Made by a program: the position numbers and the translations under genes. The notes beneath the pieces were generated by a model that worked only from the letters and a program-made list of their open reading frames with translations, had not been told where the DNA came from and did not search any database. This document shows positions 1 through 64,000 of a stretch of 64,000 nucleotides of DNA, in pieces. Source of the DNA: Methylocapsa sp. S129 (GTDB lineage: Bacteria > Pseudomonadota > Alphaproteobacteria > Rhizobiales > Beijerinckiaceae); contig NZ_LMUI01000060.1 of the NCBI RefSeq assembly GCF_009765995.1, positions 18,218-82,217 of the forward strand, in the 5' to 3' direction. Within the stretch, counting starts at the first letter, position 1, and every line of letters starts with the position of its first letter.

Positions 1-1597
1 GGAACGTCAACTGAGCCGCCACGACCGTGTAGAAGAAGTCCTGATCGCTGTAGGGATATACCGCGAATTTCTTTTGATCCGTCCCTTGCGCGAATAGCTG
101 ATCGCCTTCGCGCGTGATCGAGAAATAATATATCGACGTCAGCTGATAAATTCCGACATAGCGATCAAGAACGCTTGCATCCACTTTTATCGGCGTATGC
201 GGCGTGAGTTCTTCCGCGACGCGACGGTCAAAATCCGCCTCGAGCTGAGCGGCCGCTTCCGGCGTAATGCGTTCAAAAACCGTCGTGAGCCCATATTTGC
301 GGTGAATTGCACGCGTGACGTTTCCCGATGCGTCCGTGATAAAGGCGTCCTGTTCGACGGCGACGGCCTGGAAGAAATCATGCTCGGTGTAGGGATATTC
401 GGCGACAGGCGATTTGCCGGTGCGCCGGGTTAGCAGATGATCGTCTTCGCGCGTGACGGTCATGACCGACCCGCTCGCCCTATCCTCGTAGAAGCCGACG
501 TCGGCGTCGAGAAGCTTGGAATCGATCGTGATGCGCGGGTGAGGCGCTTGTTGCTGCTCCATGGTCGTCGCTTCATCTTGCGTCACGCCTGTCGAACTCG
601 CCGCCAGAGGGCTCGCCACGATAGCGGCGATCGGCAGGATCGCAGCGAGCAGCACGGCGCGAGCGCGCTTATCGAACGGCGTCGGAGCGCTCGGATCGGC
701 GAGAATACGCTCGATCCGAGCGGGCAGCGTAGCGGGGCGCGCCATCGGTATGCCGCTTGGGAGAATTGGCGAGCCGGAGGCCATTTCCAGGAGGATTTGC
801 GCATAGAGAGGCCGATCGCAAAGATCGCCGATCGCCTCGTCGTCGCTGACCGCCTCCGCGAGTTCGGACAATCTGCGCCGCAGCCACCAACTCAAAGGAT
901 TGAACCAGAAAATCGCTCTGTTCACGCTGGCTGCAAGCTGAACGTAGAAGTCGCCGCGCCGGACATGCGCCGCCTCGTGCGCGACAACGGCGGCGCGCTT
1001 CACCTGCGGCCACTCGGCATAAGCGAGCGGGAGCAGAATGATCGAACCGAAGGTTGCCGGGCCCTTGATGTCGAGGCTGACGCGGATGTCGCGCCCGCCT
1101 GTCCAGGACTCGCGAAGGGGCGTCGCTTTCCAGACGATGCGTCCGGTGATCGCGAGTCCTACGATCAATCGTGCGAGGAATATGCCGGCCGCCGCCGCAT
1201 AGGCGAACAGGGCGAGCGACCGCCAGTCGAAGAACGATGGGTCGCCCGCTCCGGTCGCCTGCGGCAAGGCCCCAAGATTCGCAGCGCCTCCTGCGGCCGC
1301 CGAAGCGTTGGCCGCGGCGGCGGACGTCGCGGGGGGCGCCATTTCGGGTCGTATATCGAGGCCGCCGAGAAGGCTCGGAAACATGCGATCAAGGCCCGTC
1401 GCGCTGAGAGGAACGGGAGGCAATATAGCCGCCACAATCCTGCTCGCGATTGGCATGGACAGGGAGACGATAAGAACGATCGTCCAGGCCGCCAACTGAA
1501 CGCGGGGATTGCGCAGAGGCGGCGTCCTGAGGCCAAACCAGACGACGATCGTCAGCACGAGAGTTCGCAGAGCTGCCTCCAGCAGCGCCTCCACCAT
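1..1597 (-). CDS. blaR1: BlaR1/MecR1-type M56 peptidase sensor, partial (C-terminus beyond window)
   Basis: The reading frame is open from an ATG at 1597 to the window edge, 532 codons without a stop. It starts inside the blaI stop (TGATG), so the two are translationally coupled. The first part has several hydrophobic segments typical of M56 membrane peptidases. A zinc-protease motif HEAAH lies at residues 207-211, followed by a region ending LAEAVSDDEA. After a further hydrophobic segment come two similar ~70-residue modules. Each has the pattern DxxxLDxxVGxY...ITREGDxL...YPYxxxDFF and resembles the C-terminal DUF3471-like domain of serine beta-lactamase-family hydrolases. Family role: a membrane sensor that cleaves the cognate BlaI repressor when a ligand is bound. 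A penicillin-binding transpeptidase domain is not visible in this part, so the ligand is unknown. The protein is incomplete here. Confidence 0.85.
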   Translation of the reverse strand, partial: MVEALLEAALRTLVLTIVVWFGLRTPPLRNPRVQLAAWTIVLIVSLSMPIASRIVAAILPPVPLSATGLDRMFPSLLGGLDIRPEMAPPATSAAAANASAAAGGAANLGALPQATGAGDPSFFDWRSLALFAYAAAAGIFLARLIVGLAITGRIVWKATPLRESWTGGRDIRVSLDIKGPATFGSIILLPLAYAEWPQVKRAAVVAHEAAHVRRGDFYVQLAASVNRAIFWFNPLSWWLRRRLSELAEAVSDDEAIGDLCDRPLYAQILLEMASGSPILPSGIPMARPATLPARIERILADPSAPTPFDKRARAVLLAAILPIAAIVASPLAASSTGVTQDEATTMEQQQAPHPRITIDSKLLDADVGFYEDRASGSVMTVTREDDHLLTRRTGKSPVAEYPYTEHDFFQAVAVEQDAFITDASGNVTRAIHRKYGLTTVFERITPEAAAQLEADFDRRVAEELTPHTPIKVDASVLDRYVGIYQLTSIYYFSITREGDQLFAQGTDQKKFAVYPYSDQDFFYTVVAAQLTF

Positions 1598-1977
1598 CAC
1601 GCCCTCCGTTGTTTCGCCTTGGCGATTTTCTCGGCCAGTCGCTGAAGCTGCGCGGAATCTAGCACAGCCGAATCGACCATGCCCACCAGGACCTCCTCGA
1701 CCGACCCATTGCACATCCAATCGATGATCCGTCTCACCGCCCTCGCCGCGACTTCGCCTCGGCTTTCCGCTGCCGCGAAGACATAGGTGCGCCCGCGAAC
1801 CGAGTGGGTGACAAATCCCTTGTCTTCAAGCCGCTTAAGGACGGTTCGGACGGTCGATTCCTTCAGTCGTCGCGGCAAGCGCTCGCGGACCGTATCGGCC
1901 GTCAACGGACCCGACGCCCATACGAGCTGCATCACTTCACGCTCCAGGCCGCCCAAATCGGTTGAGATTTCCATCAT
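1597..1977 (-). CDS. blaI: BlaI/MecI/CopY-family transcriptional repressor
   Basis: This gene encodes 126 residues from the ATG at 1977 (MMEISTDLGGLE...), the normal length for BlaI. The frame is open further upstream to 2034, but that would run into the divergent efflux gene, and an AGAGG-like ribosome site precedes 1977. The winged-helix core reads LEREVMQLVW...TVRTVLKRLEDKGFV, the typical BlaI DNA-binding pattern, followed by a C-terminal dimerisation helix region. The family represses divergent or downstream genes until the partner peptidase cleaves it. The partner gene follows directly with a one-base overlap. The intergenic region shared with the RND pump operon carries dyad symmetry, so the pump is a candidate target. 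Confidence 0.9.
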   Translation of the reverse strand: MMEISTDLGGLEREVMQLVWASGPLTADTVRERLPRRLKESTVRTVLKRLEDKGFVTHSVRGRTYVFAAAESRGEVAARAVRRIIDWMCNGSVEEVLVGMVDSAVLDSAQLQRLAEKIAKAKQRRA

Positions 1978-1984
1978 TGCTCTG

Positions 1985-2019
1985 CTATCCTCTGTAGTGC
2001 TACTTACCGTAGCGGATAG
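1985..2019. promoter_or_regulatory. Nested dyads between blaI and mdtA, candidate BlaI operator
   Basis: In the 66 bp between the divergent starts, CTATCC (1985-1990) is mirrored by GGATAG (2014-2019), a perfect 6-bp inverted repeat 23 bp apart. Inside it lies GTAGTGCTAC (1994-2003), with GTAG and CTAC arms two bases apart. That layout resembles the short dyads bound by BlaI/CopY repressors. Binding is inferred, not shown. Confidence 0.4.
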
Positions 2020-2043
2020 TTGTGGGCCGCACAAGATTGGGCA

Positions 2044-3240
2044 ATGGCGTTGGACGGAGCGAGGTCGCTATCAACGATGCGGGGCGCTTTGGTCATCACT
2101 GGACTTCTGGCCCTGATCGCCGGGAGCTGGGTTTATCTCGACGAGAGACCTCTCGTCTGGGTCGCGGGCGTCTGGCGTTCAACGTCGACGGACGCCGTTG
2201 TGACGCCGCCGCCGCCGATCTCAGTTACGGTCGAGGCCGCCCGAAAGGAACTCGCGCCCATTTATCTATCGACCATCGGCACCGTGCAGGCCTTCAATAC
2301 CGTCAGCGTCAAGACCCAGGTGGATGGTCAGATCACGGAGATATTGTTCCAAGAGGGGCAGGACGTAAAGGCCGGAGATAGACTGGCGATCATTGATCCC
2401 CGGCCATACCAGGCTCGCCTGGATCAGCAAATTGCCGCCCGGATGCGCGACCAGGCGCTGCTGAAGGGCGCTGAGCTTGATCTGGCTCGATACGAAGAAC
2501 TGGTGAAGAAGAGCTTCGCCACGCAGCAACAGGTCGACCAGCAACAAGCGCAGGTCGGACAATATCAAGGCTCGGTGCTGAACGACGAGGCGCAAATAGA
2601 CTATGCGCGCACGCAGCTCGGTTTCACCACGATCGCCTCGCCGATCGATGGGCGGGTCGGCATCCGCCAGGTCGACATCGGAAATTTTGTGCGCGCCGCC
2701 GATGGCGCCTCGATCGTCGTCATCGCCCAGTTGCGGCCGATCTCGGTGATCTTCACGGCATCGGCGGATGCGGTGGCGCGCAGCAAGCTAAGCCTCGGCG
2801 CGATGCATGTCCCCGTCATCGCTCTTGGCCAGGACGGCGTCACGGAGCTCGATCGCGGATTTGTCGAGATGGCCGACAATCAGGTCGATCAAACGACGGG
2901 AACGATCAAGCTTAAGGCTGCCTTCCCCAATGAGGTGTTGAAGCTCTGGCCAGGTAATTTCGTCAATGGGCGGCTCATCGTCGAGACACGGCGCGACGGC
3001 GTGACCGTTTCGTCCGCGGCGGTGCGTCACGGCCCACGCTGCGACTTTGCCTGGATCGTGCGAGCCGACGAGACCGCTGCGACACGGTGCGTGACGGCCG
3101 GGCAGGCGTTTGCCGGCCGCACCTTGATCGAAAAGGGTCTGGCGGTTGGGGATCGGGTGGTCGTGGATGGACAGTATCGCCTTGAGGAGGGCAGCAAAGT
3201 TGAGGCGCGACCGCCGGCGCCGACGAAGCCGACGGGGTAG
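2044..3240 (+). CDS. mdtA: RND efflux periplasmic adaptor (MdtA/HlyD family)
   Basis: A membrane-fusion protein that would link the inner-membrane RND pumps encoded next to it with an outer-membrane channel. An N-terminal hydrophobic anchor (MRGALVITGLLALIAG) is followed by the lipoyl half motif VSVKTQVDGQITEILFQEG. Next come an alpha-helical hairpin rich in Q/A and the second lipoyl half (TIASPIDGRVGIRQVDIGNFV). The beta-barrel and membrane-proximal regions end at LEEGSKVEARPP. Start choice is uncertain: the ATG at 2044 gives 398 residues, while the ATG at 2077 begins right at the hydrophobic anchor and gives 387. The frame is also open upstream from a TTG at 2020. The following mdtB-like gene starts 6 bp after the stop. 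No TolC-type gene is nearby. Confidence 0.9.
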   Translation: MALDGARSLSTMRGALVITGLLALIAGSWVYLDERPLVWVAGVWRSTSTDAVVTPPPPISVTVEAARKELAPIYLSTIGTVQAFNTVSVKTQVDGQITEILFQEGQDVKAGDRLAIIDPRPYQARLDQQIAARMRDQALLKGAELDLARYEELVKKSFATQQQVDQQQAQVGQYQGSVLNDEAQIDYARTQLGFTTIASPIDGRVGIRQVDIGNFVRAADGASIVVIAQLRPISVIFTASADAVARSKLSLGAMHVPVIALGQDGVTELDRGFVEMADNQVDQTTGTIKLKAAFPNEVLKLWPGNFVNGRLIVETRRDGVTVSSAAVRHGPRCDFAWIVRADETAATRCVTAGQAFAGRTLIEKGLAVGDRVVVDGQYRLEEGSKVEARPPAPTKPTG

Positions 3241-3246
3241 CGCGAC

Positions 3247-6200
3247 GTGAACCTCTCTCGCCCCTTCATCCTGCGACCGATCGCCACCACGCTGCTGGTC
3301 GCGGCGACCGTGCTGCTGGGGATCATCGGCTATGCGCTCTTGCCTGTCGCGGCTTTGCCGGAAGTCGACTTCCCAACGATCCAGGTCGTGACCGGCTACC
3401 CCGGCGCATCGCCGGACGTTATGGCGACGTCGGTGACGGCGCCGCTCGAGCATTTTTTCGGCCAGATCGCCGGCTTGACGTCGATGAATTCGACGAGCTC
3501 GGAAGGCGTGAGCCAGATCACGCTGCAATTCAATCTGTCTCGCCGCATCGATTCGGCGGCGCAGGACGTGCAGGCCCAGATCAACGCCTCTGCCGATTGG
3601 GTGCCGACCGCCGAACTCCCCAATCCTCCGACCTACCGCGAGGTCAACCCGGCCGATACGCCGGTGCTGATCCTTGCTCTGACCTCCGACACGCTGCCGC
3701 TGCACATTGTGGACGATTACGCCGAAACGGTCCTCGTGCAAAAGCTGTCGCAGATCGACGGCGTCGGCGAAGTGACCGCGGAAGGCGGTCAAAGGCGCGC
3801 GGTGCGGCTGGAGGTCAATCCCGCCAAACTGGCGGGGCTCGGACTCTCGATGGAGGATGTCCGCCTTGCGGTCGCGGCAACCACTTCGGACCTGCCGAAG
3901 GGCAGTCTGAATGGCGAGCGCCAGGCGTTTCAGATCGGCTCCAATGATCAGCTTTTCGTCGCCGACGCCTATCTGAACGCCGTGATCGCCTATCGCAACG
4001 GCGCGCCGGTCCTGCTGCGCGACGTCGGCGTCGCCATCGACGGCGTCGAGGACGCCGAATTGGCGGGGTGGTACGCTTCAAGCCGGGCGCTCAGGGACGG
4101 AAAGCCGGCGATCATCCTCGATATTCGGCGCCAGCCCGGCGCCAATATCATCGAGGTCGTCGACGCCATCCACGCGCTTTTGCCGAGGCTGCGGTCGTCG
4201 CTGCCGCCAGGGCTCAAGATCGATGTGGTGACCGACCGAACGACCACCATCCGGGCGGCGATCGCCGACGTGAAATTCACGCTGGCGCTGACCGTGGCGC
4301 TGGTCGTGATGGTGATCTTCGTTTTCCTCCGGAAACTTTGGGCCACGGTGATTCCCAGCGTCGCGTTGCCGGTGTCGCTCGTCGCCACCTTCGGCGGCAT
4401 GGCGTTATTCGGCTTCAGCCTGGACAATCTCTCGTTGATGGCGCTGACGGTCGCGTCGGGTTTCGTAGTCGACGACGCGATCGTGATGATCGAAAATATC
4501 GTCCGGCACATTGAGAACGGCGAACCTCCTGTGGAGGCCGCGCTGAAGGGCGCGCGACAGATCGGCTTCACGGTCGTCTCGCTGACCATATCGCTGATCG
4601 CGGTGTTCATCCCATTGTTGCTGATGGGCGGCGTGGTCGGCCGGCTGTTTCGCGAATTCGCCATCACTCTGTCCGTGGCTGTCGTCATCTCCGGCGTCGT
4701 GTCATTGACGCTGACGCCGATGATGTGCGCGAAACTGCTGCGCGCCGAAGAGCAGGAGCCCCATCGCGGCGCCTTATTCCGCTGGACCGAGCGAGGCTTT
4801 GCGCGAATGCTGGCTGGCTATGAAGTCGGCTTGAACTGGGTGCTTCGCCATCAGGCGCTGACGCTGGCGTTCAGCATCGCCACCCTCCTGGCGACGGTCA
4901 TTCTGTACGGCGCTGTCGCCAAGGGTTTTCTGCCAGAGCAGGACACGGGGCTTTTGGTCGGCGTCACCGACGCCGCGCAGGACATCTCCTTCCCGGCGAT
5001 GCAAGCGCGGCAGCAGGCCGTGGCGGAGATCGTGGCGCACGACCCGGCCGTGATCGCGGTGGATAGTTTCGTCGGCGCCGGCTCGGTCAACCCGACGTTG
5101 AATAGCGGACGGCTCTACATCAACATCGGGGCGCCGGACCGGCGCGCCGACCGGCTCGCCGCGGTGATGACGCGGCTGCAACTGGCGGCGGCGCAGGTCC
5201 AAGGCGTCACTCTTCATCTGCAGCCAGCGCAAGACATTCAGATCGAAACGCGCACGTCGCGCACCCAATATCAATACGTGCTGCAAGACCTCGATGCGAC
5301 GGAGTTGCGGTTATGGAGCGGCAGGCTGCTCGCGGCGCTGCGAACGCGCCCGGAACTCGCAGATGTCGCGAGCGACTCGCAGGACGACGGCCAGCAGATG
5401 ACCTTGTCAATCGACCGGCAGGCGGCCGCGCGTTATGGGGTGACGCTCGCTGCGATCGATCAGACTTTGTATGACGCCTTTGGCCAGCGTCAGATCGCCA
5501 CCGTCTATGCGCAGGCCGAGCAATATCACGTCGTCATGGAGGTCGACCCGGCGTTCCGACAGGATCCCGGCGTTCTGGATAAGCTGTTCGTCACCGCCTC
5601 CGCCGCTCAGGCCTCCGGCGCCCCTGATCAGTCGGCTGGCGTCGGGCCGGGCTTTCATCAGGCGTCGGCGCCCGTGCCGCTCTCCGCCTTCGCCCGGATG
5701 GAGCGGAGCAACGCGCCGCTTCTGATCACCCACCAAGGGCTCTTCCCCTCGACGACTTTGTCTTTCAATCTTGCGCCCCGGGTCTCCCTTGGTCAGGCGG
5801 TCGCGGCGCTTCATGCGGCGGAGGCGACTGTCGGAATGCCCGACAGCGTCGCCACCAATCTCGCGGGTAGCGCCGCGGCCTTCGCGGATTCGCTGACCAG
5901 CGAAAAGGTGCTGATCGCAGCGGCGATCGTCACCGTCTATATCGTGCTCGGCGTGCTCTACGAGAGTTTCATCCACCCGATCACGATTCTCTCCACCTTG
6001 CCTTCGGCTGGCGTCGGCGCGCTTCTCGCCCTGATGGCGTTTGGCTATGACCTCGACGTGATTTCGCTTATCGGAATCATTCTCCTCATCGGCATCGTCA
6101 AGAAGAACGCCATCATGATGGTGGATTTCGCTCTGGAGGCGGAGCGCGAGGGCGGCCTTGCGCCGGAGCAGGCCATTCATCAAGCCTGCATCCTGCGCTT

Positions 6201-6432
6201 TCGGCCGATCATGATGACGACAATGGCGGCGCTGCTCGGCGCGCTGCCGCTGGCGGTCGGTCAAGGCGTCGGAGCGGAACTGCGGCAGCCGCTGGGCGTC
6301 GCCATCGTCGGCGGGCTCCTCGTCTCGCAGGCGCTGACCCTCTACACGACGCCGGTCATCTACCTCGCCTTCAGCGGCATGCAACGAAGCATAGGCAAGC
6401 GCGCGCGCCTCCTCGCGCGCCTGACGTCATGA
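3247..6432 (+). CDS. mdtB: RND multidrug efflux permease, MdtB type
   Basis: An inner-membrane resistance-nodulation-division pump of 1061 residues, close to the usual 1040. The N-terminus reads FILRPIATTLLVAATVLLGI, typical of MdtB/MdtC. The periplasmic porter domain has the YPGASPDVMATSVTAPLE motif. The proton-relay Asp pair in the TM4 motif GFVVDDAIVMIEN is at residues 409-410, and VKKNAIMMVDFA marks TM10. Two repeated halves each contain six transmembrane segments. MdtB and MdtC normally form a heterotrimer. This gene overlaps the next one by four bases (ATGA at 6429). Substrates cannot be read from sequence; relatives export bile salts, novobiocin and other amphiphiles. Confidence 0.92.
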   Translation: MNLSRPFILRPIATTLLVAATVLLGIIGYALLPVAALPEVDFPTIQVVTGYPGASPDVMATSVTAPLEHFFGQIAGLTSMNSTSSEGVSQITLQFNLSRRIDSAAQDVQAQINASADWVPTAELPNPPTYREVNPADTPVLILALTSDTLPLHIVDDYAETVLVQKLSQIDGVGEVTAEGGQRRAVRLEVNPAKLAGLGLSMEDVRLAVAATTSDLPKGSLNGERQAFQIGSNDQLFVADAYLNAVIAYRNGAPVLLRDVGVAIDGVEDAELAGWYASSRALRDGKPAIILDIRRQPGANIIEVVDAIHALLPRLRSSLPPGLKIDVVTDRTTTIRAAIADVKFTLALTVALVVMVIFVFLRKLWATVIPSVALPVSLVATFGGMALFGFSLDNLSLMALTVASGFVVDDAIVMIENIVRHIENGEPPVEAALKGARQIGFTVVSLTISLIAVFIPLLLMGGVVGRLFREFAITLSVAVVISGVVSLTLTPMMCAKLLRAEEQEPHRGALFRWTERGFARMLAGYEVGLNWVLRHQALTLAFSIATLLATVILYGAVAKGFLPEQDTGLLVGVTDAAQDISFPAMQARQQAVAEIVAHDPAVIAVDSFVGAGSVNPTLNSGRLYINIGAPDRRADRLAAVMTRLQLAAAQVQGVTLHLQPAQDIQIETRTSRTQYQYVLQDLDATELRLWSGRLLAALRTRPELADVASDSQDDGQQMTLSIDRQAAARYGVTLAAIDQTLYDAFGQRQIATVYAQAEQYHVVMEVDPAFRQDPGVLDKLFVTASAAQASGAPDQSAGVGPGFHQASAPVPLSAFARMERSNAPLLITHQGLFPSTTLSFNLAPRVSLGQAVAALHAAEATVGMPDSVATNLAGSAAAFADSLTSEKVLIAAAIVTVYIVLGVLYESFIHPITILSTLPSAGVGALLALMAFGYDLDVISLIGIILLIGIVKKNAIMMVDFALEAEREGGLAPEQAIHQACILRFRPIMMTTMAALLGALPLAVGQGVGAELRQPLGVAIVGGLLVSQALTLYTTPVIYLAFSGMQRSIGKRARLLARLTS

Positions 6433-9400
6433 TCGGCGCGCTCTGCATAAGGCGCCCGGTGGCGACGATTTTGCTGACGCTGGGCGTTCTGATGCTCGGC
6501 GTGCTGGCCTACGCCAGCCTTCCGATCGCCGCGCTGCCGAGCGTCGACCGGCCGACCGTGAGCGTCTACGCCTATTTGCCGGGCGCGAGCCCCGACACGA
6601 TGGCGACCTCCGTCGGCGTCCCGCTGGAGCGTCAGCTTGGCGTCATTCCCGGCATCGCAGAGATGGCGTCGCTCAGCTCGGCCGACGGCGAAGAAATCGA
6701 TATCCAATTCACGCTGCAGAAGACGCTGGATAGCGCCGCTGGCGCTGTGCAGGCGGCGATCAACGCGGCGCTGCCCAATCTGCCGCATGACCTGCCCCAG
6801 CCTCCCACCTATTACAAGGCCGATCCAGGCGGCGTCCCCATGATCGTGCTCGCCCTGACGTCCGATGTGCTTGAGCCGGGAGAGGTCTACGACGTCGCCG
6901 ATAGCGTGGTCGCGCAAAAGCTGTCGCGGATCGCGGGCGTGTCGCGCGTGGTGATCAGCGGCGCGGAACGCGCCGCGGTGCGGGTGCGCGTCAATCCAAA
7001 GCGCCTGGCCGATATGGGATTGTCGCTTGAGATCGTCCGGACGGCGATCGACACGGCGACCCGTGAAATGCCTAAAGGCCATATCGACTACGGCGGACAA
7101 AGGCTTTCGCTCGCCGCCAATGATCAACTTTATCGCGCCGACGACTTTCGGCGCATAGCCGTGACCTGGCGGAATGGCGCGCCGGTGTTGCTTGGCGAAC
7201 TCGCCGAGGTCACGGACAGCGTGCTGAACGATCTGCAGGCCGGATGGTTCGATCGCAAGTCCGCCGTGACCGTGCTCGTTTTTCGTCAGCCTGACGCCAA
7301 TATCGTTGCGACGGTCGATCAGGTCCTCGCGGCGCTGCCGGAACTCCAACATTTCATGCCGCCCTCGATCAAGGCGGATGTCGTATTCGATCGCACCGCC
7401 TTGATACGCGCTTCGGTGGCGGATGTGCAGCGCACCATCGGCATCGCTATCGTTCTCGTAATTATGGTCATCGCCTTGTTCGTCCGCCGCCTGTCGGCGA
7501 CAATGATCCCGGCGGTTACAATCCCCGTCGTCCTTGCAGGCACGCTCGCGGCGATGTCGGCGCTCGGCTACAGTCTCGACAATCTTTCGCTCATGGCGCT
7601 GACTATCGCTGTCGGCTTCGTTGTCGACGACGCGGTGATCATCATCGAGAATGTCATCCGCCGCATGGAGGAGGGGAGTGCGGCGCCCCAGGCCGCCTTG
7701 GCGGCCTGCGCGCAGTTGAGCTGGACCATCGTCTCGATCACGGCGGCATTGATCGGAGCGCTCATTCCGGTGCTGTTCATGCCGGACATTGTCGGGCGCT
7801 ATTTCAGGGAATTCGGATTAACGCTCGTCACCGCGATCGTGCTGTCAGCCGTTATCTCTTTGACGCTCACGCCGATGATGTGCGCTCGGCTCCTGGGGCG
7901 CTCTCAGGCCCGCTACGCTGCTGGCCGCGACGAGGCCCGATGGGCTCGGATCGCTGGATTGCCGGAAGCGGCCTATGGCCGCTGCCTCGATTGGTGTTTG
8001 CGCCGCCGCGCCACATGCCTTGTGGCGACCCTGCTGATCGCCGTGGCCACATTCTCGCTCTATTGGATTCTGCCCAAGGGATATATGCCGACGCAGGACA
8101 CCGGGGTGTTGCACATCCGCGCCATCGCCAACCCCAGCATTTCTTTCGTCGAGATGGAGCGGCTTCAACAGGAGGCGAACGATATCGTTCTGGCCGATCC
8201 CGCGGTCGACGCCGTAAGCTCCTATATCGGCGGCGTGATGAGCTGGGGCGATCTTTGGATCGGTCTCAAACCTCCGAATGTTCGAGGCGAATCGATCCAG
8301 ACGGTGATCGACAGGCTTCGCCCTCGATTGCAAAAGATCGAAGGCCTGCGCGTTTTCCTGAATCCTGTGCAAGACCTGAATGTCGGGCTCGGCGGCTCGG
8401 CCTCTCGCTATCAATATCGGGTTACGGGGACCGACGTCGACGAAGTCGTTCGCGCCGGCGAGGCGCTGCGCCAACGCATGATCCATATGCCTGAGCTCGT
8501 TGACGTTATCAGCAACGTCGATACGCGCGCCGGACTTCAGGCTGGCCTGGCGGTCGATCGCGTCCAGGCGGGCCGGTTCGGCATCACGCCGCTGGCCATC
8601 GACAATGCGCTGTATGACGCCTTTGGTCAGCGTCAGGTCGGCCTCATCTATCTGCCGCTGAGCTATTCCAGGGTCGTGATGGAAGTCGATCCGCGGTTCC
8701 AAGGCGATCCGTCGAGTTTCGACAATCTTTTTGTGCCCGGCGCGAGCGGCGCCCAGGTGCCTTTGGCCGAACTCACCGAACTCTGGCGGGCGCATGCCCC
8801 GATGTGGGTGCGTCACGCTCAGCAGTTCCCGACGATGACCATTTCCTTCGACACCAAATCGGGCGTGTCGATTGGCCAGGCGATCGCGGCGATACGCGCC
8901 ATGCAGGCGAAGCTCTCAATTCCCGACGATCTCAAGACGGAGTTTACCGGCGAAGCGGGCGAGGCGAGCAAGTCCGGCGCGGCTCAGCTTCTGCTGTTCG
9001 TGGGCGCGGTCTTCGCCATCTACGTCGTGCTTGGAACGCTCTATGAGAGCTACGCCCATCCGCTCACCATTCTGTCGACTTTGCCGTCAGCTTCGTTCGG
9101 CGCCGTTCTCGCCCTGTGGGCGACGCGCACGGAATTCAACGTCATGACGGCGATCGCCTGCATTCTCGTGGTCGGCATGGTGATGAAGAACGCCATATTG
9201 ATGGTGGACTTTGCGATCACCGCGGAGCGCACGGATGGATTGTCGGCGATCGACGCCATGAGGCGCGCCGCGCCTCAACGCCTGAGGCCCATTGTCATGA
9301 CCATGCTGGTTGCCATACTGAGTGCGCTGCCGCTTGCCTTGGGGCAGGGCCCCGGACACGAACTGCGCCAGCCTATGGGAATTGCAATTGTGGGCGGCCT

Positions 9401-9536
9401 GCTTGTTTCCCAGTTCCTGACGCTCTTCACCACGCCGCCGATCTATGTGCTGATCGATGAAATCGGCGCCGCGTCGTTTGTCCGGCGGAGGAAGGTCGCT
9501 AGAAATCTGGTCGGCGCCGCGGCAAGTCATATTTGA
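6429..9536 (+). CDS. mdtC: RND multidrug efflux permease, MdtC type
   Basis: The second RND permease, 1035 residues, translationally coupled to the first. Conserved features match its partner: CIRRPVATILLTLGVLMLGV at the N-terminus, YLPGASPDTMATSVGVPLE in the porter domain, and the TM4 relay pair Asp400-Asp401 in GFVVDDAVIIIEN. MVMKNAILMVDFA lies in the C-terminal half. Two different RND proteins behind one adaptor is the hallmark of MdtABC-type heteromeric pumps. The operon ends here with no clear hairpin and no outer-membrane factor gene. Confidence 0.92.
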   Translation: MIGALCIRRPVATILLTLGVLMLGVLAYASLPIAALPSVDRPTVSVYAYLPGASPDTMATSVGVPLERQLGVIPGIAEMASLSSADGEEIDIQFTLQKTLDSAAGAVQAAINAALPNLPHDLPQPPTYYKADPGGVPMIVLALTSDVLEPGEVYDVADSVVAQKLSRIAGVSRVVISGAERAAVRVRVNPKRLADMGLSLEIVRTAIDTATREMPKGHIDYGGQRLSLAANDQLYRADDFRRIAVTWRNGAPVLLGELAEVTDSVLNDLQAGWFDRKSAVTVLVFRQPDANIVATVDQVLAALPELQHFMPPSIKADVVFDRTALIRASVADVQRTIGIAIVLVIMVIALFVRRLSATMIPAVTIPVVLAGTLAAMSALGYSLDNLSLMALTIAVGFVVDDAVIIIENVIRRMEEGSAAPQAALAACAQLSWTIVSITAALIGALIPVLFMPDIVGRYFREFGLTLVTAIVLSAVISLTLTPMMCARLLGRSQARYAAGRDEARWARIAGLPEAAYGRCLDWCLRRRATCLVATLLIAVATFSLYWILPKGYMPTQDTGVLHIRAIANPSISFVEMERLQQEANDIVLADPAVDAVSSYIGGVMSWGDLWIGLKPPNVRGESIQTVIDRLRPRLQKIEGLRVFLNPVQDLNVGLGGSASRYQYRVTGTDVDEVVRAGEALRQRMIHMPELVDVISNVDTRAGLQAGLAVDRVQAGRFGITPLAIDNALYDAFGQRQVGLIYLPLSYSRVVMEVDPRFQGDPSSFDNLFVPGASGAQVPLAELTELWRAHAPMWVRHAQQFPTMTISFDTKSGVSIGQAIAAIRAMQAKLSIPDDLKTEFTGEAGEASKSGAAQLLLFVGAVFAIYVVLGTLYESYAHPLTILSTLPSASFGAVLALWATRTEFNVMTAIACILVVGMVMKNAILMVDFAITAERTDGLSAIDAMRRAAPQRLRPIVMTMLVAILSALPLALGQGPGHELRQPMGIAIVGGLLVSQFLTLFTTPPIYVLIDEIGAASFVRRRKVARNLVGAAASHI

Positions 9537-10198
9537 AGTCAGAGTGTCGGAGCTTTGATCTTGGCGACGGAGATATCGACAGCGCAAACCGAAAGTCCGT
9601 CTGACGAGGCGATCCGCGCCATTCTGCGCGATCGCATCGACGTCGGGCTTCGTCGCGTTTCTTGGCCGCAATGTATCCATAGCCAGGACGTTGATCGCGA
9701 TGGCCTGGCGTCGCCTCGCCTCATGCGCGTAAAGCGGTCGGACGGGCGAACTTCGTGTCGAGGAGAAGAAACCGCCGCTCCGTAAGTTCGACTGCCGGGA
9801 AACAAATTCTGGAGATTCTGCGTTTTCGGCGTATGCTGTTCGGACGATCGATTGGCCCCGCAGCGCCGCTTCCGTCCGGCGCCGCGAGAAAAAACGAAAA
9901 ACCCCTTGCGGAAGGAAAACCGGATCTAAGTCTTTGGCATCTCACGAATCGCGGAAGCGTCCCGGAAGCCGTTCGCGCAGATATCAAGGACTTAGCCGGC
10001 ATTTGGAGCGACGCATTTCCCCATTTTCCTTCCCCGGGAAGCCAAAATCCCTTCCGAGGAAATCGCGGGCGCCGTCCGTGAGCGTACGTCGCGCCAAGCT
10101 CGCCCATCACGGCGGCTGCAGGCTTGAGTTAGAGCCTGATGACTTTTGATCGAAGCTGTCGCCGATATCCGTTCGATTCAACCCATTCTCATCTGGCG
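9537..10198. other. Non-coding gap of 662 bp with a possible hydrolase-gene scrap
   Basis: No convincing gene is seen. A short plus-strand frame starting near 9555 encodes DEAIRAILRDRIDV, which resembles the N-terminus of serine beta-lactamase-family hydrolases. The similarity stops after about 15 residues and the rest is not protein-like, so it may be a relic. Near 10135-10180 the text GAGCCTGATGACTTTTGATC looks like dispersed intergenic repeats of alphaproteobacteria, but no second copy was found in the window. The gap separates the convergent ends of the efflux operon and the long minus-strand operon. Confidence 0.4.
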
Positions 10199-11593
10199 CT
10201 AACGCGACGCGCCAGCCCGTGTTCCCGCGATGCGTCCGAACACGACAGCCGGCAGCAGTCCGTTGCCGGAGAGATAGCCGGCGGCTGTCGAGCCCGAGAT
10301 CCCCGCCGCCGCCCCGCCCACCGCAAAGAGGTTCGGCAGGGCGTCGCCGGAAGGGCGCAGCACGCGGGCGTGTTCGTCTATCGCGAGCCCGCCCTGGGTA
10401 TGGAACAGGGCGCCGGTCACGCGCACCGCCTTGTAGGGCGGCGAAAGCGCCGGAACGCTCGCGAAGATGCGTCCGAACGGGTCGGTCCCCGACAGCTTCT
10501 TCAGGCGTTCAACCTGTTCTAAGGTTTCGACGAGCGTCGCCTCGGGCAATTTTGCGAGCCGTGCAAGCGCCACGATGGAGTCAGCCGACAGCACCGCGCC
10601 AAGCGCTTCCGCTTTGCGGAAATCGTCAAACTGCCGGGCGATTCCGGCGATGCGTTCGTCGAAAATATCGAACGCGATTCCATTCGCTTTGATCAGAACC
10701 ACGGCGGCCTGCTCCGAATAGCCCTGCGATTCATCGGAGAAGCGTCGCCCCGACGCATCTACCTGGAAACCGCCTTCCATGATCGCGGCCCAGGTGATGA
10801 GAATCCCGTGGGGATGAGCGACCGAGCCATGCCCCTGATAAGCCGACATGAAGCGCAATTCGGCGCCGAGCTTCTCGCCCCACAGCACGGCGTCGCCGCG
10901 ATTGCCGGGATGGCCGAAATAGAGCGCGTCGTTCATTTCGGGAATGTGGCGGCGTACGAGATCGCGATTGCCGCCATAGCCGTTGCAGGCGAGCACCAGC
11001 GCGCCGCAACCGATGCGTTCGCCCGAACCATCGGGACGTTGGACGTAAACGCCGCGCACCCTTCCGTCCGCGGCCGCGTAGAGGCTTGTCACGGTCGCTT
11101 CGGTCAGAATCGGCAGGCCAGCGGTCTCCACCGCTGTGCGCAGACGGTCGATCAGTTCGGCTCCCGAACGTGAGGGCAGGCCATGCATGCGGCGGGCGCC
11201 ATGGCCGGGGTAGTCGAAATCATGCACCACCGAGAACGGCAGGTCGTATTTATCCGCCAGCCATTCGATGGTCGCCGCGGCCGATTGCGTCAGCGCGGCG
11301 ACTATGACGGGATCGGCTTGGTTGTGCGCCTTGCGCTGGATATCGGCGGCAAATAGCGCCGGCGCGTCGGCGATGCCGCGCTCCCGCTGAAAACGCGTTC
11401 CCGCGGCGGGAATCAGGCCAGCCGAAAGCGCCGTCGAGCCGCGCGGCAGCGGATCGCGCTCGATGACGAGAACCTCGCGGCCGGCTTCGTTCGCCGCCAG
11501 CGCCGCGCATAGCCCGGCGGCGCCGGCGCCGATGATGAGCACGGGAACGTTGGTCTCGAAAGCGATCCCCGCTGCATCCAGTACAAGGCTCAT
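10199..11593 (-). CDS. FAD-dependent flavoprotein, fumarate reductase / 3-ketosteroid dehydrogenase-like
   Basis: 464 residues. A Rossmann dinucleotide motif (VLIIGAGAAGLCAALAANEA) lies at about residues 17-36, followed by the typical flavoprotein Glu-Arg pair (VIERDPLPRGST). The C-terminal FAD motif is LFAVGGAAAGISGSTAAGYL. The family (FrdA/SdhA-like soluble flavoproteins) reduces or oxidises activated C-C double bonds. It is the last gene of the operon and overlaps the upstream cysteine-hydrolase-like gene by four bases. An ene-reductase or desaturase step on an unsaturated dicarboxylate or imide would fit its neighbours, but the substrate is an inference. Confidence 0.8.
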   Translation of the reverse strand: MSLVLDAAGIAFETNVPVLIIGAGAAGLCAALAANEAGREVLVIERDPLPRGSTALSAGLIPAAGTRFQRERGIADAPALFAADIQRKAHNQADPVIVAALTQSAAATIEWLADKYDLPFSVVHDFDYPGHGARRMHGLPSRSGAELIDRLRTAVETAGLPILTEATVTSLYAAADGRVRGVYVQRPDGSGERIGCGALVLACNGYGGNRDLVRRHIPEMNDALYFGHPGNRGDAVLWGEKLGAELRFMSAYQGHGSVAHPHGILITWAAIMEGGFQVDASGRRFSDESQGYSEQAAVVLIKANGIAFDIFDERIAGIARQFDDFRKAEALGAVLSADSIVALARLAKLPEATLVETLEQVERLKKLSGTDPFGRIFASVPALSPPYKAVRVTGALFHTQGGLAIDEHARVLRPSGDALPNLFAVGGAAAGISGSTAAGYLSGNGLLPAVVFGRIAGTRAGASR

Positions 11594-12204
11594 GGCGCGC
11601 TCAATTCGGCGACGGCCTCGGCGACTGTCATCACCGGGCTTACCGGCCTGAGAGCAGCGACGGCCGTTTCATGCACGGACGTCGAAAACGCCGCGCAGCC
11701 GTCCGATAGTAAGACGGTGGCGAAGTCGCGCACATGCGCTTCGCGCAATGTCGAGGCGACGCCGCCATTGGTGACGATCCCGCCGATATAGAGCTTCTCG
11801 ATTCCCGCTTTGCGCAGGACCCATTCGAGCCTCGTCATATAGAAGGCGGAATAGGCGATTTTCTCCACCGCGAGATCGGCGGGCGCGAGTTCGTCGACGA
11901 GCGCGTGCCCCCAGGCGCCGGGCGCAAAGTCGCCCTTGCCGAGGAAGGGGCGCAGCGCTGTGAGATGCGACGCGATCATCGGCTCGCCGCCCTTGGCTGG
12001 AACCAGCGTGAATTGCGTGGCGACTATCCATCCTCCGCGACGGCGAACAAGATCGGCGAGCGGCTTGAGGCGCGCAGGCAGCGCGGCGATTTCCGGCGCG
12101 CTCTGTCCGGCGCGCCCATAGGCGCCGTTCGGGTGCACGAAATCGTTTTGCAGATCGCAGAGCAGCAAGGCCGTGCGGGCGATCGGAACGGGCAGCACGC
12201 TCAT
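11590..12204 (-). CDS. Isochorismatase-fold hydrolase lacking the usual catalytic cysteine
   Basis: 204 residues, the usual family length. The nucleophile-activating Asp17 is in LLLCDLQNDF, and a conserved Lys115 is in AVEKIAYSAF. The position that is Cys in amidase members (TNVCV) reads TNGGV at 145-149, so Gly148 replaces it. Members of this superfamily either cleave amides with a Cys (nicotinamidase, N-carbamoylsarcosine amidase, maleamate amidase) or, like isochorismatase, work without it. The gene lies between hyuA and the flavoprotein gene and overlaps both by four bases, so it acts in the same pathway. A deamidating or decarbamoylating role is plausible from context, but the lost Cys makes the chemistry uncertain. 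Confidence 0.8.
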   Translation of the reverse strand: MSVLPVPIARTALLLCDLQNDFVHPNGAYGRAGQSAPEIAALPARLKPLADLVRRRGGWIVATQFTLVPAKGGEPMIASHLTALRPFLGKGDFAPGAWGHALVDELAPADLAVEKIAYSAFYMTRLEWVLRKAGIEKLYIGGIVTNGGVASTLREAHVRDFATVLLSDGCAAFSTSVHETAVAALRPVSPVMTVAEAVAELSAP

Positions 12205-14276
12205 TTCGATATCCTTTCGATGATGAGATTGCCGAAGCGATCGACCAGCGCCGTGAGGCCGGGATCGAGCACGGTGGTCGCATCAGGCTGCTCCAGCACG
12301 GCGGGCCCCTCGACGACGGCGCCGATCGGCAGATCGAGCCGCGACCAGATCGCCGCTTCCCGCCAGCCGCCGGCGAACCAGACCTGCCGCGTTCCGCGCC
12401 GCGCGGCTTCAAGCGACAGATCCGGACCCGGCGCCAGCGCCGCGAGATCGAAGACCGGCCGCCGCCCGATCGCCGCCGTTCGCAGCGAAACGATGCGGAC
12501 CGGAATTTCCGACAGGATTTGGCTGAACTGCTTGCGGTAGGCCGCCTCGAAGGCGGTGCGGACGATCGCCTCGGTCACTTCGACGCCATTGTCGTCGAGC
12601 GTCACAGGCAAGGGCGTGGCGACGCTATGCGTCTGGCCGAGGTAATGCATGTCGAGTTCGTAGACGACATCGACGCTGTCCACGGCGACGCCAGCCGCGT
12701 CGACGACTCTTTTTGCCTCTCGTCCGGCCTCGACCATCCGCGCTTCGAGCGCACGTGCGTCCAACCCTGCGAGATCCAAGTTCACGGTCAGCACCTGATC
12801 ATGCCGAAGATCCGCGATCACGCAGCCGAGCGCGCTTGTGATGCCCGGAAAGCGCGGCACAATGGCGCTGGAAAGACCGACTTCGCCAATCAGGGCGCCC
12901 GCGTGGAGCGCCCCGCCGCCGCCGAACGGCATGATGGCGAAACGCCCGGGATCATGTCCGCGTTCGATCGAGACAAGCCGTATCGCTCCGGCCATGCGCG
13001 CATTGGCGACGCGCACAATCGCTTCGGCCGCGTGGATGGCGCCAAGCCCGAGCGGTACGCCGATATGCCTAGCGATCGCCGCTGTCGCCGCCTCCACATC
13101 GAGCCTCGCCTGCTTGCCGCCGATCGGGCGATCCGCATTGATGCGCCCGAGCACGACATTGGCGTCGGTCAGGGTTGGACGCGTCGCGCCCTGGCCGTAG
13201 CAGACCGGTCCTGGCCGCGAGCCCGCGCTTTCGGGTCCGACCTGTAGCAAGCCGCCTTTATCGACGTGGGCGATCGATCCGCCGCCGGCGCCGATTGTCG
13301 TGATTTCGATCATCGGCGTACGGATGACGAGGCCGAAATCGATCGTCGTTTGGGCGGCGAGCGACGAGGCGCCGCCGGCGATCAGCGAAACGTCGAACGA
13401 GGTGCCTCCGAGATCGGCGGTGATGACGTTGGAATAGCCTGCCGCTCGCGCGATCGCGGCGGCGGCGATGACGCCGGCGGCGGGACCTGAAAGCGCAGTC
13501 CGGACGGGCAACCGGCGCGCTGTGGCCGTCGACATGACGCCGCCGTTCGATTGCACGATATGAAACCGGCCCCCGAATTGATCGAGAGCCAAGGCATCGC
13601 CGAGTTTATCGAGGTAGGAGCTGACGACGGGCTGCAGGTAGGCGTTGATCGCCGTCGTCGAACTTCTCTCGAATTCCCGAATTTCGGGCAGAATCTCATA
13701 GGAAGTCGCGATGTTCTCGTTCGGCCAGACTTCGCGGGCGGCGGTCGCGGCGGCGCGTTCGTTGGCTGGGTTGGCGTAGGCGTTGATGAAAACGATCGCC
13801 AGCGCCTGCGCGCCCTTCGCGACCAGTTTGCGCGCGGCGTCCTCCACGGCGGCGAGATCGACGGCCTGGCGTATGGTTCCATCCGCCAGGACGCGCTCGT
13901 CCACTTCGATGCGCATGTCCCGATCGATCAGGGGAACGAAATCGCCCCAGAGGCCCCAGGTGCGCGGCCGGTCGCGCCGGCGCATCTCCAGCACGTCGCG
14001 AAAGCCGCGCGTCGTGATGAGGCCGACGCGCGCGCCTTTGCGCTCAAGCAGCGCATTGGTGCCAACCGTGGTGCCGTGAACGATCGCGCCCATTTCCCGG
14101 ATCGGCCCCAATCGGCGGAGGCCCTCGATAAAGCCGACAGCTTCATCGCCGCGGTTCGAAGGCGCCTTGGCGGTTGCAAAGCGCCGCTCGGCTTCATCAA
14201 ACCAGAAGAGATCGGTGAAAGTGCCGCCCACATCGACGCCGACGATCGTCGGCGGCGGCTTCTTCGGTCCGGTCAT
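12201..14276 (-). CDS. hyuA: Hydantoinase/oxoprolinase family subunit A (HyuA), first copy
   Basis: 691 residues from the ATG at 14276, which overlaps the hyuB stop (ATGA). The frame is open upstream, but only as a shadow of hyuB. The N-terminal actin-like ATPase signature VGVDVGGTFTD is at about residues 12-22. GTTVGTNALLERKGA follows, then the second phosphate-binding segment ITADLGGTSFDVSLI and the glycine motif TIGAGGGSIAHVDKGG. HyuA with HyuB makes ATP-dependent enzymes that open cyclic amides (N-methylhydantoin, 5-oxoproline) or carboxylate ketones. The exact substrate cannot be read. Its place in an operon with a Liv transporter, an amidase-fold protein and a C-C lyase argues for a cyclic imide or amide. 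Confidence 0.9.
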   Translation of the reverse strand: MTGPKKPPPTIVGVDVGGTFTDLFWFDEAERRFATAKAPSNRGDEAVGFIEGLRRLGPIREMGAIVHGTTVGTNALLERKGARVGLITTRGFRDVLEMRRRDRPRTWGLWGDFVPLIDRDMRIEVDERVLADGTIRQAVDLAAVEDAARKLVAKGAQALAIVFINAYANPANERAAATAAREVWPNENIATSYEILPEIREFERSSTTAINAYLQPVVSSYLDKLGDALALDQFGGRFHIVQSNGGVMSTATARRLPVRTALSGPAAGVIAAAAIARAAGYSNVITADLGGTSFDVSLIAGGASSLAAQTTIDFGLVIRTPMIEITTIGAGGGSIAHVDKGGLLQVGPESAGSRPGPVCYGQGATRPTLTDANVVLGRINADRPIGGKQARLDVEAATAAIARHIGVPLGLGAIHAAEAIVRVANARMAGAIRLVSIERGHDPGRFAIMPFGGGGALHAGALIGEVGLSSAIVPRFPGITSALGCVIADLRHDQVLTVNLDLAGLDARALEARMVEAGREAKRVVDAAGVAVDSVDVVYELDMHYLGQTHSVATPLPVTLDDNGVEVTEAIVRTAFEAAYRKQFSQILSEIPVRIVSLRTAAIGRRPVFDLAALAPGPDLSLEAARRGTRQVWFAGGWREAAIWSRLDLPIGAVVEGPAVLEQPDATTVLDPGLTALVDRFGNLIIERISK

Positions 14277-16012
14277 GCGACGCTCCGCGCGCGCAACGCC
14301 TGAGTTTGCTCGGAATCGAGTTCGCCCTCGGGCGTAACCTCGATCCTGTAGTCGGTGCGCGCCGCCGCGGCCGAGACATAGCCGAGCCGGACATCGCGCG
14401 CGACGATGGCGCCTTCGCGCCCCAGCGGGTGGCCCCAGCCGCCGCCGCCTGGCGTCTCCAACCTGACGCGTTGACCCTGGCGAACCCGGACATCCGTGAC
14501 CTTGGAGGCGAGCGGCGGATGGGCGTCGCCGCTGTCGGTCTGCCACGAAAAGACGTTGAGGGCCGCCGGCCCGCCGCCGTTGACGCCGAATGGCGCGAAC
14601 CGGCCGCGCTCGCCGAGTAGGAATGCGTCGGCGCCGTTGGGCGCAAGCGCCTCGATCTCATAGATGGCTCCGAGGCCGCCGCGATGGAGCCCGGGCCCGG
14701 CGCTGTCGGGACGCAGAGCCCATTGAGTGAACAGGATGGGATAGGCCGCCTCCAAGATTTCGGCGGGCGGGATCGTCGCCATCGAAATCGGGTTGTTGCC
14801 GTGATTGAGCCCGTCGGTCTCCGGATTGCCGCCGAGGCCGCCGCCGAAGAAGGAGAACATCACCCAACGCTGGCCGCCGGCGCGATAGCCCGCGAGCGAA
14901 AGCGCATTGATCGTGCCGAAAGGCGCCGCCGTCGCGCGTTCCGGCATGATCGTCGCAAGCGCGCCGAAGACAACGCCGATGACGCGCAGGATTGTTTCGG
15001 TATAGCCGCCGACAGGCTTTGGCCAAGATACGCCGAGCAGCGTCGTGTTCGGAATGATGAATTCGATCGGCGCGAGGCAGCCGGCATTGGCGGGCACGTC
15101 CGTGAAGACATGTTTCAGCGCGACGTAACAGCAGGCGACGGCGGTCGAGCGCGCGATGTTGAGCGGCCCGGCGCATGGCGCCGACGATCGCGAGAAATCA
15201 AGGATCATCGCGTCGCCCCTGATTGTCAGGTCGAGCGCGATCGTCAGTTTTTCGTCAGTGACGCCGTCATTGTCGAGATAGTCCTCGAAGCTCGTCCGGC
15301 CGTCCGGCAGCGCTGCTATGTTTTCGCGCATCAAGGCTTCGGCGCGTCGCATGAAAGCGTCGAGCGCTTCGGAGACGATTGCCTCGCCATATTGGTCGAG
15401 CACGTCGGCGAGCCGCCGCTCGCCAAGGTCGAGCGCATTCAACTGGCCGTGCAGGTCGCCATAATTCGATTGCGGCACGCGGCTGTTGGCCGACAGGATC
15501 GCAATGATGTCATCGTTGAGCCTGCCTTGCGCGATGAGCTTGACCGGCGGGAAGCGCACGCCCTCCTGCAGGCTCTCGGTCGCGCGTGCGTTGAAGCCGC
15601 CCGGAACGTTGCCGCCAATGTCGAGCCAATGGCCGACCGAGGCTAGCCAGCAGAACAGGACGCCCTTGCGGAACACGGGCCGCACCAGCCGGAAGTCGTT
15701 GAGATGCGTGCCGCCGTCATAGGGATCGTTGAAGATGAACGTGTCGCCGGGCTCGAGGCCGCCGTCGCGGGCGACTTTATCGATCACTGCTTTGACGGCG
15801 AAAGCCATCGCGCCGACGAAAATCGGCAGGCCCGTTGTTCCTTGCACCAGCGTTGCGCCTGTCTCAGCATGATAAAGGCCGTGGCAGGCGTCGTGCGCCT
15901 CGGCGATGATCGGGTTGAACGCGGAGCGATAGAGCGTCGCGTCCATTTCATCGGCGATCTGCTCCAGCCGGCCCTTGAGGATGGCGAGCGTGACGGGGTC
16001 CAACGCGCTCAT
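14273..16012 (-). CDS. hyuB: Hydantoinase/oxoprolinase family subunit B (HyuB), first copy
   Basis: 579 residues. The ATG at 16012 overlaps the stop of the upstream lyase gene (ATGA) and gives the normal HyuB start (MSALDPVTLAILKGRLEQIA). Family motifs seen are FNDPYDGGTHLNDF, the glycine-rich GPGLHRGGLGAIYEIE and the C-terminal VRLETPGGGGWGHPLGR. HyuB is the partner of HyuA and holds the hydrolytic or carboxylase half of the reaction. It is encoded immediately before hyuA in this operon, whereas the second copy in this window has the order hyuA-hyuB. Confidence 0.9.
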   Translation of the reverse strand: MSALDPVTLAILKGRLEQIADEMDATLYRSAFNPIIAEAHDACHGLYHAETGATLVQGTTGLPIFVGAMAFAVKAVIDKVARDGGLEPGDTFIFNDPYDGGTHLNDFRLVRPVFRKGVLFCWLASVGHWLDIGGNVPGGFNARATESLQEGVRFPPVKLIAQGRLNDDIIAILSANSRVPQSNYGDLHGQLNALDLGERRLADVLDQYGEAIVSEALDAFMRRAEALMRENIAALPDGRTSFEDYLDNDGVTDEKLTIALDLTIRGDAMILDFSRSSAPCAGPLNIARSTAVACCYVALKHVFTDVPANAGCLAPIEFIIPNTTLLGVSWPKPVGGYTETILRVIGVVFGALATIMPERATAAPFGTINALSLAGYRAGGQRWVMFSFFGGGLGGNPETDGLNHGNNPISMATIPPAEILEAAYPILFTQWALRPDSAGPGLHRGGLGAIYEIEALAPNGADAFLLGERGRFAPFGVNGGGPAALNVFSWQTDSGDAHPPLASKVTDVRVRQGQRVRLETPGGGGWGHPLGREGAIVARDVRLGYVSAAAARTDYRIEVTPEGELDSEQTQALRARSVA

Positions 16013-16956
16013 CGGGCAGCCTTCGACGGCGCCTGATAATCTTCCTCGTAGCCCTTGCCGCGCTCCAGCATCGCCGGCGTGCCGACGATTTCGTTGATTG
16101 CCTGAAAGTCGAACATCCGGTTGCGGAATCCGTCGGTGGTGCCGTCGCGTCGGAGGACTCCGTAGAAGTCCTGCGCCGTGAAGGCCAGTGCGCGCACGAT
16201 GGCGCCGGGAAAGATGACGAGCCGGAAGCCGATCGCCTGCAAATCGGGGCCGGAAAGGATCGGGGTCTGGCCGCCTTCGACCATATTGGCCATCAGCGGC
16301 GCGTATGGCCCGAGCGCTTGCGCCACAACGCTGAGCTGCTCGCGCGTGCGCGGCGCTTCGACGAACAGGATATCCGCGCCCGCCTCGGCGTAACTTTCCG
16401 CCCGCTCGACAGCCGCCTCGAACCCTTCGACGGCCAAGGCGTCGGTGCGTGCGATGACGAGGGTCTCGTCGCTGCGGCGCGCATCGACGGCCGCGCGTAT
16501 CTTGCCGACCATCTCCAGCATCGGGACCACGCCCTTGTCGGCGAGGTGACCGCAGCGCTTGGGAAAGGTCTGGTCTTCGATCTGAATCGCGGCGGCGCCC
16601 GCGCGTTCGAACAGGCGAACGGTCCGTTGCACGTTCAAAGCATTGCCGTAACCCGTGTCGGCGTCGACGATGACGGGCGTCTCCACACGTTCGCATATAT
16701 GCGCCAGCGTATCGGCGACCTCGGTCATCGAGACGAGGCCGATGTCGGGCTGGCCAAGCTTGGTATAGGCGATGGCGGCGCCGGAAAGGTAGAGCGCCTC
16801 AAAACCGGCCGCGGCGGCGAGCGAAGCCGTCAGAGCGTCATAGACGCCTGGCGCGACGATGATGTGGCTTTGCGCGATGCGCGGCTTAAGCGAGGCCGGC
16901 CGGAGAGGCCGCCCGTCGCGGGCGCGCGCCGATGGAGCGTGGGAATCATTCGTCAT
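16009..16956 (-). CDS. Isocitrate lyase / PEP mutase superfamily C-C lyase (methylisocitrate or 2,3-dimethylmalate lyase-like)
   Basis: 315 residues from the ATG at 16956; a GTG two codons earlier overlaps the livF stop as GTGA and is equally possible. The barrel carries the Mg-binding segment VDADTGYGN (Asp98, Asp100) and the superfamily catalytic loop KRCGH (133-137). IQIEDQTFP and IARTDALAVEG are also present. Lyases of this group split 2-hydroxy-dicarboxylates such as methylisocitrate and 2,3-dimethylmalate into a keto acid plus a carboxylate; others are oxaloacetate decarboxylases. The gene sits between the Liv transporter and hyuB, so it probably performs the terminal cleavage. The divergent LeuC/LeuD-type hydratase would supply a suitable 2-hydroxy acid. 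Confidence 0.85.
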   Translation of the reverse strand: MTNDSHAPSARARDGRPLRPASLKPRIAQSHIIVAPGVYDALTASLAAAAGFEALYLSGAAIAYTKLGQPDIGLVSMTEVADTLAHICERVETPVIVDADTGYGNALNVQRTVRLFERAGAAAIQIEDQTFPKRCGHLADKGVVPMLEMVGKIRAAVDARRSDETLVIARTDALAVEGFEAAVERAESYAEAGADILFVEAPRTREQLSVVAQALGPYAPLMANMVEGGQTPILSGPDLQAIGFRLVIFPGAIVRALAFTAQDFYGVLRRDGTTDGFRNRMFDFQAINEIVGTPAMLERGKGYEEDYQAPSKAAR

Positions 16957-16958
16957 GG

Positions 16959-17672
16959 TCACATCCCAAGGTAGGTTTTCTCAAGTTCGGGGTCGCGCGC
17001 CAGGTCTTCGCCGCGTCCTGACAGCGCGAAGCGGCCGTTCTCCAGCACATGGGCGCGCGTCGCGATCGCCAGCGACTGCATGACGTTCTGCTCGACGAGA
17101 AGGATCGTCATGCCTTCGGCGTTGAGGTGCACAATAAGCGCGAACATTTCCTCGACCAGCAGCGGCGATAGGCCCAGCGAGGGCTCATCCAGGATGAGCA
17201 GGCGCGGCTGGCCCATCAGCCCGCGGCCGATCGCGAGCATCTGCTGTTCGCCGCCCGATAGCGTTCCGGCAAGCTGCGCCCGCCGTTCCCGCAGGCGCGG
17301 AAATGTGTCGAAGACCTTTTCGATATTCGCCGCTCGCTCGGCTTTGCCGCGCCGATAGCTGCCGAGCTCGAGATTTTCCCTGACGCTCATATCCGGAAAG
17401 ATGCGCCGCGCTTCAGGCACGTGGATGAGGCCGGCGGCGACGATCGCCGGCGGAGCCAGATGATCGATGCGCTGGCCGCCGAAATAGATTTCGCCGGCCG
17501 CGGCGCGGATGACGCCCGAGAGCGTCTTGTTCAAGGTGGTCTTGCCGACGCCGTTCGAGCCGAGCACGGCGACGATCTCCCCGGGGCCCACTTCGAGATC
17601 GACGCCGCGCAGCACTTCGGTTTCGCCATAGCCGGCGACAAGGCCGCGAACGCTGAGAAGCGCTTCAGCCAT
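16959..17672 (-). CDS. livF: Branched-chain amino acid-type ABC transporter ATPase LivF
   Basis: 237 residues from the ATG at 17672, eight bases inside the end of livG. Walker A is GSNGVGKTT, the signature is LSGGEQQM and Walker B is LLILDEPSLGLSPLL, with the family C-terminus. It is the second ATPase of a HAAT (LivFGHMK) importer. In this operon the carried solute is more likely the precursor of the HyuAB pathway than leucine, because the enzymes are co-transcribed. Confidence 0.92.
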   Translation of the reverse strand: MAEALLSVRGLVAGYGETEVLRGVDLEVGPGEIVAVLGSNGVGKTTLNKTLSGVIRAAAGEIYFGGQRIDHLAPPAIVAAGLIHVPEARRIFPDMSVRENLELGSYRRGKAERAANIEKVFDTFPRLRERRAQLAGTLSGGEQQMLAIGRGLMGQPRLLILDEPSLGLSPLLVEEMFALIVHLNAEGMTILLVEQNVMQSLAIATRAHVLENGRFALSGRGEDLARDPELEKTYLGM

Positions 17673-18423
17673 GCGCCACGTCCCGCGCGGCGAGCCGTTT
17701 GGCGGCGCCATGACCGAGATAGGCCTCGATCACGTTCGCATCCTTGGTGATGGCGGAGGGCGAACCCTCGGCGATGATTCGGCCCTGCGCCAGGACGAAG
17801 ACCGTTTCGCAAAGACTCATGACGGCCTGCATCACATGCTCCACCATCAGCACCGTCACGCCGCCTCGCCGAATGTCCTGGATGATCGGAATGACGTCGC
17901 GCACTTCCGACGGGTTGAGGCCGGCAAGAACCTCGTCGAGCAAAAGCAGCGTCGGCTCGGTCGCGAGCGCACGCGCAAGCTCCAACCTTTTGCGGCCGGC
18001 GATCGTCAGTCCCGAAGCGGGCGCATTCAGCCGGTCAGCGAGGCCGACGCGCTCCGAGACCGCCTCGGCCTTGGCGAGCGCCTCGTCGCGGCGCGCGTGC
18101 CGCAGATGAGCGCCCACGGCGATGTTTTCGCGTACGGTCAGGCCGGCGAAGGGCTGGACGATCTGGAACGTGCGCGCGACGCCAAGCGCGGCGCGCTTGT
18201 GCGGCGCCAAGGCGCCGATATCGACGCCTTGGAAAGCGATGCGCCCGCTCGTCGGCCTCTCGAAACCAGAGATCAGTGTGAACAGCGTTGTCTTGCCGGC
18301 GCCATTGGGTCCAATCAGGCCGGTGATGCCGCCCGCATTGATGGTCAGCGACACGGAATCGACCGCAAGCACGCCGCCGAAGCGTTTGGATGCGTTCTGC
18401 ACTGACAGCAGCGGCGCGCTCAT
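17665..18423 (-). CDS. livG: Branched-chain amino acid-type ABC transporter ATPase LivG
   Basis: 252 residues from the ATG at 18423, which overlaps the livM stop (ATGA). Walker A is GPNGAGKTT and Walker B is LLLLDEVLAGLNPSE. The signature region reads GLTIAGRKRLELARAL, a variant seen in several LivG groups in place of LSGGQ. The C-terminal EAYLGHG motif is typical of LivG. It pairs with LivF to power the HAAT importer. Confidence 0.92.
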   Translation of the reverse strand: MSAPLLSVQNASKRFGGVLAVDSVSLTINAGGITGLIGPNGAGKTTLFTLISGFERPTSGRIAFQGVDIGALAPHKRAALGVARTFQIVQPFAGLTVRENIAVGAHLRHARRDEALAKAEAVSERVGLADRLNAPASGLTIAGRKRLELARALATEPTLLLLDEVLAGLNPSEVRDVIPIIQDIRRGGVTVLMVEHVMQAVMSLCETVFVLAQGRIIAEGSPSAITKDANVIEAYLGHGAAKRLAARDVAHG

Positions 18424-19409
18424 GACGCCCAACGGGTCGAGAGCCCCCGTCCGAGCCGAGCCGCCAGCCCGCGCAGACCCTTTGGAGCGAAGGCGATGAC
18501 GAGCACGACCAGTGCGCCGTAAAGCGCGACGTCGATTCCGGGAATGCGGCCCGTCAGGGCTTTGGCGCCTTCCGCAAGGCCGTGCAACGCCAAGGTGCCG
18601 ATCAGCGGCCCGAATGCTGTTCCCAAGCCGCCGATGATCGGCGCCAGCAGCGCCTCGACGGAAACCGCGGCGCCATAGGCGATGTCGGCGTTCACATAGA
18701 GGAAATATTGCGCGTAGAAGGCTCCCGCCGCCGCCGTGACGGCGGCCGATAGCGTGATCGCCTGCAGCTTCACCTTGAATGTGTCGATGCCGAGCGCCTG
18801 CGCGGCGCTCTCGTTCTCACGGATCGCGACGAGATAGGCGCCGAAGCGCGAACGCTCGATCGCGCGCGTGAGGATCAAGACGAGGGTCACGAGCGCCAGC
18901 GCGATCCAGAAGAAGATCGCGCGGCTGGCGAACTGGAAGTTCCCCGGCGCGACGTCGAGCTTCAACAATGTTCCCGCGGCGCCGCCGGTAAAGGGCGAGG
19001 CGTTGGCAACGATGCGGAACACTTCGGCGAAGGCGAGCGTCACCAGCGCGAAATAAGAGCCGCGCAGCCCTGAGCGAAAGCTGAGGAAACCGATCGCTGC
19101 GCCGACCGCCGCGCCCGCGCCAATGGCGGCTGCGAAAGCGACATAGGCGTTCAATCCGTAGCGCGCCTGCAGGAGCGCCGTTCCATAGGCGCCTGTCCCG
19201 AAGAACGCCGCGTGTCCGAACGAGAACTGGCCGCCGTAGCCGCCTAAGATGTTCCAGCCCTGACCGGCGAGGGCGACCAGCAACGCCAGCACCATCGCAT
19301 TGAGGACCGTGTTCGCCGAAGTCGCCAGCGGCGTCAACGCGAGGAGCGCCGCGACAACGAGAATCGGCGCATAAGCCGAAAACATCCCCCTTGCGCCGGA
19401 GACCGTCAT
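18420..19409 (-). CDS. livM: Branched-chain amino acid-type ABC permease LivM
   Basis: 329 residues from the ATG at 19409, which overlaps the livH stop (ATGA); the longer upstream frame is a livH shadow. About nine hydrophobic segments are present. GGYGGQFSFGHAAFFGTGAY is the conserved LivM segment, and the cytoplasmic loop AIRENESAAQALGID contacts the ATPases. It forms the channel together with LivH. Confidence 0.92.
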   Translation of the reverse strand: MTVSGARGMFSAYAPILVVAALLALTPLATSANTVLNAMVLALLVALAGQGWNILGGYGGQFSFGHAAFFGTGAYGTALLQARYGLNAYVAFAAAIGAGAAVGAAIGFLSFRSGLRGSYFALVTLAFAEVFRIVANASPFTGGAAGTLLKLDVAPGNFQFASRAIFFWIALALVTLVLILTRAIERSRFGAYLVAIRENESAAQALGIDTFKVKLQAITLSAAVTAAAGAFYAQYFLYVNADIAYGAAVSVEALLAPIIGGLGTAFGPLIGTLALHGLAEGAKALTGRIPGIDVALYGALVVLVIAFAPKGLRGLAARLGRGLSTRWAS

Positions 19410-20275
19410 GCCCGCGCTCCGAAGAGGCCTGTCGGGCGAACCAGCAGCGCGAGAATGAAGATGACGAAAATGCCGAGCTGCCCGAGGCTCTCGCCGAAAT
19501 AGAGTCCCGATAGGCTTTCGACGACGCCGATGAAGAGGCCGCCGATCATCGCGCCGGGCGCTGAGCCCATACCGCCCAGCACGACTACAGTGAAGGCCAC
19601 GAAAACATAGGCGTCGCCGACGCGCGGCTGCACGTAATAGCTCGGCAGCAGGACGCAGGCGGCGATTGCGAGGCAGGCGGCGCCGAGGCCGAAGGTGACG
19701 GCATAGACATGCGCCACGTCGATGCCGACGAGCGCCGCGCCGAGCTTCTCCTTGGCGACGGCGCGGATGGCCTTGCCGGTGTCGGTTTTCTTGAGCAGCG
19801 CCCAGAGCAGCGTGGCCGTCACGCACGTCACTGCGAACGCGATCACCCGCGGCGCCGGCAGAAAGACGAATCCGAGATCGACCGTCGAAAAGCCGTAGGG
19901 CACGTCAATGGTGCGCGTGTCGGATCCGAAGGCGGCGAGCAGCGCGTTCTCGATGAGAATGGAAAGCCCAAGCGTCACCAACAGGGTGTTGCTGTCTTCG
20001 CCATGGCTCGCCGGTCCGATGATATAGCGCTGCGCGCCATATCCGAGAACGAAAAACAGCGGCGCCAGGCCAAAGACCGCTATGAGCGGATCGACGCCCG
20101 CCTGCTCAGCGAAGAAGGCGGCGAACATCGCCGCCGTGAGGATCGCCCCATGCGCGAAATTGATGATGTGCAGGACGCCATAGACGAGCGTCAACGCGAC
20201 CGAAACGAGCGCGTAGACCGCGCCCGTCAGGAGACCGTTGATCACGGCGGCGATGACAATCTCGGGCGCGAACAT
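19406..20275 (-). CDS. livH: Branched-chain amino acid-type ABC permease LivH
   Basis: 289 residues, almost entirely hydrophobic helices. The family segments YALVSVALTLVYGVLHIINF (near residues 21-40) and the loop KAIRAVAKEKLGAALVGIDV are present. It starts 9 bp after the binding-protein gene and overlaps livM by four bases. Confidence 0.92.
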   Translation of the reverse strand: MFAPEIVIAAVINGLLTGAVYALVSVALTLVYGVLHIINFAHGAILTAAMFAAFFAEQAGVDPLIAVFGLAPLFFVLGYGAQRYIIGPASHGEDSNTLLVTLGLSILIENALLAAFGSDTRTIDVPYGFSTVDLGFVFLPAPRVIAFAVTCVTATLLWALLKKTDTGKAIRAVAKEKLGAALVGIDVAHVYAVTFGLGAACLAIAACVLLPSYYVQPRVGDAYVFVAFTVVVLGGMGSAPGAMIGGLFIGVVESLSGLYFGESLGQLGIFVIFILALLVRPTGLFGARA

Positions 20276-20284
20276 ATTTGGCGG

Positions 20285-21508
20285 CTATGCCGGCACAGGG
20301 AAGATCGGCTTGGCGTTGGCGAAGGCGTCGGGGAAGACCACCTTGATGTCGCCGCCCTGGACCTGGGTATTCACGGGCGCGGCGCCCGTGTTCTGGCCGT
20401 TGACGAACTTTGTCGGTCCATACGGCATAATGTGCTTGGAGAAGGTCGAGGTCTCCAGCGCCGCTGTGATCTTCGCACGATCGACCGAACCGGCGCGTTC
20501 GATGGCGTCGACGAGCAGCAATACGGCCGAATAGTTCAACGCCACGTTATAGGTGAAGAACTTGCCCATGCCGTCTACTTCTTTTTTGAGGGCGATCGCC
20601 GTCTCGTTGCGCGGATCGTACCAATGGTTGGTGTCGATCACATTTTCCGCAGCCTCCGGGAATTCCTTGACGAAGCGATAGTTCGAGGCGGCGCCGTTCA
20701 ATATGGCGAAAATGCCCTTGGGTTTGATGCGCTGTTGTTGCATCGTCCGCGCCAGCAGCACGAACTCGCCGTAATAGCTCGACGGAATCACGAGATCGGG
20801 GTTCTTCGCCTTGATCTGCAGAGCGACATTGGACATGTCGCGCGAGGGCGTCGGGTGGGCGATCGACTCGATCACTTCGAAGCCGCGTTTGGGAAGCTCG
20901 GTCTCCAGCAGCTTGGCGAGGCCCGAGCCGAACAGGCCGTCCTCGTGAACCAGCGCGATGGTCTTGATCGGTTTTCCCGCCGCGTCGTTCAGCTTGACAA
21001 GATTGTCGAGCGCCTGAGCGCTCACGATCGAAGACCCGGGTCCAAAACGGAATGTGTTCTTAAGTCCGCGATTGACGATCTGATCGTTGACGCCGACATC
21101 GACGATATAGGGCAGATCGTAGCGCGAGGCAGCCTGGCTGGCGGCGAGGCAGATCGGGCTGGCGAAGCCGCCGACGATCGCGCAGACCCCCTCGGCCTGC
21201 ATGCGCTCGACCTCGCTGACGCCGCCTTCCGGCGTCGATAAGGCGTCGCCCTTGACCGCCTCAAGATTCACGCCACCGAGCGCCTTGACGCCGCCCGCCG
21301 CGTTGACAGCCTTGATCGCAAATTCGGCGCCGAGCTGGCCGGCCTGGCCGTCGAAGGCGAGCGCGCCGGTCAGCGGCTGCAGGATGCCGATCTTGATCGA
21401 CGTCGCCTGCGCGCGCGCGAGCCCTGGCAAGGCGAAGGCGCCGGTCGCCAAGCCCACGCCCGCCTGGAGTGCGCCGCGGCGAGAAATTCCGGTTCTATGC
21501 TTTGTCAT
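20285..21508 (-). CDS. livK: HAAT-family periplasmic substrate-binding protein (LivK-like)
   Basis: 407 residues. The N-terminus has a twin-arginine-like start (SRRGALQAG) and a signal ending near ALARAQA. The mature sequence opens with IKIGILQPLTGALAFDGQ, the usual entry of type-1 HAAT binding proteins. The C-terminal lobe carries LLLVDAIERAGSVDRAKIT. The start codon overlaps the end of the regulator gene (ATGA). The protein fixes the specificity of the importer and is the best handle for finding the pathway substrate. Confidence 0.9.
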   Translation of the reverse strand: MTKHRTGISRRGALQAGVGLATGAFALPGLARAQATSIKIGILQPLTGALAFDGQAGQLGAEFAIKAVNAAGGVKALGGVNLEAVKGDALSTPEGGVSEVERMQAEGVCAIVGGFASPICLAASQAASRYDLPYIVDVGVNDQIVNRGLKNTFRFGPGSSIVSAQALDNLVKLNDAAGKPIKTIALVHEDGLFGSGLAKLLETELPKRGFEVIESIAHPTPSRDMSNVALQIKAKNPDLVIPSSYYGEFVLLARTMQQQRIKPKGIFAILNGAASNYRFVKEFPEAAENVIDTNHWYDPRNETAIALKKEVDGMGKFFTYNVALNYSAVLLLVDAIERAGSVDRAKITAALETSTFSKHIMPYGPTKFVNGQNTGAAPVNTQVQGGDIKVVFPDAFANAKPIFPVPA

Positions 21509-22344
21509 CGCCTCTTTCCCCTCTCCTCGCGGGCGTTTCCCGCTTGCGTCTCTGAACCCTTGGTCGTTCCGGCCTCGGCGTGGCCATTCTCCACCGGCGA
21601 CCAGCGGCGGCCGCCATTCCTGCCCGTGCGCGCGAGATCCATGCGGAAAGCGTAGCGGTCGGGTCGATAGAGCGCGTGAAGATGCTCCACGCCGCGACCC
21701 TTGCCGTCATAGACGACGCGCGTCAGCGCGATCAGCGCCGAACCGATATCGACATTCAGCGCCGCGGCGGCTTCCGGCGAGGCGAGAACCGCGCTGATTT
21801 CCTGCGTCGCACGGTCGACGGACACGCCCGATCGCTCGAGCAGCGCGAGGAGCGGCTTCGAGGCGAGCTCAGGTTCGGTATAGGTGACGCCGATGCGCTC
21901 GGGGACATGGGTCGTCAAATAAGAGAAGGGTTCGCCATCGACGATTCGCACCCGCACCGAGCGCTGCACGCGCTCGCCCTTGACCAGGCGCAGCGCATCC
22001 GCGACCATGGCGGGAGCATCTTGATAGCTGAAAGCCAGGAGCCGCACATCGGTGGACCGGCCCATGGCGATCAAATTGCTGAGCACATCGGCGAGGTCGG
22101 CGACCACCGGTTTGACGGCATTTTGCAAGGCGATGAAGGTTCCAGCGCCCCGACGTCTGTCGATCAGGCCTTCGCGCTCCAATTCGGCGAGGGCGCGCCG
22201 CACCGTCACCCGCGAGACATTGTGCTCGCCCGCCAGTGCTTGCTCGCCTGGAAGCGTGTCGCCCGCATTGAGGCCGCCGTTGGCGATACGCTCGCGCAGC
22301 ACCAGATAAACCTGACGGGCTTTTGGGAGTTCGACGCCGACCAA
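21505..22344 (-). CDS. GntR/HutC-family transcriptional regulator with UTRA domain
   Basis: 279 residues. The winged-helix at about residues 10-70 reads LRERIANGGLNAGDTLPGEQ then NVSRVTVRRALAELEREG, and it is followed by a UTRA ligand domain. The tail is short, polar and low complexity. It is the first gene of the long minus-strand operon, four bases overlapping livK, and faces leuC across a 123-bp gap. It therefore probably controls both units, sensing a pathway metabolite. HutC relatives sense urocanate and other small acids. Confidence 0.88.
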   Translation of the reverse strand: MVGVELPKARQVYLVLRERIANGGLNAGDTLPGEQALAGEHNVSRVTVRRALAELEREGLIDRRRGAGTFIALQNAVKPVVADLADVLSNLIAMGRSTDVRLLAFSYQDAPAMVADALRLVKGERVQRSVRVRIVDGEPFSYLTTHVPERIGVTYTEPELASKPLLALLERSGVSVDRATQEISAVLASPEAAAALNVDIGSALIALTRVVYDGKGRGVEHLHALYRPDRYAFRMDLARTGRNGGRRWSPVENGHAEAGTTKGSETQAGNAREERGKRR

Positions 22345-22370
22345 TTCAGACTCGCAAATAGTGCTTTTAA

Positions 22371-22390
22371 TTGTCTACATTATAATACAA
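22371..22390. promoter_or_regulatory. AT-rich dyad in the gntR/leuC divergent promoter
   Basis: TTGTCTACATTATAATACAA has TTGT and ACAA ends around a TATAAT readable on both strands (plus 22381-22386, minus 22379-22384). It is the only AT-rich patch in the gap. An operator for the adjacent GntR regulator overlapping a divergent -10 element is the simplest reading. A good -35 box was not found. Confidence 0.4.
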
Positions 22391-22467
22391 CATGAGCGAG
22401 TCAAGCGCGTCTACGGAAGCGTCAGCCTTTGCGGAATGATGAGATCGGAATGGCGAGATAGGACACG

Positions 22468-23871
22468 ATGAGCCGAACAATCATCGACAAGCTTTGGGAC
22501 GCCCACGCGATCACGACGCGCGAAGACGGCATGAGCCTGCTTTGGATCGACCGGCACTTGCTTCATGAGGGTTCGTTCCATGCGTTCGATCAATTGGATA
22601 AGCGCGCCGCCGCGGTGGCCCATCCAGAGGCGACATTCGGCGTCGCCGATCATTACGTGCCGACCCGCGGCAGGGCGAAGGGAATCGCCAATTCCGAGAT
22701 CGCGCGCATGGTCGATCTCCTCAAGGAGAATACGCAGCGGCATCATATCCGCCTGATCGGTCTCGACGACTCTCGTCAGGGCATCGTTCACGTGACCATT
22801 CCCGAGCAGGGGTTGACGCTGCCGGGATTGACGATCGTCTGCGGCGACAGCCACACATCGACCCACGGGGCCTTCGGCGCCTATGCGTTCGGGATTGGGG
22901 CCTCCGAGGTCGCCCATGTTCTCATGACCCAGACGCTGTGGCAGAAAAAGCCCAAGCGCATGCGCATTACTATCGAAGGCGCGCTCGGTTCCGGGATAAC
23001 CGCCAAGGACGTCGCCCTCACTATTATCGCCCGCATCGGCGCCGACGGAGCGCAGGGCTGCGCGATCGAATATGCGGGATCCGCCATCCGCTGCCTGTCG
23101 ATGGAGGGCCGGATGACCCTTTGCAACCTGTCCATCGAGGCGGGCGGACGGCTCGGACTGGTCGCTCCGGACGAGACCACTTTTGCTTGGTTGCAGGGCC
23201 GCTCGTTCGCGCCGCAAGCCAAAGCTTTCGACGAAGCAGTTGAGGCGTGGCGTGCGCTCGGCAGCGATAGCGACGCCAAGTTCGACCGCGAGGCGAGCTT
23301 CGCGGCGCGCGAGATCGCCCCGACTGTGACCTGGGGCGTCAGTCCCGAGCACGCCGCCCCGATCGACGGTGCGATCCCCGATCCCGCTAACATCCGGGAC
23401 GCCAGCCGCGCCGCGGCGGTGCGCGATGCGCTGGCCTATATGGACCTCAAGGCCGGCACTTCGCTAGCGGCCATCCGTATCGATAGAGTCTTCATCGGCT
23501 CCTGTACTAACGGTCGCATCGAGGATCTGCGCGCGGCCGCGGCAGTGCTGGCGGGCCGCCAAGCCGTTGTGCCCGGGCTCGTGTCGCCAGGTTCGTCCAG
23601 AGTGAAACGGCAGGCCGAGGAAGAGGGGCTCGACCGCATTTTCCGGGACGCCGGCCTGGAATGGGCCGATTCCGGTTGTTCGATGTGCGTCGGCATGAAT
23701 GGCGATGTCGTCGCCGCGGGCGAACGTTGCGCCTCGACGACCAACCGCAACTTCAAGGGCCGGCAAGGTCCAGGCGCGCGCACCCATCTGATGTCGCCAG
23801 CGATGGCGGCCGCCGCCGCTGTCAGAGGCCAATTGACAGATGCGCGCGAGCTTCTGGCAGGACGGACATAG
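22468..23871 (+). CDS. leuC: Aconitase-superfamily hydratase large subunit (LeuC type)
   Basis: 467 residues, matching LeuC length. The 4Fe-4S ligands are Cys346 in IGSCTNGR and Cys404/Cys407 in CSMC, spaced as in LeuC. Substrate-loop motifs CGDSHTSTHGAFGAYAFGIG and GMGDVV-like GMNGDVV are present. LeuC with LeuD isomerises 2- to 3-isopropylmalate, but close relatives hydrate citraconate, maleate or dimethylmaleate. The gene diverges from the HyuAB/lyase operon and not from leucine biosynthesis genes, so a catabolic role is possible. Sequence alone does not separate the options. Confidence 0.85.
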   Translation: MSRTIIDKLWDAHAITTREDGMSLLWIDRHLLHEGSFHAFDQLDKRAAAVAHPEATFGVADHYVPTRGRAKGIANSEIARMVDLLKENTQRHHIRLIGLDDSRQGIVHVTIPEQGLTLPGLTIVCGDSHTSTHGAFGAYAFGIGASEVAHVLMTQTLWQKKPKRMRITIEGALGSGITAKDVALTIIARIGADGAQGCAIEYAGSAIRCLSMEGRMTLCNLSIEAGGRLGLVAPDETTFAWLQGRSFAPQAKAFDEAVEAWRALGSDSDAKFDREASFAAREIAPTVTWGVSPEHAAPIDGAIPDPANIRDASRAAAVRDALAYMDLKAGTSLAAIRIDRVFIGSCTNGRIEDLRAAAAVLAGRQAVVPGLVSPGSSRVKRQAEEEGLDRIFRDAGLEWADSGCSMCVGMNGDVVAAGERCASTTNRNFKGRQGPGARTHLMSPAMAAAAAVRGQLTDARELLAGRT

Positions 23872-23882
23872 GGGGAGGGCCG

Positions 23883-24530
23883 ATGGAGCCGCTCAACATC
23901 ATCGAGACGCCGGCCATCCCGTTGGCGCTCGCCAATGTCGATACGGACCAGCTCATCCCGGCGCGATTCATGAAACGCCCGCGCGCAGCGGGTTACGGGC
24001 CGTTTTTGCTCTACGATCTTCGCAACATCGGGACGGGCCAAGCAAGCGACAGCCTTCTCGACGACCCTCAGCGCGCCGGCGCCGCCGTCATGATCGCTCG
24101 CCGCAATTTTGGCTGCGGCTCGTCACGGGAGGCGGCGGTCTACGCCCTGCTGGATTACGGCATACGCTGTGTGATCGCACCGAGCTTTGGCGATATTTTC
24201 GCGTCGAACGCCATCAAAAACGGCGTGTTGCCTGCTCGCGTCTCGGAGGCCGACGCCGAAGAGCTTCTGGCCTCGCCCAGCGCGACAGAAGGGCGCGCCA
24301 TACGCGTCGATCTCGCCGCCCAGACGATCATCGCAGGAAATTTGGTCGTTCTATTCACAATCGACCCTGTGTGGAAAACTCAGCTCCTCAACGGCTGGGA
24401 CGATATCGATCTGACCATGGCCGAGCGTCCCGCCATCGATCGCTTTCGAGCGCAGGATCTGAGAGCGCGCCCGTGGGCGGCGGTCCCCGACGGTGAAAAC
24501 ACGTTCAATAATGACCCGGTCGAGAATTGA
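23883..24530 (+). CDS. leuD: Aconitase-superfamily hydratase small subunit (LeuD type)
   Basis: 215 residues from the ATG at 23883, with a GGGGGAGGG ribosome site just before it and 11 bp after leuC. The swivel domain shows NVDTDQLIPARFMK, then NFGCGSSREAAVYAL and the APSFGDIFASNAIKNG segment conserved in LeuD. It pairs with LeuC to form the active site. It is slightly longer than typical LeuD (about 200) because of a polar C-terminal tail. Confidence 0.87.
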   Translation: MEPLNIIETPAIPLALANVDTDQLIPARFMKRPRAAGYGPFLLYDLRNIGTGQASDSLLDDPQRAGAAVMIARRNFGCGSSREAAVYALLDYGIRCVIAPSFGDIFASNAIKNGVLPARVSEADAEELLASPSATEGRAIRVDLAAQTIIAGNLVVLFTIDPVWKTQLLNGWDDIDLTMAERPAIDRFRAQDLRARPWAAVPDGENTFNNDPVEN

Positions 24531-24656
24531 ACGCATATTATTGTTTTGTAACATGAATCTTGGTCTCGATAGGGAGCCGCAGACGCCTTTCCGCTCCTGC
24601 GTCTAGCCCTGATCAACTGTCGAGCGACAAACATGCGGCGCCCGAAAATGGTCGGG

Positions 24657-25727
24657 TCAATGGGTCAACCGATTGCCGTTTTGCGCGTCGAAGAAATACA
24701 TGTTCTTGGCCGGCGCGGCGAGATTCAAGATGTCTCCCGGGCGCCTCTCGATACGCTCGCGAAAGACGCCGACTAGACTCTGTGCGCCGAAGCGGGCGAC
24801 GATATGGGTTTCCGAACCCGTCGGCTCGACGACGATGATCTCGGAGGGAAAACCGCCTGCATCGACGATGAGATGTTCCGGGCGGATGCCGAGCGTAACC
24901 GGGCGACCGTCCGACGCGGGCGGAGCCGCGCCGAGGGGCATGCTGAGGCCATCCTCCGTGACAAAGGAGGGAGCGCCGTTGCTGATGACGACGCGTCCCT
25001 GGAACAGATTCATCGAAGGCGAACCGATAAATCCCGCGACAAAAAGATTGGTAGGACGATCGTAGAGATCGAGCGGCGCGCCTATCTGCTCCACAACGCC
25101 GTCGCGCATGACGACAATCTTGTCAGCCATGGTCATAGCTTCGATCTGGTCGTGCGTCACATAGACGATCGTTGTTCCGAGCCGGTGATGTAGCGACTTG
25201 ATTTCGGCGCGCATCTGGACGCGGAGCTTCGCATCGAGATTCGACAGGGGCTCGTCGAATAGAAAGACCTTGGGATCGCGAACGATTGCGCGTCCCATAG
25301 CGACGCGCTGACGTTGGCCGCCGGAAAGCTGGCGCGGAAAGCGGTCGACAAGACTTTCCAATCCCAGAATCTCCGCGGCTTTGGCTACTTTTGAGGCCAT
25401 GATCGCCTTCGGCGCGCCTTTGAGCTTGAGCGCAAAGCTCATGTTCTCGGCGACGGTCATATGCGGATAGAGCGCATAATTCTGAAACACCATAGCCACG
25501 TCCCGCTCCTTTGGCGGAACATTGTTGACCAGGCGGTCGCCGATGAGGAGTTCGCCGTCCGTAATGCCCTCCAGCCCCGCCAGCATGCGAAGCAGCGTGG
25601 ACTTGCCGCACCCGGAGGGGCCCACCAAGATGACGAATTCCCCGTCGGCGATATCAACCGAAACGCCCTTGATCACTTCGACTGCGCCAAACGCCTTGCG
25701 CAGGTTGCGGATGGCGACTGAAGCCAT
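24657..25727 (-). CDS. Sugar ABC transporter ATPase (MalK/UgpC/MsmK family)
   Basis: 356 residues from the ATG at 25727. That ATG has a GAGGAG site 8 bases upstream; a further ATG at 25742 lies before that site and is less likely. Walker A is GPSGCGKST, the signature is LSGGQRQR and Walker B is VFLFDEPLSNLDAKL. A C-terminal TOBE-type regulatory domain follows (FIGSPSMNLF, LGIRPEHLIV). It is the last gene of the LacI-controlled operon and powers the two permeases. MalK-type ATPases can serve several sugar importers. Confidence 0.92.
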   Translation of the reverse strand: MASVAIRNLRKAFGAVEVIKGVSVDIADGEFVILVGPSGCGKSTLLRMLAGLEGITDGELLIGDRLVNNVPPKERDVAMVFQNYALYPHMTVAENMSFALKLKGAPKAIMASKVAKAAEILGLESLVDRFPRQLSGGQRQRVAMGRAIVRDPKVFLFDEPLSNLDAKLRVQMRAEIKSLHHRLGTTIVYVTHDQIEAMTMADKIVVMRDGVVEQIGAPLDLYDRPTNLFVAGFIGSPSMNLFQGRVVISNGAPSFVTEDGLSMPLGAAPPASDGRPVTLGIRPEHLIVDAGGFPSEIIVVEPTGSETHIVARFGAQSLVGVFRERIERRPGDILNLAAPAKNMYFFDAQNGNRLTH

Positions 25728-25754
25728 GTTCGTTCTCCTCATAGAACCGGATGT

Positions 25755-27914
25755 TCAGGCGTTGGCCAGCGCGGGACGCCGGGGAGAATGGACGGGGACG
25801 CCCGCAAGAGGCGCTACTTCCACCTGATCTGTCGATAAGGCGCCCTCCGTGATCACGAGGCCGATGCCGCCGTTCTCGAAAGGCGTGTCGCTTTCGTCTG
25901 TTGCACGCAGAGTCAGACGCTCGTCGACCATGCCGACGATCTCTCGACCACGAAGTTGAAGGGCCAACGTTACGGGCTTTTCGAGACTCCAGTGGAAGGA
26001 GCCTTCCGCCAGGATCGTGCGTGCGTCGTCGCGCACCTTCACTAGGCGCACACGGTCGCCCGCTTCTAGCAGCAGAGCGTAGTAGCGCCGCAGACCCTGG
26101 ACGCGAGCGGCGAGGCCCGCACTCGACCCGAGATGCACTGCGACCGCGCTGGAGACCTGATAATCCATCCATTCGCGCGTGCCGTGCACGATGATGCCGC
26201 TGCCGCGGTCCTGTGAGATGCGGAAGGCCGCTGCGAAATTTTTGCTGAAGAAACTCACATTGTTGACCCAGGACTGACGCCAGAACGCGCTTGGCTGTTT
26301 CGGCCGCCGCAGGTTCAATTTCGGGGCGCCGTCCCAGCCGAGATAGTCGAGCCAGACCGTTCCGTCGGCTCTCGCGCCGCGCGAGGTCAGCGCGACGCCG
26401 ATTTGCTGGATCGGCTGCCCGTCGAGGTCCGGCAGGGTCCAACTCAGAATGCCGTCGGCGCCTGGCGCAAGATCGACGAATGGCCCATCGAAATCGAAGA
26501 GGCGATCGTCCAGTCCGTAAACCTTGATTCGCAGGCCGGCGGAGACCGCCGATGTGTTGGCGGCGTCGGCGACCACGCGCGCCTTGACGGTCTGACCGGA
26601 ATAGACGCGCGGGCTGGCTTGCAGATCATAGGTGCGCATGTCGACGACATTCGGCGGCGAGAAGGTCGGCGTCAGCGCCGCCGCCAAACGCCCGCGCGCC
26701 AGCCCCTTGAAGCGTAAAGCGAGCGCTGGCCCTCCCGGACTCTTGCCCTGTTCGATGGACATGAGGTCGGGTTGAATGGCGTCGCGATCGGCCATGAAGC
26801 CTTGCACGCTCCCAGGCAGAGAGAAATGGAACTGCGCGCCAGCCTTGGGCGGCGCCAGCGGCGCCGATCCGGCAAGCTGGAGGCCGAGATTGGCGATATC
26901 ATACGCGATCCGCGCGGCGTCGTTGACGGCATAGCCGCCGTCGCTGGCTGAAATCAACGTACGGTCGGCGAGCGGGCCGCGCCAATCGGGGCCGCCCTCG
27001 AGGCCTTTGAGGCCGTGCATGATTCCGATCAGGCAACCGACATTGCCGGAATTGCAGTCCGTATCCCAGCCAGCGGTATTGACGATCATCATCGCCTGAT
27101 GGAAATCGGCGCGCGAATAGAGCAGGGAGAGGATAATCAGCGCATGATTGGGCACGACATGGCAATTGCCGGGAAATTTGTCGTAACCATATTGATCCTC
27201 GATTCTTTGCCGGGCGTCGCGCCAATCCGGAAGCTCCGCATGCCAGGCGCGCACATCGGCGACGAGCCGCGCGATGAGCGAATTGCCGGGAATGACGGAT
27301 AGGCCGACGTCGATAAGATGGTCGATGTCGGTGGAAAGGAAAGCCTCGGCCTCCATAGCCGCGAGAAGCTTGGCGGCGTGGACGGATTCGCCGTCATGGC
27401 TGACGCTGCCCGCCGCTTCGGCGAATTGCGCGGCGAGCTTCGGTTGGCCCGGCGCCACCAGCGCCCAGCCGTCGATGAAGATCTGTGCGCCGATCTGTTC
27501 GGCGACTGCTTGCCCGTTCGTGGCCATCGAGCCCGAGTGCGGGGCGGGCACGCCGCGTTTGAGGTTCAGCCACGCCGTATGTTCGGTCGAATTGCCATTG
27601 CCGCCCCACCAAAGGATGGAACGTTGCTCGACGATGGAGTTGAGCCAGGTCTTGCCGATTTCTTCGGCCGAGAGATCAGCTTTGACGCCATGTTCCGCGA
27701 GGGCGCGAACGAAAGTGAACGTGCCGGACACGTCGTCGTCGGTGACCACCAACGGCGCATTGAGGCGGTCGTGGACATAATATTCGATAGGGCCGAGTTC
27801 GTTCATGATGCGCTGATAGGTCCAGCCTTCGAAGGGTCGCCCGAGATAGACGCCGATCAGCTTGCCAAGCACGCCAGCGTAGACGCGTTCGAGATAATCT
27901 GCAGGAATGGACAT
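25755..27914 (-). CDS. Multidomain ADP-ribosylglycohydrolase-fold hydrolase
   Basis: 719 residues from the ATG at 27914. Residues 1 to about 335 form an ADP-ribosyl-GH catalytic domain. Metal-binding motifs are TDDD at 58-61 and GWDTDCN with Asp284 and Asp286. The next ~190 residues are beta-rich and look like a carbohydrate-binding jelly roll (TYDLQASPRVYSGQTVKARV). The last ~190 resemble a laminin-G/concanavalin-like domain (REWMDYQVSSAVAVHLGSSA). No signal peptide is visible, so it should act in the cytoplasm. It lies between the permeases and the ATPase of a LacI-regulated sugar importer, which argues for a glycoside-hydrolase role on an imported N- or O-riboside, not DraG-type protein de-modification. 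The substrate is unknown. Confidence 0.82.
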   Translation of the reverse strand: MSIPADYLERVYAGVLGKLIGVYLGRPFEGWTYQRIMNELGPIEYYVHDRLNAPLVVTDDDVSGTFTFVRALAEHGVKADLSAEEIGKTWLNSIVEQRSILWWGGNGNSTEHTAWLNLKRGVPAPHSGSMATNGQAVAEQIGAQIFIDGWALVAPGQPKLAAQFAEAAGSVSHDGESVHAAKLLAAMEAEAFLSTDIDHLIDVGLSVIPGNSLIARLVADVRAWHAELPDWRDARQRIEDQYGYDKFPGNCHVVPNHALIILSLLYSRADFHQAMMIVNTAGWDTDCNSGNVGCLIGIMHGLKGLEGGPDWRGPLADRTLISASDGGYAVNDAARIAYDIANLGLQLAGSAPLAPPKAGAQFHFSLPGSVQGFMADRDAIQPDLMSIEQGKSPGGPALALRFKGLARGRLAAALTPTFSPPNVVDMRTYDLQASPRVYSGQTVKARVVADAANTSAVSAGLRIKVYGLDDRLFDFDGPFVDLAPGADGILSWTLPDLDGQPIQQIGVALTSRGARADGTVWLDYLGWDGAPKLNLRRPKQPSAFWRQSWVNNVSFFSKNFAAAFRISQDRGSGIIVHGTREWMDYQVSSAVAVHLGSSAGLAARVQGLRRYYALLLEAGDRVRLVKVRDDARTILAEGSFHWSLEKPVTLALQLRGREIVGMVDERLTLRATDESDTPFENGGIGLVITEGALSTDQVEVAPLAGVPVHSPRRPALANA

Positions 27915-27958
27915 GGGCTCTGATCCTTTTCGTTCAGAGAGGTGGAAGATGGAACGCG

Positions 27959-28792
27959 TCAGCCTTTGACCGAGCCGCTCGCCATGCCTTCGATGAAACG
28001 GCGTTGCATGAGCAGGAAGAAGACCAAAGCTGGCGCGACGATGAGGATTGCGGCGGCCATGATCTCCCCCCAATCGCTGCTGTATTGGCCGCCAAGCGTG
28101 TAGAAGCGCACGACGGCGGTCTGCGCGTCGTGGCTTTGCAGGAAAGTCGATGAGATCAGAAATTCATTCCACGTGTTGAGGCCGGAAATGACGGCGACGG
28201 TGAGGATGCCCGGCGAGACCAGCGGCAGACAGACCTTGTAGAAGACCTGCCAGCGATTGGCGCCGTCGACGATGGCCGCTTCCTCGATTTCCCTCGGGAT
28301 GGCGAGGAAATAAGTTCGCAGCAGGAAGATGGAGAACGGGCTGAAGATCGCGGTATAAACGAGCGATAGGGCGAAGACATTGTCGATCAGCCCGAGATGC
28401 GCGTAGCCAAAATAGAGCGGGAAGAGATAGAGCTGGATCGGCAGAGTTGTGGTGGCGAGCAGATAGGCGCTGATCCACCGCCATCCCGGCGTCGCTTGCC
28501 GGGCGAGCGCATAGGCGGCCATCGAACAGGTCGTACAGATCAATACGACGGTCAGCCCCGTCACCTCGGCGCTGTTCAGAAGCGACCGCCCTAATTGCGC
28601 GTCGGTCCAGGCGCGCGAAAAATTGACCCATTGTAGAGCGCTCGGCAGAGCGAGCGGATTGGCGACGATCTCGGCGCTGGTCTTCAACGCGCTGACGACC
28701 ATCAGCGCCAATGGGAATATCGCGATGATCGCGCCTATCGCCAGCACGAGATAGGAGAGGGCGATCGTGCTGCGTCCGAGCGTCTGATTCAT
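27959..28792 (-). CDS. Sugar ABC permease, MalG type
   Basis: 277 residues with six hydrophobic segments. The EAA loop that docks on the ATPase reads [21 protein letters not shown] up to the conserved Pro, and the C-terminus ([12 protein letters not shown]) is typical of carbohydrate MalG-like proteins. The start overlaps the stop of the MalF-like gene (ATGA at 28789-28792). Confidence 0.92.
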
Positions 28793-29634
28793 CGGGCGCC
28801 CTCTCGCTGCTGTATCCGCACATAGAAAACGGTCGCTACAAGGCCGAAGAAACTGATGACCAAGGCGACTGCGGCGGCAGGCCCCACGGTGTAATTATAG
28901 AAGGCGTAGCGATACGAGAGCGTCGAGAGCACCTCGCTCGAATAGGCCGGTCCACCCTGCGTCAGGACATAGACGAAGTCGAACGCCAGGAAAGACCATA
29001 TGACCGTCATGATCATCATCAGGGTGATGGTCGGGCGGATCGCAGGAAGCAGCACATAGCGCATCAATTGCGGGAAGTTCGCGCCGTCGAGCATGGCCGC
29101 GTCAATCTGCGCCATATCGACTTGGCGGAGGGCTGCGAAGAAGATCACGGCGAGAAATCCCCACCAGTGCCAGACATCGACCGACGCGACGGCGTAGAGG
29201 GCGGTCGGTGGGTTGGCGAGAGGATCGGAGAGCGCGACGCCATAAAGCTTCAGCCAACCGACAAGGCCGGATTCCGGATTATAGATCATGCCTTGCCACA
29301 CGCGGGCGACCACGACCGTCGCGATGATCACCGGCAGGAAATAGACGATCTGAAAAAATGTGCGTCCGCGCCGAACGACGAGCAGGAGCGAGCCCGCGAC
29401 GAGCCCCATTGCGATAGGAATGATGAGGAAGATCAACGTCCATTTGATATTGTTCAGGAGCGCTGAAAAGAAAACAGGGTCGGCGAAAATAGTGCGGAAA
29501 TTATCAAGGCCGACGAACGTTGGGGTCGATACGCCGTCCCACTCGACGAACGCCATCGCGACGGTGAGAAGCGCCGGGATCAAAATGATCACGATGTTAA
29601 TCACGAGAGCTGGCAATAAAAAGGGCATCGACAT
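28789..29634 (-). CDS. Sugar ABC permease, MalF type
   Basis: 281 residues with six membrane segments. The EAA loop is [20 protein letters not shown]. It lacks the long periplasmic insert of E. coli MalF, as usual in this subfamily. A strong hairpin separates it from the binding-protein gene upstream. Confidence 0.92.
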
Positions 29635-29662
29635 ATCCGAGGAGGGGCGAGATAGGCAAGGA

Positions 29663-29689
29663 AAAGGGGCGGCGGCGCGCCGCCCCTTT
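29663..29689 (-). terminator. Perfect 12-bp hairpin between binding-protein and permease genes
   Basis: AAAGGGGCGGCG (29663-29674) pairs perfectly with CGCCGCCCCTTT (29678-29689) across a 3-base loop, and on the minus strand it ends in a short T run. It sits 17 bp after the binding-protein stop. Such hairpins usually attenuate or protect the upstream mRNA, so the binding protein is made in excess over the permeases. A partial terminator is also possible. Confidence 0.65.
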
Positions 29690-29705
29690 AATTACAAACG
29701 TTGTC

Positions 29706-31058
29706 TCAGCGCGCCGCCAGCGGCGGCACTTTGCCGTCCGCCATTTCCTTGGCGAAGGTCTCCTGCATTTTCTTCAGATAGTCGTCGGTTGATATTTGAC
29801 CCAACCACACCTGCTCGATCCCGTGGATGAGATAGTCTTCCGTCGCGGGCGGCCAGAAAGTCCACGTGGTATAGCCGAAGTTTCCCTGTGCAACCGCTTT
29901 GGAGAACGACGTCACGGTCGCGGCAAATAGGGGCGATACATTTTTAGAGAGCTTGGCTTCATCGATCGACGTCAGCGGCAGGTTCCAGTCACCGGGCCAG
30001 TCCTTGCTAATGAGATCGTAGAATGAGTCGGAGTAGAGATAGTCGAGGAATGCGCCTGCGCCATCAGGATTGGCCGAATTCTTGTTGATCGACATCGTGC
30101 TGCCCGTGCCGATGGCGTAGATCGGGTAGGGGACGCCATCGCGCAAGCTTGGGAACGCCGCAACGCCGAGTTCTTGGCCCGTTTGTTTGAATGCGGCGAC
30201 CATGCTGTCAAACGAGAAAGTTCCGTTCGGCGCCATGCCTGCCTCGCCCTTGGCGAGAAGAAGCGCTTCCTGGTCGCCGGTCAACGAAAAGTAATTCTTT
30301 CCGAACCATCCCTTCTGATACCAGTTCTTGAGCACGTCGATCGCTTGCACGAATACCGGGTCGGTCCAGGGAATCTCGCCTTTCAGAGCTTTGTAGATAT
30401 TCTCTGGCCCGGCGTAGTGGTTGAGCACGACGGTGACGTGCCATTCATTGGCGGCGCGCCAGTCGCCGTTGCCGACCGAGAACGGCGTGATGTTCTTGGC
30501 CTGCATCGCTTCGGCGATCGTATTCAACTCCGCCATTGTTTTGGGTGGCGTCCAACCATTCTTGTCGAACAGGGTCTTGTTGTAATAAAGGACCATCGTC
30601 TCGAACGTTCGTGGCAGGGCATAATTATGTCCCTTGTATTCGCCGGTCTTCAAAACCGGAGCAAGGATGCGTTTGTCGAGATTGTATTTCTTGATGTAAT
30701 CGTCGAGCGGCAGGAGATGATCGGATTGCACGAGGGCCAAGGTCGTGCTCGGGCCCGGCGTCATGACGATATCGGGTCCTTTGCCCGAGATGACGGCCAT
30801 GCGAATCTGTTTGTCGCCATTGCCGCTGGCGCGAACGTCGAGCGTGAGAGGCGATGTCGGGTGCGCTGCGTTGAATGGCCCAACCAGATCCTTCTGCAGA
30901 ATGCGCTGCTGTTCTGGCGTGCCGCCGCGCTGATACCAAAGTGTGATTGGTCCGTCGGCGAAAGCCGGCGGCATGGTCGCGAGCATTGCAGCGATCGTCA
31001 GGGCGCCGGTGAGCGCTGCAAACGTCGATTGGGGTCCCTTCGACAAAAGCATTTCCAT
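29706..31058 (-). CDS. Sugar ABC extracellular solute-binding protein (family 1)
   Basis: 450 residues with a signal peptide of about 35 residues ending at PPAFA. The mature protein starts ITLWYQRGG, and KNWYQKGWFGKNYFSL and the cluster 1 lobe motif KGEAGMAPNGTFSF follow. It gives the importer its specificity. It begins 38 bp after lacI in the same direction, so the operator upstream of lacI should govern it as well. Confidence 0.9.
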   Translation of the reverse strand: MEMLLSKGPQSTFAALTGALTIAAMLATMPPAFADGPITLWYQRGGTPEQQRILQKDLVGPFNAAHPTSPLTLDVRASGNGDKQIRMAVISGKGPDIVMTPGPSTTLALVQSDHLLPLDDYIKKYNLDKRILAPVLKTGEYKGHNYALPRTFETMVLYYNKTLFDKNGWTPPKTMAELNTIAEAMQAKNITPFSVGNGDWRAANEWHVTVVLNHYAGPENIYKALKGEIPWTDPVFVQAIDVLKNWYQKGWFGKNYFSLTGDQEALLLAKGEAGMAPNGTFSFDSMVAAFKQTGQELGVAAFPSLRDGVPYPIYAIGTGSTMSINKNSANPDGAGAFLDYLYSDSFYDLISKDWPGDWNLPLTSIDEAKLSKNVSPLFAATVTSFSKAVAQGNFGYTTWTFWPPATEDYLIHGIEQVWLGQISTDDYLKKMQETFAKEMADGKVPPLAAR

Positions 31059-31095
31059 CCTCCTCTTCGTTTATGGTTAGGCGGCGTTCCTCCGC

Positions 31096-32106
31096 TCATG
31101 CGGATTGGCGTATGACGAGTTCGAACGGCATCTCCCGATGTCGCCCGGGTAGGTCGGCGGGCAGTTCGTTCAGCCGCTGCAGAACCATCTCCGCGGCGAC
31201 GCGGCCCAACGTCTGTTGAAACTGATTGATCGTCGACAATGCCGGTGTAACGACGCTCGCCGCAAAAATATCGTCGAAGCCCATCACCGCGATATCGTCC
31301 GGAATTTTCAGGCGTTCCTCGCGGATCGCCTTCATCGCGCCAAGCGCCATCAGATCATTGGCGGCGAATATGGCGGTTGGGCGAGGGGAGGCGGCGAGAA
31401 TGTCCTTGGTTGCGCGATAGCCGCCTTCCTCGTTGAAATCGCCGTAGTTCGCGAGCTGCGGCGCCAGGGCCGCCTCGCTCAAAGCTCGGAGATAGCCGCT
31501 GACCCGATTGCCCTGCGGGCCGCCGATGCCGGCGATCATGGCGATGCGGCGATGGCCGCGTTCCATGAGATAGCGCGTCGCGGCGGCGGCCGCCGCCATA
31601 TTGTCCACGAATAGATTGTCGATCGGCAGGGGGCCCTGTCGTTTGGCCGAGGTCTCGATGCGCACGATGCCGATGCCGGCCTGCGCGACGGCCGCGAAAT
31701 CGGGCGCTTTAATCGTGAAGAAGACGCCGACGACGCCGTCGATCATCCCCCGAAGGCTCCAGGCGAGGAATCTTTTCTCGCGAGCGGCCAATCCGTCGGT
31801 GTTCAGCGCGATCACGTCATAGCCGGCGGCGTCCGCGACGGACTGAATGCCGCGAACAAGAGACGGGTAAAACGGGTTGGCGACATCGGGCACCACGCAA
31901 GCGATCGTCATCGTTCGATTGGTTTTCAGCGCTTGCGCATAGCGATTGGGAACGTAACCGAGTTCATTGGCCACCTGCATCACGCGTTCGAAAGTCTCCG
32001 TGGGGATGCCGTGCCCCTGGGCGCCGCCGAGCGCGATGGACACCGTGGCTTGGGAAACGCCGGCGACCCGTGCGACTTCGCGCTGTGTTATCCGCCGGTA
32101 TTTCAT
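31096..32106 (-). CDS. LacI-family transcriptional regulator of the sugar ABC / glycohydrolase operon
   Basis: 336 residues from the ATG at 32106, with GGAAG five bases upstream. The HTH reads ITQREVARVAGVSQATVSIAL with hinge GYVPNRYAQALKTNRT. A periplasmic-binding-protein-like domain follows (ACVVPDVANPFYPSLVRGIQ; AVMGFDDIFAASVVTPALST). It is the first gene of the operon, and a perfect palindrome 28 bp upstream is its likely autoregulatory operator. Confidence 0.92.
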   Translation of the reverse strand: MKYRRITQREVARVAGVSQATVSIALGGAQGHGIPTETFERVMQVANELGYVPNRYAQALKTNRTMTIACVVPDVANPFYPSLVRGIQSVADAAGYDVIALNTDGLAAREKRFLAWSLRGMIDGVVGVFFTIKAPDFAAVAQAGIGIVRIETSAKRQGPLPIDNLFVDNMAAAAAATRYLMERGHRRIAMIAGIGGPQGNRVSGYLRALSEAALAPQLANYGDFNEEGGYRATKDILAASPRPTAIFAANDLMALGAMKAIREERLKIPDDIAVMGFDDIFAASVVTPALSTINQFQQTLGRVAAEMVLQRLNELPADLPGRHREMPFELVIRQSA

Positions 32107-32133
32107 TAAACTTCCACCGTCGTTTCCCTTTAG

Positions 32134-32147
32134 GTTATACGTATAAC
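32134..32147. promoter_or_regulatory. Perfect palindromic LacI-type operator
   Basis: GTTATACGTATAAC is a perfect 14-bp palindrome with a central CpG, as LacI-family operators have. It lies 27 bp before the lacI start and overlaps -10-like TATAAC/TATACG sequences on the minus strand. It is the only copy seen in the window, so it probably controls lacI and the five genes downstream. Confidence 0.7.
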
Positions 32148-32184
32148 TAAATCGGCTGCGCCGCAATAGGGATCCACTTTCCGG

Positions 32185-32267
32185 ATGCAGATCACCTCCT
32201 CATTCGATGATGCTCGCGGAGATGGCGTGGCGACGGTGACGCGCCTGATGGACGACGCCGCGCTGGG
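32185..32267 (+). pseudogene. Possible truncated 5' end of an unknown gene
   Basis: An ATG at 32185 starts a coding-like stretch (MQITSSFDDARGDGV...) divergent from lacI. After about 28 codons it runs into the repeat at 32268-32279 and soon hits a stop. It could be what is left of a gene cut by a deletion or insertion. I do not recognise the family, and chance is possible. Confidence 0.3.
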
Positions 32268-32279
32268 GATTCGCATAAG
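32268..32279 (+). repeat. GATTCGCATAAG repeat, copy 1
   Basis: This 12-mer recurs at 32584-32595 and 45432-45443, always on the same strand and always outside intact genes. Copies 1 and 2 bound a 304-bp segment without a recognisable gene. Confidence 0.5.
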
Positions 32280-32583
32280 TGCGCCTAGGAACGTGGCGTT
32301 CTGTTCTCGGCGTTGATGTGTTCTCTTGGCCTTCGCCTGTCGCCTATTCGAGGGCGCTTAGAATGGTATCCGCTCGAGATGAAACGATTTTTGATTGGTT
32401 GGATTCACAAGGGTGCGGGATTGGATGTCCGCTCGGAAACGCCACGCAGTTTCACCACTCGGAAGCGATGGTCAACGATGCCTGAGGTTGTTTGTGGCGC
32501 GACAATGGCGGTCGCCGCGCTTAACGCATCGCAACAAGCCGATATTATTGTTTACCTCCGAACCATAGGCGCTCAGAGAGTTC
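32280..32583. other. Gene-free segment between two repeat copies
   Basis: Short frames exist on the plus strand, but none looks like a known protein and no transposase or integrase motif was found. Base composition is slightly less GC-rich than the neighbours. It may be the remains of a mobile element. Confidence 0.4.
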
Positions 32584-32599
32584 GATTCGCATAAGGTTG
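32583..32599 (+). repeat. CGATTCGCATAAGGTTG repeat, copy 2
   Basis: This 17-mer is identical to 45431-45447. It lies at the point where the paoC remnant loses homology, so it marks a deletion or insertion boundary. Confidence 0.55.
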
Positions 32600-32925
32600 C
32601 GCGGGGAACGGGACGTTTTCTCTCCAAGAAGGGTTGTTCTCGGCGTCAGGACCTTGGGCCTATGGCGGCTTGTTGGCGGGCGTCACGACCTCGCCGCCGC
32701 CGTGGCGGGCCTTTGCCGCCGGCGCGTCGAGAAAGGCGACGCGCCCGCGCGCGATGCTGTTCACCGCCAGCACGGCGTAGAGCATGCCGGGCTGATAGTC
32801 TTGTCGGCTGCGTAGCGCGCGTCTCCGGCGACCTTCAGGACGCCGTCGCGGCGCGTGATCGGCTGCCCGACTTACAAGCCATGTCGGAGACGAGCGGGAG
32901 CTTGTGCGAGCGCGATCTCAGACAT
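32600..32925 (-). pseudogene. paoC: paoC remnant: molybdopterin-binding subunit, truncated and frameshifted
   Basis: It starts at the ATG at 32925, inside the last 8 bases of paoB, as expected for paoC. The first frame gives MSEIALAQAPARLRHGL, then a TAA at 32872, and continues VGQPITRRDGVLKVAGDARYAAD as in PaoC (VGRP..R.DG.LK..G.ARYA). A frameshift follows, and the next frame reads YQPGMLYAVLAVNSIARGRV...EVVTPANKPP, ending in TAG at 32660-32662. Weak similarity (AQGPDAENNP) goes on to the repeat at 32583. The remaining ~650 residues, including the whole molybdopterin domain, are absent. The enzyme encoded here cannot be complete. Confidence 0.85.
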
Positions 32926-33976
32926 TGAGAAGAGCTCCGGGATTGTGAGCGAACGGAGAGGCGGGCAACGCAGGCGTGCGCTCAGGGGTTCCCGCGGCGG
33001 CCAACGCAAGCGCCCGCACCACGATTCCTCGCGCGAGCACGATCTTGAAGTTATTGTCGCCGGATGGTTTCGCGTCCGCGAGCGCGAGTTCCGCCGCCCG
33101 GCGGAACGCCGTCTCAACCGAACGCTCGCCGACCAGCATCTCCTCGGCCGCCCGAGCCCGCCAGGGTTTCAGCGCGACGCCGCCGAGCGCGATCCTCGCT
33201 TCGACGACGGCGCTTCCATTTATCCGTAGCGCAGCCGCGGCCGAAACGACCGCGAAGGCGTAGGAGGTGCGCTCACGAACCTTGAGGTAGCGAGCATGAG
33301 CCGCAAAGGGGGCCGCTTCCGCGGGCAGACGGACCGCGACGATCAGTTCGCCGGGCTCGAGTACGCTGTCGCGTTCGGGCGCGTCTCCAGGCAGACGGTG
33401 GAAGCTCTCGAGCGGAACTTCACGGCGCCCTGCTTTGCCCTCGATTTCCACGATAGCGTCTAACGCGACGAGCGGCACGCAGAAATCGGAGGGGTTGGTC
33501 GCGATGCAGCTCTCGGTCCAACCGAGCACCGCGTGCAGCCCGGTGTCGCCGCCGCGCGCCTCGCAGCCTGCACCCGGTTCGCGCTTGTTGCAGGCGCTCG
33601 CGGTGTCGTAGAAATAGCCGCATCGCGTGCGTTGCAGGAGATTGCCGCCGACTGTCGCGGCGTTGCGAAGTTGCGCCGAAGCGCCGGAGAGCAACGCCTC
33701 GGCGACGGCCGGAAAGCGCTGGGCGAAGTCTGGGTCGTGCGCCAAATCGGCATTGCGCACGAGCGCTCCGATCCGGACGCCGCCGGCCGGGAGATGTTCG
33801 ATCTGGTCGAGGCCTGGAAGATGATTGACGTCGACGAGACGGCTCGGGCGGGCGACGCCGCCCTTCATCAGGTCAAGAAGGTTGGTGCCGGCGGCCAGAT
33901 AGGCGGCGCCGGGTTCCGCGGCGGCGGCGACGGCCTCGGAGATCGTCGTGGGCCTGAAATAATCGAATGTGTTCAC
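32918..33976 (-). CDS. paoB: FAD-binding subunit of a xanthine dehydrogenase-family aldehyde oxidoreductase (PaoB type)
   Basis: 352 residues from a GTG at 33976 that overlaps the paoA stop (GTGA). The start VNTFDYFRPTTISEAVAAAA is the normal PaoB start. FAD motifs are YLAAGTNLLDLMKGG and TVGGNLLQRTRCGYFYD. The extra cysteine insert CNKREPGAGC, which holds a 4Fe-4S cluster in E. coli PaoB, separates it from XdhB and CoxM. It would pass electrons between the molybdenum centre and PaoA. The gene looks intact although its catalytic partner is ruined. Confidence 0.88.
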   Translation of the reverse strand: MNTFDYFRPTTISEAVAAAAEPGAAYLAAGTNLLDLMKGGVARPSRLVDVNHLPGLDQIEHLPAGGVRIGALVRNADLAHDPDFAQRFPAVAEALLSGASAQLRNAATVGGNLLQRTRCGYFYDTASACNKREPGAGCEARGGDTGLHAVLGWTESCIATNPSDFCVPLVALDAIVEIEGKAGRREVPLESFHRLPGDAPERDSVLEPGELIVAVRLPAEAAPFAAHARYLKVRERTSYAFAVVSAAAALRINGSAVVEARIALGGVALKPWRARAAEEMLVGERSVETAFRRAAELALADAKPSGDNNFKIVLARGIVVRALALAAAGTPERTPALPASPFAHNPGALLNV

Positions 33977-34470
33977 GCCACTTGCTTTCGATCGAGTTTG
34001 GTAAGGCGTTTTTGTGCATCGAGCACCGCGTCGGCGATGTCGACATAGGCGCCGCATCGGCAGAGATTGCCGCTCATGCCTTCGCGGACGCGCTCAGGAT
34101 CGTGGCCTGCCTGGCCTTCCTGGATCAGGCCGACTGCACTCATGATCTGACCCGGTGTGCAGAATCCGCACTGAAAGCTGTCATGGGCGATGAAGGCGGC
34201 CTGGACGGGGTGGAGTGCGTCGCCTCGCGCCAACCCCTCGATCGTGAGGAGGTCCGCGCCATCATGGCTGAGGGCAAGAGCAAGGCACGAATTGATTCGT
34301 CGGCCGTCGATGAGGATCGTGCATGCGCCGCATTGCCCGCGATCACAGCCTTTCTTGGCCCCGGTCAGGTCGAGGCGTTCGCGAAGGAGATCGAGGAGCG
34401 TGACCCGCGGGTCGTCAAATGCGACTTTCCGCGCCGCGCCGTTCACAGTAAGCGAAATTGAAAAGCTCAT
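33973..34470 (-). CDS. paoA: 2Fe-2S subunit of aldehyde oxidoreductase (PaoA type)
   Basis: 165 residues from the ATG at 34470, with GGAGG just upstream. The plant-type 2Fe-2S cluster ligands are Cys42, 47, 50 and 62 (GCDRGQCGACTILIDG). The second, helical cluster uses Cys101, 104, 137 and 139 (CGFCTPGQ, CRCGAY). No twin-arginine signal is present, unlike E. coli PaoA, so the complex would be cytoplasmic. A long leader of about 170 bases runs from the promoter at 34644-34672. Confidence 0.9.
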   Translation of the reverse strand: MSFSISLTVNGAARKVAFDDPRVTLLDLLRERLDLTGAKKGCDRGQCGACTILIDGRRINSCLALALSHDGADLLTIEGLARGDALHPVQAAFIAHDSFQCGFCTPGQIMSAVGLIQEGQAGHDPERVREGMSGNLCRCGAYVDIADAVLDAQKRLTKLDRKQVA

Positions 34471-34643
34471 ACGGCCTCCGATCAGCGCGATGTTCGAATG
34501 AGATTCCCGCCAGGGTGGTCCTAGGCGATTGGAGTAGGGACGACGAGGCATCCGCGCGATTCGCCGTTTGCCGGGATTCCGACCACCCAACAGGGTCAGA
34601 GAAGACGGGGGCGGGATCGCTTTGTTTTGGCGCCAACTCCAGT

Positions 34644-34672
34644 ATTATACGGAGGGTTCCTCCGTTTTGCAA
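34644..34672 (-). promoter_or_regulatory. Sigma70-like promoter of paoAB with palindrome in the spacer
   Basis: On the minus strand TTGCAA, a 17-base spacer and a perfect TATAAT are seen. The spacer contains ACGGAGG-AAC-CCTCCGT (plus strand 34649-34665), a 7-bp-arm perfect palindrome. A repressor bound there would block the polymerase. No regulator gene is adjacent. Confidence 0.6.
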
Positions 34673-35355
34673 GCAGCGGAAGAACCATTAGCACCGGGAC
34701 CATGACACATAGTCTGGGCGGCCATTTGACCGCGATCTCGGGATCGAGAGCCGCCATGAGCATGGTCGACGGAAGAATAACCGAGCTGAAAACTCACATC
34801 AGCCAACCTAGCGAAAGGAGCGCAAGATGCAGCGCTTCAAGAGCCCGGACTCGGCGCAAAAATTCCTTTGCTTTCAACGTCCAACGCCATCTTACCTCTG
34901 CCCGAACGCACTGAAGCTTCCGCGCCGCCGCGATGAATTACTTGGGGTGCGGCCGTCACGGTCGCCTGAAAATTCACACGTCGTAGCCTCACCGCGTTCC
35001 TTGCTCGGCAGCGTGACAACGCTCTGTCGAAAGCGAGGCGTATCCCAAAGATCAACTCGGTCTCAGCCTAAAACCAATCGCCAAGGACGCGGACCCAGGG
35101 AAGGGGTTAGCGGCGTGGCGCGTCATATCACCGCTTCCTGAATAGACGTGACCTCGAAGGCCCACAGGTCATGAGGTTCCAGCGCTCCGCCGAATTTCTG
35201 CTTTGCCAAGCGCAAAGTGCGGATCGCGCAGGCTCCCCTAACAGGTGCGCCTTAAGTCATTGTTATCGTGTGGTAAATATCCAGAAAGTGATCGCATCGG
35301 TCGGGCTCCAGGGCTCCGGCCGCGGTGCGAACTCGTGACAGGGGCGTTGAATGTC
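34673..35355. other. Gene-free region upstream of the Rbs-type operon
   Basis: No start-to-stop gene is convincing. On the minus strand 35123-35257 holds a 40-residue open stretch with protein-like composition (TLRLAKQKFGGALEPHDLWA), but it is closed by stops on both sides and has no start codon, so it may be a gene fragment. The family is not recognised. Confidence 0.35.
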
Positions 35356-35384
35356 TTGACTTTTGTCAATAATAAGTATACAAA
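35356..35384 (+). promoter_or_regulatory. Promoter region of the Rbs-type/tetritol operon with operator-like dyad
   Basis: TTGACTTTTGTCAA (35356-35369) is a perfect inverted repeat with 5-base arms and a 4-base loop, and its left arm is a good -35 box. TATACA (15-base spacing) or TACAAA (17-base spacing) follows as -10. The region is markedly AT-rich. A regulator covering the dyad would control the operon; the SorC-type protein encoded at 42401 is the nearest candidate. Confidence 0.5.
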
Positions 35385-35418
35385 TATCAAAAATCGACAA
35401 GCGGCGCTCGGGGGGAAC

Positions 35419-36897
35419 GTGGGGGTCTTGCTGAAAGTGGAAGGGCTCAAAAAGTCGTTCGGCGGCATTGCCGCGCTGCGCGATGCTCGCTTTGAACTTG
35501 AGGCTGGTAGCGTTCACGCCCTGTGCGGCGGCAACGGCGCGGGCAAATCGACCTTTCTATCGATATTGATGGGGATTTACCGGCGCGACGCCGGCAAAAT
35601 CTGGCGCGACGGCCGCGAGGTCGAGTTCGGCAGCCCTGCGGAGGCGTTGGCGGCAGGAATCGCCATCATCGAGCAGGAATTGAGTCCGGTGCCGCATATG
35701 ACGGTGGCCGAGAACATCTTCCTCGGCCGCGAGCCGCCGGGCCGGTTCGGCGGGGTCGACTTTCGCAAGATGAACGCCGCGGCACAGGCGATCCTCGACG
35801 ATCTCGGTTTCGCGATCCCTGTGACGCAGCACATGCACGGTCTTTCCGTGGCCCAGATGCAACTGGTCGAGATCGCCAAGGCGCTCAGCCACGACGCCGA
35901 AGTGATCTTTATGGACGAGCCGACGTCGGCGATAGGCGAGCGCGAAGCGCACCAATTGTTCACGGTCGTCAGACGCCTGCGGGCGCAGGGGCGAGGCATT
36001 GTTTATGTCTCGCACCGCCTGTCCGAAATCTTCGACGTCGCCGACCACTACACCGTGTTCAGAGACGGGGCGTATGTCGCCTCGGGCTCGCTCGCGGATG
36101 TCGATCGCGCAGGTCTCATCCGGATGATCGTCGGGCGGGAAGTCTCTGAGGAATACACCAAAGTCAATACGCCGACCGACGAGGAAGGGTTGTCGGTCGC
36201 CGGCCTCACTTCGCCGGGCAAGATCGCCGATATTTCCTTCACCGTGCGCAAGGGCGAAATCTTCGGCATCTACGGCCTCATGGGCTCGGGCCGTAGCGAG
36301 ATCTTCGACTGCCTCTTCGGTCTCGACCGGTCGTCGAAAGGCGCGGTGAAACTGTTCGGCAAGCCGGTCTCGCTCGCCACGCCCGCTCAGGCGATTGCGG
36401 CAGGCGTCGCGCTCGTCACAGAGGACCGAAAGCTCACAGGCCTCAACCTCAGCGACAGCATTCGCGGCAACATCTGCGTCGCGAGCTTGCCGGAGCTCAG
36501 CCCCAATTTCGTGGTCAGCGCGGCGCGCGAGGCCGCGGCGAGCCGCGAGACGATCGAGCGCTTCCACATTCGTGCAGGCCGCGACACTGATCTCGTCTCC
36601 AGTCTTTCCGGCGGCAATCAGCAAAAGGTCGTTCTGGGCAAATGGTTTCTGCGTAACCCGCGCATGTTGTTGCTCGACGAACCCACGCGCGGTGTCGACG
36701 TTGGCGCCAAGCGCGAGATTTCGCGGATCGTCGGAGACTTTGCGGCAGCCGGCGGCACGGTTGCGATGATCTCTTCAGAGATCGACGAACTTCTCGGCGT
36801 CGCAGACCGCATCATGGTGATGCGCGACGGTCGCGCGGTCGGCATTCTCGATCGATCGGAAGCGAACGCCGAGAAACTCGTCCATCTCTCAGTCTAA
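35419..36897 (+). CDS. Sugar ABC transporter ATPase with two ABC domains (RbsA/XylG type)
   Basis: 492 residues from the GTG at 35419, preceded by GGGGGAA. The frame is open back to 35245, but the promoter elements lie inside that stretch, so a longer start is unlikely. The first ABC domain has Walker A GGNGAGKST and EVIFMDEPTSAIGE. The second has the degenerate GLMGSGRSE usual in RbsA, signature LSGGNQQK and LLLDEPTRGVDVG. It energises the CUT2-type importer with the next two genes. Confidence 0.92.
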   Translation: MGVLLKVEGLKKSFGGIAALRDARFELEAGSVHALCGGNGAGKSTFLSILMGIYRRDAGKIWRDGREVEFGSPAEALAAGIAIIEQELSPVPHMTVAENIFLGREPPGRFGGVDFRKMNAAAQAILDDLGFAIPVTQHMHGLSVAQMQLVEIAKALSHDAEVIFMDEPTSAIGEREAHQLFTVVRRLRAQGRGIVYVSHRLSEIFDVADHYTVFRDGAYVASGSLADVDRAGLIRMIVGREVSEEYTKVNTPTDEEGLSVAGLTSPGKIADISFTVRKGEIFGIYGLMGSGRSEIFDCLFGLDRSSKGAVKLFGKPVSLATPAQAIAAGVALVTEDRKLTGLNLSDSIRGNICVASLPELSPNFVVSAAREAAASRETIERFHIRAGRDTDLVSSLSGGNQQKVVLGKWFLRNPRMLLLDEPTRGVDVGAKREISRIVGDFAAAGGTVAMISSEIDELLGVADRIMVMRDGRAVGILDRSEANAEKLVHLSV

Positions 36898-37928
36898 TGA
36901 TTCACAAAGAGAATCGAGCAAAATCCGTGCAGGAATCGTCCATCAAACCTCATCGGGCCATCGGCTCCGGGACGTTAAAGCGGATCGCCCGCGAGTATGG
37001 CATCTACCTCGCGTTCGCCATTCTCGTGATCGTGCTCTCTTTCGCCAACCAATATTTTCTCACGCAGAGCAACATTTCCAACGTTCTGTTGCAGACTTCT
37101 ATCAACGGCGTGTTGGCGTTCGGAATGACTTTTGTCGTTATCACGCGCGGCATCGATCTGTCGGTGGGTTCGGTTCTGGCCCTCGCCGGCATCGTCTCTT
37201 CGAGCTTTGCTACGACATCCTCGATCGCTGCGGTGGCCGGCGGCCCCTATCCCGTTTTCGTGGCGCTCGCGATCGGCGTCTTCATCGGAGCCGCTGCGGG
37301 CGCGATCGTTGGCGTCATCGTCGCCCGTTTCGCTGTTCCGGCATTTGTCGCAACCCTCGGCATGCTGTCGGCGGCCCGTGGCCTCACGCTCATCTATGCG
37401 GGGGGGCGACCCGTTCCGGCTCTGACGCCGCAGTTTCGCTGGATCGGAACCGGCAACCTGTTCGGCATTCCGGCGCCGGTCATCATCTTCGGCGCGGTCT
37501 TCCTATTCTCGTGGTTCGTTCTCTCTCGCACCCGGTTCGGCCGCTATGTCTACGCGGTCGGGGGCAATCCACGCGCCGCCAAGACGTCCGGCATCGATGT
37601 CATCCGCATTCGTTTTGCCGTCTACGTCATCTGTGGCGCGCTGGCCGGCCTTGCCGGCATGTTGCTCGCGGCGCGCACCGGTTCGGCGCTGACGCAGGCA
37701 GGGATCGGTTACGAGCTCGACGCTATCGCGGCGGTGGTGATCGGGGGCGTCAGTCTTTCTGGCGGCGTCGGCCGAGTGACCGGCACGCTGATCGGCGCGC
37801 TGATCATCGGCGTCATGAACAACGGTCTCGATCTTATGGGCATCGAATCCTACTACCAGCAAGTGCTCAAAGGCATGCTGATCGTCGGCGCCGTGATGCT
37901 GGATCAAAGAGGAAATCAGGGCGAATAA
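36897..37928 (+). CDS. Sugar ABC permease (RbsC type)
   Basis: 343 residues, sharing one base with the ATPase stop (TAATG). A polar N-terminal tail of ~30 residues is followed by eight to ten membrane segments. CUT2 permease motifs GMTFVVITRGIDLSVGSVLA and AVGGNPRAAKTSGI are present, the latter being the ATPase contact loop. The C-terminus GIESYYQQVLKGMLIVGAV is typical of RbsC. Confidence 0.93.
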   Translation: MIHKENRAKSVQESSIKPHRAIGSGTLKRIAREYGIYLAFAILVIVLSFANQYFLTQSNISNVLLQTSINGVLAFGMTFVVITRGIDLSVGSVLALAGIVSSSFATTSSIAAVAGGPYPVFVALAIGVFIGAAAGAIVGVIVARFAVPAFVATLGMLSAARGLTLIYAGGRPVPALTPQFRWIGTGNLFGIPAPVIIFGAVFLFSWFVLSRTRFGRYVYAVGGNPRAAKTSGIDVIRIRFAVYVICGALAGLAGMLLAARTGSALTQAGIGYELDAIAAVVIGGVSLSGGVGRVTGTLIGALIIGVMNNGLDLMGIESYYQQVLKGMLIVGAVMLDQRGNQGE

Positions 37929-38012
37929 CCCTGAGGAGAAGGACGCCAGACCACTGAGGCGACGTCCAGAATGCGGCGAAATTACACGCCGCGAAGCGCA
38001 GAGGAGACGGGT

Positions 38013-39005
38013 ATGAAACTCAAGGGCATGTTGTTGACGGTGGTTTCGGCGACGGCGCTGTTCGCCTCGCCGGCGATGGCGGAGAAGATCAAGATCGGAG
38101 CGGCGGTATATGGGCTGAAGGCCGAGTTCATGCAGATCTGGTCGGCCGCATTGAAAGAGCATCCCGCTGTCAAGAGCGGCGATGTCGAAGTCACGGTCTT
38201 TGACGGAAAGTATGACGCGCTGACGCAACAGGATCAGATCAACACGATGATCACGCAAAAATACAACGCGATCATCTTCGTGCCGATCGATGCCGAAGCC
38301 GGCGCGACACCGGTGCAGGCCGCGCATGACGCGGGAATTGCAGTCATTGGCTCCAATACGCGCGTTCACTCGGATCTGCTGTCCTCTTATGTCGGCTCCG
38401 ACGACACAGTCTCGGGTTATCTCGAAGGCAAGTCGGTGCTCGATCGCATCGGCTGCAAGGGCAACGTGGTGATCATCGAAGGTCCGATCGGTCAGTCGGC
38501 CCAGATTTCGCGCCTCGAAGGCAACAAGAAAGCCCTGGCGGAATGCCCGAAAGTCAAGGTGATCGAAGACCAGACAGCCAATTGGTCGCGCGCCGAAGCG
38601 CAGAAGCTAATGGAGAATTGGCTGACCGCGCATCCAGGCCAGATCAACGGCGTCATCGGCCAGAACGACGAGATGGCGCTTGGCGCGATCGAAGCGGTTA
38701 AGGAAGCCAAACTCAATCTGAAAGACTTCGCCATCGCCGGCATCGACGGCATAACCGACGGGCTCCAGGCGGTAAAGGCGGGAGAGATGACATCGATCCT
38801 TCAAGATGCTCGAGCGCAAGCGCAGGGCGCCCTCGACCTCGCGATTTCTTCTGCCAAGAAGGGCGACTACAAGCCTCAGTCCGACATCTGGGCCCAATAC
38901 AAAGACATGCCTTGGAACGGCGGCAAGGACAAGATCTACAATGTCCCGTGGACGCCGGTGAGCACTTCGAACGTCGACGCACTATTGGCCGCGCGTTCAA
39001 AGTAG
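38013..39005 (+). CDS. Sugar ABC periplasmic binding protein (RbsB type)
   Basis: 330 residues from the ATG at 38013, with GAGGAGACGG just upstream. The signal peptide ends at SPAMA (residue ~25). The mature chain starts IKIGAAVYGLKAEFMQIW. The hinge and ligand motifs DALTQQDQINTMITQKYNAI, IGSNTRVHSD and GQNDEMALGAIEA match the CUT2 group that binds monosaccharides and polyols. The following dehydrogenase and tetrulose-type kinases suggest a four-carbon polyol ligand. Confidence 0.9.
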   Translation: MKLKGMLLTVVSATALFASPAMAEKIKIGAAVYGLKAEFMQIWSAALKEHPAVKSGDVEVTVFDGKYDALTQQDQINTMITQKYNAIIFVPIDAEAGATPVQAAHDAGIAVIGSNTRVHSDLLSSYVGSDDTVSGYLEGKSVLDRIGCKGNVVIIEGPIGQSAQISRLEGNKKALAECPKVKVIEDQTANWSRAEAQKLMENWLTAHPGQINGVIGQNDEMALGAIEAVKEAKLNLKDFAIAGIDGITDGLQAVKAGEMTSILQDARAQAQGALDLAISSAKKGDYKPQSDIWAQYKDMPWNGGKDKIYNVPWTPVSTSNVDALLAARSK

Positions 39006-39041
39006 ACGGCCTCAGACGAAGCGTGAGCTTTCTAATGATAG

Positions 39042-39071
39042 GGATACACGCGCTTGAGCGCGCGTGTATCC
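39042..39071 (+). terminator. Hairpin after the binding-protein gene
   Basis: GGATACACGCGC (39042-39053) pairs perfectly with GCGCGTGTATCC (39060-39071) over a 6-base loop. No T run follows and the next gene starts 31 bp later in the same direction. An mRNA-stabilising or attenuating element is more likely than a full terminator. Confidence 0.6.
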
Positions 39072-39102
39072 GCTCTGCATACGTCCCAAAGGAAGTTGAG
39101 AG

Positions 39103-39873
39103 ATGGCCGACACCCCAAGAATCGACATGGACTTCTCATTGAAAGGTAAATGCGCGCTGGTGACCGGCGGCGCGTCGGGGATCGGCGCAGCGATCTGCAG
39201 CGCATTCACCGCCAAAGGCGCGAGGGTCGCCGTTGTCGACCTGAATATCGACGCTGCACAGACCAAGGCGAGCGAAATTGGGAACGGCGCGATTGCGCTC
39301 GCCTGCGATGTCGCGGACCCGACTTCGGTGAACAAGGTGGTTGAAGGCGCGCTCGCAGCTTTCGGAGGCCTCGACATTCTAGTCAACAGCGCCGGCGTCG
39401 TGTTTCTGGCTCCCGCGGAGGACCTGCCGCTCGACTATTGGGACAAGACGATTGCGATCAATTTGAAGGGCACGTTTCTCATGTCACAGGCCGTCGGCAA
39501 GGCGATGATCGCCGCTGGTCGTGGCGGCAAGATCATCAACCTCGCGTCCCAGGCAGGCTCGGTGGCTATCGATCAGCACGTCGCCTATTGCGCCTCCAAG
39601 TTCGGAGTCATCGGCTTGAGCAAGACGCTTGCGGCCGAATGGGGCAAGCACGGTCTCTGCGTCAACACGATTTCGCCGACGGTCGTGCTCACCGAACTCG
39701 GCAAGAAGGCGTGGGACGGGCCGAAAGGCGACGCGCTGAAGGCGCGCATCCCCTCCGGCCGTTTCGCCTACCCAGAAGAGATCGCCGCTGCGGCGGTGTT
39801 TTTGGCGTCCGGCGGCGCCGATATGATCAACGGTGCGGATCTGCTCGTCGACGGCGGGTACACGATCGTTTGA
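39103..39873 (+). CDS. Short-chain dehydrogenase/reductase, probable polyol dehydrogenase
   Basis: 256 residues. The nucleotide motif TGGASGIG is at 21-28 and Asp46 (VVDLN) suggests NAD specificity. NSAGV, the catalytic Ser in NLASQAG and YxxxK as YCASK complete the active site, and the C-terminus is NGADLLVDGGYTIV. It lies between the Rbs-type transporter and the DhaK/DhaL kinase genes, so oxidation of an imported polyol to a ketose fits. D-threitol dehydrogenase of tetritol pathways belongs to the same family; the specificity here is inferred. Confidence 0.88.
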   Translation: MADTPRIDMDFSLKGKCALVTGGASGIGAAICSAFTAKGARVAVVDLNIDAAQTKASEIGNGAIALACDVADPTSVNKVVEGALAAFGGLDILVNSAGVVFLAPAEDLPLDYWDKTIAINLKGTFLMSQAVGKAMIAAGRGGKIINLASQAGSVAIDQHVAYCASKFGVIGLSKTLAAEWGKHGLCVNTISPTVVLTELGKKAWDGPKGDALKARIPSGRFAYPEEIAAAAVFLASGGADMINGADLLVDGGYTIV

Positions 39874-39914
39874 TCGGCCTTGTCGATTCGCGAAAGCCTC
39901 AGGAGGCCATCTTA

Positions 39915-40907
39915 ATGCAACGATTTATCAACGATCCGGACTTTGTCGTCGAAGACACGCTGCGGGGATTCGTCAAGGCCCATAGCGATCTTGTTAAGCT
40001 CGCCGACAATCCCAAAGTGGTCGCGGCCGCGGATGCTCCGATTCTCGGCAAAGTCGGCGTAGTGACCGGCGGCGGATCGGGCCATGAGCCCGCCTTCATC
40101 GGTTATGTCGGCCGGAACATGCTCGATGCGGTCGCTGTCGGTGAGATTTTCTCCTCGCCAACCGCGAAGAGCTTTTATGACGCGATAAAAATGGCCGACG
40201 GGGGACGTGGTGTCGTTTGCCTATATGGCAACTACGCCGGCGACAACATGAACGTCAAGATGGCGGTGAAACTCGCGGCCAAGGATGGAATCGATGTGCG
40301 GACCGTGGTGGCCAACGATGATGTCTGCTCTGCGCCGCCGGACGAGCGTGAAAAGCGTCGCGGCGTCGCCGGCGAGATCTTGATGTGGAAATGCGGCGCC
40401 GCCAAAGCCGCCGCGGGCGCCAGTTTAGAGCAAGTGCGCGCGACCGCGCAGAAAGCGATCGACAATTGCCGCTCGATCGGCGTTGGCCTCGGGCCCTGCA
40501 CTCTGCCGGCGGTCGGCCATCCCAATTTTGCTATCGAACCCGGAACCATGGAGGTCGGTATCGGGCATCACGGCGAACCGGGAGCACGGGTCGAGCCGTT
40601 GAAGAGGGCGGCGGATGTGGCGCGCGACATGGTCAAGACGGTTCTCGACGACCACAATCTGCCCGCGGAGACGGAAGTCGCCATCTTGATTTCCGGCCTT
40701 GGCGCGACACCAACCAACGAACTCTACATTCTCAACGACACCGTCGAATCGGAAGTCCGCGCCCGGGGGCTGAAAGTCGCCCGCACCTATGTCGGCAACC
40801 TCTTCACCTCGCTGGAGATGGTCGGGGCGACGCTGACGATCATGGCGCTGGATGAAGAATTGAAGCAGTTGCTTTCCGTCGAAGTAGCGTGCCCGGTGCG
40901 ATTGTAG
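39915..40907 (+). CDS. dhaK: Dihydroxyacetone/tetrulose kinase substrate-binding subunit DhaK, first copy
   Basis: 330 residues from the ATG at 39915 with AGGAGG nine bases upstream; the frame extends further back only as a shadow of the SDR gene. DhaK marks are TGGGSGHEPAFIGYVG (51-66), NYAGDNMN (Asp110) and the covalent substrate-binding His219 in GIGHHGEPG. DhaK holds a short ketose by a hemiaminal bond while DhaL delivers phosphate. With an RpiB-type isomerase gene nearby, erythrulose is a better guess than dihydroxyacetone. Confidence 0.9.
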   Translation: MQRFINDPDFVVEDTLRGFVKAHSDLVKLADNPKVVAAADAPILGKVGVVTGGGSGHEPAFIGYVGRNMLDAVAVGEIFSSPTAKSFYDAIKMADGGRGVVCLYGNYAGDNMNVKMAVKLAAKDGIDVRTVVANDDVCSAPPDEREKRRGVAGEILMWKCGAAKAAAGASLEQVRATAQKAIDNCRSIGVGLGPCTLPAVGHPNFAIEPGTMEVGIGHHGEPGARVEPLKRAADVARDMVKTVLDDHNLPAETEVAILISGLGATPTNELYILNDTVESEVRARGLKVARTYVGNLFTSLEMVGATLTIMALDEELKQLLSVEVACPVRL

Positions 40908-40920
40908 AGGGTTTCCTGCA

Positions 40921-41571
40921 ATGCAACAGTTTTCCAATTCTGACTCCGGCGACATCGTGCTTGCCATCGCCCAGCGCATCGTGGAGAACCGCGTCCATCT
41001 CAGCGACATCGACGGGTTGATCGGCGACGGCGATCATGGCGTCAACATGGCGAAGGGCTTCGGCATCGCGGCTGAACGGCTGCGCGGCAAGGCGCGACCG
41101 CTGTCTGCGTCTCTGACGGTCTTGGGCGATGTCCTGATGACGGAGATCGGCGGCTCGATGGGACCGCTTTACGGCGTAATGTTTTCTGGCTTTGCGGAGT
41201 CGCTCAATGATGTCGTCGAGATCGACGCGGCAGCTTTCGAGCGAATGTTGCGCACTGGACTGGCGGAAGTCCAATCGATTGGCGACGCAAAGGTCGGAGA
41301 CAAGACTTTGATCGACTCGTATGCGCCCGCGCTCGAGGCATTTTCCGCCGCGACCGCAAAGGGCGACGGTTTTGCCACCGCCCTTGATGCGCTCATCGCT
41401 GGAGCTGAAAAGGGGCGCGATAGCACGATTGAACTGGTCGCCAAAATTGGCCGCGCCAGCCGCCTCGGTGAGCGCTCGCGCGGCGTGCTCGACCCGGGCG
41501 CTGCATCTTGCGCAATCATCCTGCGCTCCCTCGCCGAGGGAGCAAAAGCGAAGCTGAGGGTAGTTCCCTAA
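40921..41571 (+). CDS. dhaL: Dihydroxyacetone kinase nucleotide-binding subunit DhaL, first copy
   Basis: 216 residues, 13 bp after dhaK. The Mg/ADP-binding motif GDGDHGVNM is near residues 36-44, followed by TEIGGSMGPLYG, GDKTLIDSY and the C-terminal RSRGVLDPGAAS. No DhaM phosphotransferase gene is present in the window, so phosphate comes either from ATP directly or from a PTS protein encoded elsewhere. Confidence 0.9.
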   Translation: MQQFSNSDSGDIVLAIAQRIVENRVHLSDIDGLIGDGDHGVNMAKGFGIAAERLRGKARPLSASLTVLGDVLMTEIGGSMGPLYGVMFSGFAESLNDVVEIDAAAFERMLRTGLAEVQSIGDAKVGDKTLIDSYAPALEAFSAATAKGDGFATALDALIAGAEKGRDSTIELVAKIGRASRLGERSRGVLDPGAASCAIILRSLAEGAKAKLRVVP

Positions 41572-41717
41572 GGGAAAAGGCCGCTTTGGCGCGCGGATCG
41601 TCGAGCGAGCGTATTGAAATGTGGCCCTGTTGGATTTTGCGAGGTCGTTTATTGTTTGATCCGCCAAGTGGTTTCGCGTTGGTGCGATAAGAGCGAGGGG
41701 ATGTTCGAGGTGCTACG

Positions 41718-42164
41718 ATGAAGATCGCTCTCGGCGCAGATAGTGCTGGAAAACCCTTGCTCGACGTGATCGCCGCGTATCTGGCGCCGCGACCTGGCCT
41801 GACGGTTACGGACTTGAGCCAGGACGGCTTCTACGCAGATATCGCGGCGAAGGTGGGGAGGGCGGTGCTTGCCGGCGACCACGAACGCGGCGTCCTTTTC
41901 TGTGGAACCGGGATCGGTGTCTGCATATCCGCCAACAAAGTGCCGGGAATTCGTGCTGCGCTGACACACGATACCTACTCAGCGGAGCGCGCGGCGAAGT
42001 CCAACAACGCCCAGATCATTACCATGGGCGCACGCGTCATTGGCCCCGAGCTCGCCAAGGCTATCGTCGATGCTTGGTTGGCGTCCGACTTCGACCCGTC
42101 AGGTCCTTCTGCGGCGAACGTGGCGGCGATCGATAAACTCGGCGACGCGAAGTATGTGCGCTGA
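41718..42164 (+). CDS. RpiB/LacAB-family sugar-phosphate isomerase
   Basis: 148 residues. The catalytic Cys62 is in [14 protein letters not shown], and [26 protein letters not shown] is the phosphate and ring-opening region. The N-terminal GADSAG replaces the usual GADHAG/GSDHAG. Members interconvert aldose and ketose phosphates, including erythrulose 4-phosphate to erythrose 4-phosphate. That reaction would link the DhaKL product to the pentose phosphate pathway. Confidence 0.88.
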
Positions 42165-42400
42165 AGCGTCAGACGCCTCGGCTCAGAAGGTGCGCCGATT
42201 TTGGCTGGCGGAAGGTTTGGCGGCCGGAAAAGGCCGGCAGCGTGTTGTCTTTGCGCTAAGTGCGTGTCGACGCTGGTCGCCAGGGGATAGCGGTCGTCAG
42301 TCGAACGCGATGAACGCACTCGACACTCCTAGCGTCCACCCTCTATCCTCGTTACAGCGGCGTCGGTTGTCCTGCGTCGCCGCGGGAGAGGGAGCTCGGC

Positions 42401-44488
42401 GTGCCCGAAGGTGAAGGTGAGTTTCGCAGCGCTACGCGATTGCGCGCCGTGCCCAATGAGGTTGCCGAAGCGACGCCGTTGCGTTTCGGCGACGACCCGT
42501 ACGTTTGGGTGAGTTGGCTCTATTACCAGGAAGGCATGACCCAGAACGATATCGCCCAGATCATGGGGATATCGCGCGCCACCGTGATCGCTTACCTGAC
42601 CGAGGCGCGTGAGCGTGGGATCGTGAACATCTCGATTGAACCGGCGCGCCTGGCGTCCCTGACCCTGGCTCAATCGATGAAGAGTCATTTCAGTTTGCGC
42701 GATTGCTTCGTAATTCCCAATGGCGCCGATGGCCGAGCGCTCGGAGAAGGGTTGGGCGCGGCTGGCGCCCTGGCTTTGCGCAAGTTCCTGAAGTCGGGCG
42801 ATACGCTGGCCGTGACGGGCGGTAGAACCGTCATGGCGGTCGGTTCCAAGCTGAAGATCGCGGCGTTGCAGGACGTCACCGTCGTTCAGGCGGTCGGTGG
42901 AGCGATGGCCAGGAATCCCTTCTCACCCGAGTTGTGCGCGTCATCGATTGCGTCTGCCGTAGGCGCGGCATGCGTGAGCCTGTCTGCGCCCGCCGTCGCC
43001 TCGACGGCCGCCGCCCGTGCAATTATGTTCGCCGAGCCTCTGGTTGCAGAGCAATTCGCGATTCTCTCACGCGCCAACAAGGCGCTGTTTGGAATAGCCT
43101 CATTGAGGCCGAACGCCTCGCTTTACAGCGATGGCGTGTTCGGCGGAGCCGATCTCCAGCGGTATATCGATGGAGATGCGGTGGGCGTCCTTGCGGCCCG
43201 CTTCATCGGCGCATGGGGGCAATTGGTCGAAGGGGTGCTTGACGACCGTGTGATCGGTTTGTCTCTCGCGGATCTTCTTCGCATCGATTTGCGTATCTGC
43301 GTCGCCGGCGGATTCGACAAAGTGCCTGCGATTCTGGGGGCGCTCCGCGGCGGCTACGCCAATGTTCTTGTCACTGATGCGGCGACCGCACGCGGCATCC
43401 TGCGCGCCGACGGCGTGGCGGAACTCGGTCGCCGCCCGAGCGATAAGCAAGCGGTTAAACACCATGGGCGCGAGCCAAGGCAACACGTCAAGAAATTCAT
43501 CAACGAGCCTGACGCTGTTGTCGATGAGATGCTGGATGGGGCAATCCGGGCCCATCGTACATTCCTAAGACCGCTCGCGGGGTCGAGGCGCGCACTGGTG
43601 TCGCTGGACGGTCCACGGGCGGGCAAAGTCGGGCTTGTGATCGGGGGCGGCTCCGGTCACGAACCTTGCTTTCTTGGATATGTCGGCAAGGGGCTCGCCG
43701 ATGCGGTTGCGGTTGGCAATATCTTCTCGACCCCGCCTCCCGATCCGATTTTTCAATGTGCGAAGGCAGCGTCCGGGGGCGCGGGCGTTCTCTTCGTTTA
43801 CGGAAACTATGTCGGCGACGTGATGAACTTCGACATGGCGGCGGAGATCGCCCGCGATCATGGCATCGAAACACGGTCGATAATGACGACCGATGACGTA
43901 GCGTCCTCTCCGCGCGAAAATCGCGATTCACGCCGTGGCGTGGCCGGGAACGTGTTCGTCTTCAAGGTCGCCGGCGCTGCGTGTGACAAAGGCTGGACTC
44001 TTGATGCCTGCGAGGCCGTCACGCGCAAGGCCAACGCGCGCACCTTCACGGTCGGCGTTGCTTTGGAACCGTGCTCGTTGCCGCAAACCCGCCGATACAA
44101 TTTCGAGATCGGCCCCGATGAAATTGAAATCGGCATGGGCATCCACGGCGAACCGGGTGTGCTACGCGGCGCTCTGGCGACGGCGGACGAAACGGTGGAC
44201 ATGATCCTGGATCAGATCTTCGCCGAAATGAGGCCGGCATCTGGCGACAGGGTCGCTGCGCTGGTCAATTCGCTCGGGGGGACGCCGCTCATGGAGCTAT
44301 ACATCCTGTACCGCCGCGTCGAGCAGCGGCTGGCGGCAAAAGGCATCGAGATAGACACCAGCTTTGTCGGTCACTATTGCACTTCGATCGACATGGTCGG
44401 GGCGTCGATCTCGCTTCTGCATCTTGATCGCGAATTGCAAGAGCTTCTTCATCACCCTTGCCGAGCCGCATTCCTACAGGTTGGCTGA
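42401..44488 (+). CDS. SorC-type sugar-sensing regulator fused to a DhaK kinase subunit
   Basis: 695 residues in one uninterrupted frame from a GTG at 42401 with GGGAG upstream. Residues ~46-75 are an HTH (MTQNDIAQIMGISRATVIAY), and 84-335 are a SorC/DeoR sugar-phosphate sensor (AVTGGRTVMAV, VTDAATARGIL). After a ~25-residue basic linker, 363-690 are a full DhaK: INEPDAVVDEMLDG, GGGSGHEPCFLGYVG, NYVGDVMNF and the covalent His582 in GMGIHGEPG. No internal start codon lies in frame near the junction, so a separate DhaK is not made by simple initiation there. The layout implies that the kinase substrate controls DNA binding, or that the kinase is tethered to its sensor. I recall similar fusions being named in annotation databases but cannot verify that. 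Confidence 0.88.
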   Translation: MPEGEGEFRSATRLRAVPNEVAEATPLRFGDDPYVWVSWLYYQEGMTQNDIAQIMGISRATVIAYLTEARERGIVNISIEPARLASLTLAQSMKSHFSLRDCFVIPNGADGRALGEGLGAAGALALRKFLKSGDTLAVTGGRTVMAVGSKLKIAALQDVTVVQAVGGAMARNPFSPELCASSIASAVGAACVSLSAPAVASTAAARAIMFAEPLVAEQFAILSRANKALFGIASLRPNASLYSDGVFGGADLQRYIDGDAVGVLAARFIGAWGQLVEGVLDDRVIGLSLADLLRIDLRICVAGGFDKVPAILGALRGGYANVLVTDAATARGILRADGVAELGRRPSDKQAVKHHGREPRQHVKKFINEPDAVVDEMLDGAIRAHRTFLRPLAGSRRALVSLDGPRAGKVGLVIGGGSGHEPCFLGYVGKGLADAVAVGNIFSTPPPDPIFQCAKAASGGAGVLFVYGNYVGDVMNFDMAAEIARDHGIETRSIMTTDDVASSPRENRDSRRGVAGNVFVFKVAGAACDKGWTLDACEAVTRKANARTFTVGVALEPCSLPQTRRYNFEIGPDEIEIGMGIHGEPGVLRGALATADETVDMILDQIFAEMRPASGDRVAALVNSLGGTPLMELYILYRRVEQRLAAKGIEIDTSFVGHYCTSIDMVGASISLLHLDRELQELLHHPCRAAFLQVG

Positions 44489-44517
44489 GAGAAGTGATCG
44501 AATAACGGGGAAAACAA

Positions 44518-45189
44518 ATGGTCGAGCTTCTTTCCCATTGCTTGGGCCGAATGTTCCACAACATTTCCGATGCGATTGAGGAAACGAAGGATCATCTATC
44601 CGCGCTCGATGGAGCGATCGGCGACGCCGACCACGGCGTCACGATGTCGATCGGATTTCAGGCGGTGAAGATCGAACTCTCCAAGCGAAATGTCGACGCG
44701 ATGGCGCCTGCCGATTTGATGAATATAGCGGCGGCGGCGTTTCTCAACTCCGTCGGCGCGTCGACCGGGCCGCTATACGCCACCGGCTTCCGTAGCGCCG
44801 CGCAAGCGCTTGCGGGCGCGACCAGAGCGACATCGGAGGCTCAAGCGGCGCTAATTAAAGGAATTGCTGCGGGAGTGCGAGAACGCGGAAAGGGGCAGCG
44901 TGGGGACAAGACGATGCTCGACGCTTGGATTCCCGCCGCGGAAGCTGCCGCCAACGCCAACCGTCGATCAGCGGGTAGCGAAGAAATGTGGCGGCTAATC
45001 CTAACTGCCGCGGAAGCAGGCGCCGCTTCGACATGTTCTATGGTCGCCGCCCGAGGACGCGCAGCGCGGCTCGGAGAACGCGCAATCGGCCATGTCGATC
45101 CCGGCGCTGCCAGCGCTGTTGTCATTCTCAAAGCCATGGCGTTGGCGTTCTGCGAGGATGGCACAGAGCAAAAGAAAAGTCTTCGTTAG
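44518..45189 (+). CDS. dhaL: DhaL-type kinase subunit, second copy
   Basis: 223 residues, 29 bp after the fusion gene. It has GDADHGVTMSIGFQ, LNSVGASTGPLYATGF, GDKTMLDAW and the C-terminal HVDPGAASA. It should partner the DhaK half of the fusion protein. The two DhaL copies differ widely, so the two kinases probably treat different ketoses or enantiomers. Confidence 0.9.
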   Translation: MVELLSHCLGRMFHNISDAIEETKDHLSALDGAIGDADHGVTMSIGFQAVKIELSKRNVDAMAPADLMNIAAAAFLNSVGASTGPLYATGFRSAAQALAGATRATSEAQAALIKGIAAGVRERGKGQRGDKTMLDAWIPAAEAAANANRRSAGSEEMWRLILTAAEAGAASTCSMVAARGRAARLGERAIGHVDPGAASAVVILKAMALAFCEDGTEQKKSLR

Positions 45190-45513
45190 CGAGGCCAGCG
45201 AATTTGCGGACCAACGTCTCAACGCTGACGCCACGAAGAATCGCGATGATGGACGACGCTCCTAAGAGCCTTTATGTTGAGGTTCGTTGGCATCCGCGCC
45301 GCGAATGCGCCGAAATCTGATGCGCGCGCATGTTGCATGCATCTCCCCAACATCGAGCGTAGCGCTCAGAGAAGCTTCGTCAACGCGACAGCGCAGGACG
45401 TGGCGCGCGATCGCGCGCGGAGCTATCCGTCGATTCGCATAAGGTTGTGTTTGAAACCAAGCGCGGCGTCGATCGTCATCGAGCCCGCGCGGGCGCGGGC
45501 TCGAATATCGCGA
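45190..45513. other. Convergent intergenic region with repeat copy 3 and a hairpin
   Basis: No gene is seen. CGATTCGCATAAGGTTG at 45431-45447 repeats the sequence at 32583. CGAGCCCGCGC (45480-45490) pairs with GCGCGGGCTCG (45493-45503), a perfect 11-bp hairpin 11 bp past the HAD gene stop. It could end transcription from both sides although no T run is present. Confidence 0.5.
45431..45447 (+). repeat. CGATTCGCATAAGGTTG repeat, copy 3
   Basis: Identical over 17 bp to the copy at 32583-32599; the inner 12-mer also occurs at 32268. Confidence 0.55.
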
Positions 45514-46236
45514 TCAGGGAGAGGCGCCATGGCGAGCCTTGTGAAGGGCCATGAGCTCCGCGAGCGATGTTACGGTGAGGTCCGGCTCCGCACTTGTGGC
45601 GAGCGTGGCGCCGCTGCCCTTCTTATCGTGTCGCCGATTAACCCAAACCGAAGTCAGTCCGAACTGCCGAGCTGGGTTGATGTCGTGGTGCTTACTCTGC
45701 GCGACATGAAGGATCTCGTTTCTGGAAATTCCCCTGCGACTGAACTCCTCGACCGCGCGTTCGAAATGCGGAAGACCGGGCTTGTACGACGCAACGTCCT
45801 CGGCCGTGATCGTGAATTCAAAGGGGACCTCGAGTAGGCGGAGGGTGCCGCGCAACGATCCGTTGTCCACGTTCGAGAGGATCGCGAGTTTGTGCGAGCG
45901 CGAGAAATATCGCAGGCTTTCGATCGTATCCGAGAACGGAGTCCAGCTCGGGACCGAGGATGCAAAGGCCTCTGCGCGATCCAAATTCTCGTCCCAACCG
46001 AAGGTTCCCTCGATGTCTCGCCAGGTTCGGCGTAGGACCTCTGGATAGAGGAGCGCCGGACGCGCCTGTTGGTGCTTGGCCTGCATCAGCGCAAAAGCGG
46101 TAACGACCAAATCGGGCGGGACTGGCGAACCGATCTCATCCATCCAAGGTTTGACCAGGCGGGTGATGCCGCTCTCCCAATCGATCAATGTCCCGTAACA
46201 ATCGAAACTGAGCGCTTTGAAGTTTTGCAAGTCCAT
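45514..46236 (-). CDS. HAD-superfamily hydrolase, 2-haloacid dehalogenase type II-like
   Basis: 240 residues from the ATG at 46236 (a GTG lies one codon earlier). The nucleophile Asp12 is in SFDCYGTLIDWE. Motif II is AILSNVDNGS and motif III is the Lys in ASYKPGLPHFERA. The closing acid lies in SKHHDINPARQFGL. The family dehalogenates 2-haloacids or hydrolyses small phosphates. It is the last gene after dppF, 115 bp downstream, so membership of the operon is likely but not certain. Confidence 0.85.
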   Translation of the reverse strand: MDLQNFKALSFDCYGTLIDWESGITRLVKPWMDEIGSPVPPDLVVTAFALMQAKHQQARPALLYPEVLRRTWRDIEGTFGWDENLDRAEAFASSVPSWTPFSDTIESLRYFSRSHKLAILSNVDNGSLRGTLRLLEVPFEFTITAEDVASYKPGLPHFERAVEEFSRRGISRNEILHVAQSKHHDINPARQFGLTSVWVNRRHDKKGSGATLATSAEPDLTVTSLAELMALHKARHGASP

Positions 46237-46350
46237 CACGAACAGACTCCGTTTTTCATCTTGAATGTGAAGATAGAGCCGGTATCGGCCGCGAAAGGGG
46301 GGACGCGGGCTTGTTGCAGCTTCACAGGCGTCTCCCGACAGTCGTCGGCA

Positions 46351-47391
46351 TCAACTTTGATTATTGCGAAATGCCAAGCGATGTAATTCGTCGTCGATGC
46401 GATGCGTCGTGTCTTCGCCGACGCGGATGCAGGCGGCGCGATGCATAGATCCGCCAACGGGCGTAAGCTGCGGCGCTTCTGTTGCGCAGGCGGCTATGGC
46501 GAAAGGGCAGCGCGTGCGGAACACGCACCCGGACGGCGGATCGAGCGGGCTCGGCGGATCGCCTTGCAGCACGATGCGATGGCGCCGGCGCGCGACATCG
46601 AGGCTGGGCGCGGCGGACATCAGCGCCGCTGTGTAGGGATGGGCGGGACGGGAGAACACGGCTTCGACCGGGCCTTCCTCCATCACGCGGCCGAGATAGA
46701 GCACGACCACGCGATCGCAGAGATGACGCACGGCGCCGAGATCATGGCTGATGAACAGAATCGCGAGGCCAAGCGATTGGCGCAAATCGGCGAATAGTTT
46801 CAGCACTTGCGCCTGGACCGAGACATCGAGCGCGGACACAGGCTCGTCGGCCACCAGGAAGACGGGTTCTGTCGCCAGAGCGCGCGCGAGGGCGACGCGC
46901 TGACGTTGGCCGCCGGAGAATTCGTGGGGATAGCGGCCGGCGGCGCTCGGATCGAGCCCGACCTGGCGTAGTAGCGCGTCGACGCGCGCGGGAATTTGAC
47001 GCGATGGCAGCAGGCCGTGAATGACGATTCCGTCGGCGATCTGCCGCCCCACGGTGCGGCGCGGATCGAGACTGGAATAGGGGTCCTGAAACACGAGCTG
47101 CATCTTCTTGCGCAAGCGGCGCCTTTGGGCGGACGAGGCGCGCGCGAGATCGTCGCCGTCGAAACAGACCCGCCCGGCGCTCGCCGGGATCAGGCCAAGC
47201 AGCAGGCGGCCGATCGTGCTCTTGCCCGAGCCGCTCTCGCCGACAAGCCCGACGATGTCTCCAGGCGCGATCGAGAGATTGAGATCGACCACCGCCTGGA
47301 CGCCGGGGCGGCGGCGCAAGAACCCGCCGGAGGAGAAGCGGCGGCCGAGTTTTTCCGCCGTCACCAGGGGGGCGCTCACATCTCGCTCCAT
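46351..47391 (-). CDS. dppF: Oligopeptide-type ABC transporter ATPase (DppF/OppF)
   Basis: 346 residues from the ATG at 47391, overlapping the previous gene by 16 bases. Walker A is GESGSGKST, the signature is FSGGQRQR and VFLVADEPVSALDVSVQAQV is Walker B. The oligopeptide C-terminal domain has the Cys-rich segment CVFRTRCPFAIAAC, which binds an Fe-S cluster in some relatives. It pairs with the ATPase half of the upstream fusion. Confidence 0.9.
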   Translation of the reverse strand: MERDVSAPLVTAEKLGRRFSSGGFLRRRPGVQAVVDLNLSIAPGDIVGLVGESGSGKSTIGRLLLGLIPASAGRVCFDGDDLARASSAQRRRLRKKMQLVFQDPYSSLDPRRTVGRQIADGIVIHGLLPSRQIPARVDALLRQVGLDPSAAGRYPHEFSGGQRQRVALARALATEPVFLVADEPVSALDVSVQAQVLKLFADLRQSLGLAILFISHDLGAVRHLCDRVVVLYLGRVMEEGPVEAVFSRPAHPYTAALMSAAPSLDVARRRHRIVLQGDPPSPLDPPSGCVFRTRCPFAIAACATEAPQLTPVGGSMHRAACIRVGEDTTHRIDDELHRLAFRNNQS

Positions 47392-49193
47392 CGGATGCAG
47401 CGGCTTGTCCGGCCGCCGCCAATTTCGACGAGCGGCGGCGGTCGCTCGCATGCGGCAAGGCGCATCGCGCAGCGCGGCGCGAAACAGCAGCCGGACGGCA
47501 GCTCGCCTGGCGAAGGCACCGAGCCCGGAATGCCCTCCGGCGGCGGGCCCTCCTCGCGAGGCGCGCTTCCCAACAACGCCTTGGTGTAGGGATGGCGCGG
47601 ATGCGCGAAGGTTTCGGCGGCGTCGCCCTGCTCCACGACCTGGCCGGCGTAGAGAACGACGACGCGGTCGGCGATTTCGGCGACGACCGGCAGGTTGTGC
47701 GTGATAAACAGCAGGGCCACGCCCGTCTCGCGCTTCAGGTCGCTCATCAGCGTCAAGACCTGCGCCTGCACCGTCACGTCCAGCGCCGTCGTGGGCTCAT
47801 CGGCGATCAACAGGCGCGGTCCATTGGCGACGGCCATGCCAATCATCACGCGCTGACACATGCCGCCGGACATTTCGTGGGGATAGGCGGCGGCGCGGCG
47901 CGGCGGATCAGGCACGCCGACCTGGCGCAACAACGCGACGGCGCGCGACCTGGCGTCTGCGGCGCCGACATCGCGATGCGCGAGGATGACTTCAGCAATC
48001 TGGTCGCCGACCCGATGAACGGGATTGAGGCTGCTCATCGGGTCCTGAAAGATCATCGCCACGCGATCGCCGCGCAGGCCGCGCACAATGTCGGGCGCGC
48101 TATCGAGCACTTCGATTCCATCGAGCCAGGCGCGGCCCGCCTCGACGCGCGCCGCGGGGGGCAGCAGCCCCATCAGCGCGAGACCCGTCAGCGACTTGCC
48201 GGAGCCGCTTTCGCCGACCAGCGCCAAAGTCTCTCCGGCCTTGATGTCGAAGCTGACGTCGCGCACGGGCTGGATGGCGCCGCGCGGCGTATCTATGGCG
48301 ACCGAGAGGCCGCGCAGGCTCAGGACCGTGTCGCGGCTGGGCGGCGCCGCAAGGCCTGGGGCGGTCCGGTCTGCTAGACGCGTCGGCCGCCGCGCCGCAG
48401 GCTGTGGGTCGACATAGTCGCGCAACCCGTCGCACAAGGCGTTGATCGACAAAATAGCCGCCGTCAGCGCGGCGCAGGGCCATAACAGCAATTGCGGCGC
48501 CTGGCTCATGGTCGCGCGCGCCGCGCCGATCATCAAGCCCCAGGACGGCGCCGGCGGCGTGACGCCGAGGCCAAGGAAAGACAGGCCCGCCTCCAGCACC
48601 ATCGAGGCGGCGACTGCGAGGCTGAACTGGACGAGGACGGGTCCCGCGATATTGGGCAGAATGGTCCGGGCCATGATGCGCGGACGCCCGGCCCCCAGCG
48701 CCTCGATGGCCGTCACATAGTCCAGCGATCGGATCGTCAGCGCGCCGGCATAGGCGACGCGGGCGAAGCTTGGGGCATAGACGATGGCGAGGACGGGAAT
48801 CAGCGTTCTCGCGCCGGGCCCGAACAAGGTCACGATCAGCAACGCCAGCAGCATGGGGGGAAAGCAAAGCAGAATATCGGTCAGCCGCAGCGTGACGAAT
48901 TCGGCGCCGCCGCGCAGATAGCCGCCGATGACGCCGAGCGTGACGCCGACGACGGCCGCGAGCAGCGCCGCGCCGAGGGATACGGAGAGCGAGACGCGCG
49001 CCCCCCACACAAGGCGCGAGAGCACGTCTCGCCCGTATTCGTCTTGGCCGAGAAGATGACTGGCGTGGGGCGCCGCAAAGCGGCCTGCGAGGTCCATCCG
49101 GGTCGGGTCCGGCAGAGCGAGATACGGAGCCAAGAGCGCCAGGATGACAAGGAACGCGACGGCGCTGGCGGAGACCCAGGGAAACCTTCTCAT
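47376..49193 (-). CDS. Peptide-type ABC permease DppC fused to ATPase DppD
   Basis: 605 residues from the ATG at 49193, which overlaps the dppB stop (ATGA). Residues 1-270 are a DppC permease (HLLGQDEYGRDVLSRLVWGA; ALGAGRPRIMARTILPN loop). A short Pro/Ala/Arg linker leads to a DppD ATPase with GESGSGKSLTGLALMG, MSGGMCQR and LLIADEPTTALDVTVQAQV. The frame is continuous, so the fusion is real in this sequence and not a start-site artefact. Such permease/ATPase fusions occur in peptide and nickel importers. Confidence 0.9.
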   Translation of the reverse strand: MRRFPWVSASAVAFLVILALLAPYLALPDPTRMDLAGRFAAPHASHLLGQDEYGRDVLSRLVWGARVSLSVSLGAALLAAVVGVTLGVIGGYLRGGAEFVTLRLTDILLCFPPMLLALLIVTLFGPGARTLIPVLAIVYAPSFARVAYAGALTIRSLDYVTAIEALGAGRPRIMARTILPNIAGPVLVQFSLAVAASMVLEAGLSFLGLGVTPPAPSWGLMIGAARATMSQAPQLLLWPCAALTAAILSINALCDGLRDYVDPQPAARRPTRLADRTAPGLAAPPSRDTVLSLRGLSVAIDTPRGAIQPVRDVSFDIKAGETLALVGESGSGKSLTGLALMGLLPPAARVEAGRAWLDGIEVLDSAPDIVRGLRGDRVAMIFQDPMSSLNPVHRVGDQIAEVILAHRDVGAADARSRAVALLRQVGVPDPPRRAAAYPHEMSGGMCQRVMIGMAVANGPRLLIADEPTTALDVTVQAQVLTLMSDLKRETGVALLFITHNLPVVAEIADRVVVLYAGQVVEQGDAAETFAHPRHPYTKALLGSAPREEGPPPEGIPGSVPSPGELPSGCCFAPRCAMRLAACERPPPLVEIGGGRTSRCIRWSEM

Positions 49194-50140
49194 CTTGCGC
49201 GCACGCGCGGATCGAGGAGGCCATAGGCGATGTCGACCAGCAGATTGAGGCTGACGAACAAGGTCGAAATGATGACGATGCAGCCGACGACCATCGGATA
49301 GTCGCGATTGTTCACGGCTTCGACAAGCGCCCCCGAAAGGCCCGGCCAGTTGAAGATATATTCGACCAGAACGGTTCCGCCTAGCAGCGAGCCGACGTTC
49401 AGGGCGAGCACCGTGAGGATCGGCGCCAGCGCGTTGCGCAGCGCGTGCCGCATGATCACCGCATGCTCGCGCAGCCCCTTGGCGCGCGCGGTCCGAATGA
49501 AATCGCGCTGCAGCACGTCGAGCAAGGACGATCGGGTCATGCGAAATATCTGCGCCCACAGCCCAAGCGCGATGGTCGCCGCCGGCATCGACAGCAGCAG
49601 AAGATGGCGCAACGGATCTTCGCCGAAAGCGACATAGCCGCCGGCAGGCGCGAGGCGCAGCCATTGAGCGAAGATCATGACCAGCAGGGAGCCGACGACA
49701 AACACCGGCGTCGAGAGAGCGAGGCCCGACAGCGCCGAAAAACAGCGTCCGAGCGGCCCGCCGCGGTTGACCGCGGCGGCGACGCCCGCAGGCACGCCCG
49801 CCGCCGTGCTGATGAGCGCCGCCGCGCCGATCAGTTCAAGGGTCCTGGGCAGTCGCCGCAACGCCTCGGACATCACGGGCGTCCCATCGCTCAAGGAATC
49901 GCCGAGGTCCCCGACGACGAAATGGGAGAGGCTGTGCAAATATTGCGTCAGGATCGGTTGATCGAGCCCGAGCTGCGCGCGCAATGCCGCGACGCTGTCC
50001 GCATCGGGCGCGCTGCCGCCGAGCGAGAGCAACACTTCGGCCGGATCGCCGGGCACCAAATGAATCGCCAGGAAGACGATGCTGGACACCACCCAAATCA
50101 GGAGGAGCGAGATCGCAATCCTTCGGAGGATCCAGCCCAT
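49190..50140 (-). CDS. dppB: Peptide-type ABC permease DppB
   Basis: 316 residues with the N-terminal helix LLLIWVVSSIVFLAIHLVPG followed by GDPAEVLL, as in DppB. The loop RTARAKGLREHAVIMRHALR contacts the ATPase, and ILTVLALNVGSLLGGTVLVE closes the family signature. It starts 12 bp after dppA. Confidence 0.92.
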   Translation of the reverse strand: MGWILRRIAISLLLIWVVSSIVFLAIHLVPGDPAEVLLSLGGSAPDADSVAALRAQLGLDQPILTQYLHSLSHFVVGDLGDSLSDGTPVMSEALRRLPRTLELIGAAALISTAAGVPAGVAAAVNRGGPLGRCFSALSGLALSTPVFVVGSLLVMIFAQWLRLAPAGGYVAFGEDPLRHLLLLSMPAATIALGLWAQIFRMTRSSLLDVLQRDFIRTARAKGLREHAVIMRHALRNALAPILTVLALNVGSLLGGTVLVEYIFNWPGLSGALVEAVNNRDYPMVVGCIVIISTLFVSLNLLVDIAYGLLDPRVRAR

Positions 50141-50152
50141 CGCCGACCCGAC

Positions 50153-51676
50153 CTAGACGGTGGTTTGTTCGAGGGTCGTGCCGGAATAGAAGGTGATCGG
50201 CCCGGGGATGTTGACGAAGCCCTGCACCTCCTTCTTCATCGCATAGCCTTGCGATCGCCAGGCGAGGCTGACGTAGGGGCATTTCTCAAGCGAAATCCTC
50301 TGCACGTCGCGATAAATCTGCTTGCGTTTGGCCGGGTCGAATTCGGAGCGGCCCGCCGCCAGCAAGGGCCCCAGTTCGGGGATGTCGATCCCATAGCTGC
50401 GCGCCGCCGACGGGGCGAGCGCGCCGTCGATGAGTTGCGAATAGCTTTCGGGATCGGCGTTCTCCCAGGCGGTGCCTTGCACCGCGATGTCGTATTGGCC
50501 TTTGTTGCCCATCGTCACGCGCGTCGCCCAGTCCGGCAGCGTCAGTTCGGCTGCAATGCCGATCTCGCCAAGGTGTTGCTGCACCACTTCCGCGGTGTTC
50601 TTATGCATGCCGTATTGGGCGGTGGAGAGCAGCGTGCACTTGAGGCCGTCGCCGACGCCCGCCTCGGCGAGCAGCGCTTTCGCCTTTTGCGGATCGTAGC
50701 GCCAATCATGGGCGAGGTCCGGTTCGAAATAGGGGGAATTGTCCGGCGTGGCGAAACCTTCCAGAGCGGCGCCGCGGCCAAAAAAAGCAGCCTTGACGAT
50801 CTCGTCGCGGCGGATCGCATGCGCGACGGCCAGACGCACGCGCGGGTCGTCGAAGGGCTTTCTCTGGAAGTTGAATTGCAAAAACATGAAGGGGCCGCTG
50901 GTGCTTTCCAGCTTCAGCCTAGCGTCGGCTTCGATCGCCTCCATAGCCTGCCACGGCACATAGTCGATGATATCGACATCGCCGGCCTGCAGGGCGGCGA
51001 CGCGCAGATTTTCGTCGGGATAGGCGATGAAGCGCACCTTCTTCAGCTTCGGCTTGCTCTTGTCGTAAAATTTATCGAAGGCGGCGAATTCGATCGACTG
51101 GCCGCGCTCGACATCGCCAAGGACGAAAGGTCCGGCGCCTTCGCCGGGGGCGTTCGCCTTCCACGACCCCTTGCCGATGATCGGCAGATAATAGCTGCCA
51201 AACCACAGCGGCAGCGTGACGATCGGCGTTTTGGTCGTCAGCGTCAGGGTGCGCGGATCGGGCGTCTCGATCTTGACGATGTCTTGCATCTGCGCACGCA
51301 GATAGGCCGTTGATTTCTCGGCGCCGACGGTCTCGATGGTGTAGCGCACGTCGTCGACCGTCACTGGCGCGCCGTTGTGCCAGAAAGCCTCACGCAGACG
51401 GATCGTCCATTTGACGCCGCCGTCATTCTCCCAATGTTCGGCGAGTTCGCCGCGTAGCGTTCCGTCCGGCGCATAGCCGAACAGGCCGCGATGCATCATC
51501 AATCGCATCGTCGCCGGCGACGTGCCGTTATTGAGGAAGGGCTCAAGGCTCGTTGGAAAGGCGGAGAGGCCGAATTTCAGCGTATCGCTGGTCGCCGCCG
51601 CGGCCTCCGCCAAGTGCAGGAACGGCAGACTGACGGTTGCGCCGAGAAGCCCGCGCCTTGAGATCAACATCGTCAT
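50153..51676 (-). CDS. dppA: Peptide-type ABC substrate-binding protein (family 5, DppA-like)
   Basis: 507 residues from the ATG at 51676; the frame upstream overlaps the end of hyuB and is not used. The N-terminus has a twin-arginine-type signal (ISRRGLLGATVSLPFLHLAE). SBP family 5 marks include AEHWENDGGVKWTIRLREAF, HNGAPVTVDDVRYTI and FDDPRVRLAVAHAIRRDEIV. It lies 52 bp after hyuB in the same direction, which suggests it imports the HyuAB substrate instead of, or as well as, peptides. Confidence 0.9.
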   Translation of the reverse strand: MTMLISRRGLLGATVSLPFLHLAEAAAATSDTLKFGLSAFPTSLEPFLNNGTSPATMRLMMHRGLFGYAPDGTLRGELAEHWENDGGVKWTIRLREAFWHNGAPVTVDDVRYTIETVGAEKSTAYLRAQMQDIVKIETPDPRTLTLTTKTPIVTLPLWFGSYYLPIIGKGSWKANAPGEGAGPFVLGDVERGQSIEFAAFDKFYDKSKPKLKKVRFIAYPDENLRVAALQAGDVDIIDYVPWQAMEAIEADARLKLESTSGPFMFLQFNFQRKPFDDPRVRLAVAHAIRRDEIVKAAFFGRGAALEGFATPDNSPYFEPDLAHDWRYDPQKAKALLAEAGVGDGLKCTLLSTAQYGMHKNTAEVVQQHLGEIGIAAELTLPDWATRVTMGNKGQYDIAVQGTAWENADPESYSQLIDGALAPSAARSYGIDIPELGPLLAAGRSEFDPAKRKQIYRDVQRISLEKCPYVSLAWRSQGYAMKKEVQGFVNIPGPITFYSGTTLEQTTV

Positions 51677-51728
51677 GTCATGCTCTCTCTCTCGCTTGGC
51701 CGGCGACGCGGCGGTCGGGTCGGACTGG

Positions 51729-53384
51729 CTAAATGTCGATCCCATAGACGCTCCGCGCGGTGTCGCGGGATATTCTCTGTTCGGCGACGTCGCGCGCGAC
51801 CTGCCCGGGATCGCGATCGCCCGGCGGACCATAACCGCCGGCGCCGGGGGTCATGATCTCGATGATCTCGCCGGAGCGAAGCTGGCCCTTGCCTTGCACG
51901 AACGGCGCCACTCCGGCGCCGAAACGGAACGCGCCGCGTCCGCCGGGTTTGCCCCCGAGGAGTCCCCACGGCGACGAATGGAGCCGCGAGCCATCGACCC
52001 TCACAAGGCAGTCGGCCTCCGCGCGGTAGACGCGGCGCAGACCCATGCCTCCGCAAAAGGCGCCGCCGCCGCCCGAATCGTCGATCAATTCGTAGCGCAG
52101 CAGCGTCAGCGGATATTCGAGTTCGAGGGCTTCGGCCGGCAAGTTCGACGTGTTGGTCATATGGACGTGGACGCCGTCCAATCCGTCCTTGCCGGCGCGC
52201 GCGCCGGAGCCGCCGCCGATCGTCTCGAGATAGACCCAGGCGCGGCCGTCCGCCGGATGCACGCCGACGAAGGTCGCCGAGGCGCAGGCGCCGTTGGCGG
52301 CGGCGGTCACCTGGTCGGGGACCGCCTGGGCCAGCGCTCCGTCGATCAGGTCGACCACGCGCTGGCAGGTAGCGATGCGGCCGTTGACCGCGGCCGGATG
52401 AACGCAATTGAGCACGCTGCCCTCTCGCGCCGTCACCGTCAGCGGCCGCGCAAGGCCGGCGTTCGGAAGGATTGACGGATCGACGATGCTCTTGACCGCG
52501 TAATAAACCGTCGAAAGCAGCGCGGTATAGACCATGTTGACGCCCGCGCGCACCTGAGGCGGCCCATCGAAAGCGAGCCGCATCTCGTCGCCGCGCACTT
52601 CGATCTCGACCGACAGGGTCAGATCGTCGTCGAGCTCCGGATTGTCGAAGCGGTCGGTGAAGCGATAGATTCCGTCGCGGATGGCGGCGATGCCGGCGCG
52701 CATCTTGCGCTCCGCATAATCCTGCAGCGCTTCGCCCGCCGCCAGCACGACGGACGCGCCATATTTCGCGCATAGAGCCTGCATGCGCTGCACGCCGAGG
52801 CGATTGGCGGCGATCTGGGCGCGTAGATCCGACAGGCGTTCGCGCGGCACCTGACAATTGAGCAGGATCAGCTCCTGCACATCCTTTTGCAACTCGCCAG
52901 CCGCGTAGAGGCGGATCGGCGGGATGCGCAAGCCCTCCTGATAGATATGAGCATGGCCTCGATCGGCGAAATCGGCATGATGGGCTGTGTTCACCGCCCA
53001 GGCGATAATGGCGCCGTCGAAGAAGATCGGTTCGGCGATGACGATGTCCGGCAGATGCGTGCCGCCGCCTTCGTAGGCGTCATTGCCGATGAACATGTCG
53101 CCCGGGCGCATCTGCGCGACCGGATGCCGCTTCAGGATATGGGGAATGATGCCGATGAAGCTGCCAAGATGCATCGGAATATGTTCGGCTTGGCACAAGG
53201 TGTTGCCGCGCGTATCGAACAGAGCGGTTGAGCAATCGCGGCGCTCCTTGATATTCGTCGAATGGCTGGCGCGAACCAGCGCCTCGCCCATCTCCTCGGC
53301 GATCGAGGCGAAGGCGCTGCCAAGAACCTCGACGGTGATGGGATCGACAGCGACAGGCCCTGGCGAAGGTGCGTTCACGGTCAT
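51729..53384 (-). CDS. hyuB: Hydantoinase/oxoprolinase family subunit B (HyuB), second copy
   Basis: 551 residues from the ATG at 53384, overlapping the hyuA stop (ATGA). Motifs are DPITVEVLGSAFASIAEEMG, IGNDAYEGGGTHLPDIV, CGGMGLRRVYRAE and a glycine-rich C-terminus. It differs clearly from the first copy at 14273 in length and sequence, so the two HyuAB enzymes are unlikely to be a recent duplication. Confidence 0.9.
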   Translation of the reverse strand: MTVNAPSPGPVAVDPITVEVLGSAFASIAEEMGEALVRASHSTNIKERRDCSTALFDTRGNTLCQAEHIPMHLGSFIGIIPHILKRHPVAQMRPGDMFIGNDAYEGGGTHLPDIVIAEPIFFDGAIIAWAVNTAHHADFADRGHAHIYQEGLRIPPIRLYAAGELQKDVQELILLNCQVPRERLSDLRAQIAANRLGVQRMQALCAKYGASVVLAAGEALQDYAERKMRAGIAAIRDGIYRFTDRFDNPELDDDLTLSVEIEVRGDEMRLAFDGPPQVRAGVNMVYTALLSTVYYAVKSIVDPSILPNAGLARPLTVTAREGSVLNCVHPAAVNGRIATCQRVVDLIDGALAQAVPDQVTAAANGACASATFVGVHPADGRAWVYLETIGGGSGARAGKDGLDGVHVHMTNTSNLPAEALELEYPLTLLRYELIDDSGGGGAFCGGMGLRRVYRAEADCLVRVDGSRLHSSPWGLLGGKPGGRGAFRFGAGVAPFVQGKGQLRSGEIIEIMTPGAGGYGPPGDRDPGQVARDVAEQRISRDTARSVYGIDI

Positions 53385-55432
53385 GCCGCCTCCAAGATTA
53401 GATTGAGATAGGGCTCGACGCGCGCGCTCCAGCCGGGTGGCACTACAGTTGTGGCGTCCATCTGCTCGACGATGGCCGGGCCGGCGATGCAATTGCCGGC
53501 GTCGAGCTTGGTCCGGTCATAGATCTTGCACATGACCCACCCCTTCGCTTCCGGCATCCAGACCTCGCGGCGTCCGACCACGGCGGCCGAGGCGTCCGGT
53601 CCGGCGTGCGGGCGCGGCGCGAACGACGCCTTCGCGACAAGGCCCGCCGCTTCGAGGCGAAACGTGACGAGTTGCACGGTCTCGCCCTCAGCGGCAAAGC
53701 CATAGAGGCGCTGGTGCGCGGCCGTGAAGTCGTCTGCGAGCGCCTTGAGCGTGGCGGCGGCGATCGGGCCGCTCGCGATCGGCACGGCGATCTCATAATT
53801 CTGCCCGGCGTAGCGCATGTCGACGGTGCGGACGATCTTGCGGGCGTCCGCGGCCACATCCTCAGCGCCAAACCATTGGCTGGCGCGATCTTCGAGTTCT
53901 CTGAAAGCGGCGACCATCGGCGCCGCGGCGTCGGCGTCGAGCGTCAGCAGCTTGGTCGTGGCGAAGTCGGCGCGCAAATCGGTGAGCAGCAATCCCATCG
54001 CGCATAAGATCCCCGGATTGCGCGGCACGAGAATCTGTCTCATTTCCAGCTCGCGCGCCAACCGGACCGCGTGGAGCGGTCCAGCGCCGCCAAAGGCGAT
54101 CAGGGTGTAGTCGCGCGGATCGTGCCCGCGTTGGACGCTGATCACGCGGATCGCCTTGGCCATATTGGCGGTGACGACGGAGAGAATGCCCTGAGCGGTC
54201 GCCATCAGATCGAGCCCGAGCTTCTCGGCCAGACCCGCTATGGCGGTCTTGGCGAGGTCTTGGCGGATCGGCAGACGCCCGCCCAGCAGATGCGTCGGAT
54301 TCAATGTCTGCAGCACGACATTGGCGTCGGTGACCGTCGGCTCGGCATTGCCGCGGCCATAAGCGACCGGCCCTGGATCAGCGCCAGCGCTGCGCGGTCC
54401 GACTTTCAGCAATCCGCCATTGTCGACATAGGCGATCGAGCCGCCGCCGGCCCCCACGGTGTGGATATCGAGCATCGGGGCTTTGATCGGATAGCCGTGA
54501 ATAGTCGCCTCGCCGGCCAGCCGGCATTGGCCGTCGGCCAGCAGCGCGACATCGGTCGAGGTGCCCCCCATGTCGAACGTGATGAGATTGGGAAGGCCGG
54601 CGACGCGACCGATCGCCTGGGCGGCGACGACGCCCGTGCTGGGCCCCGACAGAATGGTGCGCACAGGCAGCCGCGCCGCCGCCTCGAAGCTGATCACGCC
54701 GCCATTCGACTGGGTCAGATGCGGCGCGGCGGTTATGCCAAGGTCAGCGAGGCGTCCGGCCAGACGCTTGATGTAGCCCTCCATCACCGGGCCGAGATAG
54801 GCGTTGACGACGACCGTCGACAGGCGTTCGTATTCGCGAAATTCCGGCGCCACCTCATGCGACGCGCAGACGAAGGCCTCGGGAAATTCCTCCGCGAGAA
54901 TGCGCAGCACCGCCTTTTCATGCTCGGTGCGAACGAAGCTGTAGAGAAACGCGACGGCGACCGCCTTGACGCCCGCGGCGCGGAGCTTCCGCACAGCCTC
55001 GCGCGCCGCATCCTCGTCCAGCGGCAATTCGATCGCGCCGTCATGGCGGACGCGTTCAGGCACGCCGATGCGCATGTCGCGCGTCACCAGCGTCTCGGGT
55101 TTGTCGGCCTGAATGTCATAGAGATCGGGACGTTTCTGCCGGCCGATCTCCAGGAGATCGCGAAATCCGTCCGTGGCGATGAGGCCGGTCTTTACGCCCC
55201 GATGCTGGATCAGCGCGTTGGTGCCGACCGTTGTGCCATGGCCAAAATAGCCGACGGCGCCCGCTTTGGCGGCGACCTGGGCGAGCCCCTCCTCGACGCC
55301 TTGCGTGATGCCGCGCGAGGGATCGTCCGGCGTCGAGGAAACTTTCCAGACATCGACCTGTCCGCTGGAATCATCGAAGAGGCAGATGTCGGTGAATGTT
55401 CCGCCGGAATCGACTCCTACGCGCCAAGCCAT
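53381..55432 (-). CDS. hyuA: Hydantoinase/oxoprolinase family subunit A (HyuA), second copy
   Basis: 683 residues from the ATG at 55432, with GGAAGG just upstream. The ATPase signature VGVDSGGTFTDICLF starts at residue 5. GHGTTVGTNALIQHRGVKTG, ITFDMGGTSTDVALL, TVGAGGGSIAYVDNGG and FGGAGPLHA follow. It heads the minus-strand operon with hyuB and the Dpp-type importer. Family reactions are ATP-dependent ring opening of hydantoins or 5-oxoproline, or acetone/acetophenone-type carboxylation; the particular substrate is not evident. Confidence 0.9.
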   Translation of the reverse strand: MAWRVGVDSGGTFTDICLFDDSSGQVDVWKVSSTPDDPSRGITQGVEEGLAQVAAKAGAVGYFGHGTTVGTNALIQHRGVKTGLIATDGFRDLLEIGRQKRPDLYDIQADKPETLVTRDMRIGVPERVRHDGAIELPLDEDAAREAVRKLRAAGVKAVAVAFLYSFVRTEHEKAVLRILAEEFPEAFVCASHEVAPEFREYERLSTVVVNAYLGPVMEGYIKRLAGRLADLGITAAPHLTQSNGGVISFEAAARLPVRTILSGPSTGVVAAQAIGRVAGLPNLITFDMGGTSTDVALLADGQCRLAGEATIHGYPIKAPMLDIHTVGAGGGSIAYVDNGGLLKVGPRSAGADPGPVAYGRGNAEPTVTDANVVLQTLNPTHLLGGRLPIRQDLAKTAIAGLAEKLGLDLMATAQGILSVVTANMAKAIRVISVQRGHDPRDYTLIAFGGAGPLHAVRLARELEMRQILVPRNPGILCAMGLLLTDLRADFATTKLLTLDADAAAPMVAAFRELEDRASQWFGAEDVAADARKIVRTVDMRYAGQNYEIAVPIASGPIAAATLKALADDFTAAHQRLYGFAAEGETVQLVTFRLEAAGLVAKASFAPRPHAGPDASAAVVGRREVWMPEAKGWVMCKIYDRTKLDAGNCIAGPAIVEQMDATTVVPPGWSARVEPYLNLILEAA

Positions 55433-55777
55433 GCTGCCTTCCTTATGTCTCGTCGGAATGTCGTCTCTTGCGGCCAAGCGCGATGAAAGACGCGCCAGAG
55501 ACTTCTGTAAACGCCAGGATCGCACTAACTGTTATGACAATATCGTCGTCGCCGCAGGGCCGGCCGCGCAACGATTCGTAAAAACCAAGTCCCAATAGCG
55601 GCTTGCCTTATTCCGACGCGCCTGGTCGCGGCGGCGTGCGGCGCATCCGCATAGCTGCTATTCACAATGCCGCGACGCCTCGATGTTCCGCCGCAGCGTA
55701 GACTGAATGTTGCGCGCGTTCGCCGGCAGCCTGACGCGGCGGCGCGTTGAAGATTTGCCCAGCAGAAGAGGTCCCTC
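55433..55777. promoter_or_regulatory. Divergent promoter region between hyuA and the FAD oxidoreductase gene
   Basis: 345 bp without a gene. It must hold promoters in both directions. The AT-richer patch near 55526-55545 (CTAACTGTTATGACAATATC) is the best place for them, but I could not assign clear -35/-10 pairs or a LysR T-N11-A site with confidence. Confidence 0.35.
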
Positions 55778-57097
55778 ATGGCGCCCCGTCCCGATCACGT
55801 CGCCTCGAGCGCGACTTGGCCTCAGCATGTCGACGTCGTCGTCATCGGCGGCGGCATCGTCGGGGCGAGCGCCGCGCTGTCTTTGGCCGAAAAGGGGATC
55901 AGCGTCGCCCTTTGCGAGAAAGGGCAGATCGGCGCCGAGCAATCCAGCCGAAACTGGGGCTGGTGCCGCAAGATGGGACGCGACATATCGGAAATGCCGC
56001 TCGCTTTGGAAAGCCTGCGCATGTGGGAGCGGATGAACGAGCGGACCCAGGCCGAAACGGGGTTCCGCAAAGCGGGCATCGTCTATCTATGCGAGTCCCA
56101 GGCGGATATCGACCAACACGAAGCCTGGCTGGAGCAGGCGCGGCAATTTCAGCTCGATTCCCGGCTTCTGAGCCCCGACGAGGTGGATCGATTGCTGCCG
56201 GGCTCGTCTCGGCGATGGCCGGGGGCCCTCTATACGGCGACCGACGGCCGGGCGGAGCCGCAAAAAGCGGCGCCGGCTATCGCCAGCGCGGCGGCGCGCG
56301 CAGGCGCCTACGTCTTCACCAATTGCGCCGTGCGCGGCGTCGAAACCAAGGCTGGCCGCATTGCGGGCGTCGTCACCGAGCGCGGGCCGATCCGCTGCGA
56401 GTCGGTCCTGCTGGCCGGCGGCGCCTGGTCGCGGCTGTTCTGCGGCAATATGGGCGTCAATTTCCCGCAATTGAAAGTGTTGGGCTGCGTCGCGCGCACC
56501 GAACCGATCGATGGCTTGCCCGACTACGCTGTCGGCGCCGGCAATTTCGCTTTCCGCAAGCGTCTTGACGGCGGCTACACGATTGCGCAGCGCAACGGCA
56601 ATCTGGCGCCGATCGTGCCGGACAGCTTTCGCCTGTTCTTTGACTTCGCGCCGACGCTGATCGCGCAGTGGCGGGAGCTTCGGTTGCGCGTCGGGCGCCG
56701 CTTCCTCGAGGAATGGCGCATCCCCCGGCGCTGGTCGCTCGACGGGCCGACGCCGTTCGAGACGGTGCGCGTGCTGGATCCGGAGCCGAGCGACGCGATT
56801 CTCGACCAGGGCGCCGCGAATCTCGTTCGGAACTTTCCGGCCTTCAAAGGCATGAAGATCGCCGAACGCTGGGCCGGGCTGGTGGATGTGACGCCGGACG
56901 CCGTGCCGGTCATCTCCGCGGTTCCCGGACAGCCGGGATTTTTTCTGGCGAGCGGCTTCTCCGGCCATGGGTTTGGTCTTGGTCCGGCCGCCGGCAGACT
57001 GGCTGCCGACCTTGTCGCCGGCGATGCGCCGATCGTCGATCCGGCGCCCTTCCGGTTTGAGCGCCTCGTTAAAGGAACCCGGCCTTCGGCCGCATGA
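55778..57097 (+). CDS. FAD-dependent amine/amino-acid oxidoreductase (DAO family)
   Basis: 439 residues. FAD motif VVVIGGGIVGASAALSLAEK starts near residue 20. The segment SSRNWGWCRKMGRD is a hallmark of one DAO subgroup. The C-terminal FAD loop is LASGFSGHGFGLGPAAGRLA. Family members oxidise N-methyl or D-amino acids and related amines. It diverges from the HyuAB/Dpp operon, so it may act on an amino acid produced by ring opening, for example sarcosine from N-methylhydantoin; this is inference. Confidence 0.85.
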   Translation: MAPRPDHVASSATWPQHVDVVVIGGGIVGASAALSLAEKGISVALCEKGQIGAEQSSRNWGWCRKMGRDISEMPLALESLRMWERMNERTQAETGFRKAGIVYLCESQADIDQHEAWLEQARQFQLDSRLLSPDEVDRLLPGSSRRWPGALYTATDGRAEPQKAAPAIASAAARAGAYVFTNCAVRGVETKAGRIAGVVTERGPIRCESVLLAGGAWSRLFCGNMGVNFPQLKVLGCVARTEPIDGLPDYAVGAGNFAFRKRLDGGYTIAQRNGNLAPIVPDSFRLFFDFAPTLIAQWRELRLRVGRRFLEEWRIPRRWSLDGPTPFETVRVLDPEPSDAILDQGAANLVRNFPAFKGMKIAERWAGLVDVTPDAVPVISAVPGQPGFFLASGFSGHGFGLGPAAGRLAADLVAGDAPIVDPAPFRFERLVKGTRPSAA

Positions 57098-57365
57098 AGG
57101 AGGACGTCTTGTTCTGCGCGCGGTTCGGCGGCGGAAGCTGCTCGATCGTGGCGATCGCTTGCTGAAGTTCGGCGACAATAGTGGCGACTCGTTCATGATT
57201 CAAATAGGACAACGGCGCTGACACAGTGATGGCGGCGGACGCGTGCCCGTCGCGATCGCGGATGGGGAGCGCAACGCCGCCGCAATCGGCGACAAAATCA
57301 GCGCGATCGAAGGCATAGCCGCGCGCCACGGCGTCTTCAACGAAGCGTCGGATTTGCCCGCCCGT
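57069..57365 (-). pseudogene. IclR-family regulator remnant (C-terminal part only)
   Basis: Reading from the codon after a TAG at 57366-57368 gives IRRFVEDAVARGYAFDRADF, then CGGVALPIRDRDGHASAAIT and VSAPLSYL. These match the ligand-domain end of IclR regulators (RGYA.D..E....C.A.PI.D..G...AA.SVSGP). The HTH and first half are missing; that space is now occupied by the start of the lysR gene on the other strand. A GTG or ATG-like start inside could give 86 residues, but no complete domain. Confidence 0.7.
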
Positions 57366-57414
57366 CTAGCCGAGCGCTTGATAGTTCGCAGCGTTCTGGA
57401 CGAAGATCAGGGTG

Positions 57415-58350
57415 ATGAACCAATCCGACCTCGAATATTTCGTGAAAGTCGTGGAAGCTGGGAGTTTCTCCCAGGCGTCGATCCTGCTCGGCGTCGCCCA
57501 ACCCGCTGTCAGCCGCCACGTCAAGGAGCTGGAGGCGGAGCTCAAAATCAATCTGCTCTATCGCAATGGCCGCGGCGTCGTGCTGACCGAAGCAGGCGAG
57601 AAACTTTATGTGCGCGCCAGAGCCATTCTCGAGCAGATGACCGACGCCCGTCTGGAAGCGCTGAGTCTGGCCGGCGGCAGCATCGAAAGCGCCGCCATCG
57701 GCTTGCCCGCCTCCGTCGCGCGGTTGCTAGCGGCGCCGCTGTTCGAAACACTGCGCACCGCCTATCCCAACGCCAGACTCCGCCTCATCGAAGCGTTCAA
57801 TGGGCACCTGCTGGAGTGGCTGGCGGCCCAGCGGCTGGATGTCGCCATTTTATACGCGAGCGAAGCGACCCAGCGCTTGAACGCGGATCCCCTTTTCGTC
57901 GATCGGCTGTCGTTGGTCGTGGGCGGCGGCAGGGCGCTGCCGCCCGAAACGCCGGCGGCCGCGCTCGGCAATCTGCCGTTGGTCTTGCCGAGCCGGTTGC
58001 ACGGCCTGCGTCACCAGCTTGAGGTCTGGGCCGCCAGGAACGGAATCGAGCTGAATGTCCGTGCGGAATGCGACGCCTTCTGCGCCTTGCTGGAGCTTGT
58101 GCGCCACGGTTCCTATGCCACGATTTTCCCCGGCGGCGCGATACGTGAAGAAATCGAAACTCGGAGGCTCGCCAGCTCGCTGATCGTGGACCCGTATGCC
58201 GAGCGCTCTCTGGTGCTCGTCACCCCGATCAATCGTCCCGTCACCGCCGGCACAACGGAGCTGCTGCGCATGGTGAAGCAACTTGTGCGAACCATGGACG
58301 CGGCCGCGGGCTGGAGCCCCGCCGCATCGCACGCTGCGCCACAGCCCTGA
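57415..58350 (+). CDS. LysR-family transcriptional regulator
   Basis: 311 residues from the ATG at 57415 (a GTG lies one codon earlier). The HTH spans about residues 4-60: DLEYFVKVVEAGSFSQAS, then GVAQPAVSRHVKELEAEL. The effector domain follows (LFETLRTAYPNARLRLIEAF, DVAILYASE). It lies downstream of the FAD oxidoreductase gene and the IclR remnant. It may have taken over regulation of the HyuAB/Dpp unit, though LysR genes usually sit divergent to their target. Confidence 0.9.
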   Translation: MNQSDLEYFVKVVEAGSFSQASILLGVAQPAVSRHVKELEAELKINLLYRNGRGVVLTEAGEKLYVRARAILEQMTDARLEALSLAGGSIESAAIGLPASVARLLAAPLFETLRTAYPNARLRLIEAFNGHLLEWLAAQRLDVAILYASEATQRLNADPLFVDRLSLVVGGGRALPPETPAAALGNLPLVLPSRLHGLRHQLEVWAARNGIELNVRAECDAFCALLELVRHGSYATIFPGGAIREEIETRRLASSLIVDPYAERSLVLVTPINRPVTAGTTELLRMVKQLVRTMDAAAGWSPAASHAAPQP

Positions 58351-58383
58351 ACCAGAGCGTGTTCAGCGTGGGAGCTCGTTCCT

Positions 58384-58402
58384 CGCGCCTCCGACAGGCG
58401 CG
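58384..58402. terminator. Small hairpin between convergent lysR and FAD oxidoreductase genes
   Basis: CGCGCCT and AGGCGCG form a 7-bp stem with a 5-base loop in the 56-bp convergent gap. No T run follows, so termination is only likely. Confidence 0.4.
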
Positions 58403-58406
58403 CAAG

Positions 58407-59555
58407 TTATGAAGACCGGGCGGCGCGTCGCCCTTCAAACCGGCGCGGGTGAAAATTCGCCAGCAGCGGATGCGGCTCGCCCGTCGCGATCTCATCCGCC
58501 AGCAGCTCTCCCGCGATCAAGCCGAGCGTCGCCCCGCTATGACTAAAGGCGACGTAATAACCCGACACGCCGTCGAGCTGTCCAAAGGCCGGCTCGCCGT
58601 CTTCCGGTATCGGTTTAGGGCCGACGCCTAGCGAATCGAGCGCGAGCACGGGATGGCCTTCGAGGACGGCCGATGCGGCCTCGAGGAGGCCATGGACTGT
58701 CGATTCTTTGACGTCATAGGTCCCGTCCGGCTGGATCGCGACCTCCGCTTCCGACCATGCGGAATCCAGCACGAGCGCGCCAGTCGGCGTAGGTCTGACA
58801 GCGACGCGCGGCGTATTCAAAACGGCGCGCAGCAGGACTTCGGTGGGTTTCGTCCTGACGAGGAGGGCGATCGGCGTCGCGTCTGGCACATGTTTCCCCA
58901 CCTTCGCGACGAAGGCCGGCACGGCGGCGCCCGTCGCGACGAGGACTGCGTCCGCGCCGAAACGCCGGCCATCGGCCGTGCTTACGCTATCAAAGCCCCC
59001 GTTGGCGACATTGACGGAGGCTGGTCCGGCGTTGGAGACAAGTTCGCCTCCGAGCGCCGCAAATTCGCGGAGCAGAACCGTGATCAGGGATGGCAAATCG
59101 ACCCAGCCTTCGCCGGGATTGAAGATGGCGCCTTGCGGTGTAATCGCGCGAGGATCGACTCCCGGCGTCACCGCGGCCACGTCGTCAGCGGTGAGTAGTT
59201 GAGCTTCGTAGCCGATGCTCCGTTCGTGTTTGAGCGCCGCGGCGATGCCGTTCGAATCGCCGTCGGCGTCCCAGGTCAGGCCGCCGTCGAAACGCAGCCA
59301 CCCCGCGTCGGGATGTCTTGTCGCCAAGGTGCGGTAACGGTCTATGCCGATCATTCGCAGCCGATGGTATTCGGCCGAGCGCATGCGCGAGGAGTTGATC
59401 CACGAGAGCGAACGGCCAGAGGCCCCGTTTGCTGGAGGCCCGTCGGTGACGAGGATTGCGCCGACGCCGCGGCGCGCCAGGTGCAAGGCGGTCGAGACGC
59501 CGAAAATGCCGCCGCCGATAACGACGACGCGGGAGACAGGAGCAGAGAATGCCAT
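58407..59555 (-). CDS. FAD-dependent oxidoreductase of the DadA/glycine oxidase family
   Basis: 382 residues from the ATG at 59555; a TTG seven codons earlier is less likely. The FAD motif is VVVIGGGIFGVSTALHLARR, then GASGRSLSWINSS and the closing loop YYVAFSHSGATLGLIAGEL. It follows the amino-acid ABC genes in the same direction, 84 bp after the permease/ATPase gene, so its substrate is probably the imported amino acid or amine. Confidence 0.87.
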   Translation of the reverse strand: MAFSAPVSRVVVIGGGIFGVSTALHLARRGVGAILVTDGPPANGASGRSLSWINSSRMRSAEYHRLRMIGIDRYRTLATRHPDAGWLRFDGGLTWDADGDSNGIAAALKHERSIGYEAQLLTADDVAAVTPGVDPRAITPQGAIFNPGEGWVDLPSLITVLLREFAALGGELVSNAGPASVNVANGGFDSVSTADGRRFGADAVLVATGAAVPAFVAKVGKHVPDATPIALLVRTKPTEVLLRAVLNTPRVAVRPTPTGALVLDSAWSEAEVAIQPDGTYDVKESTVHGLLEAASAVLEGHPVLALDSLGVGPKPIPEDGEPAFGQLDGVSGYYVAFSHSGATLGLIAGELLADEIATGEPHPLLANFHPRRFEGRRAARSS

Positions 59556-59639
59556 GACTATGCTTTCATTGACCAAACGAAGACAAGTTGCGAGGCCGTT
59601 TCGATCGAAGAACGAACCGGCGCCGCGCGATGATCCGCC

Positions 59640-61229
59640 TCACAGCATTTCCGACAGGAAGCGTTTCAACCGAGGGCTCTGCGGGTTGTCGAAAATCGCC
59701 TCTGGCGAACCGGTCTCGACCACGACGCCCTCATCCATGAAAACGACCTGATCCGCCACGCGTCGCGCGAAGTTCATCTCATGGGTCACGACGACCATGG
59801 TCATGCCGCTGCGGCCGAGCTCGGCCATGAGGTTGAGAACGCCTTTAACGAGCTCAGGATCGAGCGCGCTTGTCACTTCGTCGAACAGCATCAGCTCTGG
59901 CTGGAGCGCGAGCGCGCGGGCGATCGCGACGCGCTGCTGCTGGCCGCCGGACAGATCGATCGGACGGTGATGAATGCGCGCGGATAAGCCGACTTCCGCG
60001 AGCCGCTCGGTGGCGATCCGTTGCGCCGCGGCCGCCGGCATGCACTGCACCTTGCGCAGCGCAAGCGCGACATTGCCAAGCGCGGTATGATCCGGAAACA
60101 AGTTGAAATGCTGGAACACCATACCTACTCTGCGGCGCAGGGCGTCCTGCTTCACCCCGAGCACGCTTTGCCCGTCGAGACGGATGTCGCCGCCGCTCGG
60201 TTCGACCAGCCGATTGATACAGCGCAACAGCGTCGACTTGCCCGAGCCGGACGGGCCAATCACGCATGTGATCGCGCCCGCTTCGACTCTCAGGTTGACG
60301 CGCCGCAATACCTGGAAGTCGCCATAGGACATATCGAGGTCGTTCACTTCCAGGCTTGCGCCTTTGCGGGCGCCGACTGCCGAGCGTCCGCCGGAAGCAG
60401 CGACTTTCTGCGGCATAGCCTGATCGAGGAGCGAACCCGACGCCGACGCCGACAACGCGTTCGCCCTCCGCGCGGCGTCCGCGACCTCGCTGACTTCCTC
60501 AAGCCCGCTCGATACCGCCTTGATCCGCCGGCCAGCGCGAAGCCGGTTGTCGATCGCGTTGACGACGTGGGTCAGGGGTACGGTGATGAGGAGGTAGAAT
60601 ATGCCTGCCAACATGAGCGGCGAGAGGTTGCCCGACACCACGGCTTCGTCTTGTCCGACCCGGAAGAGTTCCCGTTCGGAGGCCAACAGACCTAGAAAAT
60701 AGACGAGGCTCGAGTCCTTGATGTTCCCGATGAACTGATTGACGAGAGCCGGCAGCACGCGCCGCACGCCCTGCGGAATGACGACGAGGCGCATACCAAG
60801 GGCATAGGTCATCCCCAAGGCGCGGCAGGCTTCCAACTGGCCTCGTTCGACGCTCTGAATCCCAGAGCGAAAGATTTCGCCGATATAGGCGCCCGCGATG
60901 AGGCTGAGCGCGAGGATGCCAAGCGGGTAGGGCGAAGGCCCGAAGATCTGGCGTCCGAGGCGGGCGAGGCCCTGTCCGATCAGAAGAATCGTCACGATCG
61001 CCGGCAAACCGCGGAAAATATCGGTATAGACTCGCGCCGGCGCTCTGATCCATGCCGAGCGCGATATCCCCATCACAGCCAGAACCATGCCGATGACGAT
61101 GCCAAGAAGCGTCGAGGCGATAGCCAGCAGCAGTGTGTTCTTCAGCCCGACGAACACCATGTTCGGCAGCACATCCGCCATGGCCCGCCAGTCGAAGAAG
61201 CTCCGACTGATCACTTCGAACCAACTCAT
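59640..61229 (-). CDS. Polar amino acid ABC permease fused to its ATPase (HisM::HisP-like)
   Basis: 529 residues. Residues 1-235 are a HisM/GlnP-type permease with LGIVIGMVLAVMGIS and the EACRALGMTYALGMRLVVIP loop. An Ala/Ser-rich linker of about 55 residues leads to a GlnQ-type ATPase with GPSGSGKST, LSGGQQQR and LMLFDEVTSALDPEL. The single chain would dimerise to form the full importer. This is the second permease/ATPase fusion in the window, from a different transporter class. Confidence 0.92.
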   Translation of the reverse strand: MSWFEVISRSFFDWRAMADVLPNMVFVGLKNTLLLAIASTLLGIVIGMVLAVMGISRSAWIRAPARVYTDIFRGLPAIVTILLIGQGLARLGRQIFGPSPYPLGILALSLIAGAYIGEIFRSGIQSVERGQLEACRALGMTYALGMRLVVIPQGVRRVLPALVNQFIGNIKDSSLVYFLGLLASERELFRVGQDEAVVSGNLSPLMLAGIFYLLITVPLTHVVNAIDNRLRAGRRIKAVSSGLEEVSEVADAARRANALSASASGSLLDQAMPQKVAASGGRSAVGARKGASLEVNDLDMSYGDFQVLRRVNLRVEAGAITCVIGPSGSGKSTLLRCINRLVEPSGGDIRLDGQSVLGVKQDALRRRVGMVFQHFNLFPDHTALGNVALALRKVQCMPAAAAQRIATERLAEVGLSARIHHRPIDLSGGQQQRVAIARALALQPELMLFDEVTSALDPELVKGVLNLMAELGRSGMTMVVVTHEMNFARRVADQVVFMDEGVVVETGSPEAIFDNPQSPRLKRFLSEML

Positions 61230-61336
61230 CGGCAGACATCCTCAACAAGCGGGCGAAGGTCCTTCCAACCGAGGCCTCACCGCGCGAAAGTGAGCCGCTT
61301 CGCCTTGTGCTCGCTCATAGTCGCACACAGGGCCGG

Positions 61337-62158
61337 CTACTTCTTGGGAAGATATTGCTCCGGCATCGGCGAGCCGGGGAACCACTTGACGTAGAGGGTC
61401 TTCCAGGTTCCGTCCTGCATGGCCTCGTGCAGCGCCTTGTTGAGCGCCTCGCGGAGAGCGTCATTGCCCTTCTTGACGACGAAGCCGGCTGGCGCGTCGA
61501 ATGAGGGAATGTTGATGGCCAGACCCAGCCCCTTGAACCGTTCGGCATATTGTTTGGCCGCTTCGTAATCGAGGAAATGCGCGTCGATCGATCCGCTATT
61601 GAGCGCGGAGATGGCCGAATTGTTGTCGGGGAAGTTGACGATGTCGGCTTTGACGAAATGGGCCTTCGCATAGGCTTCCTGCAGCGTGCCTTGCACGACT
61701 CCCAAGCGCTTGCCGGCAAGATCGTCGGCGCTCTTGATGGCGTCGCCGGCCGCCAACACCGTCAAATAGCCCGCGAGATAACCGTCGGAGAAGTCGACCG
61801 TCTTCTTGCGGGCGTCGGTCGTTCCGATCGCGGCGACGGCGACGTCGAACCGACCATTGGCCACGGAGGGCAGCAGCGCAGAGAAATCCTGGCCCGTGAA
61901 GGTGACGTGATCTTTGTCGAAGCCCAATCGCCGCGCAACATCGCGGAAAAGTTCGACGTCGAATCCGCTGAACTGACCGTTCGCATCCGTGAACGCATAG
62001 GGCTTGGCGTCGCCCATGCTGCCGACGCTGATCGTCGTCGGATCAAGAAGGCCGTAAGGGTTGCTGGCCGGCGCGCCAAAGCCGGCGCCTGGCGCCGCCA
62101 GCGCCAAGTAGCCAAGGGCTGCCGAAAATAATGCTCTTCTACGGTTGACCTTGTCCAT
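61337..62158 (-). CDS. Polar amino acid ABC substrate-binding protein (family 3)
   Basis: 273 residues with a signal peptide ([20 protein letters not shown]). Family 3 motifs are [40 protein letters not shown] and a closing helix with the final KWFPGSP. GGAGG lies eight bases before the ATG. Two LacI-type palindromes stand upstream, so this operon is the likely target of the divergent regulator. Confidence 0.92.
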
Positions 62159-62179
62159 TTAGTCCCTCCGACTATAATA

Positions 62180-62213
62180 GAGACCGGTCTCAATACCAAA
62201 TGAGACCGGTCTC
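62180..62213. promoter_or_regulatory. Tandem identical palindromes, candidate double LacI operator
   Basis: GAGACCGGTCTC occurs at 62180-62191 and again at 62202-62213, both perfect palindromes with a central CpG. Their centres are 22 bp apart, two helical turns, so two dimers would sit on the same face. They lie between the binding-protein start (62158) and the lacI-type start (62264). Confidence 0.75.
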
Positions 62214-62263
62214 ATCAATTCATTTCTGCAAACGCTAGAGATGTGGCCCCAATAGAGCGCCCA

Positions 62264-63346
62264 ATGCACGAAAGGTTCGCAGCAAAACGCCCCGCAACCG
62301 TCGCCGATGTTGCGGCGGCGGCGAATGTCTCAAAGGCCGCCGCCGCAAGGGCGCTAGGCGGCTATGGCTCGGTCAGCTCCGCGGTGAAATTGAAAGTTCT
62401 TGAGGCTGCGCGGCGTCTCGACTATCGCCCCAACGAACTCGCGCGCACCATGGCGACCGGCCGTTCGGGCACGATCGGCGTCATTATCGGAGACATCGAG
62501 AATCCTTTCTTCGGATCGGCGGTGCGGGGGCTCAGCGACTGCGCGGCGCAATCCGGCTTCGACGTGATTCTTTCCAATTCCGATGAAACGATCGCCACTG
62601 AACGCGCGGCCGTCGCGGTGCTTTTGGCCAAGAGAGTGGACGGATTGATCGTTGCGCCGGCCACGATGCATGACAAAGCTCATCTTGAGGATGCTCGAGC
62701 GCAGGGCTGCCCTCTCGTTCTTCTCGATCGCGAGGCGCCGGGACTGCTGGTCGACGTGGCGATCGTGAATAATCAGGAGGCGGCGCGCGATGCGACGCAA
62801 CTTCTCATCCTGGCGGACCACCGCCGTATCGCCTATGTCACCGCCACGGCCGCGGCGGATGTTTCCTACGAGAGCCCAGAACAAATCGCGCTCGCGACCG
62901 TGCGCAGCCGGATCACGGGCTTTTTGGAGGCGTCGACTTTGGCCGGGTTGCCCGAACCTGGCCGCTACATCCGACTCGGCGCGAACAATACCGCGACCGC
63001 GCAGGCAATCATTGCCGACCTTCTTAGCGCGCCAGATCGGCCGACAGCGATCGTCGCATCCGACAGCAAGATCGCTTTGGAGGTGTTCCGGGCGGCAAAA
63101 GGGCTGGGATTAGCCATTCCTCGGCAGCTCTCGCTCGTCGCGTTCGACGACGCCGACTGGACGAGCGTAGTTTCGCCTGCTGTCACAGTTGTTGCGCAGC
63201 CATCCTACCAGCTCGGGTTCGAGGCCGCTCGCATGCTGATCGAACGCATCGGCGGAACGCGTACGGAGCCACGTCGTTGCATCCTCGCGACCACGCTCAT
63301 CAAGAGGGAGTCGACTGCTTCGCCGCCGATGCGCGGAGACTTTTAA
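62264..63346 (+). CDS. LacI-family transcriptional regulator of the amino-acid ABC operon
   Basis: 360 residues from the ATG at 62264; a GTG at 62243 would add seven. The HTH is ATVADVAAAANVSKAAAARA with hinge LDYRPNELARTMATGRSGTI. The effector domain starts GVIIGDIENPFFGSAVRGLS and contains LVAFDDADWTSVVSPAVTVV. LacI proteins usually sense sugars, so control of an amino-acid transporter and a FAD oxidase is unusual; the ligand might be an Amadori compound or opine. Confidence 0.9.
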   Translation: MHERFAAKRPATVADVAAAANVSKAAAARALGGYGSVSSAVKLKVLEAARRLDYRPNELARTMATGRSGTIGVIIGDIENPFFGSAVRGLSDCAAQSGFDVILSNSDETIATERAAVAVLLAKRVDGLIVAPATMHDKAHLEDARAQGCPLVLLDREAPGLLVDVAIVNNQEAARDATQLLILADHRRIAYVTATAAADVSYESPEQIALATVRSRITGFLEASTLAGLPEPGRYIRLGANNTATAQAIIADLLSAPDRPTAIVASDSKIALEVFRAAKGLGLAIPRQLSLVAFDDADWTSVVSPAVTVVAQPSYQLGFEAARMLIERIGGTRTEPRRCILATTLIKRESTASPPMRGDF

Positions 63347-63486
63347 TTCGTAATCGGAAATCCGACACCCTATCGCAGCGCCAACTTTTATGAATGGATA
63401 GGGAAGCTTGTCGAGCGCGCCCGCTTCCCTTGCGTCCGCATGCCAGTTGCGGCCATAATCGCTGCAGCGGTGAGGAGCATGAACCC

Positions 63487-64000
63487 ATGATGAAAATTTT
63501 TGGAGCAACACTCGTCGTCGCGGCGCTCCTGGCCGCTGGCGGGGCGCAAGCGCAGAAAAAGACGCTCGTGATCGGCATGGGTTCGGCCGACGCCGGTAAG
63601 CTCGATCCGCATGTCGCCTCGACGACGCCGGACAAGGGCTTGCTACAATATATCTTCAATGGCTTGGTGCGCATGAAGCCTGGCCAGATCAGTCCCGACA
63701 CGATCGAGCCCGACCTCGCCGAAAGCTGGACGTCCAATCCCGCCGGCACGGAATGGACTTTCCACATCCGCCAAGGCGTGCAATGCCATTGGGGTTATGG
63801 CGAGTTCACCGCCGAGGACGCGGCCTATTCGATCAAGCGCGCGGCGAACAAGAACACCTCATCCTATTCGAACGACTTCTCCAGCATCGCCAGCGCCGAT
63901 CCACTCGACAGATACACGCTGAAGATCACGTTGAAAAACCCGGTTGCGGGCTTCCTTGGCTATGTCGCCAACATCAACGGCGGCAATATGGTGTGCAAGA
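63487..64000 (+). CDS. Peptide-type ABC substrate-binding protein (family 5), partial at right edge
   Basis: 171 codons from the ATG at 63487 to the window end; GAGGAG lies nine bases upstream. A Sec signal peptide (MMKIFGATLVVAALLAAGGA, cleavage after AQA) leads to LVIGMGSADAGKLDPHVAST, then AESWTSNPAGTEWTFHIRQG and FTAEDAAYSIKRAA. These are the N-terminal marks of SBP family 5. It is the first gene of another Dpp/Opp-type importer that continues beyond the window. Confidence 0.88.
   Translation, partial: MMKIFGATLVVAALLAAGGAQAQKKTLVIGMGSADAGKLDPHVASTTPDKGLLQYIFNGLVRMKPGQISPDTIEPDLAESWTSNPAGTEWTFHIRQGVQCHWGYGEFTAEDAAYSIKRAANKNTSSYSNDFSSIASADPLDRYTLKITLKNPVAGFLGYVANINGGNMVCK

Follow-up and report, generated by a model that had tools for sequence, protein, structure and literature searches.

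The 13 genes between positions 10199 and 24530 of the window, i.e. the 64,000-nt stretch of Methylocapsa sp. S129 DNA analysed here (GCF_009765995.1, contig NZ_LMUI01000060.1, positions 18,218-82,217, forward strand), form a conserved module. On balance, and with somewhat better than even prospects, we read this module as a catabolic regulon that converts a five-membered cyclic imide with substituents on its ring carbons, either a succinimide or a maleimide, into ordinary metabolites. The strongest evidence for its role is the mutual displacement of ring-opening enzymes in related loci, a natural experiment in which three unrelated enzyme types are exchanged at one step, next to a conserved isochorismatase-fold protein that lacks its nucleophile. 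The cluster is common in proteobacteria, yet parts of it are misleadingly annotated as leucine, hydantoin or methylcitrate genes.

Organization of the locus

The locus comprises 13 uninterrupted open reading frames, 11 on the minus strand and a divergent leuCD pair on the plus strand, as the preliminary description of this DNA had proposed. Families were assigned to ten proteins with Pfam and NCBIfam; the names LivF, LivG and LivH follow from sequence and from the conserved place of these genes.

10199-11593, minus: FAD-binding_2 flavoprotein (PF00890, E 3.9e-56)
11590-12204, minus: isochorismatase-fold protein without nucleophile cysteine (PF00857, E 2.5e-38)
12201-14276, minus: HyuA, ATP-binding subunit (PF01968, PF05378, PF19278)
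14273-16012, minus: HyuB, metal-binding subunit (PF02538, E 3.7e-168)
16009-16962, minus: ICL/PEP-mutase family lyase with PKRCGH motif (PF13714, E 4.8e-48)
16959-17672, minus: LivF-type ATPase (ORF and start; orthologues adjoin the lyase in relatives)
17665-18423, minus: LivG-type ATPase (ORF and start; orthologues in relatives)
18420-19409, minus: LivM-type permease (PF02653, E 2.6e-40)
19406-20275, minus: LivH-type permease (ORF; orthologues in relatives)
20285-21508, minus: LivK-type binding protein (PF13458, E 1e-49)
21505-22344, minus: GntR regulator with UTRA domain (PF00392, PF07702)
22371-22390, no strand: operator-like palindrome TTGTCT-N8-ATACAA, the only match to the consensus in the window
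22468-23871, plus: LeuC-type hydratase large subunit, second genomic copy (PF00330, E 1.4e-154)
23883-24530, plus: LeuD-type hydratase small subunit (PF00694, E 4.7e-21 on 23868-24530)

The order of transcription in the minus-strand unit is GntR, LivK, LivH, LivM, LivG, LivF, lyase, HyuB, HyuA, isochorismatase-fold protein and flavoprotein. Eight of its ten junctions are 4-bp overlaps, and the other two are an 8-bp overlap between LivG and LivF and a 9-bp gap between LivH and LivK. Three small ORFs had no match in PHROGs.

The regulator combines a helix-turn-helix with a UTRA domain and has the features of HutC-type GntR proteins. The palindrome lies in the single divergent intergenic region between gntR and leuC, where the dyad is enriched among relatives; 0.07 matches would be expected in the window with one mismatch allowed. 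Control of both transcription units by one GntR protein is indirectly supported by this one palindrome, which may serve as their common operator. Genome-wide, the operator pattern occurs at two sites compared with three for a reversed-pattern control, and the second site, near no clear gene, is ascribed to chance. LivK has the Pfam superfamily domain and reaches 90 bits with the branched-chain binding-protein model (cut-off 477); its nearest solved structures give no definite indication of a ligand.

Conservation among relatives

Relatives were ranked by lyase similarity, and from the best 80 of 593 candidates we counted the 62 loci for which 19.8 kb or more of sequence was available, omitting 18 shorter ones. 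The complete 13-gene set, in varying gene order, is present in 35 of the 62 long loci, a figure that depends, like the LeuC count below, on the identity thresholds used. This bears out the earlier view of the genes as one catabolic module. LeuC accompanies the lyase in 59 of 62 long loci. The lyase group was found in 52 of 397 sampled genomes of the same order and in 15 of 398 genomes of a phylum sample, the Methylocapsa genome being included in both. Culture-collection strains with the cluster include Chelatococcus asaccharovorans DSM 6462 (L062) and Microvirga subterranea DSM 14364 (L040). In two minimal regions (L165 and L166) the set shrinks to GntR, the lyase, a TctC-type receptor and a LeuCD belonging to a second subfamily, suggesting that the core of the module acts on an acid.

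Because a crude ORF caller took some antisense ORFs, accessory genes were counted by tblastn, which located PrpD-type genes in 15/62 and tautomerase-type genes in 20/62 long loci. Under lower identity thresholds, both types of match appear in L062 and L117. An acyl-CoA dehydrogenase gene adjoins four of the 80 loci (L068, L108, L114 and L115; at least 69% identity), two of them among the 62 long ones. A glutaryl-CoA dehydrogenase at this place would agree with hematinic acid as substrate, but NCBIfam does not bear out this identification: the glutaryl-CoA model gives 215 bits (cut-off 470) and other acyl-CoA dehydrogenase models score higher. The gene was therefore dropped as evidence.

Exchangeable ring-openers

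Genes for HyuAB are present in 55 of the 62 long loci of these relatives chosen by lyase similarity. Six of the seven loci without them carry allantoinase/hydantoinase-like or paired PuuE-like proteins instead, and HyuAB is never found together with an alternative ring-opener (0/62). L063, for example, encodes an AllB-like enzyme and L108 a PuuE-like pair. Another 11 genomes contributed 12 regions, three of which again show the alternative types. Since three unrelated types of ring-opener alternate, the substrate is probably a hydrolysable nitrogen-containing ring, in keeping with the imported ring postulated earlier. Together with the minimal loci, this displacement suggests a dicarboxylate core to which interchangeable front ends deliver material derived from such a ring.

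HyuAB has hydantoinase A and B domains. Residues D15 and D288 of HyuA match the ATP-site aspartates D11 and D295 of CapA, and the conserved residues D41, H103, D106 and H128 of HyuB correspond by motif and spacing to the CapB metal tetrad D41, H99, D102 and H124, as described in excerpts of PMC8453981. The nearest solved structures are N-methylhydantoinase and CapA for HyuA, and N-methylhydantoinase and CapB for HyuB. From its sequence, HyuAB is predicted to be an ATP-dependent ring-opener.

The isochorismatase-fold protein had been taken for an amidase. A standard cysteine amidase is impossible, as the nucleophile position is occupied by Gly148 in 69/69 aligned rows and in five of five further sequences; the triuret hydrolase cysteine (Ser in the mutant 6xj4) aligns at this glycine. 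D17 and K115 are retained. The predicted model has a pLDDT of 93, and the nearest folds are triuret hydrolase, RutB and biuret hydrolase, the maleamate amidohydrolase NicF ranking only 42nd.

This proximity to ureide hydrolases would suit a hydantoin or another cyclic ureide, opened by HyuAB, AllB-like or PuuE-like enzymes to a carbamoyl compound, which the isochorismatase-fold protein would help to decarbamoylate before the remainder passes to LeuCD and the lyase. In support of such a substrate, the replacement ring-openers are closest to allantoinases and D-hydantoinases, N-methylhydantoinase is the nearest solved relative of HyuAB, and an Asp/Glu/hydantoin racemase gene is present in five of 62 long loci. 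Nevertheless, we consider it unlikely. A hydantoin would yield an amino acid, but no aminotransferase or ammonia-lyase was recognised in the conserved set. Moreover, LeuCD and the lyase require an unsaturated dicarboxylate, and the isochorismatase-fold protein lacks the catalytic cysteine of the ureide hydrolases.

The resemblance of HyuAB to caprolactamase CapAB, an ATP-dependent lactamase (excerpts of PMC8453981), could also point to a lactam, e.g. a substituted pyrrolinone, that is opened in the same manner and then oxidized to a dicarboxylate. This is quite improbable, as neither an aminotransferase nor an aldehyde dehydrogenase was recognised in the core. Furthermore, amidohydrolases that work without ATP act poorly on unactivated lactams, and it is such enzymes that replace HyuAB in 6/62 loci.

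Lyase, hydratase and flavoprotein

The lyase scores 295 bits with the equivalog model of methylisocitrate lyase (PrpB; cut-off 354). Where PrpB has a substrate-binding arginine, 80 of 81 aligned rows have phenylalanine (F286), a residue shared with petal death protein, whose specificity includes 2-ethyl-3-methylmalate. The pocket is of mixed character, I250, P252 and R257 being as in PrpB or near it. We propose from these residues that the enzyme may be a substituted-malate lyase. A tricarboxylate route, e.g. from citrazinate via cis-aconitamide, with LeuCD resembling aconitase and the lyase resembling isocitrate or methylisocitrate lyase, would accord with the lyase family, the KRCGH motif and the retained R257. 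It is very unlikely given the exchange of the PrpB arginine and the score under the PrpB cut-off; besides, aconitate and isocitrate need no dedicated enzymes. Still less credible is a function of HyuAB as an ATP-dependent ketone carboxylase like the acetone and acetophenone carboxylases of the same superfamily: acetophenone carboxylase models match it below cut-off, but it is closer to N-methylhydantoinase and caprolactamase, and plain hydrolases take its place in the 6/62 loci.

Cluster LeuC and LeuD exceed the cut-offs of the 3-isopropylmalate dehydratase models (636 bits vs 560 and 172 vs 116). Another LeuC elsewhere in the genome scores 788 bits; the cluster protein is 54% identical to it and falls into a clade separate from the LeuC proteins of leucine biosynthesis. 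Thus, leuCD is a dedicated second copy, and the earlier reservation that it might be the sole leucine-biosynthesis copy falls away. Ordinary branched-chain amino acid uptake with leucine synthesis, as the names leuCD and livKHMGF would imply, is excluded for practical purposes by the better-scoring LeuC elsewhere in the genome and the separate clade, and also accords poorly with the association of LeuC with the lyase in related loci.

The flavoprotein had been called FrdA-like and was assigned no role in the proposed chain. Its predicted model (pLDDT 92) is nearest to solved urocanate and fumarate reductases, and it reaches 243 bits with the flavocytochrome c model (cut-off 285), but its active site is not FrdA-like: both substrate arginines of fumarate reductase (Arg402 and that of NRLGGN) are replaced by tyrosines, Y292 in 63/63 rows and Y440 in all 59 rows that have a residue there. 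The exchange to tyrosine suggests that the substrate is not a free dicarboxylate, and a function as ring desaturase is proposed.

Proposed pathway

For the imide reading, we infer the substrate class, the order of steps, the products and the roles of the flavoprotein and the isochorismatase-fold protein as follows. The imide would be taken up by LivKHMGF, and a succinimide form would be desaturated to the maleimide by the flavoprotein. HyuAB would open the ring with ATP to a substituted maleamate, from which the cysteine-less isochorismatase-fold protein may assist the loss of ammonia; in 2,3-disubstituted maleamates the carboxylate itself attacks the amide, so that the enzyme could do without a nucleophile. 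The resulting substituted maleate would be hydrated by LeuCD to a substituted malate, whose cleavage by the lyase would give a short carboxylic acid together with a 2-oxo acid, probably pyruvate.

Several observations speak against this scheme. Ureide hydrolases (triuret, biuret, ureidoacrylate) are nearer to the isochorismatase-fold protein than NicF is, and the allantoinase/hydantoinase resemblance of the HyuAB replacements is also consistent with a hydantoin-type ring. PuuE-type loci encode another isochorismatase-fold protein, in which the cysteine is retained; these loci may therefore require a conventional amidase. In eight of 62 long loci no flavoprotein lies within reach, and L082 has a luciferase-like monooxygenase instead. 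Finally, R257 of the lyase would allow a third carboxylate, and the PrpD-type and tautomerase-type genes have no role in the scheme.

More tentatively, and with considerable doubt, the pathway might consume pyrrole-derived maleimides or succinimides that remain when chlorophyll, bilins and heme are degraded oxidatively (methyl ethyl maleimide, methyl vinyl maleimide, hematinic acid), with the isochorismatase-fold protein as a substrate-assisted maleamate deamidase. As a methyl group neighbours another substituent on each of these tetrapyrrole-derived rings, hydration and cleavage would yield pyruvate together with butyrate, a butenoate or glutarate. If true, the cluster would represent a final microbial step in the degradation of chlorophyll and heme; excerpts of PMC7318184 put chlorophyll turnover on a scale of about 10^12 kg per year. 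Among the candidates, F286 of the lyase argues against hematinic acid relative to methyl ethyl maleimide, and R257 points neither way.

Comparison with known systems

No pathway with such a gene set was found in the open-access literature searched (titles and abstract openings), in agreement with the preliminary description, which knew of none. The breakdown of creatinine and N-methylhydantoin uses HyuAB and an isochorismatase-fold protein, but this route as such was rejected, since it has no need of LeuCD or a lyase, and since the cluster's isochorismatase-fold protein lacks the cysteine. Caprolactamase CapAB shares the ATP-site and metal residues, yet HyuA and HyuB, at 482 and 288 bits, remain far below the CapA and CapB cut-offs of 1000 each. 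NicF has the same fold as the cluster protein but possesses the nucleophile cysteine, and a plain maleamate/maleate end-route was dismissed because it would leave no need for a hydratase and a lyase of its own. PrpB and petal death protein share the family and the PKRCGH or PKKCGH loop with the lyase, whose mixed pocket has F286 as the only compared residue in common with petal death protein.

Anaerobic nicotinate breakdown in Eubacterium barkeri ends with 2,3-dimethylmaleate hydratase and 2,3-dimethylmalate lyase. Both systems employ a LeuCD-type hydratase followed by a lyase of the ICL/PEP-mutase family. In contrast to E. barkeri, the cluster adds a front end for a nitrogen ring (HyuAB or its replacements), a flavoprotein, an importer and GntR control, and its hosts are proteobacteria, of which the cultured, named ones are mostly aerobes.

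Results

The minus-strand unit of eleven genes with a divergent leuC/leuD pair, as claimed in the preliminary description, was borne out by ORF lists and refined starts: 10199-24530 is occupied by 11 minus-strand genes and two divergent plus-strand genes, with 4-bp overlaps at 8 of the 10 minus-strand junctions. The families were backed by Pfam and NCBIfam for the 10 module proteins scanned. The window corresponds to 18218-82217 of contig C6 in the 6.87-Mb host genome (G000). Several features outside the module were recorded in the window:

50153-57097: another pair of hyuA and hyuB genes, accompanied by a family-5 solute-binding protein and a DAO-type FAD oxidoreductase, with a dipeptide-type ABC transporter in the vicinity; read as another cyclic-amide operon
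25755-27914: a 719-aa ADP-ribosylglycohydrolase-domain protein (domain scan), with sugar-type ABC transporter genes alongside (judged from the ORF)
39438-40907: a Dak1-domain protein (domain scan)
42401-44488: a Dak1-domain fusion protein whose other part is a sugar-binding regulator domain, with matches to helix-turn-helix models (domain scan)

Matches to the module lyase occurred in 283 of 397 genomes of the order, 52 of which, the host included, reached E 3.1e-95 or better. Lyase identity was 56-67% in the 51 others, and the next match fell to 4.9e-81 and 44%. All 29 loci fetched from other genomes of the order carried at least one further module gene within about 1.5 kb of the lyase gene. 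At the level of the phylum, a sample of 398 genomes contained 15 with a match at E up to 1e-90. A scan that used the lyase alignment (A1) against named genomes gave at least 593 candidates, of which the best 80 were retained; the locus sample is therefore tilted to close kin. Among the matches listed, these relatives are mainly Alphaproteobacteria, with Marinobacter, Saccharospirillum and Parapusillimonas. Gene counts were taken on the 62 of these best 80 loci with at least 19.8 kb of DNA (long loci): LeuC 59, LeuD 58, HyuA and HyuB 55 each, ICH (the cysteine-less isochorismatase-fold protein) and the flavoprotein 54 each, GntR 53, and LivK, LivH and LivM 44 each. The search for the same gene set in other genomes, proposed earlier, recovered all 13 genes together in 35 of the 62. 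Gene order and orientation differ between loci, which argues against plain inheritance of an ancient neighbourhood.

That leuCD might be the sole leucine-biosynthesis copy was contradicted by a better LeuC on another contig of the host genome (788 bits versus 636 for the module copy; 54% identical). Twelve of the 52 genomes with the lyase were examined for LeuC copies. Each had a LeuC of 772-814 bits, and in 11 a second LeuC-type gene was no more than about 10 kb away from the lyase gene; in G287 this second gene lies on a different contig from the lyase gene. A 38-row tree placed the operon copies in a single clade (support 100/98) and the housekeeping copies in another (99/100); the copy at L142 (genome G098), not adjoining a lyase gene, has a long branch and uncertain placement.

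Exchange of ring-openers (DISPLACEMENT) became apparent from the seven of 62 long loci, among the best 80 of at least 593, that are missing HyuAB. Six contain a substitute: an amidohydrolase resembling allantoinase and D-hydantoinase (L063 and L082, as well as the shorter loci L066 and L112) or two PuuE-like polysaccharide-deacetylase-fold proteins (L108, L113, L114, L117). L072 has neither, and no long locus combines HyuAB with a substitute (0/62). In 12 additional regions from 11 further genomes, HyuAB occurred in five, the amidohydrolase in L163 and the PuuE type in L167 and L168; L164, L165, L166 and L170 lack a front end. In L165 and L166 the whole region comprises GntR, the lyase, a LeuCD pair from a second subfamily and a TctC-type receptor. 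Of the same 62 long loci, 52 encode the LeuC type seen in the window, seven encode the second subfamily and three have no LeuC; the importer differs likewise (LivK 44, TRAP DctP 12, TctC 7). In view of this variation in front ends and importers, we read the module as a fixed core, hydratase and lyase acting on a dicarboxylate, with interchangeable ring-opening front ends. In L082, a luciferase-like monooxygenase that weakly resembles SfnG and RutA (12557-13729) stands at the flavoprotein's place.

The dyads TGTAT-N8-ATACA and GTAT-N8-ATAC occurred in 13 and 21 of 73 upstream sets, window included; in one single-base shuffle, the most frequent dyads reached 3 and 6. The sole consensus match in the window, TTGTCTACATTATAATACAA at 22371-22390, lies inside the gntR-leuC region; 0.07 matches were expected with at most one mismatch.

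HyuA D15 and D288 and HyuB D41, H103, D106 and H128 are conserved; their counterparts in caprolactamase are required there according to PMC8453981, the CapB-to-HyuB matching being by motif and spacing only. In ICH, D17 and K115 are invariant, and Gly148 aligns at the cysteine of triuret hydrolase (Gly in 69/69 rows and 5/5 more). PuuE-type loci encode a different isochorismatase-fold protein that keeps Cys at the motif, as read from the L108 sequence.

In the lyase alignment, I250 (80/80 with a residue), P252 (81/81), R257 (80/80) and F286 (80/81) occupy positions held by Leu, Pro, Arg and Arg in PrpB and by Ala, Ser, Tyr and Phe in petal death protein. By analogy with known structures, the 2-oxo-acid pocket would be of methyl size and the leaving acid would be without the extra carboxylate of PrpB at that spot, R257 making the latter point less certain.

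Flavoprotein Y292 (63/63) aligns with Arg402 of fumarate reductase, whose mutant R402Y (1jrz) has the same letter; Y440 (59/59 with a residue) aligns with the Arg of NRLGGN, and W268 (62/63) and I271 (invariably I, M or V) with the Glu and Arg of EAVRG. The flavoprotein's highest-ranking structural neighbours are urocanate and fumarate reductases, and further down the ranking come ketosteroid and cyclohexanone dehydrogenases, in which Tyr is the base. We infer that its substrate is a neutral carbonyl ring.

Discussion

Maleamic acids with substituents at both positions 2 and 3 undergo cleavage by the carboxylate of the same molecule. Such self-cleavage of maleamates with two substituents would explain a conserved ICH with Asp and Lys but without Cys. 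In keeping with it, ICH is absent from four amidohydrolase loci (L063, L066, L082, L163) and from L096, which has HyuAB.

Accessory genes include a PrpD-type gene (15/62 long loci of the best 80 of at least 593) and a tautomerase-SnoaL gene (20/62), which at the thresholds used co-occur only in L110; their products may be alternative isomerases. The MmgE/PrpD-family gene (e.g. L050:8419-9804) often sits between livF and the lyase gene and is not in the window operon. The tautomerase domain is fused to the SnoaL-like domain (e.g. L108:9180-9884), usually with gntR nearby. An acyl-CoA dehydrogenase gene adjoins the module in L068, L108, L114 and L115.

On plausibility only, natural tetrapyrrole-derived rings are candidate substrates. 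In PMC7318184, hematinic acid is identified as coming from chlorophyll, and a scheme of chlorophyll/heme products includes methyl ethyl maleimide and methyl vinyl maleimide; for senescent leaves and lake sediment the paper cites both maleimides and hematinic acid. According to PMC9227131, Spirulina extract contains 2-ethyl-3-methylmaleimide as a minor constituent; the paper also cites this compound for Vallisneria. In the module neighbourhoods no tetrapyrrole-specific gene was recognised; an old-yellow-enzyme/FadH-type gene adjoining five of the 62 long loci from the best 80 (L070, L076, L079, L083, L095) scored 267 bits against a bilirubin reductase model, far below the cut-off of 750.

The individual parts of the module are known. 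Searches of open-access texts yielded no description of the gene combination, the ring-opener exchange or the cysteine-less ICH. Nicotinate fermentation has a dialkylmaleate/malate branch; the module would resemble it in this branch and differ from it in a front end undescribed in those texts.
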